A DNA stretch of 56,659 nucleotides from assembly GCA_902785355.1 (NCBI GenBank), contig CACZYF010000014.1, positions 1-56,659 of the forward strand, written 5' to 3'. Every line of letters starts with the position of its first letter. Within the stretch, counting starts at the first letter, position 1. The stretch comes from an uncultured Ruminococcus sp. GTDB lineage: Bacteria > Bacillota > Clostridia > Oscillospirales > Acutalibacteraceae. This document shows, in pieces, positions 1 through 56,659 of this stretch. A program made the translations under genes and the position numbers. Under the pieces are notes generated by a model, which saw only the letters and a program-made list of their open reading frames with translations, made no database searches and had not been told where the DNA came from.

Positions 1-96
1 GCTCCTTGACAGGCGCCAGCCTGTCTGCGTCTCCCGTCGCGCTATCCGAAATATATCACTAATATCTGATTAAATCTTTTTATCAAGGATTAGTAT
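1..96. repeat. Partial MITE-like repeat, copy A (cut by window edge)
   Basis: This is one half of a dispersed repeat. It is nearly identical, in reverse complement, to the left half of the complete copy at 54755-54925. It holds the small hairpin ACAGGC-GCCA-GCCTGT and ends in the terminal inverted repeat (one mismatch) at about 77-96. The other half lies outside the window. The terminal repeat runs into the 3' end of the lipoprotein gene that stops at 83. Confidence 0.85.
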
Positions 97-562
97 TAAA
101 ACGCAGCTTGATTCCCGACCTCGGAAGGGTCATGCCCGTCGGTATCCCCTCGGCGGCGGTGATTGTCGCCTCGCCCTGCGGGGTGGGGACGGTGAAGGTA
201 TCGACGTCATTCTCCGAGCCCGTGTACTGTGCCTGAGAGAGGTACAGCAGCGCGTCGTAAACGCGGGAGGGGAGAGAGGCTTCGGGCAGATAATCGCTTT
301 TTGAACGGGTCTCAAGCGAGGCGTAGCCGATGCGAAGCTGTTCGTTGGCGTAGTCAAAGCGGAGACCGTCCACGGTGTAGGGCCCATTCAGCCTGATTTG
401 TGTACCGTCGGCGCTTTGACTGAGTTCTCCGCTCAGTTCAAGACCGTTATATGCTGTTTGAAACTCGAGCGTGAAGCTGTCACTGAGCGTCGGCGGCTTT
501 TTTGCACATCCGCCAAGGCAGAACAGCAGAGCGGTGAGCGGAATAAGGATGAATCTTTTCAT
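83..562 (-). CDS. Small lipoprotein of unknown function
   Basis: The protein has 159 residues. It starts with a short charged N-terminus, a hydrophobic stretch and a lipobox ending LGGC (Cys 19), so it should be lipid-anchored on the outer face of the membrane. The start follows a GGAGG site. The mature part contains no motif I recognise. The last residues (N-T-N-P) and the stop codon are written by the terminal inverted repeat of the adjoining MITE-like element, so the original C-terminus may have been replaced. I do not recognise the family. Confidence 0.75.
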   Translation of the reverse strand: MKRFILIPLTALLFCLGGCAKKPPTLSDSFTLEFQTAYNGLELSGELSQSADGTQIRLNGPYTVDGLRFDYANEQLRIGYASLETRSKSDYLPEASLPSRVYDALLYLSQAQYTGSENDVDTFTVPTPQGEATITAAEGIPTGMTLPRSGIKLRFNTNP

Positions 563-594
563 CGGGATACCTCCAAAAACGTAGATAATAATGA

Positions 595-626
595 AGCCGA
601 CAGGTGCTGATCCTGTCGGCTTTTTA
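595..626. terminator. Stem-loop terminator
   Basis: GCCGACAG and CTGTCGGC form a perfect 8-bp stem with a 9-nt loop. Five T follow on the plus strand and a looser TTCATTATT on the minus strand. It lies just past the end of nnrD and probably ends that transcript. Confidence 0.6.
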
Positions 627-650
627 CATCCTATGAGTTTTTATGTCCGG

Positions 651-1535
651 TTATGCGTTATTTTTGCTGTCCTCGATCATGGAATAGACTTCGGACAGGG
701 TGCAGATGATATCGCTCGGGAGTATGGCGGTACGTGAGAGCCGTTTCGCAGCGAGATCACCTGCAAGCGCATGAATATGCACGCCCATGACCGCAGCGTC
801 AAAGGCTTCTGCGCCCTGAGCAGCAAGGGATGAAACGATCCCGGCAAGCATATCGCCCGAGCCGCCCTTCGCCATGCCGCTGTTGCCCGCGGTGTTCTCG
901 TAGAGCCGATCGTTCTGCGCAATATAGGTTCGGTGACCTTTAAGGACGAGAACGGTGTTCTCATGCGCTGATGCAAAGCTCCGCGCCGCTTCGGCGGGGG
1001 CTTGCAGAATATCTTCCACACTCAGACCGCTGATACGTGAGAACTCCTTGACGTGCGGGGTGAGGATGACGGGCGCTTTGCGCTCCTCTAAGATATGTAT
1101 ATGTCCGCTAAGCGCGTTTATGCCGTCCGCGTCTATGATCAGCGGTTTTTCACAGCTTCGAATAAGGTTAAATACGACCGTGCGGGTATCGTCGTTCAGC
1201 CCCAGTCCGCAGCCGAGCAGCACGGCGGTCGCCTTTTGCAGCGCGGTGTGGATGGCGTCAAGGTCGGCGGGGCAGACGGTATCCCTGCCGCCCGTGAGCG
1301 GCACACACACGCTCTCATACACCGACGAGGCAAAGATCGGATAGATGCAGTCGGGGATCAGCTGGTAATGCAGCCCCACCCCGGTGCGTAGCGCCGCCTG
1401 TGCGGACAGGATCGCGGCTCCCGAAAAGCCCCTGCTGCCCGTGAGCGAGCAGAGCGTGCCCATCGTACCTTTGTGCGCGTTATCCGGACGATCGGGGAAA
1501 TGACGAACGAGATAATTGAAATCTACTTGCTTCAT
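651..1535 (-). CDS. nnrD: ADP-dependent NAD(P)H-hydrate dehydratase
   Basis: This cytosolic repair enzyme dehydrates damaged S-NAD(P)HX back to NAD(P)H using ADP. The protein has 294 residues and a ribokinase-like fold. Family signatures are a glycine-rich N-terminal part (KGTMGTLCSLTGS), the DADGIN segment, LTPHVKEF, and the C-terminal AGNSGMAKGGSGDMLAG nucleotide site. Only the dehydratase domain is present; the NnrE epimerase, often fused, is absent. The start at 1535 overlaps the stop of the upstream membrane-protein gene by four bases (ATGA), so the two are translationally coupled. A longer reading frame exists upstream but lies inside that gene. Confidence 0.9.
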   Translation of the reverse strand: MKQVDFNYLVRHFPDRPDNAHKGTMGTLCSLTGSRGFSGAAILSAQAALRTGVGLHYQLIPDCIYPIFASSVYESVCVPLTGGRDTVCPADLDAIHTALQKATAVLLGCGLGLNDDTRTVVFNLIRSCEKPLIIDADGINALSGHIHILEERKAPVILTPHVKEFSRISGLSVEDILQAPAEAARSFASAHENTVLVLKGHRTYIAQNDRLYENTAGNSGMAKGGSGDMLAGIVSSLAAQGAEAFDAAVMGVHIHALAGDLAAKRLSRTAILPSDIICTLSEVYSMIEDSKNNA

Positions 1536-2080
1536 TTCTTCTGTGCGAAGAAGAGCTTCTTCCTGATATCGGCGTTGAAATACGGCTTCATGCCCTCGAG
1601 AAATTCCTCGTTCGGCGCAAATACCAGCGCGCACTTGCCCTTCTCCTCATCGTGGAAGGCGGCGACGTAGTTGCTGTCGGAGAACTCCTTGGAGCCGCAG
1701 TGGTAGACCTTGGTGAAATGACGCGCGGTCATCTCCTTGTCGGAGTAGGGGAAGAAGTCATCCAGCCGCTTGACGTCGAGCTTTACGACCTTCTTGCGTC
1801 TGCGTTTGGCGATGACTTTGTCGACCCTGAGGGTAGAGGAAAGGAAGGCGTATTCATATTCGACGTTCAGCGAGGTGATGAGATACCATCCGAAGTAGAT
1901 CGCGAGCGCAAAGATGAACAGCGCGACGATGTTCAGATACGGTATCTTCGCGACGATGGAGATCGTGAAGATGATCGCGGGTACACCGATCACGCCGAGG
2001 ACGATCAGCGCGACGGTAAGTCCGTGCTTCGGGGTGCGTTCTCTCCGAACGACCTGTTCATACAGCGTAGTATTATCCAT
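1532..2080 (-). CDS. Two-helix membrane protein of unknown function
   Basis: The protein has 182 residues, two predicted membrane helices at about 21-43 and 48-68, a basic patch (KRRRKK) after them, and a soluble C-terminal domain that probably faces the cytosol. It resembles small Clostridia membrane proteins of the DUF6106 type, which is a loose recognition only. The start at 2080 has an AGAGGTG site seven bases upstream; in-frame codons further upstream lack one. Its stop overlaps the nnrD start, so the pair forms an operon. Confidence 0.7.
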   Translation of the reverse strand: MDNTTLYEQVVRRERTPKHGLTVALIVLGVIGVPAIIFTISIVAKIPYLNIVALFIFALAIYFGWYLITSLNVEYEYAFLSSTLRVDKVIAKRRRKKVVKLDVKRLDDFFPYSDKEMTARHFTKVYHCGSKEFSDSNYVAAFHDEEKGKCALVFAPNEEFLEGMKPYFNADIRKKLFFAQKK

Positions 2081-2147
2081 GGGAAACACCTCTTGTATCA
2101 CATTTTTCTCTATCTTAACACATCGGCGGTTATTTTTCAATAAACCC

Positions 2148-2176
2148 TTGCAAAATTCTTCCGATAGTGCTATCAT
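2148..2176 (+). promoter_or_regulatory. Promoter of the pheST T-box leader
   Basis: TTGCAA and TATCAT are spaced by 17 bases. The predicted transcript starts near 2183, right before the T-box stem I. Confidence 0.55.
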
Positions 2177-2182
2177 ACTACT

Positions 2183-2578
2183 TGATAACGCGTTGACGGA
2201 GAGAGTAACTCCCGCAGAGGTCGTCAGAGAGTCTGTATCATGGGCTGAGAGTACAGGCGGACGGAGCGGGGGCGAAGTTCACTCCCGAGCGGCAGCGCTG
2301 AACACGCGTGCGTGTTGATTTGCCGAGACGGCAGTGCTACGAGCGACAGGGCTCCGGGGAGAGCGATGTTCCCCCGTCACTGTTCACCATACACCGAATC
2401 AGTAGGCGCTGACGGATGACCCCGTTACCGGTCGACGAGTGTCCGGATCATACGATCAACGGTCATTGCGAGTGGTGCGGTTATCGACTGTACGACGCGA
2501 TGATCTCGACCGAACGATTCCGGAAAATTGGGTGGTACCGCGGTTCTTCCGTCCCTTACGGACGGGGAGCCGTTTTTT
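2183..2578 (+). promoter_or_regulatory. Phe-specific T-box leader of pheST
   Basis: The conserved antiterminator motif GGGTGGTACCGCGG lies at 2530-2543. It is followed by an intrinsic terminator (about 2540-2578) ending in TTTTTT. The 5' part has the stem I signatures: an AGAGAGT motif near 2226, then GCTGAGAG, and a specifier bulge GAAGTTCAC in which TTC (2278-2280) reads phenylalanine. Uncharged tRNA-Phe should favour the antiterminator and allow pheST transcription. The leader is close to 400 nt, long for this class, with extra stems between stem I and the antiterminator. Confidence 0.9.
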
Positions 2579-2694
2579 AGTTAGGAGTGAGGAGTTAAGG
2601 CTCTCTGTGCAAAAAGGAGCTGTCTTTTCGGAGCGAAGCGACCAATCGAAACTTCTCCTAACTCCTGACTTCTATCTTCTAACTCTCCCTTGTT
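2579..2694. repeat. GAGGAGT-type inverted repeat, copy 1
   Basis: The stretch opens with TTAGGAGTGAGGAGTTAAGG and closes with imperfect complements (CTCCTAACTCCTGACTTC and CTTCTAACTC). Similar sequence occurs at 9861-10036 and 11369-11418. It separates the T-box terminator from pheS. Confidence 0.55.
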
Positions 2695-2721
2695 CTAAAG
2701 TATTATTAATTGGAGGACAAT

Positions 2722-3777
2722 ATGAAAGAAAAACTGGAACAGTTGAAGGCGCAGCTGGGCGCTGAGCTCGCCGCTGCCGCCGACGGACAGACTCTCGAGA
2801 GCCTGCGCGTCAAGTATCTGGGCAAGAAGGGTTCTATCACCGATCTGCTCAAGGGCATGAAGAGCCTTTCCAACGATGAGAAAAAGGCCTTCGGTCAGCT
2901 CGTGAACAACCTCAAGCAGACCGCCGCCGAAGGTATATCCAAGCGTGCCGAGGAGCTGAAAAAGCTCGAGATCGAGCGTGAGATCGAGAGCACGCCCGAG
3001 TTCGACCTGACCATCCCCGTGCGTGCCGACCGCGGCTCCTATCATCCGATCACGCTGGTACAGCGTGAGTGCGAGCGCATCTTTACCACGATGGGCTTCA
3101 ACGTTGAGGATTACCCCGAGGTCGTCACCGACTACGAATGCTTTGAGGCGGTCAACGTGCCGAAGGATCACCCCGCCCGCGATATGCAGGACACCTATTA
3201 TCTTGAGAACGGCGAACTGCTGAAATCCCAGACCTCCGCCGCTCAGAACGCGATCCTGAAGAAATACGGCAAGCAGCTGATGGAGGACGGCATGCCGATC
3301 CGCGCGATCTTCCCCGGCCGCTGCTTCCGTAACGAAGCCACCGACGCCACCCACGAGAACACCTTCTTCCAGATGGAGGGCGTGATGGTCGATAAGGATA
3401 TCTCAATCTCGAACCTGATCTACTTCATGAAGACCATGCTCAGCGAGGTGTTCCAAAAGGACGTCAAGGTGCGCCTGCGCCCGGGCTTTTTCCCCTTCGT
3501 CGAGCCCGGCTTCGAGCTCGATATCTCCTGCCTGATCTGCGGCGGAGAGACCGGCTGTCCTTCCTGTAACCACTCCGGCTGGCTGGAGCTCTGCCCCTGC
3601 GGCATGATCCACCCCGAGGTGCTCAAGGAGGGCGGTATCGACCCGGAGAAGTACACCGGCTTCGCGTTCGGTCTGGGTCTGACCCGACTCGCGATGATGA
3701 AGTACGGTATCAAGGATATCCGTGATCTGAACTCCGGCTCGCTGAAGGTCATGTCGCAGTTCACGGACGATAAGTAA
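2722..3777 (+). CDS. pheS: Phenylalanine-tRNA ligase alpha subunit
   Basis: This is the catalytic subunit of the cytosolic alpha2-beta2 synthetase that charges tRNA-Phe. The protein has 351 residues: an N-terminal coiled coil for tRNA binding (about 1-90), then the class II core with motif 2 (GRCFRNEATDATHENTFFQ) and motif 3 (GFAFGLGLTRLAMM). A Cys cluster (CLICGGETGCPSC) precedes GWLELCPCGMIHP, as in other Gram-positive PheS. The start at 2722 has GGAGG six bases upstream; a TTG four codons earlier overlaps that site and is rejected. It is first in the operon and controlled by the T-box. Confidence 0.97.
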   Translation: MKEKLEQLKAQLGAELAAAADGQTLESLRVKYLGKKGSITDLLKGMKSLSNDEKKAFGQLVNNLKQTAAEGISKRAEELKKLEIEREIESTPEFDLTIPVRADRGSYHPITLVQRECERIFTTMGFNVEDYPEVVTDYECFEAVNVPKDHPARDMQDTYYLENGELLKSQTSAAQNAILKKYGKQLMEDGMPIRAIFPGRCFRNEATDATHENTFFQMEGVMVDKDISISNLIYFMKTMLSEVFQKDVKVRLRPGFFPFVEPGFELDISCLICGGETGCPSCNHSGWLELCPCGMIHPEVLKEGGIDPEKYTGFAFGLGLTRLAMMKYGIKDIRDLNSGSLKVMSQFTDDK

Positions 3778-3789
3778 GGAGGGGTCAAG

Positions 3790-6150
3790 ATGTTTTTATC
3801 AATGAATTGGATCAAGGATTTCGTTGACCTGAGCGGTCTGGACGAACTCAAGCTGATCAACCAGTTCTCACTCTCCACCGCGGAGGTCGAGAATGATATA
3901 CAGTTCAAGGGCTCGGATATCAGCGGCATCGTCGTCGCCGAGATCAAGTCTGTAGAGAACCATCCCGAGTCTAAGAAGCTCCATCTGCTGAAGGTGGATA
4001 TCGGCGAGGAGGCGCTCGTGGACGTCGTCTGCGGCGCTCCGAACGTCCGCGTCGGGATGAAGACCGCTTTCGCAAAGGTCGGCGCGAAGATCGGCGAGAT
4101 CGAGATCGCCCCCAGACCGCTGGCGGGCTTCATGAGCCATGGTATGTGCTGCTCCGAGAAGGAGATCGGCATTTCCGACGATCACTCCGGTATCATGGAG
4201 ATCACCGACGATGTCAAAAACGGTACCGATCTCAAGGAAATCTACGCTATCGACGATATCATCTTCGAGGTCGATAACAAGAGCCTGACCAACCGCCCCG
4301 ACCTGTGGAGCCACTACGGTATCGCGCGTGAATTCGCCGCGATCGCTCAGCGTCCGCTGAAACCGCTCGACTTTGACGACCTGAGCGCTTATGACAATCT
4401 GCCTAAGGTTGACATGAAGATCGAGGACAAGCTCTGCCAGCGCTACTCATGCCTACAATTTGAGAATATCTCCCGCTCGGTCAGCCCGGTAGATATGCGT
4501 ATCCGCCTGTTCTACTGCGGTATGCGCGCGATCAACTTCCTCGCCGACATGACAAATTACCTCATGCTCGAGATGGGTCAGCCGATGCACGCCTTCGACA
4601 GCCGCAAGGTGGAGAACATCCGTATCAAGCGCTTTGATAAGGATTTTGAATTTCAAACTCTCGACGGTGTGGAGCGCCATATTGACACCGACACCCTGAT
4701 GATCTGCAACGGCGATACGCCCGTCGCGATCGCGGGTATCATGGGCGGTCTGGACAGTGAGATTGTGGAAGATACCCACACTCTAACCCTCGAGTCCGCG
4801 ACCTTCGACGCCGCGTCTATTCGTAAGTCGACCGTTCGTCTTTCTCACCGTACCGACGCCTCCATGCGTTATGAAAAGTCGCTCGATCCCGAGCTGACGA
4901 CTGCGGCGATTGCCCGCTTCGTCTATCTCTTGAAGCAGTACGATTCCGCCGTGCAGGTTGTCTCTGCTCTGACCGACGACTACGCCTATCATTATCCCGA
5001 GGTCACTCTCAGCTTTGATAAGGCTTACGTCGATAAGTACACCGGTATCGAGATCGACAACGACACCATCCTCAGCACACTTACCCGACTGGGCTTCACC
5101 GCCTCCTGCGACAGCGATAATTTCGAGGTCAAGGTTCCCTCATGGCGCGCCACCAAGGACGTCACCATCAAGGCGGATATCATCGAGGAGATCACCCGTA
5201 TCTACGGTTACGATAATTTTGAGATCCATACGGCAAACGCGCCGCTCTTCCCGACCCGACCCGAGCCGGTGAAAAAGGACGAGGACAACGTCAAGGATAT
5301 CCTCGTCAAGCACTTCAACCTCCACGAGCTGCACTCCTACGTCTGGAACTACGTGGATGAGCTCAAGGAGCTGGGGATCGCGAACGTCGGCGAGATCAAG
5401 CTGATGAACGCCTCCAATCCCAACATCGAGACCATCCGTAAGACCATGATCCCGACCCAGCTGTGTCAGGTAAGATCAAACCTCGGCTTTGCGCCGTCGT
5501 TCGGTATCTTCGAGGTCGGCAGAGTCGTTGCGGGCATGACCGACGACAACCTTTGTATCGAGGAGAAGAAGCTCGGCATCACCCTGTACCGTAAGGGCAG
5601 CGATATCCGCTCGCTGTACTTCGGAATGAAGGAGATCGTTGAGACGCTGGTCGATGAGCTTAAGCACAAGTCTGTAAGCTATGAGAAGCTCGAACCGACC
5701 TTCGACTTCGAGCATCCCGTGAACCTGAACGCCGTAATCGTTGACGGTGTGGAGTTGGGTAGGATCGGCATGATCCATCCTTCCGTGATGAAGAAGCTCG
5801 ACAAGCGCGCCGTGGTCGTCTTTGCCGAGATCGACATGGATAAGCTCGCCGCGATCGAGAACGACTCGATCCGTTACGTCGAACCGTCCAAGTTCCCCGG
5901 TATCGAGATCGATCTGAGCTTCCTTACCTCCCGCTTCGCTCCGATCAAGAAGGCGATCGAGAACGCAGCCTGTGAGCTGATCCGCGGCGTGGACGTCATC
6001 GACATCTACGAGGCTGACGAGAATTCCTCCATCGCCGTGCGCCTGACCTTCTCCGACAACACCCGTACCCTCACCCGTGAGGAGGTAGCACAGGTCGTAG
6101 ACGGTATCGTCGCCGAACTTGAACAGAACGGCATCACACTGAAAAAGTAA
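3790..6150 (+). CDS. pheT: Phenylalanine-tRNA ligase beta subunit
   Basis: The protein has 786 residues, the normal length. Domain order is as expected: an EMAP-type tRNA-binding domain (about 40-150), the B3/B4 editing domain that removes mischarged Tyr (about 210-390), B5 (about 400-470), a catalytic-like core, and the C-terminal anticodon-binding FDX-ACB domain (about 690-786). It starts 12 bases after pheS with an AAGGAGGGG site and shares its T-box control. Confidence 0.97.
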   Translation: MFLSMNWIKDFVDLSGLDELKLINQFSLSTAEVENDIQFKGSDISGIVVAEIKSVENHPESKKLHLLKVDIGEEALVDVVCGAPNVRVGMKTAFAKVGAKIGEIEIAPRPLAGFMSHGMCCSEKEIGISDDHSGIMEITDDVKNGTDLKEIYAIDDIIFEVDNKSLTNRPDLWSHYGIAREFAAIAQRPLKPLDFDDLSAYDNLPKVDMKIEDKLCQRYSCLQFENISRSVSPVDMRIRLFYCGMRAINFLADMTNYLMLEMGQPMHAFDSRKVENIRIKRFDKDFEFQTLDGVERHIDTDTLMICNGDTPVAIAGIMGGLDSEIVEDTHTLTLESATFDAASIRKSTVRLSHRTDASMRYEKSLDPELTTAAIARFVYLLKQYDSAVQVVSALTDDYAYHYPEVTLSFDKAYVDKYTGIEIDNDTILSTLTRLGFTASCDSDNFEVKVPSWRATKDVTIKADIIEEITRIYGYDNFEIHTANAPLFPTRPEPVKKDEDNVKDILVKHFNLHELHSYVWNYVDELKELGIANVGEIKLMNASNPNIETIRKTMIPTQLCQVRSNLGFAPSFGIFEVGRVVAGMTDDNLCIEEKKLGITLYRKGSDIRSLYFGMKEIVETLVDELKHKSVSYEKLEPTFDFEHPVNLNAVIVDGVELGRIGMIHPSVMKKLDKRAVVVFAEIDMDKLAAIENDSIRYVEPSKFPGIEIDLSFLTSRFAPIKKAIENAACELIRGVDVIDIYEADENSSIAVRLTFSDNTRTLTREEVAQVVDGIVAELEQNGITLKK

Positions 6151-6163
6151 ACATTATCTGCAG

Positions 6164-6197
6164 AGCCTCTCTGCCGTTAACGGCGGAGAGGCTTTCT
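6164..6197 (+). terminator. pheST terminator
   Basis: AGCCTCTCTGCCG and CGGCGGAGAGGCT form a long GC-rich stem right after pheT, followed by TTTC. Confidence 0.75.
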
Positions 6198-6217
6198 GTG
6201 CCATTTTCCTTTAGGAC

Positions 6218-6246
6218 TTGCAATATTTGAAAAGATGGTGTATAAT
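6218..6246 (+). promoter_or_regulatory. ireB promoter
   Basis: TTGCAA and a perfect TATAAT are spaced by 17 bases, about 30 bases before the ireB start. Confidence 0.7.
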
Positions 6247-6276
6247 ATACTGGATTAAATAGCGGAGGTGTTTGCT

Positions 6277-6522
6277 ATGTTAGATAAGACTATGGTGTTC
6301 TCCTTAGGCGGAAACAGAGATGATGAGATGAAAGAGGCGCTTTCTACCGTGTATAACGCGCTGCAGAAGAAGGGCTATAACCCGATCAACCAGATCGTCG
6401 GTTATATCCTCAGCGAGGACCCCACCTACATCACGACATACGGCAATGCCCGCAACATCATCAGTAAGATTGACCGAGACGACCTCCTCGAGGTCATGGT
6501 GAAGTCTTACCTCAATATCTAA
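6277..6522 (+). CDS. ireB: IreB family regulatory phosphoprotein
   Basis: This 81-residue protein belongs to the IreB/UPF0297 family, small cytosolic proteins phosphorylated by the PASTA kinase IreK in enterococci and linked to cephalosporin tolerance. The signature is clear: TMVFSLGG near the N-terminus, YNALQKKGYNPINQIVGYILS in the middle and DPTYITTY after it. The start at 6277 has GCGGAGG upstream; a GTG nine bases earlier sits inside that site. In many Firmicutes ruvX and a DUF1292 gene follow, but here another small gene follows. Confidence 0.92.
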   Translation: MLDKTMVFSLGGNRDDEMKEALSTVYNALQKKGYNPINQIVGYILSEDPTYITTYGNARNIISKIDRDDLLEVMVKSYLNI

Positions 6523-6537
6523 GAAGGGATGGATTCC

Positions 6538-6822
6538 ATGGCTGAAAAGGAATTTTCGACCTATAAGGGCAAGCCTCTGGTACGCTGCGGCGACGAGCTT
6601 TACTACGGCAGCATGGCTGATCGCTTCGTCATCCGTATGCAGATCAAGAGTAAGAAGACCGTCGGTGACGCCGAGATCGCCGATAAGGTGGCGATCCAGC
6701 TGCTGTGTACCGACCCCGACCTGAGCCCCCGTAAACAGCTGGTCAAGTCCAGTGAGAAGAGCGGTCTGTACGTAGCGCTCGATATCGCCGACGTCTGGCT
6801 GGAGAGAGCGCTCAAGTCCTGA
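6538..6822 (+). CDS. Small conserved protein downstream of ireB
   Basis: The protein has 94 residues, no signal peptide and no membrane segment. It contains KGKPLVRCGDELYYGSMAD near the start and LLCTDPDLSPRKQLVKSSEK further on. I do not recognise a named family. It starts 15 bases after ireB, so the two are co-transcribed; an ATG three codons earlier is too close to the AGAAGGG site to be used. A strong terminator follows. A role in the IreB pathway is a guess from position only. Confidence 0.75.
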   Translation: MAEKEFSTYKGKPLVRCGDELYYGSMADRFVIRMQIKSKKTVGDAEIADKVAIQLLCTDPDLSPRKQLVKSSEKSGLYVALDIADVWLERALKS

Positions 6823-6840
6823 TAATCGAATAGGGTACGA

Positions 6841-6874
6841 AAGCCCGTCTGACCTGCGTCGGACGGGCTTTTTT
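6841..6874 (+). terminator. Terminator of the ireB operon
   Basis: AAGCCCGTC and GACGGGCTT form a 9-bp stem followed by TTTTTT. Confidence 0.85.
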
Positions 6875-6931
6875 CGCTTATGAAATCATGTACTGCCGAA
6901 GAGCGTAAGGAATACACACGTTGCTCACGCC

Positions 6932-6970
6932 AAAAAGAAAACGTCTGCGACCCAAAAGCCGCAGACGTTG
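6932..6970 (-). terminator. degV terminator
   Basis: AACGTCTGCG and CGCAGACGTT form a perfect 10-bp stem. On the minus strand it is followed by TTTTCTTTTT. The stem sequence recurs in the terminator at 15769-15806. Confidence 0.75.
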
Positions 6971-7006
6971 TTAGTTCGATTGAAAAGCTCTCCGTTACTA
7001 TTGTCC

Positions 7007-7867
7007 TTATTTCGTCATAAACAGCACGCCGAGGGTGTTCGGACCGCAGTGGCTCGAGATCGTGCAGGAAGCGCGGGTGATATGGATCTCCTTGAAGATG
7101 CCCTTCTCCTTGACTGCCTTGACGACGCCGTCAACGTATTCCGGATTGGCGCCTGCGTGGGTGACAAATACGCGGGAGGGGTCGATGTCGTCGTACTTGG
7201 CGATCGTGTCCTCCATGTACTGGAGAAGCACCTTGTCGTACTTGCCGCGGTACTTTTTGCCGACGCCCATCGAGCCGCCGTCGTTATTATGTACTTCGAT
7301 GGAGGGCTTTAGACTCAGCAGATTCGCGCCCAGCATTGCAACCGCGGAGCATCTGCCGCCGGCGTGCATGAAGTCGAGCCGGTCGAGTACGAAGGATGCA
7401 TGAGCCTTCGGTACCATCTTGTTGACCTCGTCGTAGATCTCCTTGGCGCTCTTGCCCTGATCGCGGAGCTCGCATGCCTTGATGACCAGCAGACCCGAAC
7501 CGGTGGAGAGGTTCTGGGTATCGACAGAGTAGACTCTGCCGGGGAATTCCTCGCTCGCCAGCACGCTGCTCTGATGGGTGACGCTCAGTTTCGAGCCGAG
7601 GCTGAGGTGAACAACGTCATAACCCTGATCGACATATTTCTTGAAGAATTCGGCATATTCGCCGACGCTGACTGCTGTGGTGTGAGGCAGCTCCTTGGTT
7701 TTGTAGAAGATATCGTACAACTCTTCCGGAGTGATATTGACCCAGTCCTCGTAACTGTTTCCGCCGATAACGATATGCAGCGGCATGACCTCTACGCCGT
7801 AGCGCTGCTCGAGCTCACGGTTCAGATCGCAGCTGATATCCGCGGTGATGATGACCTTGTTTCCCAT
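7007..7867 (-). CDS. DegV family fatty-acid-binding protein
   Basis: The protein has 286 residues, the standard DegV length. DegV proteins are cytosolic lipid carriers that bind one fatty acid between two domains, and some act as FakB, delivering fatty acid to the FakA kinase. Family marks are ITADISCDL at the N-terminus, PLHIVIGG, the TTAVSVGEY loop that contacts the carboxylate, and LSLGSKLSVTHQS. The start at 7867 has AGGAGG upstream. No fakA is nearby. Confidence 0.93.
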   Translation of the reverse strand: MGNKVIITADISCDLNRELEQRYGVEVMPLHIVIGGNSYEDWVNITPEELYDIFYKTKELPHTTAVSVGEYAEFFKKYVDQGYDVVHLSLGSKLSVTHQSSVLASEEFPGRVYSVDTQNLSTGSGLLVIKACELRDQGKSAKEIYDEVNKMVPKAHASFVLDRLDFMHAGGRCSAVAMLGANLLSLKPSIEVHNNDGGSMGVGKKYRGKYDKVLLQYMEDTIAKYDDIDPSRVFVTHAGANPEYVDGVVKAVKEKGIFKEIHITRASCTISSHCGPNTLGVLFMTK

Positions 7868-7907
7868 AATGACCTCCTGATATATCCCGAAAAATTGACA
7901 TAGAATA

Positions 7908-7936
7908 TTGTATATCTTCTAAATCTTTGCTATACT
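7908..7936 (+). promoter_or_regulatory. Candidate promoter of the GH31 gene
   Basis: TTGTAT and TATACT are spaced by 17 bases, in the AT-rich gap between the divergent degV and glycosidase genes. Confidence 0.5.
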
Positions 7937-7978
7937 ATTATACAACATTATTAAGAAAAATCAAGAGTGGTGATTTTC

Positions 7979-9865
7979 ATGGTAAAACGTTACAGCTTTG
8001 ACCCCTTTATCAACACCGGAGCGGTCGTGCGGGAGGTACCGTTATCGAGCAGTGAACCCAAGCCCTTTTCGCTCAGCAACGGCGTATTCAGCCTTCATAT
8101 GGACGAGCATATGCGAATCTACGGACTCGGCGAGTCTATTCGCGGGATCAACAAACGCGGCTGGATCTATGAGAGCTGGTGTTCCGACGATCCCTTCCAT
8201 ACGGAGGAGAAGCGCTCCCTCTACGGCGCGCATAACTTCCTGCTGTTTGACGGCGAGGAGCGTTTCGGCGCGTTCTTCGATATCCCGGGGAGGATCACCT
8301 TCGACCTCGGCTACACCGACAGCGATACCGTCGTGATCACGCCCGAACGCTTTGCCCTTGATCTCTATATCATCACAGGCGAGAGCTTGAAAGCGATCGT
8401 ATCGGAGTTCCGCACCCTGATTGGCAAGAGCTATTTGCCGCCGATGTGGGCAATGGGTTACGGTCAAAGCCGCTGGGGTTATGTCACCGAAGCGGATATC
8501 CGCCGTTGCGCCGATGCGTACCGCGACGCGCGTATCCCGCTCGATATGCTCTATCTCGATATTGATTACATGGACTCATTCAAGGATTTTACTGTGAATT
8601 CAGAACGATTTCCTGACCTTGGCGCCTTCTCCGCAGAGATGAAGGAGCGCGGTATCCGACTCATCCCGATCATCGACGCCGCTGTGAAGAAGGAGAGCGG
8701 CTACGACGTTTATGACGAAGGTCACCGTGAGGGTTACTTCTGCAAGGATGAACAGGGCGAGGACTTTGTCGTCGGCGTATGGCCGGGCATGAGCGTTCTG
8801 CCCGATTTCCTGAATCCGCAGGCGAGCCGATGGTTCGGCATGAAGTATAAGCGTCTCACCGATCTCGGGATAGAGGGCTTCTGGAATGATATGAACGAGC
8901 CCGCGCTTTTTTACAGCGAAAAGGGACTTAATAATGCTTATAAAGAAATAAAAGAGTTAGACAGCAAACGACTGGACGCGCTGAGCTTCTTCGGCGTGCG
9001 CGATACCTTAGTGCGTCTGCAGAACGCCGAAGATGACTACAAGAGCTTTTATCATGAAACGCCTGAGGGTAGAGTACGCCACTATGATGTGCATAATCTC
9101 TATGGCTATCGGATGACCGAGAGCGCCTACAATGCGCTGTGCGAGCTGCGCGGCGAGCCGCCGCTGCTGTTCTCCCGCGCTTCCTATATCGGCGCTCACC
9201 GCTGCGGCGGCGTTTGGACAGGCGACAACCACAGCTGGTGGAGCCATATTCTGCAGAGCTTACAGCAGATGCCGGGGCTGAATATGTGCGGCTTTCTGTA
9301 CTCAGGCAGCGATATCGGCGGCTTCAACGGCAACTGCACTCGCGATCTGCTGATTCGCTGGATGAGCTTTGCGCTGTTTACCCCGCTGATGAGGAACCAC
9401 GCAGCCTTCGGTACGCGCAGTCAGGAGGCGTTCGCCTTCGGTGATACCGAGGTTTTCCGCCATATCATCGAGCTGAGATACCGTCTGATCCCGTATCTGT
9501 ACCGCTCGCTGAAGGAGGCGGTCGAGCGTGACGAGATGTATTTCCGTCCCCTTGTTTTTGATTATGAGGATGACGAGATCGCTGCAACGGTAGAAGATCA
9601 GTTGATGGTCGGTGACAGGCTGATGATAGCGCCTGTTTACCGCCAGAACGCCGCGGCACGACATATCTATCTGCCCGAGCCGATGACTCAGATCAGGATG
9701 CATGAGGGGGATATTTCCACAGAAGAATTAAATGAGGGCTGGCATTACGTCAGCGTTCCCCTCGGCGATGTGGTATTCTACACCAAATCCCCGCTGGAGC
9801 TCGCAAAGCCCGCCCGAAATGTCGGCGAGCTGAATTTTGACGATACGGAAACGGTAGGGAGTTAG
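7979..9865 (+). CDS. Glycoside hydrolase family 31 alpha-glucosidase
   Basis: This 628-residue enzyme has no signal peptide, so it should act in the cytosol on imported alpha-glucosides. The GH31 barrel is clear: PPMWAMGYGQSRWGY, LDIDYMD, the nucleophile motif WNDMNEP (Asp 304) and the acid/base motif WTGDNHSWW (Asp 416), then YSGSDIGGF and TPLMRNHAAFG. An N-terminal beta-sandwich (about 1-130) and a C-terminal beta domain flank it. The start at 7979 is preceded by GGTGAT; a GTG four codons upstream has no ribosome site. It is a single gene with its own promoter and no transporter beside it. The exact linkage cleaved cannot be read from the sequence. Confidence 0.93.
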   Translation: MVKRYSFDPFINTGAVVREVPLSSSEPKPFSLSNGVFSLHMDEHMRIYGLGESIRGINKRGWIYESWCSDDPFHTEEKRSLYGAHNFLLFDGEERFGAFFDIPGRITFDLGYTDSDTVVITPERFALDLYIITGESLKAIVSEFRTLIGKSYLPPMWAMGYGQSRWGYVTEADIRRCADAYRDARIPLDMLYLDIDYMDSFKDFTVNSERFPDLGAFSAEMKERGIRLIPIIDAAVKKESGYDVYDEGHREGYFCKDEQGEDFVVGVWPGMSVLPDFLNPQASRWFGMKYKRLTDLGIEGFWNDMNEPALFYSEKGLNNAYKEIKELDSKRLDALSFFGVRDTLVRLQNAEDDYKSFYHETPEGRVRHYDVHNLYGYRMTESAYNALCELRGEPPLLFSRASYIGAHRCGGVWTGDNHSWWSHILQSLQQMPGLNMCGFLYSGSDIGGFNGNCTRDLLIRWMSFALFTPLMRNHAAFGTRSQEAFAFGDTEVFRHIIELRYRLIPYLYRSLKEAVERDEMYFRPLVFDYEDDEIAATVEDQLMVGDRLMIAPVYRQNAAARHIYLPEPMTQIRMHEGDISTEELNEGWHYVSVPLGDVVFYTKSPLELAKPARNVGELNFDDTETVGS

Positions 9866-10036
9866 GAGAGAGAAGTTAGAAGTGAGGAGTGAGGAGTGAG
9901 GAGTTGTAGGGGACGGTTCCTCAGCCGGAGACGGCTCCCCTCTGTCGCTTGTGGGACGCGGGGCGTCGGGGCGCCGTCCCCTACGATACTATCCGACGTT
10001 TAAATCATTCCTAATTCCTAATTCCTCATTCCTAAC
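9861..10036. repeat. GAGGAGT-type inverted repeat, copy 2
   Basis: This intergenic element opens with GTTAGGAG and tandem GTGAGGA units and closes with ATTCC units ending CCTAAC. Inside it GTAGGGGACGG (9906-9916) and CCGTCCCCTAC (9974-9984) are a perfect 11-bp inverted repeat. It looks like a non-coding mobile or hairpin element. Confidence 0.65.
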
Positions 10037-10065
10037 TAAAAAAGCTCCCCCTTTCGGAGGAGCTT
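10036..10065 (-). terminator. Terminator of the pduL-like gene
   Basis: AAGCTCCTCCG and a GGGGGAGCTT arm form the stem on the minus strand, followed by TTTTTT. Confidence 0.75.
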
Positions 10066-10082
10066 CGACGTTGGAGTGGATC

Positions 10083-10655
10083 TTACAGGATGATCTCGCC
10101 GTCGGTAGTACCCATCAGGCCGGCTGCGTTCGCCTCATCGGTATCGAGGTGAACAGCGGGAGCGTACTTCGGGGAAACGCGGACGATCACGTCGTCAAAG
10201 ATGACCTTTCTGCCATTGTCGCCGACAGCGACCTTGACGATCTGCTTGTCCTCTACGCCGTACTCGACAGCGGTCTCGGGGGTCAGATGGATGTGGCGCT
10301 GAGCGACGATGACGCCGTGGTCGATTTCAACCTCGCCTTCGGGTCCGCGCAGAATGCAGCCGGGAGTACCTGCTAAATCACCGGACTCACGGATCACGCC
10401 GACGACGCCGAGCTTACGAGTCTCGGTCATCGAAATCTCTACCTGATCCTCCGGACGGAACGGTCCGAGGATAGACATGGTGATCTCACCGCGGGGACCT
10501 ACGACGGTCACTTTCTCGGAGCAGGCAAACTGTCCGGGCTGGGAGAGGTCCTTCTTGTTGGTCAGGGTCTTGCCCTCGCCGTAAAGAGTAGCGAAGGTCT
10601 CGGCTGTGACGTGCAGATGGTGAGCGGAGGTCTCGACCATAATTGTACTTTTCAT
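10083..10655 (-). CDS. pduL: Phosphate propanoyltransferase (PduL-type)
   Basis: The 191-residue product belongs to the PTAC family, which swaps phosphate and CoA on short acyl groups and can replace Pta in acetate or propionate formation. Two His-rich zinc motifs define the family: SAHHLHVT near the N-terminus and AQRHIHLTPE near residue 130. GPFRPEDQVEIS and EANAAGL are also typical. No microcompartment genes or encapsulation peptide are seen, so it is probably a free metabolic enzyme. The start at 10655 has a GGTGGT site. Confidence 0.93.
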   Translation of the reverse strand: MKSTIMVETSAHHLHVTAETFATLYGEGKTLTNKKDLSQPGQFACSEKVTVVGPRGEITMSILGPFRPEDQVEISMTETRKLGVVGVIRESGDLAGTPGCILRGPEGEVEIDHGVIVAQRHIHLTPETAVEYGVEDKQIVKVAVGDNGRKVIFDDVIVRVSPKYAPAVHLDTDEANAAGLMGTTDGEIIL

Positions 10656-10708
10656 GATAATTACCACCAATCATAGTTTAGTTCATGGGAATGCCCATGG
10701 TTATTATT

Positions 10709-10737
10709 ATCATACATGAAATTGCGGCGGATTTCAA
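10709..10737 (-). promoter_or_regulatory. pduL promoter with adjacent palindrome
   Basis: On the minus strand TTGAAA and TATGAT are spaced by 17 bases. Between this and the start codon CATGGG-AATG-CCCATG (10684-10699) is a 6-bp inverted repeat that could be an operator or leader hairpin. Confidence 0.55.
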
Positions 10738-10796
10738 CCGCTATTTGGAATTTATTGTATGTATGCGTGCTTTTTCTGATAGAACAGAGGGATAAT

Positions 10797-11372
10797 ATGA
10801 GTAATTGGGAAGAATTAGAAGCGCGGTGCATGGATTGTACCGCCTGTCGTTTATGTGAGAAGCGGCATAACGTTGTATTCGGTGTAGGGAAGAAGGACGC
10901 CCGCGTTATGTTCATCGGCGAAGGTCCGGGCGAACAGGAGGATCTGCAAGGCGAGCCGTTCGTCGGCAGAGCAGGTCAGCTTTTGGACAAGCTGCTCTAC
11001 GCTATCGATCTCGATCGGCACAAGAACGTCTATATCGCCAATATCGTCAAGTGCCGGCCGCCCATGAACCGCGACCCGCAGGAGGATGAGCAGGAGAGCT
11101 GTATCGGATACCTCAGAGAGCAGACGCGCCTGATCCGCCCGCGCATCATTGTGACGCTGGGTAGGATCGCGGGCATGAAGCTTATCAAGCCCGATTTGCG
11201 CATCACCCGCGAGCATGGATCAGTTATCGAGCGCAAGGGGATAACCATGATCCCGATGTTTCACCCCGCGGCGCTGCTGCGTAATCCCGCCAACATGGAG
11301 GGAGCTTTCCGCGATTTTTTAATTCTCAGAGAGAAAATAAACGAGATTTGTCCCGAAGTCTATGGGAATTAG
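10797..11372 (+). CDS. Family 4 uracil-DNA glycosylase
   Basis: This 191-residue DNA repair enzyme removes uracil from DNA. It is of the iron-sulfur type: Cys pairs at the N-terminus (CTACRLC) and later (KCRPP, ESCIGYL) fit the four 4Fe-4S ligands. Motif A is GEGPGEQED and the C-terminal motif is [15 protein letters not shown] precedes the start at 10797; a longer frame upstream has no ribosome site and would add a hydrophobic leader foreign to the family. Confidence 0.93.
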
Positions 11373-11418
11373 GAATGAGGAGTCAGCCGTAGGGGCGATT
11401 TCTCGGCTCTTGCCCGCA
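11369..11418. repeat. GAGGAGT-type repeat fragment, copy 3
   Basis: AATTAGGAATGAGGAGTC followed by GTAGGGG matches the left part of the repeat at 9861-10036. The right half is missing. It begins at the stop codon of the uracil-DNA glycosylase. Confidence 0.45.
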
Positions 11419-11433
11419 AATCATCTAAAAACA

Positions 11434-11462
11434 TAGACAAATCCACTGCTTTTTGCTATAAT
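11434..11462 (+). promoter_or_regulatory. Promoter of the DUF2974 gene
   Basis: TAGACA and TATAAT are spaced by 17 bases, about 30 bases before the start codon. Confidence 0.7.
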
Positions 11463-11490
11463 ACCCTCAGATCAACACAGGAGGCATACG

Positions 11491-12609
11491 ATGAATGTGA
11501 TGGATTACCTCGATTGGCGCGGAGACCTGACCTTCGCCGAGCGAGGCTTCAACGAGATAGACAACCTGATCTTTTCGGTGCTGTCCTATATCGAGATGGA
11601 GGACTTCGTCGACGCAGACGGAGAGAAGATCGTGACGATCGAAAAGCTGCATGAGCTCTATACCGAGGAGGGACGCCATACGTCAATGCAGTTCCTCACC
11701 CCCGAGCCCCTTCTCGAGAAGGCGGCTCAGTCCGATCGCTTCAAGGACGTGAAGGTTGCGTACTACGTCAGCGAGATCGACCATGATAACCACAGTCAGA
11801 TGGCGGCGGTAACCTTTATTTACGCGGAGGAAGAAGCATATGTCGCCTACCGCGGCACCGACAGCACGATCGTCGGTTGGCGCGAGGACTTCAATATGAG
11901 CTTTCTCGATGAAACGCCCGGACAACATGATTCGGTAAGGTATCTCGAGCATATCGCGGAAAGGTTCGACGGAAGGCTGATCGTCGGCGGTCACAGCAAG
12001 GGAGGAAACTTTGCTGTTTATGCGTCCGCTTTCTGTGATGAAAGGATCCGCGACGATCGCATCGTGCAGGTCTACAATAACGACGGACCCGGCTTCAAGG
12101 CCGAGATCACGGAGCGCGAGGGCTATGTTGGGATCACCGATAGGATTGTGAAGCTGGTTCCGGGATCGTCGCCCGTCGGTATTCTCCTTGAGGATATGGA
12201 GGAGAGGCGATTCATCAAGAGTACCGGTAAGGGTATAATGCAGCACAATCCCTATACTTGGTGTCTCGTCTGTACGCACTTTGAGGACGCCGATGAGCGT
12301 TCGCAGTTCAGTCTCTTTGTCGACAATGTGTTGAGCAATTGGCTCAGCGGTATGGAAAACGAGGAACGCCGCACGTTGGTGGATACCTTCTTTGACGCGC
12401 TGATGATAAACGGCGCCAAGACCATCACCGATCTGAGCAATAACAAGCTCGCCACCTACCGTTCGATCATCAAGGCGCTGAAGGGTATCAACGACGAGCG
12501 CAAGAGCGAGGTCGTCAGTTCGCTGCAGAAGCTCTTTGTCAGCGGCTTTGAAACAATGAAAAGCGGAGCCCGTTTTAAAACAGGAAGCTTATTCGGCAGG
12601 GATGTTTAG
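11491..12609 (+). CDS. DUF2974 (Mbeg1-like) alpha/beta hydrolase
   Basis: The 372-residue protein has the lipase-like core of DUF2974 proteins. The nucleophile elbow GHSKGGNFA places the catalytic Ser at 169, and AYRGTDSTIVGWREDFN upstream is the typical strand before it. A His near HNPYTW may complete the triad. There is no signal peptide, so it should be cytosolic. Substrates of this family are unknown. The start has an AGGAGG site and the gene is monocistronic, with a promoter before and a terminator after. Confidence 0.88.
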   Translation: MNVMDYLDWRGDLTFAERGFNEIDNLIFSVLSYIEMEDFVDADGEKIVTIEKLHELYTEEGRHTSMQFLTPEPLLEKAAQSDRFKDVKVAYYVSEIDHDNHSQMAAVTFIYAEEEAYVAYRGTDSTIVGWREDFNMSFLDETPGQHDSVRYLEHIAERFDGRLIVGGHSKGGNFAVYASAFCDERIRDDRIVQVYNNDGPGFKAEITEREGYVGITDRIVKLVPGSSPVGILLEDMEERRFIKSTGKGIMQHNPYTWCLVCTHFEDADERSQFSLFVDNVLSNWLSGMENEERRTLVDTFFDALMINGAKTITDLSNNKLATYRSIIKALKGINDERKSEVVSSLQKLFVSGFETMKSGARFKTGSLFGRDV

Positions 12610-12615
12610 TAAAGG

Positions 12616-12660
12616 AAAAGGCTGACTCAGCAGATTGAACTGCAACGAGTCAGCCTTTTG
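12616..12660 (+). terminator. Terminator of the DUF2974 gene
   Basis: AAAGGCTGACTC and GAGTCAGCCTTTT form a 12-bp stem with a loop of about 18 nt. Confidence 0.8.
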
Positions 12661-12671
12661 ATTATCGGGTT

Positions 12672-12835
12672 AATACTAATTCTTGATAAAATGATTTAAT
12701 CAGAGTTTTTAATGATATATTTCGAATAGTTTTACGGACTCCTTGACAGGCGACGGACTATCTGCGCCATCTGTCTCGCTCTGCTATATTATCCGCTGAT
12801 ATCTTATCAAATAAAAGTAAACCGGGATTTAGTTT
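12672..12835. repeat. Degenerate MITE-like repeat, copy B
   Basis: It starts with AATACTAATTCTTGATAAAA, keeps CTCCTTGACAGGCG in the centre, and ends near GGGATTTAGTTTAA. It is full length but diverged from the copy at 54755-54925. Its far end overlaps the stop codon of the HAD phosphatase gene at 12829. Confidence 0.65.
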
Positions 12836-13671
12836 AATTCAGCGAGCTGTCGGGCGTTCTCCTTGACGAGCTCGTCGTTGATAGCGATCTTCTTGATCAG
12901 ATTGTGGACGGTTTTGTTCAACCCGCCGTCTTTGGTGTAATCGGCAGGGAAAATGAAGTCCACCCTGTCGCCTCTCAGCAGTTCCTCGACCTTCTCGCGG
13001 TTTGAGTCCTGATACACCGCGATCGCGCAGCCGCCGTACGCCTTCATCATCTTCATACATGGCACATCGCTGAGACCGTCGCCGATGTAGATCATGTTAG
13101 TGAACGGTACGCGCTTCGAATCGTCGGGCATAGAGCGGTTGAGGTCTGTATCGTTTGAAATATCCAGCACGCCCTTGTTGATACGATAGACAAACTGGGT
13201 CTTGTTGGTATAGTTGACGGCGGTTTTCGGCCACAGAGCCTCGCCGTTCTCGTTGTAGAGAAACTCGCAGGCGAAGATCTTGGTGAACTTGTCGGCAATA
13301 CCCGAGCCCTCGATGATTTCCTTGAGACCGGAGGAGATGACATAGTGCTCGACCTGGACGCCTTGAGCCGCGCCGTAGAGGTTAATGCGCTCGAACCACT
13401 CCCGTACTCCGGGAAAGAGCTCGATACCCCTGCCGTTGCCGATCAGCTTCTCTCGCGTCAGGGAGATTCCCTTGCGGCGACATTCTTCGATCATGGTGTA
13501 CAGATAGGCGAGTACGCCGTCCATCTCGGCAGCTGAACCGAAATCGTTAGCCCTCTGCCAGAACTCGGACGGCTGCATGTCGAGGTCGGGGATGAAGCCA
13601 TAGTCCTGCATATCCTTGGTGCAGAGAGTCTTATCAAAATCGTACATGACAGCAATGATCGGTCGTTCCAT
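12829..13671 (-). CDS. HAD-superfamily phosphatase
   Basis: The 280-residue cytosolic protein has HAD motif I as YDFDKTLC, with nucleophile Asp 11 and acid/base Asp 13. SSGLKEI provides motif II and IYIGDGLSDVPCM provides motif IV. The layout resembles phosphoserine phosphatase-like HAD enzymes with a helical cap. The substrate cannot be deduced. AAAGGAG precedes the start. The 3' end touches a degenerate MITE-like repeat. Confidence 0.85.
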   Translation of the reverse strand: MERPIIAVMYDFDKTLCTKDMQDYGFIPDLDMQPSEFWQRANDFGSAAEMDGVLAYLYTMIEECRRKGISLTREKLIGNGRGIELFPGVREWFERINLYGAAQGVQVEHYVISSGLKEIIEGSGIADKFTKIFACEFLYNENGEALWPKTAVNYTNKTQFVYRINKGVLDISNDTDLNRSMPDDSKRVPFTNMIYIGDGLSDVPCMKMMKAYGGCAIAVYQDSNREKVEELLRGDRVDFIFPADYTKDGGLNKTVHNLIKKIAINDELVKENARQLAELN

Positions 13672-13702
13672 AGCAGACTCCTTTGGTTGTTGATTCTTGT
13701 AA

Positions 13703-13721
13703 GGGCGGGATTCACCCCGCC
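13703..13721. repeat. GC-rich palindrome
   Basis: GGGCGGG-ATTCA-CCCCGCC forms a 7-bp hairpin with one mismatch, between the HAD start and the cyclophilin terminator. It has no T-tract and may be a REP-like element. Confidence 0.4.
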
Positions 13722-13745
13722 TGTAGTAATGCTGAAGAGAATTAT

Positions 13746-13776
13746 AAAAATGCCGCCTTGTTTATCAGGGCGGCAT
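13746..13776 (-). terminator. Terminator of the cyclophilin gene
   Basis: ATGCCGCC and GGCGGCAT form the stem; TTTTTATAATT follows on the minus strand. Confidence 0.85.
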
Positions 13777-13784
13777 CGTTTACC

Positions 13785-14513
13785 TTATTCGTAGCTGTGC
13801 AGCTCAACGCCTTCGATAATCACGTCGCTCACAGGCTTGTCGTACGCGTCGGTCTGAACCTGAGCGATCTTGTTGACGACGTCCATGCCCTCATATACCT
13901 GACCGAAGACGGTGTAGCCGCCGTCGAGGCGCTGGTTGTTGACCTGGTTGATGTAGAACTGGGAGCCGTTTGTGCCGGGACCGCGGTTCGCCATCGCGAC
14001 GGAGCCTTCGATGTTGCTCAGATAATCGGAGATCTCAAGGTCGAACTCGGAGCCGAAAGCGGATTCGCCGCCGGTACCGTTGAAGTTGGTGTAGTCGCCG
14101 CCCTGGATCATGAAGTTATTGATGACGCGGTGGAAGATAGTGTTGTCATATCTGCCTGCCTTGGCGAGCGCCTTGAAGGAGTAGACCGCCTTCGGAGCAA
14201 CCTCGGTGAAGAACTTGAACGAGATGTCGCCGTAGTTGGTATGGATGGTACAGACCTCCTCGCCCTTGGCGGGTGCCTTGTGCTGATACTCCGCGTCTGC
14301 CGCGTTCAGGTCGGCGGCGGGAACCTCGTTGATATCCAGCAGAGTCTCGGTAGTCTTGGGTTCGTAATTCACGGTAGAGCCTTCTTTCTGTTCGTTCTTT
14401 GCTTCGGTAGCGGTACCTTTTACGGTGCCGGAGGATACGACCTTTTCCCCGCAGCCGGAGGTGATCGCCGCGACGAGGAGTACGCTCATGATGATCGCTA
14501 AGATACGTTTCAT
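13785..14513 (-). CDS. Lipoprotein peptidyl-prolyl isomerase (cyclophilin)
   Basis: The protein has 242 residues. Residues 1-20 form a lipoprotein signal ending ITSGC (Cys 21), so it works outside the membrane. A low-complexity linker follows, then a cyclophilin domain from about residue 85 with TIFHRVINNFMIQGGD (catalytic Arg), GSVAMANRGPGTNGSQFYIN and YTVFGQVYEGMDVV. It should speed proline isomerisation in secreted proteins. The start at 14513 has AAGGAAG upstream. A much longer frame in the same phase runs into the divergent S1-domain gene and is not used. Confidence 0.93.
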   Translation of the reverse strand: MKRILAIIMSVLLVAAITSGCGEKVVSSGTVKGTATEAKNEQKEGSTVNYEPKTTETLLDINEVPAADLNAADAEYQHKAPAKGEEVCTIHTNYGDISFKFFTEVAPKAVYSFKALAKAGRYDNTIFHRVINNFMIQGGDYTNFNGTGGESAFGSEFDLEISDYLSNIEGSVAMANRGPGTNGSQFYINQVNNQRLDGGYTVFGQVYEGMDVVNKIAQVQTDAYDKPVSDVIIEGVELHSYE

Positions 14514-14760
14514 AAATTGCTTCCTTTCTTTACGCGAATGATTTATCGCGCTTACTTCGTTATTGTAAACGATACGGCGCGTTTTTTCAATACCTATCTG
14601 TAAATTTGTCATATCTGACAAGGTTTTTTCATATGGATGGTTACTGTGAGGGTATATGATATAGCTGTTGCGACGGTAACGGTATATGAAAAGTCGTTGC
14701 GAGGCGGGAGAGCCCCGCCGCTGCGATCTCAACCTTATTATAAATCTCAGGAGGGTCGGT

Positions 14761-15699
14761 ATGACGTTATTCTTACCGGAGGGAAAAAGATTGTTAACCG
14801 CGGCAAACCGTGCCGCAGTCGGAAGTATGCAGGGTATGCGTACGGCAATGGAGAGGGGAGAGATACTTGAGGCGCGCGCCCTAATGTGCGATCGGGAGCA
14901 TAACCTGATCGTCGATCTGCCGACGATGCGGGGAGTGATCCCGCGTGAGGAGGGGGCTTTGGGAATCCGCGAGGGAACGGTACGCGATATTGCGGTGATC
15001 TCCCGCGTAGGCAGAGCAGTCTGCTTTGTCGTGAACGATCTGTTCACCGACGGTTCGGGTACGCCCCGTGCTGTGCTCTCCCGCGCGAAGGCACAGCGGA
15101 TGTGTGCCGATAGATACATAGGCACGCTCAGAGCGGGCGATGTGATCCCCGCCTGCGTGACTCATACCGAGCCGTTCGGCGCATTCTGTGATATCGGCTG
15201 CGGACTCGCGGCGCTGATGCCGATCGACACGATCTCGGTCTCTCGTATCGATCATCCCGACGAGCGTTTTCGTGTGGGAATGGATATTTTCGCGGTAATC
15301 AAGTCGCGTACCGGTACCCGCGTTACCCTCAGCCATAAGGAGCTGCTCGGTACATGGGCAGAGAACGCCTCGCGATTCTCGGTAGGGGATACCGTCACGG
15401 GTGTGATCCGCTCGATCGAGAACTATGGCGCCTTTGTCGAGCTGACCCCGAACCTTGCGGGACTTGCGGAGCTGCGCGATAATCTGCATGTCGGCGATAC
15501 CGCCGCTGTGTACATCAAGAGCATCATCCCGCAGAAAATGAAATTGAAGTTGGCAATCGTGGACAGCTTCTGTGATGAAGCGCCGGTTCTCCCGCCCGAT
15601 TACTACATCACCGAGGGTCATATCGACCGCTTCGTCTACTCGCCGCCCGAGTGCAGCAGATATATCGGGACGGATTTTGGATTATCGGAGAACAGATGA
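14761..15699 (+). CDS. S1-domain RNA-binding protein
   Basis: The 312-residue protein carries two S1-like repeats in its middle: about 125-185 (TLRAGDVIPACVTHTEPFGAF) and about 205-265 (FSVGDTVTGVIRSIENYGAF). The second has the better S1 fold signature. It resembles the short S1-like proteins of Clostridia, sometimes named as ribosomal S1 homologues, but lacks the four to six repeats of true S1. An AGGAGGG site precedes the start at 14761. It is divergent from the cyclophilin. Confidence 0.85.
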   Translation: MTLFLPEGKRLLTAANRAAVGSMQGMRTAMERGEILEARALMCDREHNLIVDLPTMRGVIPREEGALGIREGTVRDIAVISRVGRAVCFVVNDLFTDGSGTPRAVLSRAKAQRMCADRYIGTLRAGDVIPACVTHTEPFGAFCDIGCGLAALMPIDTISVSRIDHPDERFRVGMDIFAVIKSRTGTRVTLSHKELLGTWAENASRFSVGDTVTGVIRSIENYGAFVELTPNLAGLAELRDNLHVGDTAAVYIKSIIPQKMKLKLAIVDSFCDEAPVLPPDYYITEGHIDRFVYSPPECSRYIGTDFGLSENR

Positions 15700-15704
15700 C
15701 GGAG

Positions 15705-15875
15705 AATGGTGAATGGAGAATGGCGGACGCTGTCCGCACCTGATTGATAATACGTATGATAAAGAAACAACGTCTGCGACCCTACGTAGAGTCGCAGACG
15801 TTTTAATACAGTAATTGTTATATCAATCCAAAAGCCGTCAGGCTTTCCCGACACCGTTCTCTGTTCTCTGTCCTC
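15705..15875. repeat. GGAGAATGG-type inverted repeat around a terminator
   Basis: The left arm has repeated GGAGAATGG/GGTGAATGG units and the right arm has GTTCTCTGTTCTCTGTCC. They are imperfect complements on either side of the stem-loop at 15769-15806. The layout matches the other intergenic repeats in this window, but the sequence differs. Confidence 0.4.
15769..15806. terminator. Bidirectional terminator between the S1 gene and guaA
   Basis: AACGTCTGCGAC and GTCGCAGACGTT form a perfect 12-bp stem followed by TTTAAT. It ends the S1-domain transcript and probably also convergent guaA. Confidence 0.8.
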
Positions 15876-15879
15876 CGCC

Positions 15880-17397
15880 TCAGACCCACTCTACCGTTGC
15901 GGGGGGCTTGGGGGTGATGTCGTAGACGATGCGCGTGATGCCTTCGACCTCGCTCGTGATGCGGGTGGAGGTTTTGTCGAGTACCTCGTAGGGAATACGC
16001 GACCAGTCGGCGGTCATGAAGTCATCGCTGGTGACGGCTCTCAGCACGACGGTGCTGCCGAAGGTGCGGTGATCGCCCATAACGCCTACGGCGACTGTAT
16101 CGGTCAGAACCGTGAAGTATTGGTTGGTGTAGCGGTCATAGCCCGCCCTCATGATCTCATCGCGGAAGATCGCGTCGGTCTCACGCAGAAGATCAAGCTT
16201 TTCTGCAGTAAGCTCACCGGTGCAGCGGAGAGCGAGTCCCGGACCCGGGAAAGGCTGCTGCCATACCAGCTTCTTCGGGATCCCCAGCGCCTGGCCCATT
16301 CTGCGGACTTCGTCCTTGAACAGATCTCGCAGCGGTTCGATGATCTCATCAAATTCCGCCGCGGCGGCAAGCTCACTCTTCTCGGCGCCGATATCACCCG
16401 AGCCGCGCTCGAGGACGTCGGAGTAGATGGTACCCTGTACAAGGTAGTGGATCTTTCCGAGCTTCTCCGCCTGTTCCTTAAAGACGGAGATGAATTCCTT
16501 GCTGATAACGGCGCGCTTCTGCTCGGGATCCTTCACGCCCGCCAGACGGGCGAGGAAACGATCCTGCGCGTCGACCTTGATCAGGTTAAAGTCAAAGGTC
16601 TCGCTCCATGTGCGCATGACGGTCTCCGCCTCATTTTTGCGGAGCAGTCCGTTGTCGACAAATACGCAGATGAGATCGTCGCCGATCGCCTTATGCAGCA
16701 GCATGGCGGCGACGGAGCTGTCTACGCCGCCCGAAAGGGCGCAGAGAACCTTCTTTCCGCTGAGTTTCTCGCGGTATTCGGCGATCTTTTGCTCGGCAAG
16801 CTTCTCCATCGTCCATTCTCCGGAGCAGCCGCAGATATTGTAGAGGAAGTTGTGCATCACCAGCTCGCCGTACTCGGTGTCGGTGACCTCGGGATGGAAC
16901 TGTACGCCGTAGATGTGGCGGTCTTCATTCTCCATCGCAGCTACGGGACAACGTTCGGTGTAGGCGGTAACAGCAAAGCCTAAGGGCGCTTCCTTGATAT
17001 GATTACGATGGTTCATCCAGCTGACGCTGACGGCGGGGAAGCCGTCCAGCAACGTGCTGCCGTCGGAGATCAGCTCGACCTTGCCGTGCTCGCTGACTTC
17101 GCTTGAATAGGTGACCTTGCCGCCCGCCATATAGGCGATCAGCTGACAGCCGTAGCCGATGCCGAGGATAGGGATACCTGCCGCGAGGATCGCGGGGTCG
17201 TAGTGCGGCGCAGCTTCATCGAACACACTGTCGGGTCCGCCGGTGAAGATGACGCCCTTGTAGTCCGCCTTAACGATCTCCTCTACGGTGATCTTTTGGT
17301 AGCTTACGATTTCGGCGTAAATGTTCTGCTCGCGTACCTTGCGGGCAATCGGCTGGTTATACTGTCCTCCAAAATTCAGAACGAGTATTTTTTCCAT
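15880..17397 (-). CDS. guaA: GMP synthase, divergent, catalytic Cys replaced
   Basis: This enzyme converts XMP to GMP using ATP and glutamine-derived ammonia. The 505 residues hold a class I glutaminase domain (about 1-190), an ATP pyrophosphatase domain (from about 205, P-loop ALSGGVDSSVAA) and a dimerisation domain ending KPPATVEWV. The glutaminase domain is odd. The motif normally read GICYG is GIGYGCQ, so Gly 81 (GGC) stands where the nucleophile Cys should be, with a Cys at 84. His 168 and Glu 170 (QFHPE) are kept. The usual KSHHNVGGLP segment is replaced by a shorter KSELAAAAEF. The reading frame is intact and GAAAGGAG precedes the start. Confidence 0.93.
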   Translation of the reverse strand: MEKILVLNFGGQYNQPIARKVREQNIYAEIVSYQKITVEEIVKADYKGVIFTGGPDSVFDEAAPHYDPAILAAGIPILGIGYGCQLIAYMAGGKVTYSSEVSEHGKVELISDGSTLLDGFPAVSVSWMNHRNHIKEAPLGFAVTAYTERCPVAAMENEDRHIYGVQFHPEVTDTEYGELVMHNFLYNICGCSGEWTMEKLAEQKIAEYREKLSGKKVLCALSGGVDSSVAAMLLHKAIGDDLICVFVDNGLLRKNEAETVMRTWSETFDFNLIKVDAQDRFLARLAGVKDPEQKRAVISKEFISVFKEQAEKLGKIHYLVQGTIYSDVLERGSGDIGAEKSELAAAAEFDEIIEPLRDLFKDEVRRMGQALGIPKKLVWQQPFPGPGLALRCTGELTAEKLDLLRETDAIFRDEIMRAGYDRYTNQYFTVLTDTVAVGVMGDHRTFGSTVVLRAVTSDDFMTADWSRIPYEVLDKTSTRITSEVEGITRIVYDITPKPPATVEWV

Positions 17398-17472
17398 TGT
17401 TCCACTCCTTTCGGTTTTGATGTATTTTTAACAAATGAATCGTTGCGACATGTAAAAATACTATTGAAATTT

Positions 17473-17500
17473 ATTATAATACTTTTTTGTCCGATGTCAA
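17473..17500 (-). promoter_or_regulatory. guaA promoter
   Basis: On the minus strand TTGACA and TATAAT are spaced by 16 bases. The gap from 17398 to 17697 is AT-rich. I see no purine riboswitch core in the roughly 75-nt leader. Confidence 0.7.
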
Positions 17501-17644
17501 TACCGAAATGCATTATAATTTTAAATAAATTGCAAAATCTGTCGTTTGTTAACGAATTAACAAGTTAAAATAGTTAAAATCTGCAACTGCAACAATGATA
17601 AGTTGCAAAAATGCGGTGTGGCAGGATGGTATTGAAACTTTTGT

Positions 17645-17673
17645 TTGACATAGCTGCGGCTTGGTGATAAAAT
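17645..17673 (+). promoter_or_regulatory. rmuC promoter
   Basis: TTGACA and TAAAAT are spaced by 17 bases, ending 24 bases before the rmuC start. Confidence 0.7.
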
Positions 17674-17697
17674 ATGAGGAGAATCCGGAGGTATATT

Positions 17698-18945
17698 ATG
17701 GAAACATATCAGTTCATTATCCTGATCCTGTTGTTGCTTACGGCGATCGCCGTCGGCGTCAGCGCGATCGTTATTATTCCGAAAAAGAATAAAGCTGCAT
17801 CTGCGGAGTTGGCTGAACTACGTACCGAGATCGTCAACTCAACTCAGAGCTCCGTTAAGAATATGGGCGATATGATCGCGGTGAATCAGCAGAGTTTTTC
17901 CGCGGCTCAGAGTGAGAAGCTCGGGCATTTTGAGGACAGGCTCAAGACATTCTCTCTCGAGAATGAGCAGAAGCTCGAGAACATCCGCCGAACGATGGAA
18001 ATGAAACTGGACGATATCCGTGAGGATAATAACAAGCAGCTCTCCGAGATGCGTACTACGGTCGACGAGAAGCTGCAGAAAACGCTCGATGAGAAGATGG
18101 ATCGCAGTTTCGCGCTGGTCAGCGAACGGCTCGAGCAGGTCTATAAGGGACTGGGTGAGATGCAGAATCTTGCTGTCGGCGTCGGCGATCTGAAGAAGGT
18201 GCTATCGAACGTCAAGACCCGCGGCATCGTTGGCGAGATCCAGCTGAACAGCATCCTCGAGGATATCCTGACCTCAGAGCAGTATGATACGAATGTCGCA
18301 ACCAAAAAGGGCTCACGCGACGTGGTCGAGTTTGCGGTGAAATTACCCGCCCGCGACGACGGCTATATCTATCTGCCGATCGACTCGAAGTTCCCCGGCG
18401 ACACTTATGCGGCACTCCGCGACGCATATGAGAGCGGCTCCAAGGAGGCGGTCGACGCCGCTGCCAAGGCGCTGATCAACACTATCCGACGCGAGGCGAA
18501 GGATATCCGCGATAAGTATATCGATCCGCCTAACACCACCGAGTTTGCCGTGATGTTCCTACCCTTCGAGGGATTATACAGCGAGGTCGTCAACCGCGGC
18601 ATGGTCGAGCTGCTGCAGCGTGAATACAAGGTGAATATCGCCGGACCGTCTACGATGGCTGCACTGCTCAATTCGATCCAGATGGGCTTCAAGACCCTTG
18701 CTGTACAGAAGCGGAGCGCCGAGGTCTGGAACCTGCTCGGCTCCGTGAAGAAGGAGTTCGAGACCTTCAACAGCGTGCTTGTCGCGACCCAGACGCGGCT
18801 CGATCAGGCGAACAAGGAGCTCGATAAGCTCGTGGGTGTTCGCTCGCGTCAGATCAGCCGCAAGCTCAGTGCCGTCGAGAGTAACGATACGCCCGTCAGC
18901 GCCTACTTCTCTACCATCGACAGCTACACCGAAGGCGAGGATTAG
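17698..18945 (+). CDS. rmuC: RmuC family DNA recombination protein
   Basis: The 415-residue protein starts with a single membrane helix (about 5-27), continues with a long coiled coil (about 40-160) and then a PD-(D/E)XK nuclease-like domain (about 180-370, with LPIDSKFPGDTY and EFAVMFLPFEGLY). RmuC limits rearrangements at inverted repeats by an unclear mechanism. The start at 17698 has a CCGGAGG site. The gene is followed by the sigG hairpin. Confidence 0.92.
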   Translation: METYQFIILILLLLTAIAVGVSAIVIIPKKNKAASAELAELRTEIVNSTQSSVKNMGDMIAVNQQSFSAAQSEKLGHFEDRLKTFSLENEQKLENIRRTMEMKLDDIREDNNKQLSEMRTTVDEKLQKTLDEKMDRSFALVSERLEQVYKGLGEMQNLAVGVGDLKKVLSNVKTRGIVGEIQLNSILEDILTSEQYDTNVATKKGSRDVVEFAVKLPARDDGYIYLPIDSKFPGDTYAALRDAYESGSKEAVDAAAKALINTIRREAKDIRDKYIDPPNTTEFAVMFLPFEGLYSEVVNRGMVELLQREYKVNIAGPSTMAALLNSIQMGFKTLAVQKRSAEVWNLLGSVKKEFETFNSVLVATQTRLDQANKELDKLVGVRSRQISRKLSAVESNDTPVSAYFSTIDSYTEGED

Positions 18946-18980
18946 TCCGGACTGTCTTTTTTTAAGCAAGGTGTTTATGT

Positions 18981-19010
18981 GAATGAAATATGCCCCCTGT
19001 GACAATACTA
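18981..19010 (+). promoter_or_regulatory. Candidate forespore promoter of sigG
   Basis: GAATG and AATACTA are spaced by 18 bases and resemble sigma-F/sigma-G promoters (GNATR, CATNNTA). The -10 element lies inside the left arm of the hairpin at 18993-19032, so a transcript from here would lack most of that arm. Confidence 0.35.
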
Positions 19011-19039
19011 ATTGCAGTATTGTTACGGGGGGATTTTTT
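18993..19039 (+). promoter_or_regulatory. Hairpin over the sigG ribosome-binding site
   Basis: CCCCCTGTGACAATACT (18993-19009) pairs with AGTATTGTTACGGGGG (about 19016-19031) with only two imperfect positions. The 3' arm contains the GGGGGGA ribosome site and is followed directly by TTTTTT, the last T of which begins the TTG start codon. It can act as a terminator for rmuC read-through, or hide the ribosome site, or both. Confidence 0.75.
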
Positions 19040-19820
19040 GCAGTATAATAAAGTGGAACTGTGCGGCGTCGATACCGCGAGCCTGAAGGTGCTCACCGAG
19101 GACGAAAAGCGGGCTTTGCTGCTCAAGATGCGCGACGGTACGCCCGCTGAGAGAAAACAGGCGCGTCAGGAATTGATCCAAGGCAACCTGCGTCTGGTGC
19201 TCAGCGTGATCCAGCGCTTCACCGGCAGGGGAGAGAACCTCGACGATCTTTTTCAGGTAGGGGTCATCGGTCTGATCAAGGCGATCGACAACTTTAATGT
19301 GGACCTCGATGTTCGGCTGAGTACCTATGGTGTACCCATGATTTTGGGTGAATTGAGGCGCCATCTTCGGGACAATGGGGCGATCCGCGTTTCGCGCTCC
19401 ATGCGCGATACCGCCTACCACGCGATGAAGATGAAGGAGGAGCTGACCGCACAGCTCAACCGTGAGCCGACCGTCGAGGAGATCGCCGCGCGGCTCAATA
19501 CCGATAAAGAGAGCGTGGTACTCGCACTTGAGTCGATCGTTGAGCCGGTATCCTTATATGAGCCGGTATTCTCCGACGGTACAGACACTGTCTACGTCAT
19601 GGATCAGGTGGGGGACACCAGCGACGACCGCGACTGGCTCGAGGAGCTCGCCTTTAAGGAGGCGCTGAAGAAGCTCTCTGACCGCGAGAAGAAGATCCTG
19701 TCCCTGCGCTACTTCAAGGGCAAGACCCAGATGGAGGTCGCCGAGGAGATCGGCATCTCTCAGGCACAGGTCAGCCGCATCGAAAAGGGCGCGATCGACA
19801 GCATCAAAAGGGAATTATGA
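19038..19820 (+). CDS. sigG: RNA polymerase sporulation sigma factor SigG
   Basis: The 260-residue sigma-70 family protein directs late forespore genes. The sigma-G signature NKVELCGVDTASLKVLT opens the protein, followed by region 2 (NLRLVLSVIQRFTGRGENLDDLFQ and AIDNFN), region 3 and region 4 with the DNA-binding helix TQMEVAEEIGISQAQVSRIEK. The start is TTG at 19038: the family's N-terminus begins here and GGGGGGA lies six bases upstream. No later ATG gives a full-length protein. It is not next to sigE or spoIIGA as in many Firmicutes; it follows rmuC, behind a strong hairpin. Confidence 0.95.
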   Translation: MQYNKVELCGVDTASLKVLTEDEKRALLLKMRDGTPAERKQARQELIQGNLRLVLSVIQRFTGRGENLDDLFQVGVIGLIKAIDNFNVDLDVRLSTYGVPMILGELRRHLRDNGAIRVSRSMRDTAYHAMKMKEELTAQLNREPTVEEIAARLNTDKESVVLALESIVEPVSLYEPVFSDGTDTVYVMDQVGDTSDDRDWLEELAFKEALKKLSDREKKILSLRYFKGKTQMEVAEEIGISQAQVSRIEKGAIDSIKREL

Positions 19821-19850
19821 AAAATGCCCTGCTTTGACACAGGGCATTTA
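19821..19850. terminator. Bidirectional terminator between sigG and rnhA
   Basis: AAATGCCCTG and CAGGGCATTT form a perfect 10-bp stem with A and T runs on both sides, between two convergent genes. Confidence 0.85.
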
Positions 19851-19854
19851 TATA

Positions 19855-20292
19855 TCACATATATTTCTGACTTTCGGCTACCGCGAGGCGGTCACAGCGC
19901 TCGTTCTCGGGATGGCCGGCGTGTCCCTTGATCCAGACAGGCTCGACCTCATGTACGTCGCACAGCGAGAGCAGCCGTTCCCACAGCTCCGGGTTGAGGG
20001 CTTTTTCTTTCTTGTTGCGCATCCAGTTATTTGCCTTCCATTTGCGCGCCCAGCCGAGTTTCAGGGCGTTGCAGACGTACTGGCTGTCGGAGTACAGCGT
20101 GACCTTACACGGCTCCTTCAACAGACTCAGCGCTTCGATCACCGCCATGAGCTCCATGCGGTTGTTGGTGGTGTGAGCCTCGCCGCCGGAGATCTCCTTC
20201 TCGTGACCGTTGTAGCGCAGTACCGCGCCCCAGCCACCGGGGCCGGGATTACCGGAGCAGGCGCCGTCGGTGTAGATATCGACCTGCTTCAT
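19855..20292 (-). CDS. rnhA: Ribonuclease HI
   Basis: The 145-residue enzyme cuts RNA in RNA-DNA hybrids. Active-site motifs are present: [15 protein letters not shown] (first Asp), NNRMELMA (Glu), LYSDSQYV (second Asp) and ERCDRLA (last Asp), with the basic handle [13 protein letters not shown]. The start at 20292 lies two bases after the stop of the upstream CobW gene, so translation is probably coupled. An earlier in-frame codon would overlap that gene's end and is less likely. Confidence 0.95.
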
Positions 20293-20294
20293 TT

Positions 20295-21596
20295 TTACAG
20301 CTCGGCCAGACAATCGTCAAGCGCCTTGGTGATGCCTTCCTTATCGAGGTTCTGACCGATAAAGACCAGCTTGATCATGCGGTCGCCGTACTTGTCGTCC
20401 CAATCCTTCTGCAGCTCGGGATCCTCCTTGAACATCTTGCGGCGGATGTGAGCGGGAGCGGCGGCGAGCCACTGACCGTAGTCGGAGCAGTCCATCTGTT
20501 TACCAGCCTGCTCGAACATGATCGCCCAGTCCTTGTCCTCCTTGATCCAGAACAGACCCTTTGCGCGGATGATGCCCTTGGGGAAGGAGGCGAGGAACTT
20601 CTCAAACTTGTCCTTTGCGAACGGCTGACGGCGATAGTAGACGAAGGTGCCGATGCCGTATTCCTCGACCTCGCCGCCGTCGTGATGGTGGTGATGATGG
20701 TGGTGACCGTGCTCCTCATGCTCGTCGTGGTCATGATCGTGATGATGGTGATCATGATCGTCATCGTCATCATCGTCATGATGGTGATGGTGGTGCTCAT
20801 GCTCGTCGTGATCATCGTGGTCGTGATGATGCTCATGCTCGTCGTGATCGTCCTCATCCTCGTCGATGTCGGCGTTGAGCTCCTGTACCCAAGCGGCGGA
20901 GGATGCGACCTTGTCAAAGTCGAAATAGTTGGTGTCGAGGATCTCCTTGAAATCCACTTCACCGTGGGTGGTCTCGATCATCTTCGCCTCGGGCTGGAGC
21001 GCGCGGATGACCTTCTTGATATTTTTCAGCTCTTCCTCGGATACGAGGTCGACCTTGTTGAGGATGATGGTGTTGCAGAATTCGATCTGTTGGATCAGCA
21101 GGTTCTCAATATCCTCGTCGTCGATATCTTCCTTCAGCAGATCGCCGCCGCAGCCGAACTCAGCCGACAGACGCGCCGCGTCAACAACGGATACGACATT
21201 GTCGAGTCTGCAGAGCTTGGGCAGTCTGGGATCGTTGTAGGAGCCGTCCAGCATGGAGATGGTCTGGGCGATCGGGATGGGCTCACAGATACCCGAAGCC
21301 TCGATCAGGATGTAGTCGAACTTCTGCTGCTTGACCAGTCCGAGGATCTGCTCGATCAGGTCGGTCTTGAGGGTACAGCAGATACAGCCGTTCTGCAGGG
21401 GGACGAGAGTGTCGTCCTTCTCATTAACGATACCGCCCTTCTGGATCAGATCGGCGTCGATATTGACTTCGCCGATATCGTTGACGATGACCGCTACCTT
21501 GTAGCCCTCCTGATTGTTGAGGACATGGTTAAGCAGAGTCGTCTTGCCTGCGCCGAGATAACCGGTCAGCAGGGTGACGGGTACGATTTTTCTCAT
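20295..21596 (-). CDS. CobW/COG0523 GTPase with a His-rich metal-binding loop
   Basis: This 433-residue G3E-family GTPase is a likely zinc chaperone. It has the Walker A motif [12 protein letters not shown], the metal site GCICCTLK, the IEASGICEP switch, NKVDL and a C-terminal CobW_C domain. Between the two domains (about residues 243-303) is a very acidic and His-rich insert with about 30 His in 60 residues, which should bind several metal ions. The start at 21596 fits AAAGGA nine bases upstream; an ATG three codons earlier abuts that site. It overlaps no gene but is almost fused to rnhA. Confidence 0.93.
20683..20870. repeat. Simple-sequence tract (GTG/ATG/CAT-rich)
   Basis: A low-complexity run of GTGATG/GTCATC-like triplets encodes the His/Asp-rich loop of the CobW protein. 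Triplet slippage here would change loop length without breaking the frame. Confidence 0.7.
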
Positions 21597-21776
21597 ATAG
21601 ATCATTCCTTTGCCTATGATATGGTTACTTCTGTATTATATCACATTGGGCAAAAGATTCAATAGCGCTATCGCTGACATTTCGCGGGGAATGTCGGGCA
21701 GTTTTATGATTTTTGCCTACAGGAAAGAGGAAAACCGCTTAAATGTAAATAATTCAAAAATTATGCAGAATGACTC

Positions 21777-21805
21777 TTGCTTTACAGGGCGCTTTCATGT
21801 ATAAT
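21777..21805 (+). promoter_or_regulatory. Promoter of the membrane protein gene at 21854
   Basis: TTGCTT and TATAAT are spaced by 17 bases, 48 bases before the start. Confidence 0.6.
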
Positions 21806-21853
21806 ATGCTACAGCATTATTGCAGAAAAGAAAAATAACAGCAAGGAGTGTTG

Positions 21854-22570
21854 ATGGATATGAGAAATGATGATTACGAGAGAGATGAGATGAACGCTAT
21901 CCAGCGCGAAAGAATGGAGCGCAGACAGGCGACCCGCCGCAAGAGTATGATCACGACGGCGGTATTCGCGGGCGTCGGCGTTCTGCTGCTGGCTGCGATC
22001 ATCTTCGGCGCTGTCAAGCTGATCGGCGGCGGTAAGAAGGATCAGAAAACCGCCCCCACTACCGTGACCGCGACCATCTCCACCGAGGCGAAGAGCACCA
22101 CAGCGGCGACACAGCCTGCGACGACTCAGGCGCAGAATAACGGTCAGACCGCGCAGCAGGCGACGCAGCCGGTTCAGGTAACCGCGACCGAAGCGGCGAA
22201 CAGCGGCAGCATCGATCCCGCTCTCAATAATAATACCAATAACGCCAACAACGGCGAAAACACCAACACAAACAGCGGTAACGCGCAGGGTAATGCCGGC
22301 GGCGCTGTCGAGGGCGGCAACGTTCTTCATTATTACGCGAACGGCCAGACCTCTTACGGCTACGACTGGAACTACTCGGGCGGCGGAGGTGTCGTATCGA
22401 TCTACTGCACCTATGATTTCGATGCCAAGCAGTATGACTTCACTGTGACCGGCGTCAGCGAGGGTACGACTTCCTTCACCCTGTATTACAACACCGACGA
22501 CGGCGTTCAGGTACCCGTACCGATGACCGTCAGCGTCGACAGCAATCTGAACGTCACTCAGATCGGCTGA
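21854..22570 (+). CDS. Single-pass membrane protein with Thr/Asn-rich linker
   Basis: The 238-residue protein has a charged cytosolic N-terminus, one membrane helix (about 36-57), a long Thr/Ala/Asn/Gln-rich linker (about 65-155) and an outer domain of about 75 residues rich in Tyr and beta-strand (YGYDWNYSGGGGVVSIYCTY, FTVTGVSEGTTSF). The last part reads like an Ig-like or pilus-type beta domain. The family is not recognised. AAGGAG precedes the chosen start; neighbouring ATG codons are also possible. Confidence 0.7.
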   Translation: MDMRNDDYERDEMNAIQRERMERRQATRRKSMITTAVFAGVGVLLLAAIIFGAVKLIGGGKKDQKTAPTTVTATISTEAKSTTAATQPATTQAQNNGQTAQQATQPVQVTATEAANSGSIDPALNNNTNNANNGENTNTNSGNAQGNAGGAVEGGNVLHYYANGQTSYGYDWNYSGGGGVVSIYCTYDFDAKQYDFTVTGVSEGTTSFTLYYNTDDGVQVPVPMTVSVDSNLNVTQIG

Positions 22571-22589
22571 GAAATCGAATAAAAGAATT

Positions 22590-22620
22590 CAGACCGGTGT
22601 ATTCACGTCGGTCTGTTTTT
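22590..22620 (+). terminator. Terminator of the gene at 21854
   Basis: CAGACCG and CGGTCTG form a stem followed by TTTTT. Confidence 0.7.
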
Positions 22621-22628
22621 CTGCCGTT

Positions 22629-23066
22629 TTACAGGAGCGTCGATATAAAGTAGATGATGCCGTACAGCACTGCGGCGGTCGTTCCGTAGACGAGGACGGG
22701 ACCCGCGATAATGAACATCTTCGCCGCCAATCCCGTGATCAGTCCCTCCGCTTTGAATTCGATCGCGGGCGCCGACATGGCGTTGGCGAAGCCCGTGATC
22801 GGCACCAATGTTCCCGCGCCGCCGTGCTTTGCGAGGCGTTCGTACTGATGCAGCCCCGTCAGCAGTACGCCGAGAAAGACCAGCGTGACCGAGGTAAGGG
22901 TCTTGGCGGTCTCTTCTTCGATCCCGATAGCAGAATACAGCGTAAGGATCAGTTGACCGAGCAGGCAGATCGCGCCGCCGATGCAGAACGCTTTGGCGCA
23001 GTCCTTGACGCTCGTGCTGTTTTTGGAGCGCTGCTTGACCAGCTGCGCGTAAGCTTCATTCGTCAT
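22629..23066 (-). CDS. spoVAC: Stage V sporulation protein AC
   Basis: The 145-residue membrane protein is part of the SpoVA channel that moves dipicolinic acid into the forespore and releases it at germination. Family marks are MTNEAYAQLVKQ at the start, KAFCIGGAICLLGQ, SVTLVFLGVLLTGL and KHGGAGTLVPITGFANAM. About four membrane segments are seen. Normally spoVAC lies in an operon with spoVAD and spoVAE; here it stands alone, with spoVAD 30 kb away at 53396. The start has a weak GGTGAT site. Confidence 0.94.
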   Translation of the reverse strand: MTNEAYAQLVKQRSKNSTSVKDCAKAFCIGGAICLLGQLILTLYSAIGIEEETAKTLTSVTLVFLGVLLTGLHQYERLAKHGGAGTLVPITGFANAMSAPAIEFKAEGLITGLAAKMFIIAGPVLVYGTTAAVLYGIIYFISTLL

Positions 23067-23080
23067 AATATCACCGAAGC

Positions 23081-23109
23081 TAGTATTTACCGCCGTTTAC
23101 AAAATATTC
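23081..23109 (-). promoter_or_regulatory. Candidate forespore promoter of spoVAC
   Basis: On the minus strand GAATA and AATACTA are spaced by 17 bases, with the same -10 as the sigG candidate. The implied leader is only about 10 nt, which weakens the call. Confidence 0.35.
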
Positions 23110-23206
23110 AGGTTTTTTTAATCAATATCGCTTGATATTAGACGCGGTTGGATATATAATTATCCTGATAAAATAGGCGTACTGTAAATACGCAACAAAG
23201 AAAGTG

Positions 23207-24355
23207 ATGAATATTCATTATTTAGATAACAGCGCGACCACGCGGGTGAGCGAGGCGGCTGCGCAGGCGGCGCTCGGTATGATGCGCGACAACTTCGGCA
23301 ATCCGTCGTCGCTCCACGAGGTCGGCTTGAACGCGGAGAAAGCGGTTGAGCGGGCACGGCAGACGATCGCCGGATCCCTCGGCGCGGACGCGAAAAGCAT
23401 TTTCTTCACCTCGGGAGGTACCGAGGGTAACAATACCGTGCTGTTCGGCGTGGCTGAGGCGCTCAGGCGCCGCGGCAACCGTATCATCGTCTCGGCGGTG
23501 GAACACAGTTCCGTCTACGAGAGCGCGAAGCGGCTCTCTGAGCAGGGCTTCGACGTGCAGTATGCGCCTGTCGGCTCCGACGGCGTCGTCGATGTCGAGA
23601 CGTTGAAAGCATTGTTGACCGAAAAGACCATCCTCGTATCCGTGATGACGGTGAACAACGAGACGGGCGCGATCCAGCCGATCGAGCGGATCGCGAGGCT
23701 TGTACATAAGTGCAGCCCCGAGGCGGTCTTTCACTCCGACGCGGTTCAGGCATACTGCAAGATGCCGCTGAAACCGAAGAAATGGGGCGTAGACGTGATG
23801 ACCGTCAGCGCGCATAAGATCCACGGCGCAAAGGGCTGCGGCGCGCTGTACATCGGCTCGGGCGCGCGTATCGAGGGCGGACGTGTGGTGCCGCTTCTGT
23901 ACGGCGGCGAGCAGCAGAGACGTCAGCGTCCCGGTACCGAGAGCACGCCGCTGATCGCCGCTTTCTCTAAGGCGGTCGAAGAAGCGGATATTACCGCGAA
24001 CGGTACCTATATCCGCAAGCTGAACGCTTATGCGACCGAACAGCTGAGTGAGCTCGAAGGCATTGCGTTCAATTCATCCGAAGATGCGCTGCCGTATATC
24101 ATCAACATTTCTGCCGAGGGCATCCGCAGCGAGACGATGCTCCATCATTTGGAAAAGGAGTTCGGCGTGTATGTCAGCTCGTCAAGCGCCTGTTCCAAGG
24201 GCAAGCGCAGCTATGTGCTTACGGCGATGGGGCTCCCCGATGATCGGGTAGACAGCTCCCTGCGTATCAGCTTCAGCAAGTATAACACTAAGGAAGATAT
24301 CGACGCTCTTGTCGAGGGACTTCGCGACGGACTCGCGACCCTTCAAAAACGTTGA
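23207..24355 (+). CDS. Cysteine desulfurase
   Basis: The 382-residue PLP enzyme takes sulfur from cysteine as a persulfide. Motifs are YLDNSATT at the start, TSGGTEGNN, AVEHSSV, the PLP lysine in SAHKIHGAKG and the persulfide Cys in SSSACSKGK. Its stop at 24355 lies 20 bases before thiI, so the pair forms an operon in which this enzyme supplies sulfur to ThiI, as in the B. subtilis nifZ-thiI pair. The start at 23207 has an AAAGAAAG site. Confidence 0.94.
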   Translation: MNIHYLDNSATTRVSEAAAQAALGMMRDNFGNPSSLHEVGLNAEKAVERARQTIAGSLGADAKSIFFTSGGTEGNNTVLFGVAEALRRRGNRIIVSAVEHSSVYESAKRLSEQGFDVQYAPVGSDGVVDVETLKALLTEKTILVSVMTVNNETGAIQPIERIARLVHKCSPEAVFHSDAVQAYCKMPLKPKKWGVDVMTVSAHKIHGAKGCGALYIGSGARIEGGRVVPLLYGGEQQRRQRPGTESTPLIAAFSKAVEEADITANGTYIRKLNAYATEQLSELEGIAFNSSEDALPYIINISAEGIRSETMLHHLEKEFGVYVSSSSACSKGKRSYVLTAMGLPDDRVDSSLRISFSKYNTKEDIDALVEGLRDGLATLQKR

Positions 24356-24375
24356 AAATCAGCAAAGGAAAGTTT

Positions 24376-25548
24376 ATGAAAGAAATCGTTTTGATCAAGC
24401 TCGGCGAGATGGTCTTAAAGGGACTCAACCGCCGCACCTTCGAGGATGTGCTCCTCAAAAATATCAAATACAGACTCAGGGGACTCGGTAAATTCGAGAT
24501 CAAGATCGCCCAGTCCACCATCTATATCAATCCTCTCTCGGAGGATACCGACCTCGATGAAGTATGCGAGCGTATCGGCGAGGTGTTCGGCATCGTGACC
24601 TTCTCCCGCGCCTGCGTGTGTGAGAAGGATTTCGACGATATCCTTGCGAAAGCCCCCGCATACTGCGCGCCCTATCTCGAGGACGCTAAGACCTTCAAGG
24701 TTGAGAGCAAGCGTTCCGACAAGCGCTTTCCCTACAAAAGTCCCGAGATCTCGGCGCAGGTAGGCGGCAAGCTCCTCGAAGCCTGCCCGCACCTCAAGGT
24801 CGACGTCAAGGATCCCGAGGTCACTGTCACGGTAGAGGTGCGTGACTTCGGCGCTTATATCCGCTGTGAGACCATCCGCGGTCAGGGCGGTATGCCGGTG
24901 GGTACGTCGGGACTCGCCACCGTGCTGATCAGCGGCGGTATCGACTCTCCCGTCGCCGCCTATATGATGGCAAAGCGCGGCTTGAAGCTCAACGCCGTTC
25001 ATTTCGAGAGCCCGCCCTATACCTCCGAGCGTGCGCGCCTGAAGGTCGAAAAGCTGCTTTCCGAAGTCAGCCGTTTCGCGGGTTCGATCGACATGTACAC
25101 CGTGCCGCTGACCAAGGTACAGGAGACGATGCGCGACCGCTGTCCCGAGGAGCTGTTTACCATCCTACTCCGCCGCGTGATGATGAAGATCGCCACGCAC
25201 TTTGCGGAACAGACCAAGTCCGGCGCGCTGATCACGGGCGAGAGCCTCGGTCAGGTCGCGTCCCAGACGATGTACGCCCTGAACTGTACCAACGCCGCGG
25301 CGGGGAAGATCGTGTTCCGTCCGCTGATCGGCATGGACAAGCAGGAGATCATCAATATCTCCCGCCGGATCGGTACCTTCGAGACCTCGATCGAGCCGTA
25401 TGAAGACTGTTGTACGATCTTTACGCCCAAGCACCCGCGTACCAAGCCGATCCTACATTTTGTCGAGCAGGCGGAGCGCGAATCACAGCTCGACGAGCTG
25501 ATCGAAGAAGCGATCGCGAATACCACGCTTAAGACCATTGATTTTTAG
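24376..25548 (+). CDS. thiI: tRNA 4-thiouridine synthase ThiI
   Basis: The 390-residue enzyme makes 4-thiouridine at tRNA position 8 and can contribute to thiazole synthesis. Domain order is an N-terminal ferredoxin-like part, THUMP (about 60-165) and an ATP pyrophosphatase domain with the loop SGGIDSPVA (about residue 180). The rhodanese domain of the E. coli enzyme is absent, as usual in Firmicutes. AAGGAAAG precedes the start; a TTG eight codons earlier lies within the end of the desulfurase gene. Confidence 0.95.
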   Translation: MKEIVLIKLGEMVLKGLNRRTFEDVLLKNIKYRLRGLGKFEIKIAQSTIYINPLSEDTDLDEVCERIGEVFGIVTFSRACVCEKDFDDILAKAPAYCAPYLEDAKTFKVESKRSDKRFPYKSPEISAQVGGKLLEACPHLKVDVKDPEVTVTVEVRDFGAYIRCETIRGQGGMPVGTSGLATVLISGGIDSPVAAYMMAKRGLKLNAVHFESPPYTSERARLKVEKLLSEVSRFAGSIDMYTVPLTKVQETMRDRCPEELFTILLRRVMMKIATHFAEQTKSGALITGESLGQVASQTMYALNCTNAAAGKIVFRPLIGMDKQEIINISRRIGTFETSIEPYEDCCTIFTPKHPRTKPILHFVEQAERESQLDELIEEAIANTTLKTIDF

Positions 25549-25582
25549 TATAAGCGATTCTCTCCCGAAAAGAGGGTAAATT

Positions 25583-27502
25583 ATGTATAAAACCGAACTT
25601 GTTTTGATCAAGCGGGACGCTGCTGCAGATTCGGAGCTTACCGCGAATCAATCTGCAATCTCCGATATCCTGTATCAGCATGCCGCAGAGCTTAACAGCA
25701 CGAGCACGCTCAGCCCCGCGCCGAAGAAGATTACCGACTATGTTATCAAGCGGATCGGCGGCGGTGATACGGAGCTGTTCGTCTTTATGAACGCGCTGGA
25801 TCAATCCGGTGCCGAGGGATTCCGCAAGCTGTTCTACGACCTGATCGGCACACTGGAAAAGAGTGTCAGGATCGATAAGGAGCATAAAAATCTGCGCCCT
25901 GTCGTCAAGGTAAGCTCCCTCGGCGAACTCGGAGGCGGCTGTAAAGGTTACTGCTTCTCGTTCGGCGGAAGACGCTTTGTCGCTCTGCCTCAGGTATCGA
26001 TGGCCGGTAAGGCTTATGAGAGTTTGACCGATGAGGCGCTTCAAAAAGCCGACGAGATATTCGAAAGACAGAGAGAGCGATATCCCGAGGGCATTGCCTT
26101 CGTTGATAAAAAGGGAGTTGAGGCTGACCCTGAGCTGAACCGCGTGTCTCCCGAACTCCTCATGCTCTCTTCCAAGCAGGGCTTTATCCAATCCTTTATT
26201 CCGCAGAAGAGCGATACCTCTAAGCAGAAGGCGCGTAAAATCGCCGTTCTGCTCGCAATCGTCGCCTTTATCGGCGCGGGGATTTATGTGCTGAACTTCT
26301 ATGTTTTCGCACCCATGCGCAACAATGCCATTACAAGCGAAATCCAGGAGATCGCTTACAGCGGCGAGAGCAAGGGCGACGGAAAGAAGGACGGCTCCGC
26401 TCAGGATTGGAAGGCGCTGAAAAAGATCAACGAGGAGATCGTCGGCTGGATCACGATTCCCGATACGGTGATCGACTATCCCGTGCTGGAGCATAAGGGC
26501 GACGACCGCTACAACCAGTACTATCTGGAGCGCTCCTATAAGAAGGACGGTACCGAATACGGCAGTATCTTCCTCGATTACCGCTCCACCGACAGCGTAA
26601 AGTCACGCAACGTGATCATGCACGGTCATAATATGCGTGACGGCAGTCAGTTCCATTCCTTGCTCAATTATTCGCATGAAGGCTCGTTGAAAGCGGATCT
26701 TGATTACTACCGAGACCATCCCGTTATCACCTTCAACACCCCGGACGGCGACGCAAAGTACAAGATCATCTCGATCTTCAAAACTTCGACCCGTTATGAG
26801 GACGGCGAGTTTTTTAATTATATGCAGGGCGAGTTCAACTCCGACGCGGAGTTTATGAACTTTGTTTATCATACGCGAATTCGTTCTATGGTCAATACTC
26901 CCGTCACCTGTAACGAGGGCGATCAGATCATTACGCTTTCCACCTGCTGTTACGAGTTCTATCAGTGGCGATGCGTCGTTGTGGCGCGTAAGGTGCGTCC
27001 GGGAGAGGATCCGGGAGTTGACGTCAAGCTCGCGGAGCTCAACGATTCTCCACTGTTCCCCGAGTCGTACTACGAACGCTACGGCGGAACCCGACCCGAT
27101 CCGGGAACCTTTAAGTCCGCTAACGGTAAAGGTAAGATCGGCTGGTATGACGGCAAGGGCAACCTGGAGGGCAGTGAGGTCCTGACGGCGACTGCAGCCT
27201 CGAACCCCACTGAGCCACCCACCGAGAAGCCGAAGCCCGGTGAGACCATCCCGACCGAGCCGCCGGTGGTCACCTATTATCCCGTGACCTTCCGCAACTT
27301 CGACGGTACCCAGTACGCTGCCTATAACGTCAAGGAGGGCGATCCGCTGCCCATCCCGGACGGCGTGCCAAAGCTGCCGTCGGATGATTATTACAACTAC
27401 ACCTTCAAGGGATGGAACCTCGATATCCCGGGCGTAGATATCAATGCGCTGAATGTCGGATTGGATATCTACCCGAAGGTAGAGTCGACGCCAAAGGAAT
27501 AA
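25583..27502 (+). CDS. Multi-domain class B sortase
   Basis: The 639-residue protein has a cytosolic N-terminal domain (about 1-210), one membrane helix (about 217-238) and an outer class B sortase domain (about 270-480) with the catalytic set His 349 (HGHNM), Cys 455 (LSTCCYEF) and Arg 463. A Pro/Thr-rich spacer follows, then a C-terminal InlB-type repeat (about 570-630, VTFRNFDGT ... FKGWNLD). Sortase B enzymes attach or cross-link surface proteins. The N-terminal domain has a late GYCFSFGGRRFVALPQ segment faintly like the CinA/MoaB fold, and the next gene has a similar segment. AGAGGG precedes the start. Confidence 0.9.
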   Translation: MYKTELVLIKRDAAADSELTANQSAISDILYQHAAELNSTSTLSPAPKKITDYVIKRIGGGDTELFVFMNALDQSGAEGFRKLFYDLIGTLEKSVRIDKEHKNLRPVVKVSSLGELGGGCKGYCFSFGGRRFVALPQVSMAGKAYESLTDEALQKADEIFERQRERYPEGIAFVDKKGVEADPELNRVSPELLMLSSKQGFIQSFIPQKSDTSKQKARKIAVLLAIVAFIGAGIYVLNFYVFAPMRNNAITSEIQEIAYSGESKGDGKKDGSAQDWKALKKINEEIVGWITIPDTVIDYPVLEHKGDDRYNQYYLERSYKKDGTEYGSIFLDYRSTDSVKSRNVIMHGHNMRDGSQFHSLLNYSHEGSLKADLDYYRDHPVITFNTPDGDAKYKIISIFKTSTRYEDGEFFNYMQGEFNSDAEFMNFVYHTRIRSMVNTPVTCNEGDQIITLSTCCYEFYQWRCVVVARKVRPGEDPGVDVKLAELNDSPLFPESYYERYGGTRPDPGTFKSANGKGKIGWYDGKGNLEGSEVLTATAASNPTEPPTEKPKPGETIPTEPPVVTYYPVTFRNFDGTQYAAYNVKEGDPLPIPDGVPKLPSDDYYNYTFKGWNLDIPGVDINALNVGLDIYPKVESTPKE

Positions 27503-27506
27503 GCCG

Positions 27507-27938
27507 ATGAAATATAATTTAGTTTTTTATCTTGCAAAAAAGACCTCCTACTGTGAGAAGGCCGTTAAAAGATCGCTGTCGTCAATTGACGGAGAAGTTT
27601 ACCGGATCACCGCTGCGACCTCTCCCGTGACGCTGGGCGAGGAGGTCTCCCGCAGCTTGCGTACCTGTCCGCTGACCGTGATCGTCGGAGGGTTGAGCGC
27701 TCAAGGGGATGATAATCTCTCAACCGTGCTTTCTCGGGTGTTTTCAAACTCAGGATTAAGTCTTGAGAATATGCGCCGGCTGAGTGCCGACGGTGCGGAG
27801 CAGGGCTATATCGTACGTTATAAGAGCCAGATTCTGCTTGCGCTGCCCGATCATCCCGCGATGATTGAGAAGCTGTGTAGCGATGAACTGCTGGGCTTTA
27901 TCGGCGAGAAGCTAAAGCCCGAAAAAGAAACCGAATAA
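27507..27938 (+). CDS. Small protein related to the sortase N-terminal domain
   Basis: The 143-residue soluble protein follows the sortase by four bases, so they are co-transcribed. It contains EQGYIVRYKSQILLALPDHP, which lines up with GYCFSFGGRRFVALPQ in the sortase's cytosolic domain and distantly recalls the substrate loop of CinA/MoaB proteins. No catalytic residues can be named. A regulatory or partner role for the sortase is inferred from position and this resemblance. Confidence 0.65.
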   Translation: MKYNLVFYLAKKTSYCEKAVKRSLSSIDGEVYRITAATSPVTLGEEVSRSLRTCPLTVIVGGLSAQGDDNLSTVLSRVFSNSGLSLENMRRLSADGAEQGYIVRYKSQILLALPDHPAMIEKLCSDELLGFIGEKLKPEKETE

Positions 27939-27945
27939 GATGAAG

Positions 27946-27984
27946 AAACCGCCGCTTCGGAGTTGTCCGAAACGGCGGTGTTTT
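27946..27984. terminator. Terminator after the sortase operon
   Basis: AAACCGCCGCTTCGG and CCGAAACGGCGGT form a bulged stem followed by GTTTTATT. It lies between convergent genes. Confidence 0.75.
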
Positions 27985-27992
27985 ATTGATCG

Positions 27993-28799
27993 TCAAATGA
28001 TATTAAAGTGCCTCAGGGCGGCGACGATACCGTCGTGATCGCAGTCTGCGGTAACATAGTCCGCGGCCTCCTTGAGCGCTTCTTCGGCGTTGTCCATCGC
28101 GACGCCCATGCCGGCTGTTTGTATCATGCGGATATCGTTGTAGCTGTCGCCGAAGGCGATCACTTCATCCGTGGTGATACCCATGTCGTTGCAGATTGCT
28201 GTGACGCCGGTGCCTTTGTCGACGCCTTTGGGCATGACCTCGAGGAACCACGGAGCGGATAGATAGATATCGACCTCGTCGCCGAGAGCTTCGATCAGCT
28301 TTTGTTCAAGCTCCCTGAGCTCTGCGGGATCGCCCGCTAAGAGATACTTGTGTATCTGCCAGTCGATGAAGTTCGGCAGATCGTCGACCACGTTCAACGG
28401 AAGTCCGATGACGTCGCTCTCGATATGAGTATAATCGTTGACCTTGTTGTCGGCGTAGATAGTACTGCCCTTATGCACCATGGCGGTGACGTTGGTGGGG
28501 CGGAGAATGTCGTAGACAGGCTTGATGTAGCGGCTGTCCAGATAGCTTTTGCCGATCAACTCATCGCGGGCGTTCATGATCGCCCCGCCGTTGAAGCCCA
28601 TGTAATAACCCCCGTAGCGAAAGACCTCCAGCTTCTCGGCGTACGGACGAACGCCGTAGGGCAGTCGGCCCGACGCGACAGCGACTGTCATGCCGTTTTT
28701 CTGCGCCTGTATCAGGGCGGAGCGGGTGACGGGGGAGAGCTGTTTTTTCTTATTGAGCAGGGTGTCGTCGATATCCAGTGCGATCAGCTTATATGTCAT
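27993..28799 (-). CDS. Cof-type HAD-IIB hydrolase
   Basis: The 268-residue cytosolic phosphatase has HAD motif I ALDIDDTLL with nucleophile Asp 8, motif II VASGR, and motif IV AFGDSYNDIRM. The cap between about 85 and 190 is of the Cof (C2B) type, which usually acts on sugar phosphates or cofactor phosphates. The start at 28799 has CGAGG upstream; a start 10 codons earlier has no site. Confidence 0.9.
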   Translation of the reverse strand: MTYKLIALDIDDTLLNKKKQLSPVTRSALIQAQKNGMTVAVASGRLPYGVRPYAEKLEVFRYGGYYMGFNGGAIMNARDELIGKSYLDSRYIKPVYDILRPTNVTAMVHKGSTIYADNKVNDYTHIESDVIGLPLNVVDDLPNFIDWQIHKYLLAGDPAELRELEQKLIEALGDEVDIYLSAPWFLEVMPKGVDKGTGVTAICNDMGITTDEVIAFGDSYNDIRMIQTAGMGVAMDNAEEALKEAADYVTADCDHDGIVAALRHFNII

Positions 28800-29129
28800 A
28801 ATATACCTCGGTTGTGCTTTATCTGACACAGTTTATCACAAAAGCAGTTGTTTGGCAAGTGTGAGAATCGTATTTTAAGGGCTTTCGATGAATTGTTATT
28901 CACTTTCTGCACGAATATAGCGAAAAACAGAAAAGTCAGCCGAATCATGATAAAAACAGTTGAAATTATTACATTTTATGATATAATATAAAATGTATTA
29001 TTATGGAGTAATGTGGATAAATATATTCTGAATCGGTTAAGCTGATATATGATTGTCCCGATGACTTTTCAGCTCTGTCAATCTGTTGATTCGGAAAAGA
29101 CCGCAGTATTTTGAAAGGATGTGTTATCT
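28800..29129 (+). promoter_or_regulatory. Intergenic region and leader of the dlt-like operon
   Basis: A promoter at 28960-28987 (TTGAAA, 16 bases, TATAAT) drives a leader of about 135 nt. The leader has weak pairing potential (AATCGG with CCCGAT; AAGCTG with CAGCTC) but no riboswitch motif I recognise. The 28800-28960 part is AT-rich and shows nothing further. Confidence 0.55.
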
Positions 29130-30635
29130 ATGCAGACATCCGTTTTGGAACGGCTTGACTATGTCGCAAAGTCCTATGCTGATAAGGTGATGTTCAAGGA
29201 TCCCGAGAACAGTCTGACCTTCCGTCAGTTCGATGAGCTCACCCGGTCGATCGGCACTTATCTTGCCGGTCTTGTGAAGCCCGGCGACCCTGTCGCGGTA
29301 ATGTCCGGACGTCATGTTTACACCCCCGCGTGCTTTCTCGGCGCGGTCAGGGCGGGATGCTTCTATGCCCCGATGGACGGCGATATGCCCAAGGCGAGGC
29401 TCAATCAGATCCTCTCCGTCATCAAGGCGCCCTATATGCTGGTCGATCAGGCGCATCTGGAAGCGGCGCAGTCCCTCGACTTCGACGGCGAGATCATCGT
29501 GATGGAACAGATCATGCAGACCCCCGCGGATGAAGCACTGTTGGCTCAACGTGCGGCGACCTTAGTTAATACCGCGCCGCTGTATGTGATCTTCACCTCC
29601 GGTTCGACCGGTAAGCCCAAGGGCGTTATCACCTCACACCTGAGCCTGATGACCTATATCGACAGCGTGAGCAAGGTGCTCGATATCAACGATACCGATA
29701 TCATGGGTAATCAGAGCCCGCTGGATTATATCGCGGCGGTTCGCGATATCTACTTCCCGATCAGCAAGGGCGCGTCGACCTTTATCATCCCGAAGAATGA
29801 ATTCGCCGTGCCGACGGCGCTGTTCAATACGCTTAATCGTGAGAAGATCACTGCGTTGTGCTGGAGCGTAGCGGGCGTTGAGCTGCCCGCAAAGCTGGGC
29901 GCTTTTGACGAAGGTAAGCCCGAGTATCTGAAGAAGCTGTGTTTCTCCGGCTCCGTCATGCCCTGTAAGTACCTGAAGATCTGGCAGGAGAACCTGCCCG
30001 ACGTGCTGTATGTCAACCAGTACGGTCCCACCGAGGCGACCGCCTCCTGCACCTACTATGTGGTAGGGGAGAAGGTCAGCGACGATACCGTGCTCCCTAT
30101 CGGCAAGCCGTATGATAACTACCGTATCACTCTGCTCAACGATGATAACACCGCGACTAAGCCCGGCGAGATCGGTCAGATCTGCGTCAGCGGTCCTGTT
30201 CTTGCACTCGGCTATTACGGCAATCCCGAGGTGACTGCGGCGTCCTTTATCCAGAATCCGCTGAACGGGAATTATCGCGAGCTGCTGTACAAAACCGGCG
30301 ACCTCGGCAGATGGGGCGAGGACGGAAACCTGTATTTTCACGGTCGTATGGATCGCCAGATCAAGCACCTTGGTCATCGTATCGAGCTCGGTGAGATCGA
30401 AGAGACCGCCCGCAAGGTGGACGGCGTGAAGGATTGCTGTTCCCTGTATCATAAGGAGAAGGCGACCCTCTACCTCTTCTACACCGGCGAGGCGACAAGC
30501 AAGGAGATCGTGCTGTATTTCAGAGCGAACATGCCCGCCTTCATGGTACCGCGTAAGCTCATCAACCTTGAGGCGCTGCCCGCTCTGCCCAACGGCAAGA
30601 CCGATATGCAGGCGCTTAAGGCGATGTTTAAATAA
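29130..30635 (+). CDS. DltA-like amino acid adenylating ligase
   Basis: The 501-residue protein is a stand-alone adenylation enzyme of DltA size. Core motifs are present: FTSGSTGKPKGV (A3), NQYGPTEAT (A5), YKTGDLGRW (A7), HRIELGEIE (A8) and the catalytic Lys in LPNGKTD near the C-terminus. It should activate an amino acid with ATP and load it on the carrier protein encoded next. The substrate is not certain: the operon contains a decarboxylase, which canonical D-alanine systems lack. Start 29130 is supported by GAAAGGAT ten bases upstream; a GTG nine bases earlier abuts it. Confidence 0.9.
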   Translation: MQTSVLERLDYVAKSYADKVMFKDPENSLTFRQFDELTRSIGTYLAGLVKPGDPVAVMSGRHVYTPACFLGAVRAGCFYAPMDGDMPKARLNQILSVIKAPYMLVDQAHLEAAQSLDFDGEIIVMEQIMQTPADEALLAQRAATLVNTAPLYVIFTSGSTGKPKGVITSHLSLMTYIDSVSKVLDINDTDIMGNQSPLDYIAAVRDIYFPISKGASTFIIPKNEFAVPTALFNTLNREKITALCWSVAGVELPAKLGAFDEGKPEYLKKLCFSGSVMPCKYLKIWQENLPDVLYVNQYGPTEATASCTYYVVGEKVSDDTVLPIGKPYDNYRITLLNDDNTATKPGEIGQICVSGPVLALGYYGNPEVTAASFIQNPLNGNYRELLYKTGDLGRWGEDGNLYFHGRMDRQIKHLGHRIELGEIEETARKVDGVKDCCSLYHKEKATLYLFYTGEATSKEIVLYFRANMPAFMVPRKLINLEALPALPNGKTDMQALKAMFK

Positions 30636-30748
30636 TCGATAACGCGCATTGCGGCTTCATTGTCGTTGCGTGAACGGGAGGACATAATCCTCCCTCATAA
30701 ACAAACCCTAATAAACAAATCAATTATTCAGAAAAAGGAGATTTAATC
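30636..30748 (+). other. Intercistronic hairpin region
   Basis: GGGAGGA (30676-30682) and TCCTCCC (30688-30694) form a 7-bp hairpin between the ligase and carrier genes. It has no T-tract, so it may set transcript stability rather than end transcription. Confidence 0.45.
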
Positions 30749-30976
30749 ATGGATGAATTAATGGAAATCTTAGAAGAACTCAGACCTGATGTTGACTTTG
30801 AGAACGAGACCGCGCTGATCACGGACGGTATCCTCGATTCCTTTGATATCGTTGCGCTCGTCGGCGAGCTGAACGACGCTTTCGATATCGAGATCAAGCC
30901 GAACAACCTGGTTCCCGAGAACTTCAACTCCGCCAAGGCAATGATGGCGCTGATCGAGCAGCTCCAGGACGAGTGA
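30749..30976 (+). CDS. DltC-like carrier protein
   Basis: The 75-residue acidic protein is an acyl carrier protein. The phosphopantetheine Ser lies in DGILDSFDIVALV (about residue 31), the normal place. It should hold the activated amino acid as a thioester for the later enzymes of the operon. A strong AAAAGGAGA site suggests high translation. It sits between the ligase and the decarboxylase. Confidence 0.93.
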   Translation: MDELMEILEELRPDVDFENETALITDGILDSFDIVALVGELNDAFDIEIKPNNLVPENFNSAKAMMALIEQLQDE

Positions 30977-31002
30977 TCGAATAACTGTCATTACAATGAT
31001 CC

Positions 31003-31026
31003 GGGCTCCCTCGTCACAGGGAGCCC
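31003..31026 (+). other. Stem-loop between carrier and decarboxylase genes
   Basis: GGGCTCCCT and AGGGAGCCC form a perfect 9-bp stem with a 6-nt loop and no T-tract. It may be a processing or stability element giving more carrier protein than decarboxylase. Confidence 0.55.
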
Positions 31027-31043
31027 GAGTAAGGACTGATAGC

Positions 31044-32231
31044 ATGGATATCAATAAACTAAGGGAGCTTCTGCCCGCGGTAGGAACCCCCTCTTATATA
31101 TTTGATCTCGACGAATTTGAAAAGCGTGCTTTGCTGGTTAAAAAATACTTCGGCGATACAGTCGGTATGTGCTTTTCCATCAAGGCGAACCCTTTTCTGC
31201 TCGGTAGGATGCCCGCTTGCTTTGATAAGATCGAGGTGTGCTCGCCCGGTGAGCTGACGGTATGCGAAAGAACCGGCGCCGATATGAGCACGGTCATCTT
31301 CTCCGGCGTCAACAAGGGCTTTGCCGACGTTGAACGTGCCGCCGATGATAACGTCGGAACCTTTACCGCTGAGAGCCCGCTGCATTTGAAACTGGTCAGC
31401 GACGCCGGCGTTCGCCGGGGCAAGGTCTTCCCGCTTCTGCTCCGTGTGACCGACATCAAGGGCGGCAGCCAGTTTGGTATGAGCGAGGAGACTGTTTTTG
31501 ACCTCATCCGTCGCCGTGACGAGTATCAGGGCGTAGAGATCGTCGGTCTGCATTACTTCACCGGTACGGCGAAGCGAAAAGCGAAGCCGATCGAGAAGGA
31601 GTGCGACTACCTGATCGACCTGACAGCACGCATCAAGGCGGAGCTCGGCTTTACCGTACAGCGTATCGAGTACGGCACGGGGCTTGCGGTCGATTACTTC
31701 TCCGATAATGCTGATGCGGAGGAGGAGGAACGTCTCGCGTCCGTCGCGCCGAAGCTGAAGGAGCTTGCTGAGGTCGCCGAGCTGACTGTCGAGATGGGTC
31801 GCTTCTTCGCGGCTCCCTGCGGTTATTATCTCACCAAGGTTGTCGATGCAAAAACCAACTTCGACATCAATTACGCGATCGTCGACGGCGGTATGAACCA
31901 GCTTAAGTATAACGGTCAGTTGCAGGGTATGCAGATTCCCGAGATCCTCCATCTCAAGGACAGCGAGCCTGAGGGCGAGGAGCAGCCGTGGACGCTGTGC
32001 GGCTCGATCTGTACGACCGCTGACGTTCTGGCGAGGAACGCCGTGTTCACCGATCTTGAGATCGGCGACGTGCTGGTATTCTGCCGCACGGGCGCTTATT
32101 CGTGTATGGAGGGCATCTCGACCTTCCTCAGCCGCGAGCTGCCCGTTATCGCCGAGTATAGTGAGAAGGAAGGACTGCGTATCCTCAGAAGTATGCTGTT
32201 CTCCGATAAGCTGAACACTCCCCGCAGATAA
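31044..32231 (+). CDS. PLP-dependent fold III decarboxylase, BtrK-like
   Basis: The 395-residue enzyme belongs to the DAP/ornithine decarboxylase fold: an alanine-racemase-like barrel with the PLP lysine in SIKANP (Lys 47) and a C-terminal beta domain. The active-site Cys motif reads CGSICTTAD (Cys 319, Cys 323). LysA normally has CES-D here, and free-diamine decarboxylases have another pattern. As I recall, a Thr after the Cys is typical of decarboxylases acting on carrier-bound amino acids, such as BtrK or the exosortase-linked set. Position after a ligase and carrier supports that. AAGGA precedes the start at 31044. Confidence 0.88.
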   Translation: MDINKLRELLPAVGTPSYIFDLDEFEKRALLVKKYFGDTVGMCFSIKANPFLLGRMPACFDKIEVCSPGELTVCERTGADMSTVIFSGVNKGFADVERAADDNVGTFTAESPLHLKLVSDAGVRRGKVFPLLLRVTDIKGGSQFGMSEETVFDLIRRRDEYQGVEIVGLHYFTGTAKRKAKPIEKECDYLIDLTARIKAELGFTVQRIEYGTGLAVDYFSDNADAEEEERLASVAPKLKELAEVAELTVEMGRFFAAPCGYYLTKVVDAKTNFDINYAIVDGGMNQLKYNGQLQGMQIPEILHLKDSEPEGEEQPWTLCGSICTTADVLARNAVFTDLEIGDVLVFCRTGAYSCMEGISTFLSRELPVIAEYSEKEGLRILRSMLFSDKLNTPRR

Positions 32232-32273
32232 TCACAATTGAAAAAACTCAAATAAATCCGAATTAGGTTCATT

Positions 32274-33908
32274 ATGACATATACATCCATTAACTTTTTA
32301 TTCTTTGTGCTTGCGACAGCGCTGATTTACTTCATCTTACCGTGGAAGAAATACCGCTGGACGGTTCTGCTTGCTGCCAGCGTGATTTTTTACAGCCTGG
32401 CAAGCTATAAGTATGCCGTCTTCATCGTATTTACCGCTATGTCTACCATGGGTATCGGCATCTGGCTCGAAAAGGTGAACGAAAACGGCAAGGCTTTCTT
32501 GAAGTCAAAGAAGGGCGAATGGGATCGCGAGCAGAAGAAAGACTATAAAAATAAGCTAAAGATCAAAAAGCGCTGGATCATGGCGTTGTGTCTGATCTTA
32601 AACTTCGGTATCCTCGCTTTTTTGAAGTATTATAACTTCTTCGCGGGTTCGTTGAACGATATCTTAGGTTCGTTCGGCGCAACCTTTTCAGCGCCGACAC
32701 TGGAGCTCTTTCTGCCGCTGGGTATCTCGTTTTACACCTTCCAGAGCATGGGGTATATCGTGGATGTCTACCGCGAAAAAACCAAGGCGCAGCGTAATCC
32801 GTTCAAGTTTCTGCTGTTCGTCTCCTTCTTCCCGCAGATCATCCAGGGACCGATCAGCAACTATGAGCAGCTTGCTCATCAGCTTTTTGACGGTCATGAC
32901 TTTGACTATACGCGCTTCAAACACGGCTGTCAGCTGATCCTGTGGGGCTTCTTCAAGAAGCTCGTCATCGCCGACAGGGCGGTTATCGCAATCAATACCG
33001 TGACTGCTACTGCGGATGGTTATAACAAGTATTCCGGCACGACGCTGACCTTTATCATCCTTTTGTATGCCTTCCAGCTGTACGCCGACTTCTCGGGCGG
33101 TATCGATATCTCCCGCGGTGTGGCGCAGATGCTTGGTATCGATATGATCGACAACTTCAAGCGCCCGTATTTCTCAAAGTCTATCAACGAGTATTGGCGC
33201 CGCTGGCATATCTCGCTGGGCGCATGGATGAAGGACTATATCTTCAATCCGCTGGCAATCTCGTCCGCGTTCCTCAACGCGAGCAAGAAGATGCGCGGCA
33301 CCCGCTTCGGCAAAACCAAGGCAGGCGCTCATATCGCAAAGGTTCTGCCTACAGCGTTTGCTTCACTGATCGTCTTTTTGGTGGTCGGTATCTGGCACGG
33401 AGCTAACTATAAGTACGTTGCGTTCGGTCTGTGGAACGGTGTGATCATCATGCTGTCAACCCTGATGCAGCCGCTGTTCGACGGTGCTGTCGACAAGCTC
33501 CATATCAACCGCAAGAATTGGCTGTTCTGCTTCTTCCAGATGTTCCGTACCTTTATCATCGTACTGGTCGGCTATGTTTTTGACGTAGCGCCGTCCTTTG
33601 AACAGGGTATGATGACCATCACCCGATTCTTCAATAACCAGGATCTTATGCGCGCCAAGACCGAGATCTTTGATAAACTCGGACTTTCGTGGAAAGACTA
33701 TCTCCTGTTGGGCGTATGCCTGTTCGTGGTGTTGATCATCAGTATTATCCAGGAACGTCATACTGATACGGATATACGCCATCTGCTGGATAAAAAGCCG
33801 TTTGTGCTCCGCTTTGTCCTCTATTTCCTCTGTATCATGGCGGTGATCATCTTCGGTATTTACGGCTCCGGTTACGCGGCGGCTGACTTTGTATATATGC
33901 AGTTCTGA
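32274..33908 (+). CDS. MBOAT family acyltransferase (DltB/AlgI-like)
   Basis: The 544-residue polytopic membrane protein has about 11 hydrophobic segments. The MBOAT catalytic His is in VVGIWHGANYKY (His 375), with SINEYWRRWHISLGAWMKDY upstream. It should take the acyl group from the carrier protein on the inside and pass it through its channel to an outer acceptor, as DltB does with D-alanine. It follows the decarboxylase by 42 bases and precedes its SGNH partner. The ribosome site is weak. Confidence 0.93.
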   Translation: MTYTSINFLFFVLATALIYFILPWKKYRWTVLLAASVIFYSLASYKYAVFIVFTAMSTMGIGIWLEKVNENGKAFLKSKKGEWDREQKKDYKNKLKIKKRWIMALCLILNFGILAFLKYYNFFAGSLNDILGSFGATFSAPTLELFLPLGISFYTFQSMGYIVDVYREKTKAQRNPFKFLLFVSFFPQIIQGPISNYEQLAHQLFDGHDFDYTRFKHGCQLILWGFFKKLVIADRAVIAINTVTATADGYNKYSGTTLTFIILLYAFQLYADFSGGIDISRGVAQMLGIDMIDNFKRPYFSKSINEYWRRWHISLGAWMKDYIFNPLAISSAFLNASKKMRGTRFGKTKAGAHIAKVLPTAFASLIVFLVVGIWHGANYKYVAFGLWNGVIIMLSTLMQPLFDGAVDKLHINRKNWLFCFFQMFRTFIIVLVGYVFDVAPSFEQGMMTITRFFNNQDLMRAKTEIFDKLGLSWKDYLLLGVCLFVVLIISIIQERHTDTDIRHLLDKKPFVLRFVLYFLCIMAVIIFGIYGSGYAAADFVYMQF

Positions 33909-33927
33909 CGGAACGAGGCATTACTCT

Positions 33928-35190
33928 ATGAAAAAGAAGAAAACCATCACGCGGGGGATCAAGCTTATCGCCTTTGCCCTCGCGGTGATATTGACAACTT
34001 ACCTCTTGCAGGTGTTTCTGCTCAAGCGCATCGACAACAACTCGCTGCGTATGGATGCGTTCTATCTGGAGGAGAAGGGTTCGCTTGATGCAGTACTGAT
34101 CGGCGCGAGCGATGTGTACGCCGGTTATTCGGCGCCCTATGCGTATGAGAAGTACGGCTACACGAGCTATCCTTACGCTACTCAGAGCGCTCCGGCGAAC
34201 ATTGTCCTACCTCAGATCAAAGAGGTCATAAAGTATCAGAATCCCAAAATGATTATCGTGGAGATCAACGCGTTCCTGTATAAGGACAGCGAGATTCCAT
34301 CCGAGGCGAGCAGCCGCATGTTCCTGGATAACATCCCCGACGATGAAATCAAGTTTGGGTATATCCAGCGTTATTTCAGCGCGGATAAACGCCCCGAGTA
34401 CTTTTTACCGATCATCAAGTATCACGGCTCATGGACGGATTATCCGTGGAAGGTGAAGTTCCTGACCGCGGAGCTCCAGCTGAAGGAGCGCGGTTACTCC
34501 CTGTTCCGCGGCTACAAAACCACAGCGAATGAGTTCCATCCCCCGGTCAAGGTCTATAACGACATGCTGGAGACACTCGATGCTACCGCTCCGATGGGCG
34601 TCAACGGCGAACGCTGTTTGAGAGAAACGCTTGAGTATCTAAAGGATAAGGATATCCGCAACGTTGTATTCATGCGTTTCCCGCATGTCGTGCGCCGTCA
34701 CGCGATCGCTCGTTGTGAGCGTACCAACGAGGCGGAGAAGATCATTAAGAGCTACGGCTACGACTTCGTTAATCTCGAGCGTTACAGCGCACGCGAGGGC
34801 TTTGATGTTAACAAGGATTTCTACAACTGGGATCATCTGAACGTCTACGGCAGCGAGAAGCTGACCGATTATATCGCGAATATGCTGCTCAACGATTACG
34901 GTATGACCAAGGCTGAGCTTACCGACGCACAGAAGGCGGAGTGGGAGGTTTCGGTTGAGTATTATCGCAAGATCTATAACTACAGCGTTGCGATGATGAA
35001 CAGTCGTAAGAAGCAGGGCAAGACCGGCGACGGCGGAATTACGATCTCGGAGGACGCCGTGAGCATCGATGAGATCAATAAGTATGCCGAGAAGCAGAAG
35101 AATAAGGATAGGAATAATACAGCGGAGGATAAGGCGCTCGATCAGCAAGCGATCCAGGATACGCCGGATGACGGCAATGTAGCTGAATAA
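33928..35190 (+). CDS. SGNH-type membrane-anchored protein (DltD/AlgJ role)
   Basis: The 420-residue protein has an N-terminal membrane anchor (about 10-32) and an outer SGNH-like domain. GASDVYAGYS places the Ser at 61, and NWDHLNVYG gives His 303 with Asp close by. Such proteins partner MBOATs and complete the transfer to teichoic acid or polysaccharide. A charged, low-complexity tail of about 70 residues follows. It is the last gene of the operon. GAGG precedes the start. Confidence 0.85.
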   Translation: MKKKKTITRGIKLIAFALAVILTTYLLQVFLLKRIDNNSLRMDAFYLEEKGSLDAVLIGASDVYAGYSAPYAYEKYGYTSYPYATQSAPANIVLPQIKEVIKYQNPKMIIVEINAFLYKDSEIPSEASSRMFLDNIPDDEIKFGYIQRYFSADKRPEYFLPIIKYHGSWTDYPWKVKFLTAELQLKERGYSLFRGYKTTANEFHPPVKVYNDMLETLDATAPMGVNGERCLRETLEYLKDKDIRNVVFMRFPHVVRRHAIARCERTNEAEKIIKSYGYDFVNLERYSAREGFDVNKDFYNWDHLNVYGSEKLTDYIANMLLNDYGMTKAELTDAQKAEWEVSVEYYRKIYNYSVAMMNSRKKQGKTGDGGITISEDAVSIDEINKYAEKQKNKDRNNTAEDKALDQQAIQDTPDDGNVAE

Positions 35191-35212
35191 ACATAACTAA
35201 ATCAATAAGATA

Positions 35213-35246
35213 AAGCCATCTGCACGGAGAATGCAGATGGCTTTTT
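35213..35246 (+). terminator. Terminator of the dlt-like operon
   Basis: AAGCCATCTGCA and TGCAGATGGCTT form a perfect stem followed by TTT. Confidence 0.85.
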
Positions 35247-35258
35247 GCATAGAAATGA

Positions 35259-35744
35259 TTATTTATTTTTGTTGAAGTCGATGGTGATCGACTCGCGTTG
35301 GAGCTGCAGCTGGGTCATACGAACGCCGGCGGCGTCGAGCATCCGCTTGGATGCGATGATCTCAGGCGTGTCGGCATATTTATCATATAGATACACGACT
35401 TCGGCGATGCCGGACTGGATGATCGCCTTGGTACACTCGTTGCAGGGGAAGAGGTCAACGTACAGTCTGGCGCCCTCGAGCGATTTGCCGTGCGCGTTAA
35501 GGATGGCGTTTAGCTCCGCGTGGACGACGTACTTGTACTTGGTGTCCTCGCCATCGCGATTCCACGGGAAGGTGTCGTCGGAACAGCCGTAGGGGAAACC
35601 GTTGTAACCGGTGCTGAGGATTCGCTTCGCCTTATTGACGATGCAGGCGCCGACCTGGGTGTTTGGATCTTTAGAGCGTTTTGCCGCCAAGAGGGCAACG
35701 CCCATAAAGTATTCGTCCCATGAGATGTGATCTTCTCGTTTCAT
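35259..35744 (-). CDS. Deoxycytidylate deaminase
   Basis: The 161-residue enzyme turns dCMP into dUMP for thymidylate synthesis. Zinc and catalytic motifs are VVHAELNAI and FPCNECTKAI. A third zinc-type residue set near SWDEYFMG and NGFPYGCSDD fits the dCMP type (ComEB-like) rather than cytidine deaminase. AAGGAGG precedes the start. It lies 43 bases after the AbrB-type gene and is probably transcribed with it. Confidence 0.93.
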   Translation of the reverse strand: MKREDHISWDEYFMGVALLAAKRSKDPNTQVGACIVNKAKRILSTGYNGFPYGCSDDTFPWNRDGEDTKYKYVVHAELNAILNAHGKSLEGARLYVDLFPCNECTKAIIQSGIAEVVYLYDKYADTPEIIASKRMLDAAGVRMTQLQLQRESITIDFNKNK

Positions 35745-35787
35745 AATGACCTCCTTGGAATATTGGATTTATCGCGTGAATATGATA

Positions 35788-36030
35788 TTACAGGGTCTTG
35801 AGCTTATCGATGCACTCGGCGCAGACAGGCTTGCCCTGATACTCGGTCAGGTCGTCGCGGTTACCGCAGAAGATACAGCGCATAGCGTATTTCTTCATCA
35901 CGATCGCACCGGGCTCGGTAAAGAACTCGATGGTATCTCCGGTGTCTATCTCAAATTCTTTGCGCAGCGGCTTGGGGATTACGATACGCCCGAGCTTGTC
36001 AATTTTACATACCAGGCCTGCCGGTCTCAT
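35788..36030 (-). CDS. AbrB-type regulator with zinc finger
   Basis: The 80-residue protein has an N-terminal AbrB/SpoVT swapped-hairpin DNA-binding domain (GLVCKIDKLGRIVIPKPLRK) and a C-terminal four-Cys zinc finger (CIFCGN ... VCAEC). Such dimeric regulators control stationary-phase or sporulation genes. GGAAAGGAAG precedes the start. Its own promoter contains an inverted repeat, suggesting self-control. Confidence 0.9.
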   Translation of the reverse strand: MRPAGLVCKIDKLGRIVIPKPLRKEFEIDTGDTIEFFTEPGAIVMKKYAMRCIFCGNRDDLTEYQGKPVCAECIDKLKTL

Positions 36031-36111
36031 AAAGCTCTTCCTTTCCTTAAGTTTTAGGCAGTCGCTGATTAGGCCGAGCTTGGATTAATCATCATCTGCT
36101 TATTTTATCAG

Positions 36112-36140
36112 ATTTTACCAAAATAAGGTAAATTTGTCAA
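36112..36140 (-). promoter_or_regulatory. Promoter with inverted repeat before the AbrB-type gene
   Basis: On the minus strand TTGACA and TAAAAT are spaced by 17 bases. TTTACC and GGTAAA (7-nt gap) are a perfect inverted repeat inside the spacer and -10, a plausible operator. Confidence 0.6.
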
Positions 36141-36193
36141 GATATATCAAGTTTTTTCTCAAAACAGTGGAAATTGTCAGATAGGAGGATTAT

Positions 36194-36775
36194 ATGTCAT
36201 ATTTGTTCGCGGGGATGATCGCGGCTTCTTTCTTTTTTTCACTTTGCACAGGCAGTTTGGGAATGATGGGCACTCTACTGATGGATTCGGCGGGGGAGGC
36301 GATCGAGCTGCTGCTGAGTATCAGCGGAATGCTGTGTATGTGGTCGGGTTTTATGCGGGTAGCACAGGACTGCGGACTGATCGAGAAGCTGTCGCGCTTG
36401 GCGGCACCAATTCTCAGACGACTTTATCCCGATGTCGATTCAGATTCGAAGGCGTTTCACTATATCTCGATGAATCTCAGCGCGAATCTTTTGGGGCTTG
36501 GAAATGCCGCTACGCCAATGGGACTTAATGCTATGAAAGAATTAAAATCCCATCACATCGGGGAAAAAGCGAGCGACAGTATGGTGACCTTCGTGCTGAT
36601 GAATACCGCTTCTATCCAGCTGATCCCAACGACCGTTGCGGCTCTGAGAAAGAACTACGGCTCCCGCGAGCCCTTTGACATCCTTGTGTGCGTATGGCTG
36701 ACGTCAATCACGGCGCTGGCGGTGGGACTGTTTTCGTCAAAGCTTTTCGGGAGGTGGTCGCAACGGACGCGGTAG
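36194..36775 (+). CDS. spmA: Spore maturation protein A
   Basis: The 193-residue membrane protein belongs to the nucleoside-recognition (Gate) family and is needed for spore core dehydration in B. subtilis. Marks are SGMLCMWSGFMRVAQ, MNLSANLLGLGNAATPMGL and NTASIQLIPTTVAALR. About five membrane segments are seen. TAGGAGG precedes the start. It overlaps spmB. Confidence 0.93.
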   Translation: MSYLFAGMIAASFFFSLCTGSLGMMGTLLMDSAGEAIELLLSISGMLCMWSGFMRVAQDCGLIEKLSRLAAPILRRLYPDVDSDSKAFHYISMNLSANLLGLGNAATPMGLNAMKELKSHHIGEKASDSMVTFVLMNTASIQLIPTTVAALRKNYGSREPFDILVCVWLTSITALAVGLFSSKLFGRWSQRTR

Positions 36776-37272
36776 TACCGGTGATGACCGTCGCGCTGTG
36801 TATCTATGCGCTTATGTGCCGTGTTGATATCTTTCAAAGCTTTGTAGAGGGCGTGAAGGACGGCATAACGACAGTGAAACTGATCGCGCCGACGATGATC
36901 GCGCTATTGATTGCTGTAGGAACGCTGAAGGCGTCGGGCGTGTTCGACCGACTGGCTGAGATGGTAAGACCCGCTGCCGAGGCGGTCGGCTTCCCTGCGG
37001 AGCTGGTGCCGATGGGGTTGCTGAGGCCTGTATCGGGCTCAGGCGCAACGGCGCTGTTGACGGGTATCTATGAGAACAACGGTCCGGACAGCTTCGTCGG
37101 CAGGTGTGCTTCAGTGATTGCGGGCTCGACCGAGACGACATTCTATGCAGTGACGATGTATTACGGCGCGGCAGGTATCAAAAAAATCCGCCATACGCTG
37201 ATTTCAGCACTGCTGGCGGATTTTACTGCGATTGTGATGAGCGTCGTCACGGTGGGGTGGCTGATGGGTTGA
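36754..37272 (+). CDS. spmB: Spore maturation protein B
   Basis: The protein of about 172 residues is the partner of SpmA in spore dehydration. Family marks are VDIFQSFVEGVKDGITT, LKASGVFDRL, RPVSGSGATALLT and IAGSTETTFY. The frame runs upstream into spmA. I place the start at GTG 36754, which aligns with the family N-terminus and overlaps spmA by 22 bases. ATG 36784 is an alternative. Neither has a well-placed ribosome site, so coupling to spmA is likely. Confidence 0.88.
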   Translation: MVATDAVVPVMTVALCIYALMCRVDIFQSFVEGVKDGITTVKLIAPTMIALLIAVGTLKASGVFDRLAEMVRPAAEAVGFPAELVPMGLLRPVSGSGATALLTGIYENNGPDSFVGRCASVIAGSTETTFYAVTMYYGAAGIKKIRHTLISALLADFTAIVMSVVTVGWLMG

Positions 37273-37291
37273 TCGTTCTTGATGATCATTT

Positions 37292-38236
37292 TCAGCTTTT
37301 GTAAAAGATCTGGTCGGGATAGCGTGACTTAACGGTGATGAAGCCGTCACTCAGTTTGAAGGTGTATTCCCAGCCTCCGTGATCCTGTGCGTCGCCGATC
37401 TCGGATGCGATCGTACCGTCGGCATTATCGAATTCCATCTCGTAGTCGATATCCATCCAGCTGCCCGACTCACTCTGCTTGTGGAATACGAGGCTTATCC
37501 CGCTCTCGGTCACACTGCGGATGATCAGGCTTGCGCCGTTTTCCGCCGTCCATGTGCCAAGCCACGGGGATGAGTCGCTTTCGGCAGACTTTGAATCTTG
37601 TTCATATGCTTCGGACAGTACCTTCTGTTCCCATGAGGTATAGGGTTCGGTAGCGGGATAATCGAAGGTGGTATGGTTCTCGTCGATATAGCGGATCATA
37701 CGGTCATCCTTGAAGTAGAGCCGGTGTTCTTCCGAACCGTCAAAGACGAACGCGAAAATCAGCTTTCCGTTATGATATCGGTAATCCCGCGCGTAATCCC
37801 AGCCGTTCTCGCCCTTTGTGAGTTCTCGGCGGGTGTCGTCACTGCCGGGCGTATAGTAGCAGGCGCGGATCCATTCAATCTCTGAATCGATCTCTTCGGG
37901 CGTGATCGAGAAGGGCTTTTCGGTGGGGGCGGGTTTGGTCGCCTCAGTTGCTTTCTCCGTAGGCTTTTCCGTTTCTGCTGTCGTCTGCGGCTGTGAATTG
38001 GGAGCGACCTTGGGAGCGGGCTTTTGATTATTGGAGAGGAGTAGGATCAGCACTGCGATGCTGATACATAATAATACTGCGATTATAATGAGCACGATCG
38101 GAAGGACTTTTCGGTCGTGCTTGGTTGCTTCTTGACCGTTAACGGGCGATTGGGAAATCTGCTTTTGGGGAGCACCGCAACGGGTACAGAACCTTTGATT
38201 CTCTTTGATCGGATTGCCGCAGTAAGGACAGTTCAT
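37292..38236 (-). CDS. Zinc-ribbon membrane protein
   Basis: The 314-residue protein opens with a zinc ribbon (Cys 3, 6, 17, 20), followed by a membrane helix (about 45-68), a Thr/Glu/Pro-rich linker (about 70-108) and an outer domain of about 200 residues. The outer part has two beta-rich halves, the second starting at SSPWLGTWTAENGASL, which resembles lipocalin-like DUF domains. The function is unknown. Confidence 0.8.
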   Translation of the reverse strand: MNCPYCGNPIKENQRFCTRCGAPQKQISQSPVNGQEATKHDRKVLPIVLIIIAVLLCISIAVLILLLSNNQKPAPKVAPNSQPQTTAETEKPTEKATEATKPAPTEKPFSITPEEIDSEIEWIRACYYTPGSDDTRRELTKGENGWDYARDYRYHNGKLIFAFVFDGSEEHRLYFKDDRMIRYIDENHTTFDYPATEPYTSWEQKVLSEAYEQDSKSAESDSSPWLGTWTAENGASLIIRSVTESGISLVFHKQSESGSWMDIDYEMEFDNADGTIASEIGDAQDHGGWEYTFKLSDGFITVKSRYPDQIFYKS

Positions 38237-38250
38237 GAATACGCCTCCCC

Positions 38251-38348
38251 ATACTAATCCTTAATAAAAACCTTTATCATCTATTGCGCTATATTTCGTA
38301 TAGCTTTGTTGGGCTCCTTGACAGGCGCCAGCCTGTCTGCGTCTCCCG
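38251..38348. repeat. Truncated MITE-like repeat, copy C
   Basis: The 20-bp terminal repeat ATACTAATCCTTAATAAAAA (38251-38270) is identical to that of the complete copy. The rest matches its right half in reverse complement up to CTCCCG near 38348, where homology stops 12 bases before the spoVAF-like stop codon. Confidence 0.8.
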
Positions 38349-38360
38349 ATCAAGATATCT

Positions 38361-39761
38361 TCAATTTTGCTGCATACGTGTACGAATGAGCTTTTTCTTT
38401 AGCTCCTGCGGCTTGAAGGGGATAAGGGGATAGAGATAGCTTTTTCCGCTGATTGTCTTATTAGAAGCGAGCAGAGCGATCAGTAGGATGATCCCGATGA
38501 TGAAGCCCGGTAGGTTGCCGATCGCGGTCGCGGTCAGTAGGATGAAGCGGGCGTACTTGAGCGAATAGCCGAGCTCGTAGTTCGGCTGGCTGTAGTTCGC
38601 GATGGTGACGAAGGCGACGTAGAGAGTCGACGCGGTGGTGAACCATCCCGCGTCCACGGCGAACTGACTGAACGCAATCGCGCCGATGATGCCGATCGCC
38701 GAGGTGAGGGAGGACGGCGTATGGAGGGCGGCGAGCCTGAGTCCGTCGATACACAGCTCCATGATGATCAGCTGCCAGTAGATCGGCAGGGATGTGGGTT
38801 CAATATTCAGCACGAAGCGGAAGATCTCGGGGACGTGCTCGGGATTTTGCAGACAAAGCAGCCACAGAGGGGTTAAAAGAACAGATGCAAGGGTGATCAG
38901 GTATCGGGTGACGCGGATGTAGGTACCCGTGATCGGCGGGAAGTAGTAGTCGTCCGCTTCCTCAAGCACATCGAAGATTGAGGTCGGGATCAGGAGCGCC
39001 GAGGGGGAGTTGTCGACAAGAATGACGATATTTCCTTTAAGACAGACTGCCGCCGCGACGTCGGGGCGTTCGGTATATTTGATCTTCGGAAAGGGATTGA
39101 GCCACTTCTTCTGATAAAGCGCTTCGATCAGGCTCTGCTGATTCATGCTCAGATTCGCGATGTTGAGCCCCTTGATACGGTCGGTGATGTTGTGTAGGAG
39201 CTGTTTGTCGACCTTGTTGTCCATATAGCAGATGATGATATCGCTCTTGCTCTCTCTGCCGACAGTCATCGCCTTGGTGATAAAGTGTGATGAACGGATG
39301 CGGCGGCGGATCAGCGCGGAGTTGAAGATGACTGTCTCGACAAAGCCGTCCTTACTGCCGCGGAGCACCTTGTCGTCCTCGGGCTCCGAGGTACTGCGCT
39401 GGGGATAGGTGCGCATATCGAACGCGATGGCGGACGCAAAGCCCTCCGCCATCATGCACGGGATACCGCTCAATACGTTCTTGACGACCTCGTCGGGATG
39501 ATCGACGATACTGATCTCGACGTAGGGTACGCAGTGGCGGGTAAATTCTTCGGCGGAGCTGAGATACTCGGGGCGGGTGTTATTGTAGAAGAACTCCATC
39601 AGCTTCTCCATGATATCATCCTTGATCAGTCCGTTGATGTAGAAGATGACTGCCTTTTTACCCGCGATGACAATATGACGTTCGATAATGTCGAAGCATT
39701 CGTCGGATCGCAGCAGACGGGCGATCAGCTTTCGATTCTGCTCATAATCGGCTGTAAACAT
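38361..39761 (-). CDS. GerA family spore protein, SpoVAF-like
   Basis: The 466-residue protein has the GerA layout: a cytosolic N-terminal domain (about 1-275) and four to six membrane segments (about 280-440). The early segment AVIFYINGLIKDDIMEKLMEFF is closer to SpoVAF than to GerAA. FPPITGTYIRVTRYL and TPSSLTSAIGIIGAIAFSQ are typical of the superfamily. SpoVAF works with the SpoVA channel in germination. A GGAGAG site precedes the start. No gerAB or gerAC gene is adjacent. Confidence 0.88.
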   Translation of the reverse strand: MFTADYEQNRKLIARLLRSDECFDIIERHIVIAGKKAVIFYINGLIKDDIMEKLMEFFYNNTRPEYLSSAEEFTRHCVPYVEISIVDHPDEVVKNVLSGIPCMMAEGFASAIAFDMRTYPQRSTSEPEDDKVLRGSKDGFVETVIFNSALIRRRIRSSHFITKAMTVGRESKSDIIICYMDNKVDKQLLHNITDRIKGLNIANLSMNQQSLIEALYQKKWLNPFPKIKYTERPDVAAAVCLKGNIVILVDNSPSALLIPTSIFDVLEEADDYYFPPITGTYIRVTRYLITLASVLLTPLWLLCLQNPEHVPEIFRFVLNIEPTSLPIYWQLIIMELCIDGLRLAALHTPSSLTSAIGIIGAIAFSQFAVDAGWFTTASTLYVAFVTIANYSQPNYELGYSLKYARFILLTATAIGNLPGFIIGIILLIALLASNKTISGKSYLYPLIPFKPQELKKKLIRTRMQQN

Positions 39762-39828
39762 TCATTCTCTCCTTTGGCTTTGAATGAGAAAAAGATTATT
39801 TTCAAAATTTTCTATTATTTTTTGTACG

Positions 39829-39854
39829 GTTGCATAGTTTTATGCAACTTTTTT
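39829..39854 (+). terminator. Terminator-like palindrome upstream of the phage cluster
   Basis: GTTGCATA-GTTT-TATGCAAC is a perfect 8-bp stem followed by TTTTTT on the plus strand. It marks the left edge of the phage-derived cluster and would block plus-strand read-through into it. Confidence 0.6.
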
Positions 39855-39871
39855 CTTTATGCGGCTATAGG

Positions 39872-39901
39872 TGATACCGATAATCGTCTGCATCGGTATC
39901 A
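39872..39901. promoter_or_regulatory. Inverted repeat before the terminase genes
   Basis: TGATACCGAT and ATCGGTATCA form a perfect 10-bp inverted repeat with a 10-nt gap, just upstream of the terminase small subunit. It may be an operator or a leader hairpin. Confidence 0.45.
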
Positions 39902-39928
39902 TCCATGATGAGGAGGAATGGTAAACAG

Positions 39929-40414
39929 ATGAAACCGAAAGAAAAGGATTTTTGCCGTAGGCTCGCGCTATGTGCCGACCCGATACGGGCGGTGCGTGAG
40001 GCGGGCTTCAGACATCCCGAGCAGAGCTTGTGTAAGCTGATGGCACGGGAGGATATCGCCGATGAGATAAAACGTCTGAGCCGTAACATGCGCTCGGTGT
40101 ACGAGAGTATCTCGATCTGCGGACTGTATAAGTTCGCATACGGCGGTGTGGGCGACGCGCTGATGCTCCTGTACGGCGATTCCTTCACTGCCGATCAGCT
40201 CAGGGAGATGGACTTGAGCCGTGTGTCGGAGATCAAGCGCACCGATAAAGGTGTGGAGATCAAGTTTTGTGACCGCGTGAAGGCGGTCGATAAGCTCGGT
40301 GAGCTGCTCGGCGGCGGTAATGAGTCCGGAACGGCGGGCGGTCTGCTGGAAGCGATGCGGATGTCCGCGGCGGCGCTCGGCGGCAGAAGCGTGGTGGATG
40401 ACGGTGAAGTATAA
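39929..40414 (+). CDS. Phage terminase small subunit
   Basis: The 161-residue protein starts with a helix-turn-helix-like region (KPKEKDFCRRLALCADPIRAVREAG, shown in part) that recognises DNA, then a helical body with DRVKAVDKLGELLG, which links to the large subunit. It matches the Terminase_2/XtmA type. An AGGAGG site supports the start at 39929. Two upstream ATGs overlap that site. It is first in the phage-derived operon. Confidence 0.85.
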   Translation: MKPKEKDFCRRLALCADPIRAVREAGFRHPEQSLCKLMAREDIADEIKRLSRNMRSVYESISICGLYKFAYGGVGDALMLLYGDSFTADQLREMDLSRVSEIKRTDKGVEIKFCDRVKAVDKLGELLGGGNESGTAGGLLEAMRMSAAALGGRSVVDDGEV

Positions 40415-41678
40415 GCCGTTTTCCGAGAAGCAGCTTCGATCCCTCTTCTGGTGGGTCGAGGGCAGCGGTACCGAGCGCTATGACGCGATCATCTGCGACG
40501 GCGCCGTTCGCTCCGGCAAGACCTTCTCGCTGTCACTGTCCTTCGTGCTGTGGGCGATGTTCAGCTTTGACAACGCACTGCTGGGCTTTTGCGGCAAGAC
40601 AATCACGGCGCTCAGACGCAACGTGATCATGCCTCTCTTGCCTTGTCTGCAGGAGCTCGGGCTCGAAGTCAGAGAGAATATCAGCTCGAACCGCATGACG
40701 GTGCGCTGCGCGGGAAGGGAAAACACCTTTTTCTTCTTCTCGGGGAAGGACGAGGGCAGCGCGGCGCTGATCCAGGGCGTGACGCTGTCGGGCGTGATGT
40801 TCGACGAGGTGGCGCTGATGCCGCGTTCCTTTGTGGAGCAGGCGCTTGCGCGATGCTCGGTGCAGGGCTCGCGGTTCTTCTTCAACTGTAATCCCGAGTA
40901 TCCGTCCCACTGGTTCTATCGGGAGTGGATACAGAATCGACAGCGTAAGAACGCGCTGTACATCCATTTCAGAATGAGCGATAATCCGTCGCTGTCGCCT
41001 GAGATGCTTCGTCGGTATGAGGGCCTGTATTCGGGCGCGTTTTACCGCCGGTTCGTCGAGGGCGAGTGGGTGAGCGTCTCGGGCGCTGTTTATCCTTTCA
41101 TGGAGGATGGGCGTATGTTCGTATCCCCGCCGACAGAGGCGTGTGAGGAATACTGCGTGTCCTGCGATTACGGCACGGTGAATCCGACTTCGATCGGGCT
41201 GTGGGGTCGTATCGGCGAAACGTGGTACCGCCTGCGCGAGTCGTATTATGACGCGCGCAAGGAGGGGAAAAGCCGAACGGATGAGGAGCATTATAATTCC
41301 TTGGAAGAATTATGCGGTTCGATCATACCGACAGCGGTGATTGTAGACCCCTCCGCGGCGAGCTTCATCGAGGTGATCGAGCGCCACGGTCGCTACGCGG
41401 TAACGCGGGCGGATAACAATGTCATTGACGGTATCCGCAAGACCTCCCAGGCGCTTCGTAACGGCGAGGTTGTGATCTGTAATACCTGTGCCGACGCGAT
41501 ACGTGAGTTTTCTCTTTATCGCTGGGATGAGAATAAGCCCATGGATACGGTCATCAAGCGCGACGATCACGCGATGGATGACATACGCTATTTTGTCAGT
41601 TATATAAAGGCGGCGGACGACGGCTTCGGCTGTGCCTCTATACAAAGACGGACGGATAATCTGTTCAGACCGCATTGA
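40398..41678 (+). CDS. Phage terminase large subunit (PBSX type)
   Basis: The 426-residue packaging motor has an ATPase domain with Walker A GAVRSGKTFS (Lys 41) and Walker B GVMFDEVALMP, and a nuclease domain with CDYGTVNPTS, VIVDPSAASF and DDHAMDDIRY supplying acidic residues. All key residues are present, so it should be active. It overlaps the small subunit by 17 bases. Confidence 0.93.
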   Translation: MTVKYKPFSEKQLRSLFWWVEGSGTERYDAIICDGAVRSGKTFSLSLSFVLWAMFSFDNALLGFCGKTITALRRNVIMPLLPCLQELGLEVRENISSNRMTVRCAGRENTFFFFSGKDEGSAALIQGVTLSGVMFDEVALMPRSFVEQALARCSVQGSRFFFNCNPEYPSHWFYREWIQNRQRKNALYIHFRMSDNPSLSPEMLRRYEGLYSGAFYRRFVEGEWVSVSGAVYPFMEDGRMFVSPPTEACEEYCVSCDYGTVNPTSIGLWGRIGETWYRLRESYYDARKEGKSRTDEEHYNSLEELCGSIIPTAVIVDPSAASFIEVIERHGRYAVTRADNNVIDGIRKTSQALRNGEVVICNTCADAIREFSLYRWDENKPMDTVIKRDDHAMDDIRYFVSYIKAADDGFGCASIQRRTDNLFRPH

Positions 41679-41715
41679 TCGGTTTGGCGAATACGTCCAC
41701 AAACAGGAGGAAAGT

Positions 41716-42849
41716 ATGCGATTATTTCCCAAGAAAAATCCCCCCGATACCCCGCAGGTCCAGACCTGTGCGGCGTCGAGGGGCATCATCCCTCCGCTGT
41801 TTGCTGCGGATAATCCCGCTGCCGCCCGATTCTACAGGGAGCTGAGGGATCATGTGCCGATCATCGACGCGGCGATCATGAAGCTGATCCGACTTTTAGG
41901 CAGCTTTACGGTTGTTTGTAACGATGACAGAGCTCAGCGGATGATGGATGATTTTGTACGGCGTGTGCCGGTAGGTGCGGCGGGTACAGGGTTATACGGC
42001 TTTATCTGCGCGTACTTCGACCAGCTGCTGACCTACGGGACGGCGGTGGGTGAGATGGTATGCGACGACGAGGGCTGCGTCAAGGCGCTGTATCATGCGC
42101 CTGTCTCAGCCGTGGAGCTGGGCGTCGGCGAAAATCCCCTCGATCTGAAGATCGGGATTCGCGGTGCGGGACTCGTAAAGGAAGCGAAGCATCCCGAGAG
42201 GATCCTGCTGACCCTGCTGAATCCCGCGCCCGGTACGGTACACGGAACCTCGATCCTGCAGGGGCTGCCGTTCGTCAGCGAGATCCTGATGAAGATCTTC
42301 GACTGCGTGGGACAGAACTTTGAACGTGCGGGGAACGTGCGCTTCGCGGTGACCTACAATCCGCCCGCCGGCGCTTCGACGTTCAATTCCCGTCAGCGGG
42401 TCAAGGAGATCGCCGACGAGTGGAGCCGCGCCATGCGTGACAAAAAGCACGTCTGCGACTTCGTATCGGTCGGCGATGTGAGCATCCGCGCAATCGGCGC
42501 GGACAGCCAGATCCTGGACTGTGATGTGCCGGTCAGGCATATCCTCGAGCAGATCGTGTCGAAGCTCTCGGTGCCGCCGTTTCTCTTAGGTTTGTCTTGG
42601 TCGTCGACGGAACGTATGTCGACGCAGCAGGCGGATATCCTGACGTCGGAGCTCGAGTATTACCGCTCGCTCCTGACGCCGGTCATCGAGAAGATCGCGA
42701 GATCCTATCTCTATGCGCAGGGCGTTGATCCCGCCGTCAGCGTAGAGTGGAGCAATATCAGTCTGCAGGATGAAACGGAGCTTGCCGAAGCGCGCCTGAA
42801 TAATGCGCGTGCGGCACAGCTCGAACAGAGTATGGAGGTGAACGAATGA
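41716..42849 (+). CDS. Phage portal protein
   Basis: The 377-residue protein has the portal-type central part (FDQLLTYGTAVGEMV, LLNPAPGTVHGTSIL, FLLGLSWSSTERMSTQQADIL). Portals form the dodecameric ring through which DNA passes. The start at 41716 has AGGAGG right upstream. Its end overlaps the protease gene by four bases. Confidence 0.88.
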   Translation: MRLFPKKNPPDTPQVQTCAASRGIIPPLFAADNPAAARFYRELRDHVPIIDAAIMKLIRLLGSFTVVCNDDRAQRMMDDFVRRVPVGAAGTGLYGFICAYFDQLLTYGTAVGEMVCDDEGCVKALYHAPVSAVELGVGENPLDLKIGIRGAGLVKEAKHPERILLTLLNPAPGTVHGTSILQGLPFVSEILMKIFDCVGQNFERAGNVRFAVTYNPPAGASTFNSRQRVKEIADEWSRAMRDKKHVCDFVSVGDVSIRAIGADSQILDCDVPVRHILEQIVSKLSVPPFLLGLSWSSTERMSTQQADILTSELEYYRSLLTPVIEKIARSYLYAQGVDPAVSVEWSNISLQDETELAEARLNNARAAQLEQSMEVNE

Positions 42850-43796
42850 AAAACGGTCAGGTGATCAAAAGTGCCGTGGAATCGGTATCCGCCGAGGAAC
42901 TGACGCTGGTAAACGGTTATTCACGCCGTGAGCTTACGGCGGATGAGGTCTATCTCTTCTCAGTTGTATTATGCGATAACGATATCGACCGAGACTGTGA
43001 GCGGTTTACCGTGGAATCGCTGTTCGAGCTGGAGAAGCTCTTCGTCGGCAAGACGGGTATTATCGATCATGACCCGACCGCGAAGAATCAGAAGGCGAGG
43101 ATCATCTCCTGTCGCGTAGAGAGCGTGGACGGTGCTGTGACCGCGCTCGGCGATCAGCTCTTTCGTTTGACGGCGCGCGCTTATATGCGCCGCACCGAGG
43201 GCAACCGCGAGCTGATCGAGGCGATCGAGGCGGGGATCGTCAAGGAGGTTTCCGTCGGCTGCAGTATGGGGCATACGCTCTGTTCGATCTGCCGCAACGA
43301 CATGCACTCTCCGCTGTGCCCGCACCACAAGGGCAGCGAGTATGACGGCGCGCTGTGCTACGGTGAGCTGACCGACCCGCAGGACGCGTATGAATTCAGC
43401 TTTGTCGCCGTACCCGCCCAGCGGTCAGCCGGCGTGATCAAAATGATGAAGGAGAAGGATATGAACGAGATCTGTAAGGCGCTCGACTGTGAGCGCGAGG
43501 TGACTCTTTCCAAGCCCGAGGCAGATAAGCTCAAGGCGTATATCGCCGGCTTGGAGCAGGACAGCGAATGTGCCGCGGCATATCGCGAGGAGCTGACGGA
43601 CAAGCTCCGCAAGGCGCTGAGAAAGAAAGGCGTCGAACTCGACTATACCGTAGAGGAGTGTATCCTCAAAAAGCTCAGTGTCAATGAGGCGAAAGCCCTG
43701 TATCAGGCACTGGAGAAGAAGGAACAGAAGCTTATGCCGCAGCTCGGCGGCGGTCGCGCCGAGGATGTTCCCGGCAATACGGAATTCAGAATTTAA
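42846..43796 (+). CDS. Phage capsid maturation protease/scaffold-like protein
   Basis: The 316-residue protein has an N-terminal part (about 1-200) like XkdF-type prohead proteases, with GIIDHDPTAKNQKARI, EAGIVKEVSVGCSM and AYEFSFVAVPAQRSAG. Between them lies a Cys/His cluster (CSICRNDMHSPLCPHHKG) that may bind zinc. The C-terminal third is helical and charged, as in scaffolding domains. It lies before the decoration and capsid genes, the normal place for a protease-scaffold fusion. Confidence 0.75.
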   Translation: MKNGQVIKSAVESVSAEELTLVNGYSRRELTADEVYLFSVVLCDNDIDRDCERFTVESLFELEKLFVGKTGIIDHDPTAKNQKARIISCRVESVDGAVTALGDQLFRLTARAYMRRTEGNRELIEAIEAGIVKEVSVGCSMGHTLCSICRNDMHSPLCPHHKGSEYDGALCYGELTDPQDAYEFSFVAVPAQRSAGVIKMMKEKDMNEICKALDCEREVTLSKPEADKLKAYIAGLEQDSECAAAYREELTDKLRKALRKKGVELDYTVEECILKKLSVNEAKALYQALEKKEQKLMPQLGGGRAEDVPGNTEFRI

Positions 43797-43807
43797 CGGA
43801 GGTTATG

Positions 43808-44137
43808 ATGGATATTAATTTCAACGGTTTTAAGGAAAATGTGCTGACCTTTGCGTGTGATAACACCGTGGAGGAGGGCGGTCTCGTGATGATGACCTCT
43901 TCCGGTAAGGTGACAAAGGCAGCAGAGAACAGCAACTTCGTCGGCGTATGCGTGGGCGTCAGAGACGGCTATGCCGCTGTACAGCTCGAGGGCTATACCG
44001 AGGCTGCAAAGAACGGAACGATCAACGTCGGCTATAACAAGCTTACCGCAGCCGCGGAGGGCGTCAAGACAGGCTCTTCGGGCATCGAAAGACTGGTCAT
44101 CTACAGCGACGAGAGTACCGTCGGCATCATTCTGTAA
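43808..44137 (+). CDS. Small capsid-associated (decoration-like) protein
   Basis: The 109-residue beta-rich protein (MDINFNGFKENVLTF, GGLVMMTSSGKVTKA) sits right before the capsid gene, where decoration or head-stabilising proteins of the DUF2190 kind are found. Identification rests on position and composition. GGAGG five bases upstream favours the second of two adjacent ATGs. Confidence 0.6.
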   Translation: MDINFNGFKENVLTFACDNTVEEGGLVMMTSSGKVTKAAENSNFVGVCVGVRDGYAAVQLEGYTEAAKNGTINVGYNKLTAAAEGVKTGSSGIERLVIYSDESTVGIIL

Positions 44138-44155
44138 GAGGAAAGGACTGATAAT

Positions 44156-45163
44156 ATGGCAAAATATGAGAATATTACATTAGAGAAGGGCATGTACCAG
44201 AACGGTAAATCACTGACCGAGATCCTCGAAGCGATGGATCCTTCCGAGAACTATCAGGGTACATCCATGGAGGGGCTGGACGCTTTCTCCCGTCAGCTCA
44301 AGCGCTTTGATATCAAGGTCAGCGGCAAGGGCTCCGATACGATCGAGAAGTTCTTCGCGACCTCCAACTCCGCGGCGCTGTTCCCCGAGTATGTCAGCCG
44401 TGCCGTCAACGCAGGTATCGAGGAAGCGGACGTGCTGGGCGACGTTGTCGCGACTGTCACCAAGATCGACGGCATGGACTATCGCTCCATTTCCTCAGGT
44501 TTGACCGAGGACGATAAGAGCCTCAAGCGCGTTGCGGAGGGTGCGTTCATCCCCGTGACCGAGATCAAGACTAACGATAATCTCGTCAAGCTCCATAAGC
44601 GCGGCAGAATGCTGGTCAGTTCCTATGAGGCGCTTCGCTTCCAGCGCATCGACCTGTTTACCGTGACTCTGAAGCAGATCGGCGCTTATATCGCAAGAAC
44701 ACAGCTCGCTGACGCGGTCGATGTACTGATCAACGGCGACGGTAACGCCAATCCCTGCGACACGGTGACTCCCGCTGCTGCAGGTAGTCTGAGCTATGCC
44801 GACCTGATCGCCATGTGGAGCGCGCTGACTCCCTTCGGTCTGAATACCGTGCTGGCTTCCACAGCTGCGATGAGCGATCTGCTCTCGATGACCGAGATGA
44901 AGGACGCAGTCGCCGGTCTGAACTTCCAGGGTACCGGCAAGATGATCACTCCGATGGGTGCTCAGCTCATCCATACTCCCGCACTGAGCGGCAACTCTAT
45001 CATCGGTCTGGATAAGAACTGCGCGCTCGAGATGGTCGTCGCAGGCGACGTAGCGGTCGACTACGACAAGCTGATCGATCGTCAGCTGGAGCGCGCGACC
45101 ATCAGCTGTATCGCGGGCTTCGCCAAGATCTACAACGGCGCGGCAAAGAAGCTCAGTTACTAA
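44156..45163 (+). CDS. Major capsid protein (HK97-like)
   Basis: The 335-residue protein has an N-terminal helical arm, then the HK97-like core (ALFPEYVSRAVNAGIEEADVLGDVV, ISSGLTEDDKSLKRVAEGAFIPV, and the late GLDKNCALEMVVAGDV). Size and position fit the capsid subunit. A GAGGAAAGG site precedes the start. The frame is intact. Confidence 0.85.
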   Translation: MAKYENITLEKGMYQNGKSLTEILEAMDPSENYQGTSMEGLDAFSRQLKRFDIKVSGKGSDTIEKFFATSNSAALFPEYVSRAVNAGIEEADVLGDVVATVTKIDGMDYRSISSGLTEDDKSLKRVAEGAFIPVTEIKTNDNLVKLHKRGRMLVSSYEALRFQRIDLFTVTLKQIGAYIARTQLADAVDVLINGDGNANPCDTVTPAAAGSLSYADLIAMWSALTPFGLNTVLASTAAMSDLLSMTEMKDAVAGLNFQGTGKMITPMGAQLIHTPALSGNSIIGLDKNCALEMVVAGDVAVDYDKLIDRQLERATISCIAGFAKIYNGAAKKLSY

Positions 45164-45177
45164 AGGGGGCGTGACAC

Positions 45178-45543
45178 TTGAGCTTGAAAGGAGTAATCGA
45201 CCGCTTCACTCTGGTGTCGGGTCTCGAAATGAAGGATGTATCGCGCTATTTGCCGATTATCGAGGATTGCCGTCTGTACTTTGAGGAACGCCTGCATGAT
45301 GATCTCAGCGAGGCGGATCAGAGGCGTGCCGAGCACGCTTGCGCCGTTTACGCTTTTTATAAGATCAGCATGATGGGCAGTGCCGACGCGCTGAAATCGT
45401 TCCGCGTCGGCGACGTACAGATGGAGCCGGAGCCCCTCGGCGCTTATGCCGAGAGACTCTGGGCTGAGGAACGCGAGAGCATCGCGGATATCGTCGATAT
45501 CGGGAATATCGGAAGCGGGATATTCAGGAGCGTGCGCGTATGA
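45178..45543 (+). CDS. Head-tail connector protein
   Basis: The 121-residue helical protein lies where gp6/XkdH-type connectors are found, after the capsid gene. It starts at TTG 45178 with AAAGGGGG nine bases upstream. The assignment rests on position, size and the helical pattern. Confidence 0.6.
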   Translation: MSLKGVIDRFTLVSGLEMKDVSRYLPIIEDCRLYFEERLHDDLSEADQRRAEHACAVYAFYKISMMGSADALKSFRVGDVQMEPEPLGAYAERLWAEERESIADIVDIGNIGSGIFRSVRV

Positions 45544-45899
45544 GGATGACAGGTTATCTTAAAAGCGCGCTCAAAAGGTACGGTAACACTGTGCAAATCT
45601 GTTATGACGGCAGGGCAAAGGTCAGTAAGGCCTTTGTCCAGCCGCTCAGGCGGCGCCACAGGCTGTATATTAATGATCGCTATATTCCGGCAGGTTATTT
45701 CGATAATCGATATCTGCTGTATATCGGATCGCCCGATCTACCGCTTGACGACGGGATGCGTGTGACTTGTAAAAACACGGAATATACGGTTGTGACCTCG
45801 GAAATATTTACGGCACATGATGAGGATATTTATGTCTGGGCAATACTGATGCCCGAATCGACAGGTAAGGAGGATTACTATGATGACATTAACGGATAA
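45540..45899 (+). CDS. Head-closure-like protein
   Basis: The 119-residue beta-rich protein overlaps its neighbours on both sides by four and twenty bases. Position and size match head-closure proteins (XkdI-like region). It contains a run of basic residues (PLRRRHRLY) and no catalytic motif. Confidence 0.55.
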   Translation: MRMTGYLKSALKRYGNTVQICYDGRAKVSKAFVQPLRRRHRLYINDRYIPAGYFDNRYLLYIGSPDLPLDDGMRVTCKNTEYTVVTSEIFTAHDEDIYVWAILMPESTGKEDYYDDING

Positions 45900-46320
45900 T
45901 CGGATCGACGTGCTGATCAGACGTCTCAAGAACAATCAAGCGTTGTCCGAGTTTATCTTCATCTCCGCGTATCCTCCGCGTAAAACGCCGAATCCTATCA
46001 CGAAATATACGGTCGCCGTCGAGAACCGCGAGGTCAGCAATAAGCGCTTCTTCATCGGTAACCGCGTCGGATTCCGCGAGAAGGGTTATCTGGAACAGGT
46101 GAAGCTGCGGCTGAGGGTCTACGCTCCCTCTCGCACCTCCGGCTCGGCGCTTCTGCGTGCATCCTCTATGGTGATGGACGCAGCGGAACGCGAGGACAGT
46201 GAGGGCTGGATCCGATCTTTTCTGCTGACCGGAATCGGCTTTGATACCGCGTCGCGTACCGAGTACCGCGATGTGATATTGAAGCTTGAAATCATAACGG
46301 AAGAGGGGACAGAGCAATGA
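45880..46320 (+). CDS. Tail-completion/connector-like protein
   Basis: The 146-residue protein contains FIFISAYPPRKTPNPITKYTVAV (shown in part) and KLRLRVYAPSRTSGSALL, the style of tail-terminator or minor tail proteins in PBSX-type elements. TAAGGAGG precedes the start. It overlaps the next gene by four bases. Confidence 0.55.
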   Translation: MMTLTDNRIDVLIRRLKNNQALSEFIFISAYPPRKTPNPITKYTVAVENREVSNKRFFIGNRVGFREKGYLEQVKLRLRVYAPSRTSGSALLRASSMVMDAAEREDSEGWIRSFLLTGIGFDTASRTEYRDVILKLEIITEEGTEQ

Positions 46321-46697
46321 GTACGCTGAAAGTCCTTCGCGGCAGAGATATTGAAGCGAAGATCAACAACTCGCCGCTGTTCGGACTGAGCGAGCTGGAT
46401 GTGACCGATAAACCGAGGCTTCGCTATATCTACGAATACCTGAGTGAAACACCTTATGACGCGATCGGTCAGGGCAACCGCTACCGCATCCGGTTGAAGC
46501 TGCTGTCTATGTTCAGTGAGCAGATCCCGATGGACAGATCCTTTTCTCTCTCGCTGAACGACGGCGAATATTTGTATATCTATGAGCAGTGCCGCGTCGT
46601 GGAGCGTTATACCGATGTGCAGGGAAATGAGAGCGTAAAAGAAGTGTTTCAGATCGAAGCACAATTTATGAGAGAGCAGGAGATAGACGATGACTGA
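46317..46697 (+). CDS. Possible tail-tube-like protein
   Basis: The 126-residue, mostly beta protein sits where sheath, tube, chaperone and tape measure genes are expected in PBSX-type clusters. GQGNRYRIRLKLLSMF and LNDGEYLYIYEQCRVVERY resemble the alternating strands of gp19-like tube proteins. This is a guess from fold pattern and place. It is the only candidate for a tube in the cluster. Confidence 0.45.
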   Translation: MSTLKVLRGRDIEAKINNSPLFGLSELDVTDKPRLRYIYEYLSETPYDAIGQGNRYRIRLKLLSMFSEQIPMDRSFSLSLNDGEYLYIYEQCRVVERYTDVQGNESVKEVFQIEAQFMREQEIDDD

Positions 46698-46818
46698 GTA
46701 TGAAAAAATATTGCCGGCGGACGACGCGGATGATGACGATATCAGCGATCAGATGGAGCGTGACGCGCGCCGTTACGATATGGCCTACACCGAAGAAGCC
46801 GAGGTGAGACTGCGATGA
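46690..46818 (+). CDS. Very small acidic protein in the tail region
   Basis: This 42-residue frame starts MTEYEKILPADDADDDD and is strongly acidic. It overlaps the previous gene by eight bases and shares an ATGA overlap with the next, so it fits exactly into the chain of coupled genes. A GGAGA site lies upstream. It stands where the chaperone and tape measure genes should be. Confidence 0.6.
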   Translation: MTEYEKILPADDADDDDISDQMERDARRYDMAYTEEAEVRLR

Positions 46819-47336
46819 AGAATGCGCCGATACGCTTTGGCGGCGTCAGCCTGCATCATAATCCTCATAAGCTGAGTATCGAGAATGAACATCATATACG
46901 TTCGGTCGTCTCGCCGACTGCCTCGCCGGACAGCCTGTACCTGAATCGTATGCCTTGCGTGGTCAGCGGAGAAGGGGAACTGTACGGCTTGGATTGTGTG
47001 GAGCAGTATCTCACGTTGGAAAAGCTCTGCCTCGCCCATGAGCGCAGCAAGCTGGTACTGCCTCATATGACGCCGATCTACGCTTATCTTAAAGAACTGA
47101 GATTGCTGGCAGAGCCTTTGGAAAATATTCTGACATTTCGATTTGTATTCGTACAAGCGCAGAGTCCCCGCCGGCACGAGTCGTGCGGTATCACTTATGA
47201 TACGGAAACAGAGGGTGAATCGCTGTGGAATATCGCTTTTCGATACAAGGTTCCGATCGAAAACTTGGTTCGACTGAATCCGCAGATACCGCATATTGAT
47301 GAACTGAAAAGAGGGGAGAGAGTCAGGCTGTGCTGA
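46815..47336 (+). CDS. LysM-containing tail protein (XkdP/gp53-like)
   Basis: The 173-residue protein ends with a LysM domain (about 128-173, TEGESLWNIAFRYKV ... NPQIPHIDELKRGERV). The N-terminal part is beta-rich and contains a second part typical of baseplate connection proteins. In PBSX-type clusters the LysM protein joins the tube end to the hub. Confidence 0.75.
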   Translation: MKNAPIRFGGVSLHHNPHKLSIENEHHIRSVVSPTASPDSLYLNRMPCVVSGEGELYGLDCVEQYLTLEKLCLAHERSKLVLPHMTPIYAYLKELRLLAEPLENILTFRFVFVQAQSPRRHESCGITYDTETEGESLWNIAFRYKVPIENLVRLNPQIPHIDELKRGERVRLC

Positions 47337-48268
47337 GATGTGTATGGAAAGATATCAAAGGGCGTGAGATCATCACGCCCTACCCGCTCACGATGAGTGT
47401 CAGCGTGGATGAAAAAGTCCCCGCCGATTCTCTGAATGTTGAGTTCCCGTATGTAGAAACAGATGAGCTCTGTGAGATTACGGTATTAAATGACGATCGG
47501 ACGGTTTTTCACGGGATTGTCGACGAGGAGGAGAAGGTAATCTATCGGGACGGCGAGTATCTTCGGATTTCGGCGCGCAGCTTGGCGGCGCTTTTGCTTG
47601 ACAACGAGGCGATGCCGTGCGTATATGATCACCCTACAGCGGGATTTATCTATGAACGCTATGTTGCGCCGTTCGGGATCAGGTGCGCCGATCTCGATGA
47701 TGCGGTGAGTATCTCGGAACAGACGATTGCGAAGGGAGCATCCTGTTGGAGCGTGCTGAAAAACTTCTGTAACGCCAGTTATGCAACCCCGCCGCGCATT
47801 ACTTCCGACGGCGTTTTATATATGAAAGGATTGCAGGAGAGGGAGCGGATCCGATTCGGCAAAGGAGGCGTGAGTTATCTGCGTATCAGCGAATTGAACA
47901 AACGCAGCGCCGAGCTGTCCGCTGTACGTGTTAAAACGGAGAATCCCGGAAACTACAACCTTTGTGTAAGCAATAAGGACGCACAAAAACGAGGAATCAA
48001 ACGCGAACGGTATCTGAATGCGCTTCTTTCCGACAGTCCCATGCGTTGCGCTGATATGATGCTCCGTAACGGCGCTGATAAGGCATATTCACTCAAGCTC
48101 CGCTGCCTTGGGTGCCTGCTCGGTGCAGAAGGCAGCATTGCTGAACTTGATGACCCGGTATTGGGCGAGCGAACGGAGTTATATGTCAGCTCGCTGCAGT
48201 ATCGGCTGACTGCTAACGGAGAATATACGGACGTTAGACTGAAAAGGAGAAACAGCTTATGTGGATAA
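47330..48268 (+). CDS. Baseplate hub protein (XkdQ/gpD-like)
   Basis: The 312-residue protein begins at GTG 47330, inside the end of the LysM gene. Residues 30-110 (ADSLNVEFPY, VFHGIVDEEEKVI) and the later ISARSLAALLLDNEA fit hub proteins of the gpD/gp27 type. It should form the ring that holds the spike. Confidence 0.75.
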   Translation: MLRCVWKDIKGREIITPYPLTMSVSVDEKVPADSLNVEFPYVETDELCEITVLNDDRTVFHGIVDEEEKVIYRDGEYLRISARSLAALLLDNEAMPCVYDHPTAGFIYERYVAPFGIRCADLDDAVSISEQTIAKGASCWSVLKNFCNASYATPPRITSDGVLYMKGLQERERIRFGKGGVSYLRISELNKRSAELSAVRVKTENPGNYNLCVSNKDAQKRGIKRERYLNALLSDSPMRCADMMLRNGADKAYSLKLRCLGCLLGAEGSIAELDDPVLGERTELYVSSLQYRLTANGEYTDVRLKRRNSLCG

Positions 48269-48597
48269 ACGAATATATCGCTGCCCGCTCCGGAGAGAAG
48301 GAGGAGAGCGTGATCGGCAGGGTCGGCGCGGTGCAGAACGGCCGCGTCGACGTAAGTGCGACAAGGGGGTATCATCACGTTCCGCTGATTTTGCCGGAAG
48401 GGGTTGTTTCGATCCCTCGACGCGGCGCGGGAACCGTGGTGGTGCAGAGCTCCGGCGGTGCGGTATGCCCCGGGGTGATCATTCAGCCGCCGTCAAATCT
48501 TGAACCCGGCGAACTGATGCTGAGGTCTGCGGGCGGCGCTTCGATCGTACTGAAAAACGACGGTAGGGTGCTGATCAACGGCAGGGAGGTACAATGA
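48259..48597 (+). CDS. Baseplate spike/gpV-like protein
   Basis: The 112-residue protein has an OB-fold-like part (ESVIGRVGAVQNGRVDVSA ... GVVSIPRRGAGTVVVQSSGG) and a short beta-helix tip (LRSAGGASIVLKNDGRVLING). This is the shape of a small gpV/gp5 spike. It overlaps the hub gene by ten bases. Confidence 0.7.
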   Translation: MWINEYIAARSGEKEESVIGRVGAVQNGRVDVSATRGYHHVPLILPEGVVSIPRRGAGTVVVQSSGGAVCPGVIIQPPSNLEPGELMLRSAGGASIVLKNDGRVLINGREVQ

Positions 48598-48941
48598 TGG
48601 ATGTACGTATCAGCAACGGCGATATCGCAGCGCTTTCCTCAGGCAGTTACGAGTACATATGCGGTATCGAGGAGGCGGTTCAGCGTGTGCGCATCTCTGC
48701 GCTGACGGTTCGGGGAGACTTTGTCTATGACCGTGAACTCGGAACGGATTACAGCGGCATCGACAGTTCGGACCCGCTGCTTTGCGAAAAGCTCGATATG
48801 GTCATCAAGGAGTCCTGTGCCGATATCTTCGGTACGGATGTTGAGGTGCTGAGATGTGAGAATTGCATTGCGGTTATCCGCGTGATCTACGGCGGACAAG
48901 AAACAACTACGGAGGTGGATCTATCTGGAATCCTACAATGA
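48594..48941 (+). CDS. Baseplate wedge protein (gpW/XkdS-like)
   Basis: The 115-residue protein belongs by position and pattern to the gp25/gpW/DUF2634 group: VQRVRISALTVRGDFVYDRELGTDY is typical of the N-terminal half. It starts with an ATGA overlap and ends 17 bases inside the baseplate J gene. Confidence 0.75.
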   Translation: MMDVRISNGDIAALSSGSYEYICGIEEAVQRVRISALTVRGDFVYDRELGTDYSGIDSSDPLLCEKLDMVIKESCADIFGTDVEVLRCENCIAVIRVIYGGQETTTEVDLSGILQ

Positions 48942-49986
48942 TATTTTAGAGAGAATGAAGAGAAAATACCGGGAACTCAGCGGGATCATTCCCGAGAATG
49001 AGTCGGATATCATGCTGCGTCTGAGAGTTCTCGCAGGCGAGCTGTATGAACAGGCTGTATATGCTGATTTCATTCGAAGGCAATCCTTTGTCGAGACAGC
49101 TCAGGGTACATATCTCGATGGTCATGCCGCTGTGCGCGGAATCAGACGTAAAAACGGAACCAAGGCGGTCGGAGAAGTAGTGTTCTCCGCCGCCGAGCCG
49201 GAGCATGATGTGATTACCGTGCCGAGGGGGACTGTCGTATGTACGTCGGAAGACGGTCATCGTTTCGTGACAGACGACGTGACCTATATCCAGAGCGCCG
49301 GCAGTACCGCGGCGGTCACGGTGACGGCGGCAGAGATCGGCAGCGATTATAACGCGGCAATTGGTACCGTGGGTGTGATTGTTACGCCGGTCATGGGAGT
49401 CGGCAGCGTGACAAATGTGACTGCATTTTACGGCGGAAGCGATAATGAAAGTGACGACGAACTCAGAGAGCGTATCATCAACAGTTATCGTGAAATCTCC
49501 AACGGAACGAACGCCGCTTATTATCGTTCGATCGCGATGGCTACGGACGGCGTATATTCAGCAGCGGTTGTCGGCGGTTCAAGAGGCGCAGGTACGGTAG
49601 ACGTTTATGTCTGCGGTCAGGGGACGCCCTTGGACGAAAATACGCTGACACTTTTACAGGAGAAGTACAATGAAGCGCGTGAGTTAAACGTTGATGTGCA
49701 GGTGAAGAGTCCCACGGCGGTGAATGTGAATCTGTATATTGCTCTGAAAGCGGAATCGGGATACAATTCGACCGCGCTTGCAAACACTGTTAAGGAGAGA
49801 GTCAGCGAATATATCACGTCGCTCGGTATCGGTCAGGATGTTCTGTTGAGTAACATCGGAGATATCGTTCATCATACAGAGGGTGTTATCGACTATAAGT
49901 TTCAGGAATCCTACGGAGGTAATCGTGAGATCGACGACAGCCAGTATCCTGTTCCGGGCAGTATTTTGACAGGGAGCTTATCATGA
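48925..49986 (+). CDS. Baseplate J protein, probable CTG start
   Basis: The protein has about 353 residues and carries the baseplate J fold (GSRGAGTVDVYVCGQGTPL, SDDELRERIINSYR). Homologues usually begin with a stretch like Y-x-D-I-L-E-R-M-K. Here that stretch (LESYNDILERMKRKY) lies upstream of the first ATG (48955). Its first codon is CTG 48925, nine bases after a perfect GGAGGTG. No ribosome site precedes the ATG. So a CTG start is likely, giving ten more residues. Confidence 0.85.
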   Translation: MESYNDILERMKRKYRELSGIIPENESDIMLRLRVLAGELYEQAVYADFIRRQSFVETAQGTYLDGHAAVRGIRRKNGTKAVGEVVFSAAEPEHDVITVPRGTVVCTSEDGHRFVTDDVTYIQSAGSTAAVTVTAAEIGSDYNAAIGTVGVIVTPVMGVGSVTNVTAFYGGSDNESDDELRERIINSYREISNGTNAAYYRSIAMATDGVYSAAVVGGSRGAGTVDVYVCGQGTPLDENTLTLLQEKYNEARELNVDVQVKSPTAVNVNLYIALKAESGYNSTALANTVKERVSEYITSLGIGQDVLLSNIGDIVHHTEGVIDYKFQESYGGNREIDDSQYPVPGSILTGSLS

Positions 49987-50549
49987 TCTATGAGAGAATG
50001 AAAGAGCGCACCGGCACCGCGGGAATCTACTCCGACGACGCAGAGCGCCTGAGTGTCGAAATAAGGGTTTATGCCGAGGAGCTCGAGCGATCGCGCGAAA
50101 TACTAGACAGACTGCTGCGTGAGCGGTTTGTCACGACAGCGCAGGATGAAGGCCTCGGAGCATATGAACGGTTATTCGACGCAGTGACAGAGGGCAAGAC
50201 AGTCGAACAGCGGCGCGAGAGTCTTTTGCTGCGTATGTCGCTGCGTGAAGATGACTTTACGCCTGCCGGAATACGCAGAGCACTTGACAGTCTCGGCGTC
50301 AGCTATGACCTGAACGAATATCCCGCACAGCGCAGGGTGAATATTACCGTGACATCCGATCATACGCTTAAGGAACAGGCGTTTATTCGCAGTCAGGTCA
50401 GCGGAATGGTCCCGGCTCATCTTATCTGTCAATTATCCTTTAATACGTTGACCTGGCAGGAGCTGGACAATATGAACCGTACCTTCAGCTCCATTGACAG
50501 TGAGGATCTGACTTGGGATCAGATAGACAACCGACAAAACGAATCATAA
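49983..50549 (+). CDS. DUF2313/YmfQ-like tail protein
   Basis: The 188-residue protein follows baseplate J with an ATGA overlap, as XkdU-type proteins do. Helical N-terminal half, EERFVTTAQDEGLGAYERLF-like segment, then a beta part. It is expected to link the baseplate to fibre proteins. Confidence 0.75.
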   Translation: MIYERMKERTGTAGIYSDDAERLSVEIRVYAEELERSREILDRLLRERFVTTAQDEGLGAYERLFDAVTEGKTVEQRRESLLLRMSLREDDFTPAGIRRALDSLGVSYDLNEYPAQRRVNITVTSDHTLKEQAFIRSQVSGMVPAHLICQLSFNTLTWQELDNMNRTFSSIDSEDLTWDQIDNRQNES

Positions 50550-50558
50550 GGAGGTAAA

Positions 50559-51020
50559 ATGGCTTCAAGTAATTATACGACAAATCTAAGTTTGTGTGCA
50601 TGGACGGAGAATGATCGACCTAAGCGTGCGGACTTTGTTTCGGACAATGCGATCATCGACGCACAGCTGGGCGGTCATCTCGCAAACGCGGGTATCCATA
50701 TGACAGCGGATGAAAAGCAGAAGCTAGCCGCTCCGTTCGTCCTAAAGACCTATTCGGGTTCGGGTGAGAGCAGCCGTACCATCATACTGGATTTTGCGCC
50801 GAAGCTCGTCATTATCTATAAGCGCAATACCCCGCCTGTAATGGTTGAAAACGGCGTTACGGTTGTTAACTGCGGCTGTTCCGGTTACGGCGCAAGTGGT
50901 ACGGGCGGCGTCAGCATCAGCGGCAGTAACGTGACAGTATCTGAAACGGCGGCTGCCTCCGGCTCCCGAATCAGCCTGAATTCAAGCGGAAGTCAGTACA
51001 CCGTGATCGCTTTCCGATAA
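50559..51020 (+). CDS. Short tail-fibre-like protein
   Basis: The 153-residue protein has an N-terminal segment (NLSLCAWTENDRPKRADF) typical of phage tail-end proteins and a Gly/Ser-rich C-terminal beta domain (GYGASGTGGVSISGSNVTV). AAGGAGG precedes the start. It is much shorter than common fibres and is the last gene of the cluster; no chaperone, holin or lysin follows. Confidence 0.65.
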   Translation: MASSNYTTNLSLCAWTENDRPKRADFVSDNAIIDAQLGGHLANAGIHMTADEKQKLAAPFVLKTYSGSGESSRTIILDFAPKLVIIYKRNTPPVMVENGVTVVNCGCSGYGASGTGGVSISGSNVTVSETAAASGSRISLNSSGSQYTVIAFR

Positions 51021-51035
51021 TCGGCAAGGCACGAT

Positions 51036-51072
51036 CAAAAAAAGAACCTCCCGAGCAATATCGGGAGGTTCT
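51036..51072 (-). terminator. Terminator at the end of the phage cluster
   Basis: AGAACCTCCCGA and TCGGGAGGTTCT form a perfect 12-bp stem. TTTTTTT follows on the minus strand, so it mainly ends the gene at 51085, but the stem may also act on the phage transcript. Confidence 0.85.
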
Positions 51073-51084
51073 GACGTTATGGGG

Positions 51085-51879
51085 TTATTTTGCGTGTCTT
51101 GCTCTGCGGGGAACATATACCTCATCCGTGTCTGCTTTAGCGGATGCTTTACGCGGACAATAGGTCGCCTCGTCGGCAAAGCGAGAGGTACGGGGCGCCT
51201 CGTAGGAGGACTCCCGATACTCGTACTGTTTGTCAGCCTTACGCTGAACAGCAGTTGCAATGATGAAGTAGAGGATACCCAGTACAGAGAGACCGATCAA
51301 TGCGTAGCCGACATAGATCAGCCAATCATAATGATGCGCATTTTTGTTGGTATCATTTTTGATGGAGGAGAAGTCTGCTACACCTGTGGTTGTCGTAGTC
51401 TTTTTCTCATCCAGAGTGATCTCGGTCCACTTGTTAGGAGCGGCTTCCTTATCGCTTATTCCTGTTGAGTCATAGAGCTTTGTCTTGGAGGTGACGGAGC
51501 CGGCCGCCTCATCGCTTGCGGAAGGACGATTGACGTTAGCGTCATCGCCGAAGCTGTAGACGAGCGGATCGTCGGTGTTACGATAGTAATCATCGGTCGA
51601 GGTGTAACCGCCTGTATTGCCGCTGTCACCGTCAACGCCGGTACTCGTTCCGGAGCCGTCGTCAGGAGTGTAAGGACCGGGATCGGGCTCGATATAGGGA
51701 TCCGGTTCAACAACAGGGTCGGGGGTAACAGGGTCGGGGGTAACAGGCTCGGGAGTAACGGGTTCGGGAGTAACGGGTTCGACTGCGGGCGGATCATCCG
51801 CAAAGGCTACCAGCGTGGAACCTGCGATAATAAACAGCGCGGCAATCACAAGGGATAAGTATTTCAGTGACTTTTTCAT
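51085..51879 (-). CDS. Exported membrane protein with Pro-rich repeats
   Basis: The 264-residue protein has a signal peptide (about 1-27, ending AFA), a tandem PVTPEPVTPDP-type repeat (about 32-60), a Gly/Ser/Asp-rich spacer, a membrane helix (about 188-212) and a basic cytosolic tail. The repeat could span the cell wall. There is no LPXTG motif. The function is unknown. Confidence 0.75.
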   Translation of the reverse strand: MKKSLKYLSLVIAALFIIAGSTLVAFADDPPAVEPVTPEPVTPEPVTPDPVTPDPVVEPDPYIEPDPGPYTPDDGSGTSTGVDGDSGNTGGYTSTDDYYRNTDDPLVYSFGDDANVNRPSASDEAAGSVTSKTKLYDSTGISDKEAAPNKWTEITLDEKKTTTTTGVADFSSIKNDTNKNAHHYDWLIYVGYALIGLSVLGILYFIIATAVQRKADKQYEYRESSYEAPRTSRFADEATYCPRKASAKADTDEVYVPRRARHAK

Positions 51880-51921
51880 TCAATCAACTCCGTTCGGATT
51901 AATCGTTAATCAGCGGAAATA

Positions 51922-53109
51922 TTATTTAGTCGCTTCAAACATCGAGGGCTTGTAGTTCTTGCATGCGGAGGAGAGGGCAATACCCGCATCCTTTGCATAC
52001 TTCTTCATAAGCTCGTCGAACTCATCGGACTTCATCTTTTCAAGTACCGTGTCGCGGTTGCTCTCGGCAGTGGTGTCCGGTGCCGCCTCGTCACCGGTAG
52101 CCTCAGCCTTCGGCTCTTCGGTCTTAGTGTAGGCGTCGACTTGCTTTTCGATGGGCTCTCTGTAGATCAGATAGATTTGCTTTGAATCAGCGTCATCTCC
52201 GACGGTGATGGTCATTGCCTGACCGTCCTTCATTTCCTTGATAGTCTTCATGACCTCGTCAGTAGCACTGTCGTCGAGAACGGCAACATTCTCGGTATGA
52301 GGATCTTCGGTGACGTTGTAAGCTTCCATATACTGCTTGAGAACATCGTCAAAGCTGCCGCCGCCGGAGAGAGTAGAGGCGTAGCCTTCAAAATCCTTCT
52401 GGTACTTTGCGATTTCTTCATCGGACAGGGGAGTATCAACTGTCTGAGCGGTATCGCTGCCTTCCTCGGCTCCGTCGGTTGCGGTTGTTGAGGTGTAAAG
52501 GTTAGCGGAGAAGTACTTGTAGGAGGTATAGTTCTCGGTGAAATACTTCGCGAGCTCCTCGTCGCTTACCGGAGTGGGGCCTTCAGCGCTGTACTGCTTA
52601 TGGAACGCAGCATCGCGCATGGTAGAAGCGTTGCTCAGAGCGATCAAAGATTCCATACCGATACCGTACTGCTCGTACTGCTCGCCGTAGCCCTGATCCC
52701 AGAAACTCTTGATCTGCTCTTTGGTGTCGGCAACGGCCGCCTCGTCAAGCGTACAACCGAGCTCTTTAGCTTTGTTCATACCGGCGATCGCATCGATCGT
52801 CAAATCTTCTGCTTTCTTAATGATCCAATCCTCCGCTACGGCAGTCTCGCCGTCGTCATCGGTGATCTCCATTTTCAGGAAAGACTTCTTTCCGTCGTAG
52901 GTGCCTTTCTCGGAATCGTACAGATCAGACTTCTGAGCAAATCCCTGAGCCTGGTTGTAAGCTTGCTGGAGATAAAGGATATATGTGCCGATGGGCAACT
53001 CGACGTCGTCTTTCTGGTAGGCGAACTGCTTAGACATGGAGCAGGATGCCGCGGTCAGCGCCATGACCAGCGCCAGAACCACACAGAGGATTTTCGCAAA
53101 ATTCTTCAT
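51922..53109 (-). CDS. SurA/PrsA-like lipoprotein without a clear isomerase core
   Basis: The 395-residue protein has a lipoprotein signal ending ALTAASC (Cys 23). The body is helical and charged, with the layout of SurA/PrsA N-terminal chaperone domains: an early helical part, and a later part with PVSDEELAKYFTENY, which usually precedes a parvulin domain. I cannot see the parvulin motifs themselves. It may act as an outer chaperone. Confidence 0.65.
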   Translation of the reverse strand: MKNFAKILCVVLALVMALTAASCSMSKQFAYQKDDVELPIGTYILYLQQAYNQAQGFAQKSDLYDSEKGTYDGKKSFLKMEITDDDGETAVAEDWIIKKAEDLTIDAIAGMNKAKELGCTLDEAAVADTKEQIKSFWDQGYGEQYEQYGIGMESLIALSNASTMRDAAFHKQYSAEGPTPVSDEELAKYFTENYTSYKYFSANLYTSTTATDGAEEGSDTAQTVDTPLSDEEIAKYQKDFEGYASTLSGGGSFDDVLKQYMEAYNVTEDPHTENVAVLDDSATDEVMKTIKEMKDGQAMTITVGDDADSKQIYLIYREPIEKQVDAYTKTEEPKAEATGDEAAPDTTAESNRDTVLEKMKSDEFDELMKKYAKDAGIALSSACKNYKPSMFEATK

Positions 53110-53395
53110 TTTAATTACCGTCCTTTGTTTATCTTCATGCGAAGCTGAATATAGTAAACTACCGCATGATAGTATGATTTAACTAATATAATATACATCA
53201 TTTTTTCTCCTTTGTCTATATTTCGAGCTAAAAAAAACGAATATTCACATTTTGTTATAAAATTAATTCCAAAGCAGAATTATGGTCGTATATAACACTG
53301 AATACTATATCTGTGTATTTATGGGGATTTTAGACAGGAATATTTATGTATGAAGTAAGGTCTTTTGCGAACACTAACGCAAAGGGGAGATTTAT
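53110..53395. other. Divergent intergenic region
   Basis: On the minus strand TAGACA and TATATT spaced by 17 bases (53190-53218) form a promoter for the lipoprotein gene. The rest is AT-rich, with a candidate forespore promoter near its right end. Confidence 0.5.
53348..53376 (+). promoter_or_regulatory. Candidate forespore promoter of spoVAD
   Basis: GTATG and AACACTA are spaced by 17 bases, a fair match to sigma-G promoters. The implied leader is short (about 13 nt), as for the spoVAC candidate. Confidence 0.3.
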
Positions 53396-54454
53396 ATGAT
53401 TAATCAAAACGGAGTCATTTTGTATGAACACCGGCCGCGTATCAGCGCCTTTGCTTCTGTTGTTGGGAAGAAGGAGGCGGAGGGGCCTCTGCGAGATGAT
53501 TTTGACAAGGCTGTTTATGACAGTTATTTCGGTCAGCAGTCATTCGAACAAGCCGAGACGGAGATGATGCGTACCGCTGTAGAGACGGCACTGGAAAAAG
53601 GCGGGTTGATGCATGAGGAGATCGACCTTGCTTTTTGCGGCGATCTGCTGAATCAGTGTGTCGCTTCAAGTTTTGCGATGAGCGGACTCGGGATTCCCTA
53701 TATCGGGATCTACGGCGCGTGTTCTACGATGGCGTTAGGCCTGATGCTTTCAGCTCTGGCGGTAGACAGCGGAGCTGCCGTACGCGCGGTCTGTGCCGCG
53801 TCATCCCATTACTGTACGGCAGAGCGGCAATATCGTATGCCGCTTGAATATGGTTCTCAACGTCCGCCGACGGCACAATGGACAGTGACAGGATCAGGTG
53901 CCTGTGTGATAGAAGCAGACAGCAAGCTTCGCAAGCATGAACGCTCTGATACAACTCATCGTCAAACAATTCTCCCGAACGCTCATATGCCGTATATTCA
54001 CGCCGCGTGTCCGGGCATTATCACTGATTACGCCGTCAGCGACCAGAATAATATGGGAGCCGCTATGGCACCTGCGGCTGCAGATACCATAGCGCGGTAT
54101 TTACGGGCGACAGGGACGGGTGTGGATGACTATGATGTTATTTTTACCGGAGATTTGGGACGTATCGGAAGCGGGCTTTTGTATGATCTGATGAAGGAAA
54201 AGGGTATCGATATCGAGTCGAAGCATCAGGACTGCGGTGTGATGATCTTCGATGAGGAGCAGGATGTACACGCCGGAGGCTCGGGATGCGGCTGCTGTGC
54301 GTCTGTTCTGTGCGGACATATTCTGAAAAAAATGTGCCTGCATCGGTATCATAATATCCTATTCATCGCGACCGGTGCTCTGCTCAGTCCGACAACGGTT
54401 CTTCAGAAGCAGACGATACCTTCGATCGCACATTTGGTGAATATTAAAATATGA
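53396..54454 (+). CDS. spoVAD: Stage V sporulation protein AD
   Basis: The 352-residue thiolase-fold protein binds dipicolinic acid and belongs to the SpoVA complex. Marks are RPRISAFASVVGKKEAEGPL, the thiolase-like GIYGACSTMALGLMLSAL, ASSHYCTAERQYRMPLEYG, FTGDLGRIGSGLLYDL and SGCGCCASVLCGHIL. An AAAGGGGAG site precedes the start. No spoVAC or spoVAE lies beside it. Confidence 0.95.
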   Translation: MINQNGVILYEHRPRISAFASVVGKKEAEGPLRDDFDKAVYDSYFGQQSFEQAETEMMRTAVETALEKGGLMHEEIDLAFCGDLLNQCVASSFAMSGLGIPYIGIYGACSTMALGLMLSALAVDSGAAVRAVCAASSHYCTAERQYRMPLEYGSQRPPTAQWTVTGSGACVIEADSKLRKHERSDTTHRQTILPNAHMPYIHAACPGIITDYAVSDQNNMGAAMAPAAADTIARYLRATGTGVDDYDVIFTGDLGRIGSGLLYDLMKEKGIDIESKHQDCGVMIFDEEQDVHAGGSGCGCCASVLCGHILKKMCLHRYHNILFIATGALLSPTTVLQKQTIPSIAHLVNIKI

Positions 54455-54754
54455 TCGGTTGCAGCTATAATTCTAAACTAGAATTATAATCGTTGTCCGT
54501 GGATTGCGTGATAATGGACTATATTTCCGAAACAGAATTAAAGCGCAAGGATTATGACAATAATCCTCTTCGTGCCTTGAGGCGATTACTTCGAGGTTAG
54601 GGGAGGGTTTTTGTTTTAGAAGTCTACGTTGTAATTGATGCTGTTACCGCTCCGGTGCTTTGAGCGGTGTTGGTTGATTCACAGCTAACGACTGAATGTG
54701 CGCCTTGTTAATCTTTTATCTACAGTGATGTCAATAACATTTGTTCATACGATA

Positions 54755-54925
54755 ATACTAATCCTTAATAAAAAGATTTAATCAGATATTAGTGATATAT
54801 TTCGGATAGCGCGACGGGAGACGCAGACAGGCTGGCGCCTGTCAAGGAGCCCTGTCAAGGAGCCCAACAAAGCTATACGAAATATAGCGCAATAGATGAT
54901 AAAGGTTTTTATTAAGGATTAGTAT
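54755..54925. mobile_element. Complete MITE-like element, copy D
   Basis: The 171-bp element is bounded by a perfect 20-bp terminal inverted repeat: ATACTAATCCTTAATAAAAA at the left (54755-54774) and its complement at the right (54906-54925). The centre has the hairpin ACAGGC/GCCTGT and a tandem CTGTCAAGGAGCC. It has no coding capacity. Other copies lie at 1-96, 12672-12835 and 38251-38348. I see no clear target-site duplication. Confidence 0.85.
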
Positions 54926-55171
54926 AAGTAGGAGCGCGGAAAGAGAGGAACAATCCGAAGGTGATTCCGGAGTCGTGATTTATACTGTTTTTTCGAATAA
55001 AACGGAATCAGACACAACAGTTGTTAAGTCGTTCCATTAGAAAATAGTATTACGCTTTTGATTATAGTTTTCTTAGAAGATTGAGAATGAAACAGAAGAA
55101 GAACAGAGTATAATTATTATTTGTGATAATAACCAGTATTTCAAAAAAATATAGTCATATTTTGAAAAAGG

Positions 55172-55201
55172 TTGACATAAATCGACTGATTGTTGTATAC
55201 T
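55172..55201 (+). promoter_or_regulatory. Promoter of the clostripain-family gene
   Basis: TTGACA and TATACT are spaced by 18 bases, 34 bases before the start. Confidence 0.7.
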
Positions 55202-55235
55202 TAATAGCAGATTTTGGTGAATATGGGGATATAAT

Positions 55236-56573
55236 ATGAAAAAAGCGCTTGCGTTACTACTGGTTGCGGCTATTCTCGCTTCTTTGGCAGCCTGCGGTGG
55301 AGGGAGAGCGGTCGGCGACTCTGCTGCCGCAAACGGAAAAACCACACTGATGATCTATATGATCGGTTCCGATTTGGAGTCAAAAAGCGGCGCTGCGACG
55401 GACGATCTGATCGAGATTCAAGACAGCGGGATCGACATCGAAAATAACGAAGTGGTTCTTTGTACCGGAGGAAGCCCCGAGTGGCAGAACGATACCATCG
55501 GTAATGATAATAATACGATCCTGACACTCAGCGGTGAAGGCTATGATGTTGAGGAGAAGATGTCTCAGGCTTCGATGGGCGAAGCGAAAACGTTGACCGG
55601 TTTTTTGGATTATTGCGTTCAGAAGCATCCGGCTGAGCATTATGCGCTTATTCTCTGGAACCACGGCAACGGTCCCCTGATCGGTTACGGTAAGGATATG
55701 TTGTTTGATAACGATTCGTTGACGCTGAGTGAAATGAGTGACGCGCTGGAAAAGTCATCGTTCTCGAAAGACAATCGGCTCGACTGGGTAGGGTTCGACG
55801 CTTGTCTGATGGCGTCTGCGGAGCTTTGCTGTGTATGGGCGCCGTACGCGCAATATCTGGTTGCTTCTCAGGAGGTCGAGCCTTCCTTTGGCTGGCAATA
55901 CAGCTTTTTGAAGGAGCTTGGCAAGCGGGAGCCGGTAAGTCTGATCGGAGATATAACCCAGAATTATCTGAGTACCTGTTTGGATTACTTTAAAGAGAAG
56001 AATTATGATGATCGTGATACGACGCTTGCGTGCGTGGATCTCTCTCGTGCGGAAGAGTTGAGCGATGCGGTGAACGACCTTTTTGCGGAAGCTTCAAAGA
56101 ACGTAGAAAAAAGGTATGATGCGCTTGCAGCGCACAGAGTTGACGCACGCGCACTGGGCAGAGCCAGTACAGGCTCCGAATACGATTTGGTTGATCTATG
56201 CGACTTGGCAAAGCAGCTTGAACAGGAATATCCTGATCAATCCAAAAAATTGTCCGGCTTGATCGAAGAGATGGTCATCTCTAATGCTACCAATGCTGAG
56301 GGGCTCTCCGGTATGTCCCTTTACTATCCGTTCTATAATAAGAATTACTATGAGAACGAATGGAGTAAGATCTATAGGGATCTGAATGTGTTTCCGGAAT
56401 ATACCGATTATCTTTCGAAGTATGAGAAGATCTGGCTGGGCGAGGATATGCATGAGGATTACGCAAACAGCGAAATACCCGAGTCGGAGTCCGAGAGCAA
56501 ATATACGCTGCAGCTGACGGACGATCAGGCAAAGCATTTTGCATCTGCTAAATACTATATTTGCGCATTGTAA
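55236..56573 (+). CDS. Clostripain-family (C11) lipoprotein peptidase
   Basis: The 445-residue protein has a lipoprotein signal ending LAAC (Cys 20) and a C11 peptidase domain with catalytic His 143 (LWNHGNG) and Cys 190 (GFDACLMAS). It should act outside the membrane, cleaving after Arg or similar residues. After the peptidase domain the protein ends abruptly at residue 445 in YYICAL. Related proteins, as I recall, often carry a further C-terminal domain after a similar TDDQ stretch, so it may be shortened. A single gene with its own promoter. Confidence 0.88.
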   Translation: MKKALALLLVAAILASLAACGGGRAVGDSAAANGKTTLMIYMIGSDLESKSGAATDDLIEIQDSGIDIENNEVVLCTGGSPEWQNDTIGNDNNTILTLSGEGYDVEEKMSQASMGEAKTLTGFLDYCVQKHPAEHYALILWNHGNGPLIGYGKDMLFDNDSLTLSEMSDALEKSSFSKDNRLDWVGFDACLMASAELCCVWAPYAQYLVASQEVEPSFGWQYSFLKELGKREPVSLIGDITQNYLSTCLDYFKEKNYDDRDTTLACVDLSRAEELSDAVNDLFAEASKNVEKRYDALAAHRVDARALGRASTGSEYDLVDLCDLAKQLEQEYPDQSKKLSGLIEEMVISNATNAEGLSGMSLYYPFYNKNYYENEWSKIYRDLNVFPEYTDYLSKYEKIWLGEDMHEDYANSEIPESESESKYTLQLTDDQAKHFASAKYYICAL

Positions 56574-56659
56574 AATGAAGTTGCAACAATAAAAGAGTCC
56601 ACAGTGACGATTCTGTAGTAGAATTGAGTTTGCGGAACCAATTCGAAAGGATCATCACT
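56574..56659. other. Non-coding tail of the window
   Basis: No gene is seen. The last bases end with GAAAGGATCATC, which could be the ribosome site of a gene starting beyond the window. Confidence 0.3.

Follow-up and report, generated by a model that had tools for sequence, protein, structure and literature searches.

D-Alanylation is the textbook means by which Gram-positive bacteria reduce the negative charge of their surface, and a cysteine at pocket position 301 of the adenylating ligase selects D-Ala. In butirosin biosynthesis, the PLP enzyme BtrK decarboxylates a glutamyl-carrier thioester, and the carrier is loaded by an enzyme of another type, the ATP-grasp protein BtrJ. For BtrK, as well as for the VinN/VinL/VinO enzymes, published work places thioester formation before decarboxylation (PMC11284099, PMC7756342, PMC7857480), and Asp230 is given as the amine-binding residue of VinN in PMC7756342. 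An acyl-shuttle motif, FXYXXF, is described in PMC12148441. In the window studied here, that is, the whole analyzed stretch of 56,659 nucleotides, elements resembling these systems are combined in one set of five genes, on which no publication was found in the open-licence literature.

Organization and Conservation of the Locus

The original prediction of five genes on the same strand was confirmed: an adenylating ligase, a carrier protein, a PLP decarboxylase, an MBOAT acyltransferase and an SGNH protein are all encoded on the plus strand. The flanking genes (27993-28829 and 35259-35744) both lie on the minus strand, opposite to the set on either side, and therefore the five genes constitute a stand-alone unit.

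The single promoter and single terminator that had also been proposed were supported in a more qualified form. The promoter-like site at 28960-28987 (plus strand; TTGAAA and TATAAT separated by 16 nt) agrees with the consensus at 11 of 12 positions, has a TG before the second hexamer and is the best match of the region in the consensus scan. Since promoter-like matches are about twofold enriched in this region (16 versus a mean of 6.9 in shuffled sequences), we grade it as a likely promoter only. At the other end, a hairpin of 13 pairs (35212-35244) is located between the convergent genes; with the plus strand folded, it had a minimum free energy of -20 kcal/mol (z = -4.35), and none of 200 shuffles was as good. 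In the consensus scan, this hairpin was called as a terminator for the minus strand alone, and, read on the plus strand, the stem end and the T-run overlap; it is thus probably common to both convergent genes, as a two-way terminator.

The five genes are a real, conserved set. The ligase adjoins the decarboxylase in all 24 of the other family genomes that have the decarboxylase, and the carrier and the MBOAT were found in 22 of them, the remaining two being cut by contig ends. Ligase, carrier and decarboxylase occur together in 95 of 104 loci, and seven of the nine exceptions are again cut by contig ends. This recurrence rules out a chance neighborhood and shows that the decarboxylase, as the prediction of an operon presupposed, is retained in this arrangement across related genomes. 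The MBOAT is absent from 19 of the 104 decarboxylase loci, part of which are contig-end cuts, and in some of the MBOAT-less loci AT3 or hexapeptide acyltransferases adjoin the set. The association of the module with other acyltransferases is newly recognized here, as are sister cassettes that have no decarboxylase.

The Adenylating Ligase and the Carrier Protein

The ligase (29130-30635, plus strand) is a stand-alone A domain with an ATG start; the ORF list gives an upstream GTG at 29121. In the profile search it scored 322.5 bits against TIGR01733, above the cut-off of 317.4, and 241.6 bits against the DltA model TIGR01734, below the cut-off of 559.85. The best TIGR01734 score in the genome (268.2 bits) belongs to another locus and is also below this value. 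The pocket residues are Ile235, Arg239 and Ser301 in the numbering of PheA, at what we take to be the corresponding positions, located via motifs and not by superposition; the pocket of three solved DltAs has Asp235, Met239 and Cys301. These solved DltAs were added to three DltA-like rows which themselves score 526-549 bits, i.e., under the DltA cut-off. On model score and pocket together, a canonical DltA identity was rejected for the ligase. At the amine site, Ile is found in the window ligase and its type A relatives, and Asp in the type B relatives. Given that the window ligase lacks the amine-site Asp of VinN and of the solved DltAs, its substrate could be quite different from theirs.

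Position 239 is occupied by Arg or Lys in all 97 readable sequences among the 99 decarboxylase-linked ligases; no loss of the basic residue was seen alongside the decarboxylase. Among the ligases of the decarboxylase-free sister cassettes, it is absent in 22 of 31, all of them without an adjoining decarboxylase, and kept in 9. According to the ligase tree, the basic residue arose once (support 97/96). The nine decarboxylase-free ligases that have it show that a basic residue alone does not imply decarboxylation, and they rule out the view of this residue as a mark of decarboxylase-linked ligases only. The ligases of the loci L209 and L210, both decarboxylase-free and basic at position 239, have a code also seen among decarboxylase-linked type B ligases. 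In NRPS codes, Lys239 occurs in ordinary alpha-Glu activation as well.

The carrier protein (30749-30976, plus strand; 75 amino acids) has the phosphopantetheine site ILDSFD and matched PF00550 with 21.2 bits (cut-off 20.8). A carrier motif was matched in 90 of 99 carriers, and inspection by eye revealed a Ser with different neighbors at that place in the remaining nine. The score against the DltC model was 34.5 bits, below the cut-off of 68.

These matches to the DltA and DltC models, although below cut-off, are of the kind expected if the locus were an operon for D-alanylation or plain aminoacylation, with the decarboxylase being a LysA paralogue that serves lysine synthesis or acts on free diamino acids. 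The distance of the ligase from the DltA cut-off and the replacement of the DltA Cys by Ser at position 301 speak against this explanation, and a basic pocket is ill-suited to Lys or D-Ala. The decarboxylase, too, speaks against it.

The Decarboxylase

The start of the decarboxylase gene (31044-32231, plus strand) was picked from its relatives, and residue numbers are counted from the Met at 31044; the ORF list starts at 30996. At the sequence level, the protein has the PLP Lys, the catalytic Cys and the active-site Tyr of the DAPDC fold, which BtrK shares (Lys47 in KANPF, EMGR, Cys323-Thr, GAY352). It was compared within a set of 105 sequences (104 loci plus the window) that form 96 groups at 95% identity, so that a few loci are near-copies. 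The PLP lysine is present in 103 of these 105, the window included, and the other two are without the N-terminal part. The Cys motif of the window protein, CGSICTTAD, lacks the Glu of LysA as originally stated, and this extends to the whole set: in the 103 readable sequences, the catalytic Cys is followed by Thr (97) or Ser (6), and never by Glu. The Arg-Pro motif of diaminopimelate decarboxylases was likewise found in none of the 103 readable sequences (0 of 101 with a loose pattern, two checked by eye).

The lysA model (TIGR01048) is the top NCBIfam match of the decarboxylase, at 171 bits with a cut-off of 297.9, and this can be counted in favor of a LysA paralogue, particularly as the genome's other LysA-like gene does not reach the cut-off either (262 bits). 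Nevertheless, that separate LysA-like protein keeps both Cys-Glu and Arg-Pro, which the window protein has lost. On these grounds a LysA paralogue was rejected, and we consider the D-alanylation or plain aminoacylation operon as a whole highly improbable.

BtrK is the closest relative in the PDB (phmmer, 1.5e-26, 96.9 bits). In this single-sequence search it is only 2 bits ahead of a plain diaminopimelate decarboxylase, 3n2b (94.8 bits), and a profile of 16 sequences widens its lead (188 bits versus 170 for 6knh and 163.5 for 2p3e). In the decarboxylase tree, which is unrooted, contains one BtrK row, has the LysA row on a long branch and was built without VinO and 6knh, BtrK joins proteins of the genus g167, the window family forms its own branch, and the diaminopimelate decarboxylases form a third. 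Judged from its sequence, the decarboxylase appears to be kin to BtrK with the LysA motifs lost.

Kinship to BtrK bears on the order of the reactions. A free amino acid might be decarboxylated first, and the ligase would then load the free omega-amino acid for transfer by the MBOAT. Such an order is known from incednine biosynthesis, where, according to PMC11284099, the PLP decarboxylase IdnL3 acts on free beta-glutamate before loading by IdnL1; decarboxylation before loading is therefore conceivable in the window set too, and gene order by itself does not decide between the two. We nevertheless regard it as unlikely, since the positive residue at position 239 in every readable decarboxylase-linked ligase suits a substrate whose second carboxylate is still in place, and BtrK is an enzyme that works on a carrier-bound substrate. 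Decarboxylation on the carrier is the order we prefer.

The MBOAT and SGNH Proteins and the Possible Acceptor

The MBOAT acyltransferase (32274-33908, plus strand) resembles DltB, AlgI and PatA and contains the WHG histidine; its score against the DltB model was 142 bits, below the cut-off of 375. Its C-terminal hexapeptide FVYMQF (33888-33905, plus strand) fits the FXYXXF acyl-shuttle motif. Across the loci, the C-terminal ..Y..F pattern is present in all 83 complete MBOATs, and WHG in 84 of 88, the other four being cut by contig ends. Two further MBOATs of the genome end in FIYFRF, and no ligase was found within 9 kb around each of them.

The gene following the MBOAT encodes an SGNH relative in 80 of 80 cases. 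In the window it is a membrane-anchored, DltD-like protein (33928-35190, plus strand; 33889 is the start in the ORF list), whose Ser61 and His303 are invariant in 24 aligned sequences. Both SGNH blocks were matched by a regular expression in 59 of 81 proteins, which points either to variation in the motif or to an overly narrow pattern. DltD was the top-ranked Foldseek match, with a low TM-score (0.32); on the basis of the structural model, the protein is predicted to have an SGNH fold and to be DltD-like.

There is no clear sign of lipoteichoic acid, the usual acceptor, as the genome yielded no sulfatase-type (LtaS-like) protein; two matches to the glycerophosphotransferase family are present. 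The same on-carrier chemistry might instead deliver the acyl group to a small molecule, a lipid or a sugar precursor rather than to a surface polymer, as would be consistent with the occurrence of the module elsewhere beside hexapeptide acyltransferases (L117, L121), sugar-transfer ATP-grasp proteins (L113) or AT3 acyltransferases (L127, L141). For the window this seems improbable, because its partners, an MBOAT with the FXYXXF motif and a DltD-like SGNH protein, are the kind of pair that acylates envelope polymers.

Proposed Mechanism and Its Significance

Overall, the locus probably encodes a Dlt-like envelope acylation system that generates its acyl group through on-carrier decarboxylation. 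The ligase would take a dicarboxylic amino acid, most likely Asp or Glu, activate it at the side-chain carboxyl and load it onto the 75-residue carrier, so that the alpha-amine and the alpha-carboxylate both stay free. The BtrK-like PLP enzyme would then strip the alpha-carboxylate; the resulting omega-amino acyl thioester would be beta-alanyl if Asp is loaded or GABA if Glu is, with beta-alanyl favored on chemical grounds. At the outer face, the MBOAT may transfer this group to the Tyr within its C-terminal peptide, and the DltD-like protein may then esterify an outer polymer with it. The original prediction of a Dlt-like set with a BtrK-like on-carrier decarboxylase and MBOAT transfer is borne out in part, as regards the nearest solved relative, the missing LysA Glu, the conservation of the decarboxylase with ligase and carrier, and a ligase that is not of the D-Ala type by score or pocket; the substrate, its side-chain activation, the order of loading and decarboxylation, the product (GABA in the original example, beta-alanyl in our preferred reading), the acceptor polymer and the added positive charge are what we infer beyond this.

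We tentatively suggest, as a possibility that we rate below an even chance, that a widespread and unreported envelope decoration exists, in which the surface polymers of Clostridia from gut and rumen, and of at least one Treponema, are esterified with beta-alanyl or GABA groups. A portable ligase-carrier-decarboxylase module would plug into MBOAT-SGNH, AT3 or hexapeptide acyltransferases, decarboxylase-free sisters would install other acyl groups, and gain or loss of one gene would switch the charge of the surface group. If true, gut and rumen bacteria would possess a parallel route, and with it a new surface chemistry, in which an amine-bearing group is generated on a carrier through decarboxylation. 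This chemistry would be relevant to cationic-peptide tolerance and host recognition, and would link carrier chemistry of the antibiotic type to envelope acylation by MBOAT-SGNH pairs. The other pocket codes of the decarboxylase-free sister cassettes suggest a larger range of surface acyl groups, which might be readable from the ligase codes after one of them is solved.

Comparison With Known Systems

The window set shares with Dlt an adenylating ligase, a stand-alone carrier, an MBOAT with a Tyr shuttle motif and an SGNH protein of the DltD kind. It differs in the additional decarboxylase, in a ligase with Ile235/Arg239/Ser301 instead of Asp/Met/Cys and a score under the DltA cut-off, and in the fusion of the shuttle motif to the MBOAT, whereas in Dlt it belongs to the separate DltX. 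A fused C-terminal FXYXXF and an SGNH partner are also found in PatA/PatB and AlgI-type systems, but PatA uses acetyl-CoA, and the window set supplies its acyl group via ligase and carrier.

As for BtrI/BtrK, BtrK is the closest solved relative of the decarboxylase; in both proteins the catalytic Cys is followed by Thr, and both contain GTQ as a further motif. BtrK, however, occupies a separate branch of the tree and serves an antibiotic, butirosin, and not the cell surface. The VinN/VinL/VinO and FlvN-type systems, according to PMC11284099 and PMC7756342, likewise combine an adenylating ligase, a stand-alone carrier and a PLP decarboxylase acting after loading. In comparison with VinN as described in PMC7756342, the window ligase has Ile in place of the amine-binding Asp, and the output of the VinN-type macrolactam pathways goes to a polyketide synthase, while that of the window set would go to the MBOAT and SGNH proteins. 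Finally, the exosortase-linked TIGR03098/TIGR03099 pair consists of the same enzyme types, and both models match the window proteins, but at 178.3 bits (cut-off 592.35) and 158.8 bits (cut-off 478.45), respectively, far below membership level.

The five-gene set and its surroundings

As the original prediction had it, the five genes lie on one strand: all are read on the plus strand of the window between 29130 and 35190. The ligase (29130-30635), the 75-residue carrier (30749-30976), the PLP decarboxylase (31044-32231) and the MBOAT (32274-33908) were placed by Pfam and NCBIfam, and the membrane-anchored SGNH protein (33928-35190) by an AlphaFold2 model and Foldseek. The set has a divergent neighbor on one side and a convergent neighbor on the other. 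The promoter and terminator proposed for its ends stood in part: an upstream promoter is likely and a strong hairpin closes the set, but the terminator scan reports this hairpin for the minus strand only. Elsewhere in the window, 25583-27502 encodes a protein with a central sortase domain and long extensions on either side, and the phage genes at 39905-49986 (terminase small and large subunits, portal, major head protein, baseplate), which adjoin a gerA-like gene, are a prophage or a portion of one.

Conservation of the set

A search of 300 genomes of the family Acutalibacteraceae with a threshold of E 1e-30 found the decarboxylase in 25, the window's own included. The ligase adjoins it in all 24 others, and carrier and MBOAT are nearby in 22, the two exceptions being cut by contig ends. 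In the whole class, E 1e-60 is reached in 20 of 391 genomes, again counting the window's own; six of these matches are BtrK-like proteins of genus g167, leaving 14. A wider search of genome contigs contributed the best 80 of at least 546 confirmed relatives; the matches listed include rumen and gut Ruminococcus, Lachnospiraceae (Butyrivibrio, Pseudobutyrivibrio, Roseburia), Mogibacterium and one Treponema. In the latter, the spirochaete Treponema sp. CETP13 (locus L135), the ligase-carrier-decarboxylase trio lies beside genes that by eye are of sugar-nucleotide type. These 80 and the 24 family genomes gave 104 loci for comparison; with the window copy, their 105 decarboxylases collapse to 96 groups at 95% identity. 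In this genome comparison, of the kind that had been proposed, the trio is together in 95 of the 104 loci and an MBOAT also lies within 7 kb in 85; seven of the nine loci without a full trio are cut by contig ends, and two (L105 and L146) are not.

The decarboxylase

By single sequence, the best PDB match of the decarboxylase was BtrK, which in butirosin synthesis decarboxylates an L-glutamyl-carrier, with 96.9 bits versus 94.8 for a diaminopimelate decarboxylase, a lead of only 2 bits; in the profile search BtrK was clearly first (188 bits), followed by 6knh (170) and 2p3e (163.5). Of the 105 proteins, 103 have the PLP lysine and two lack that part of the sequence. The lack of the LysA glutamate, noted earlier for the window's protein, holds in all 103 readable proteins, where the catalytic cysteine is followed by Thr (97) or Ser (6). 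BtrK shares this Thr, as does 6knh, labelled "probable diaminopimelate decarboxylase," whereas the two diaminopimelate decarboxylases compared have Glu. Their Arg-Pro motif was likewise found in none of the 103 readable set proteins; of the 101 read by pattern, 100 have Tyr or Phe at this position. In LysA, this Glu and Arg hold the substrate. The window's genome has another LysA-like gene outside the set (262 bits, itself below the lysA cut-off), which retains Cys-Glu and Arg-Pro and has no ligase among its neighbors.

The decarboxylase tree puts the 24 sampled family sequences in a single group (support 100/100), joins BtrK to the g167 proteins and sets the diaminopimelate decarboxylases apart. 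This topology is consistent with a BtrK-like function, though short of proof. The g167 proteins occupy loci L161-L166, L172 and L173; L173 also contains a distant ligase relative, some 5 kb from the decarboxylase and with other genes around.

The ligase pocket and the decarboxylase-free cassettes

The window ligase is a stand-alone A domain, and its model finds its top structural matches among NRPS A domains; DltA ranks 14th. With pocket positions that we take from the PheA motifs, two types emerge: type A, including the window (Ile235, Ala236, Arg239; order ligase-carrier-decarboxylase), and type B (Asp235, Val or Ala236, Lys239; order ligase-decarboxylase, with or without a following carrier). 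Position 239 is basic in all 97 readable ligases of 99; three DltA-like reference ligases instead have Met, Ala or Ser there. Such a positive charge would suit a substrate bearing a second carboxylate.

As a control, ligase relatives were sought with a ligase profile in the 300 family genomes at E 1e-120 and found in 53 genomes at 56 places, of which 25 belong to the decarboxylase set. At the other 31, some on short contigs, there is no same-strand decarboxylase within 7 kb. The order ligase-carrier-MBOAT-SGNH occurs in 24, one more has an additional second SGNH gene, and six have other or incomplete arrangements. These sister cassettes show that there is a larger Dlt-like family in which the decarboxylase is optional. 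Their position 239 is non-basic in 22 and basic in nine. In the ligase tree the basic residue arose once (support 97/96), and the decarboxylase is restricted to this clade (32 of the 41 rows sampled there); the decarboxylase label needs three changes, and because independent events are so few, the apparent correlation is only suggestive. Nineteen sister loci, all ligase-carrier-MBOAT-SGNH cassettes between L213 and L236, have the pocket code S-M-x-Y-W with an Asp near 330 and without Asp235, and possibly install another surface acyl group. Two others (L209 and L210) carry a code that occurs among decarboxylase-linked type B ligases, yet have no decarboxylase nearby; their acyl group is perhaps transferred undecarboxylated.

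Transfer machinery

A Pfam search gave no match for the window's SGNH protein. Its model (mean pLDDT 91.2) matched DltD first, then thioesterase I and other SGNH enzymes, the best match having E 7e-4 and a TM-score of only 0.32; the fold family is thus clear, its closeness to DltD is not. PatA is reported to use the Tyr of an FXYXXF peptide at its C-terminus as the shuttle for its acyl group, and the authors argue the same for other MBOAT-SGNH pairs (PMC12148441). The window MBOAT ends in FVYMQF, and a ..Y..F terminus is found in 83/83 complete MBOATs of the set, with Pro instead of Phe as first residue in some. A same-strand ORF of at least 150 aa follows 80 of 88 MBOAT genes and is an SGNH relative in all 80; seven of the remaining eight are at contig ends, and L089 has a gene that by eye is SGNH-like before the ligase. 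Three loci (L041, L043, L045) carry two MBOAT-SGNH pairs downstream of a single ligase and decarboxylase. Two other MBOATs in the window's genome end in FIYFRF, and the surrounding stretches that were read contain no ligase.

Neighbors were scanned in five loci that lack an MBOAT. Among them, L127 and L141 have AT3 acyltransferases, L117 and L121 a hexapeptide acyltransferase, and L113 sugar-transfer ATP-grasp proteins. Because other transfer genes stand beside it there, the trio looks like a portable donor module.

Proposed chemistry and comparison with known systems

A PLP decarboxylase of this kind requires a free amine and an alpha-carboxylate, and a carrier-bound substrate would therefore have to be joined through its side-chain carboxyl, which fits the basic pocket residue. 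A dicarboxylic amino acid would be so loaded and decarboxylated on the carrier, Asp giving beta-alanyl and Glu giving GABA. Beta-alanyl is favored, since GABA in thioester or ester linkage can cyclize to a lactam and the set includes no protecting enzyme; for type A, where Asp235 is missing, the substrate may instead be Glu or another acid. At E 0.001, no sulfatase-type (LtaS-like) protein was found in the genome, while the same search found matches in Bacillus subtilis and Lactococcus lactis; two proteins match the CDP-glycerol glycerophosphotransferase family. For these reasons, a wall-teichoic-type or other polysaccharide is a better guess for the acceptor than lipoteichoic acid.

Our search of open-licence papers did not find the combination of ligase, carrier, decarboxylase, MBOAT and SGNH protein. 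Each part has a known relative, and the novelty would lie in the combination, with its predicted chemistry. Three solved DltAs differ from the set ligases in having Met at 239 instead of a basic residue, and Cys where the set has Ser (Val in the type of L117). A parallel to the proposed loading is offered by BtrK and VinO, which are reported to use an iso-glutamyl thioester and 3-methylaspartyl-VinL, respectively, each joined through the side-chain carboxyl (PMC7756342, PMC11284099, PMC7857480).
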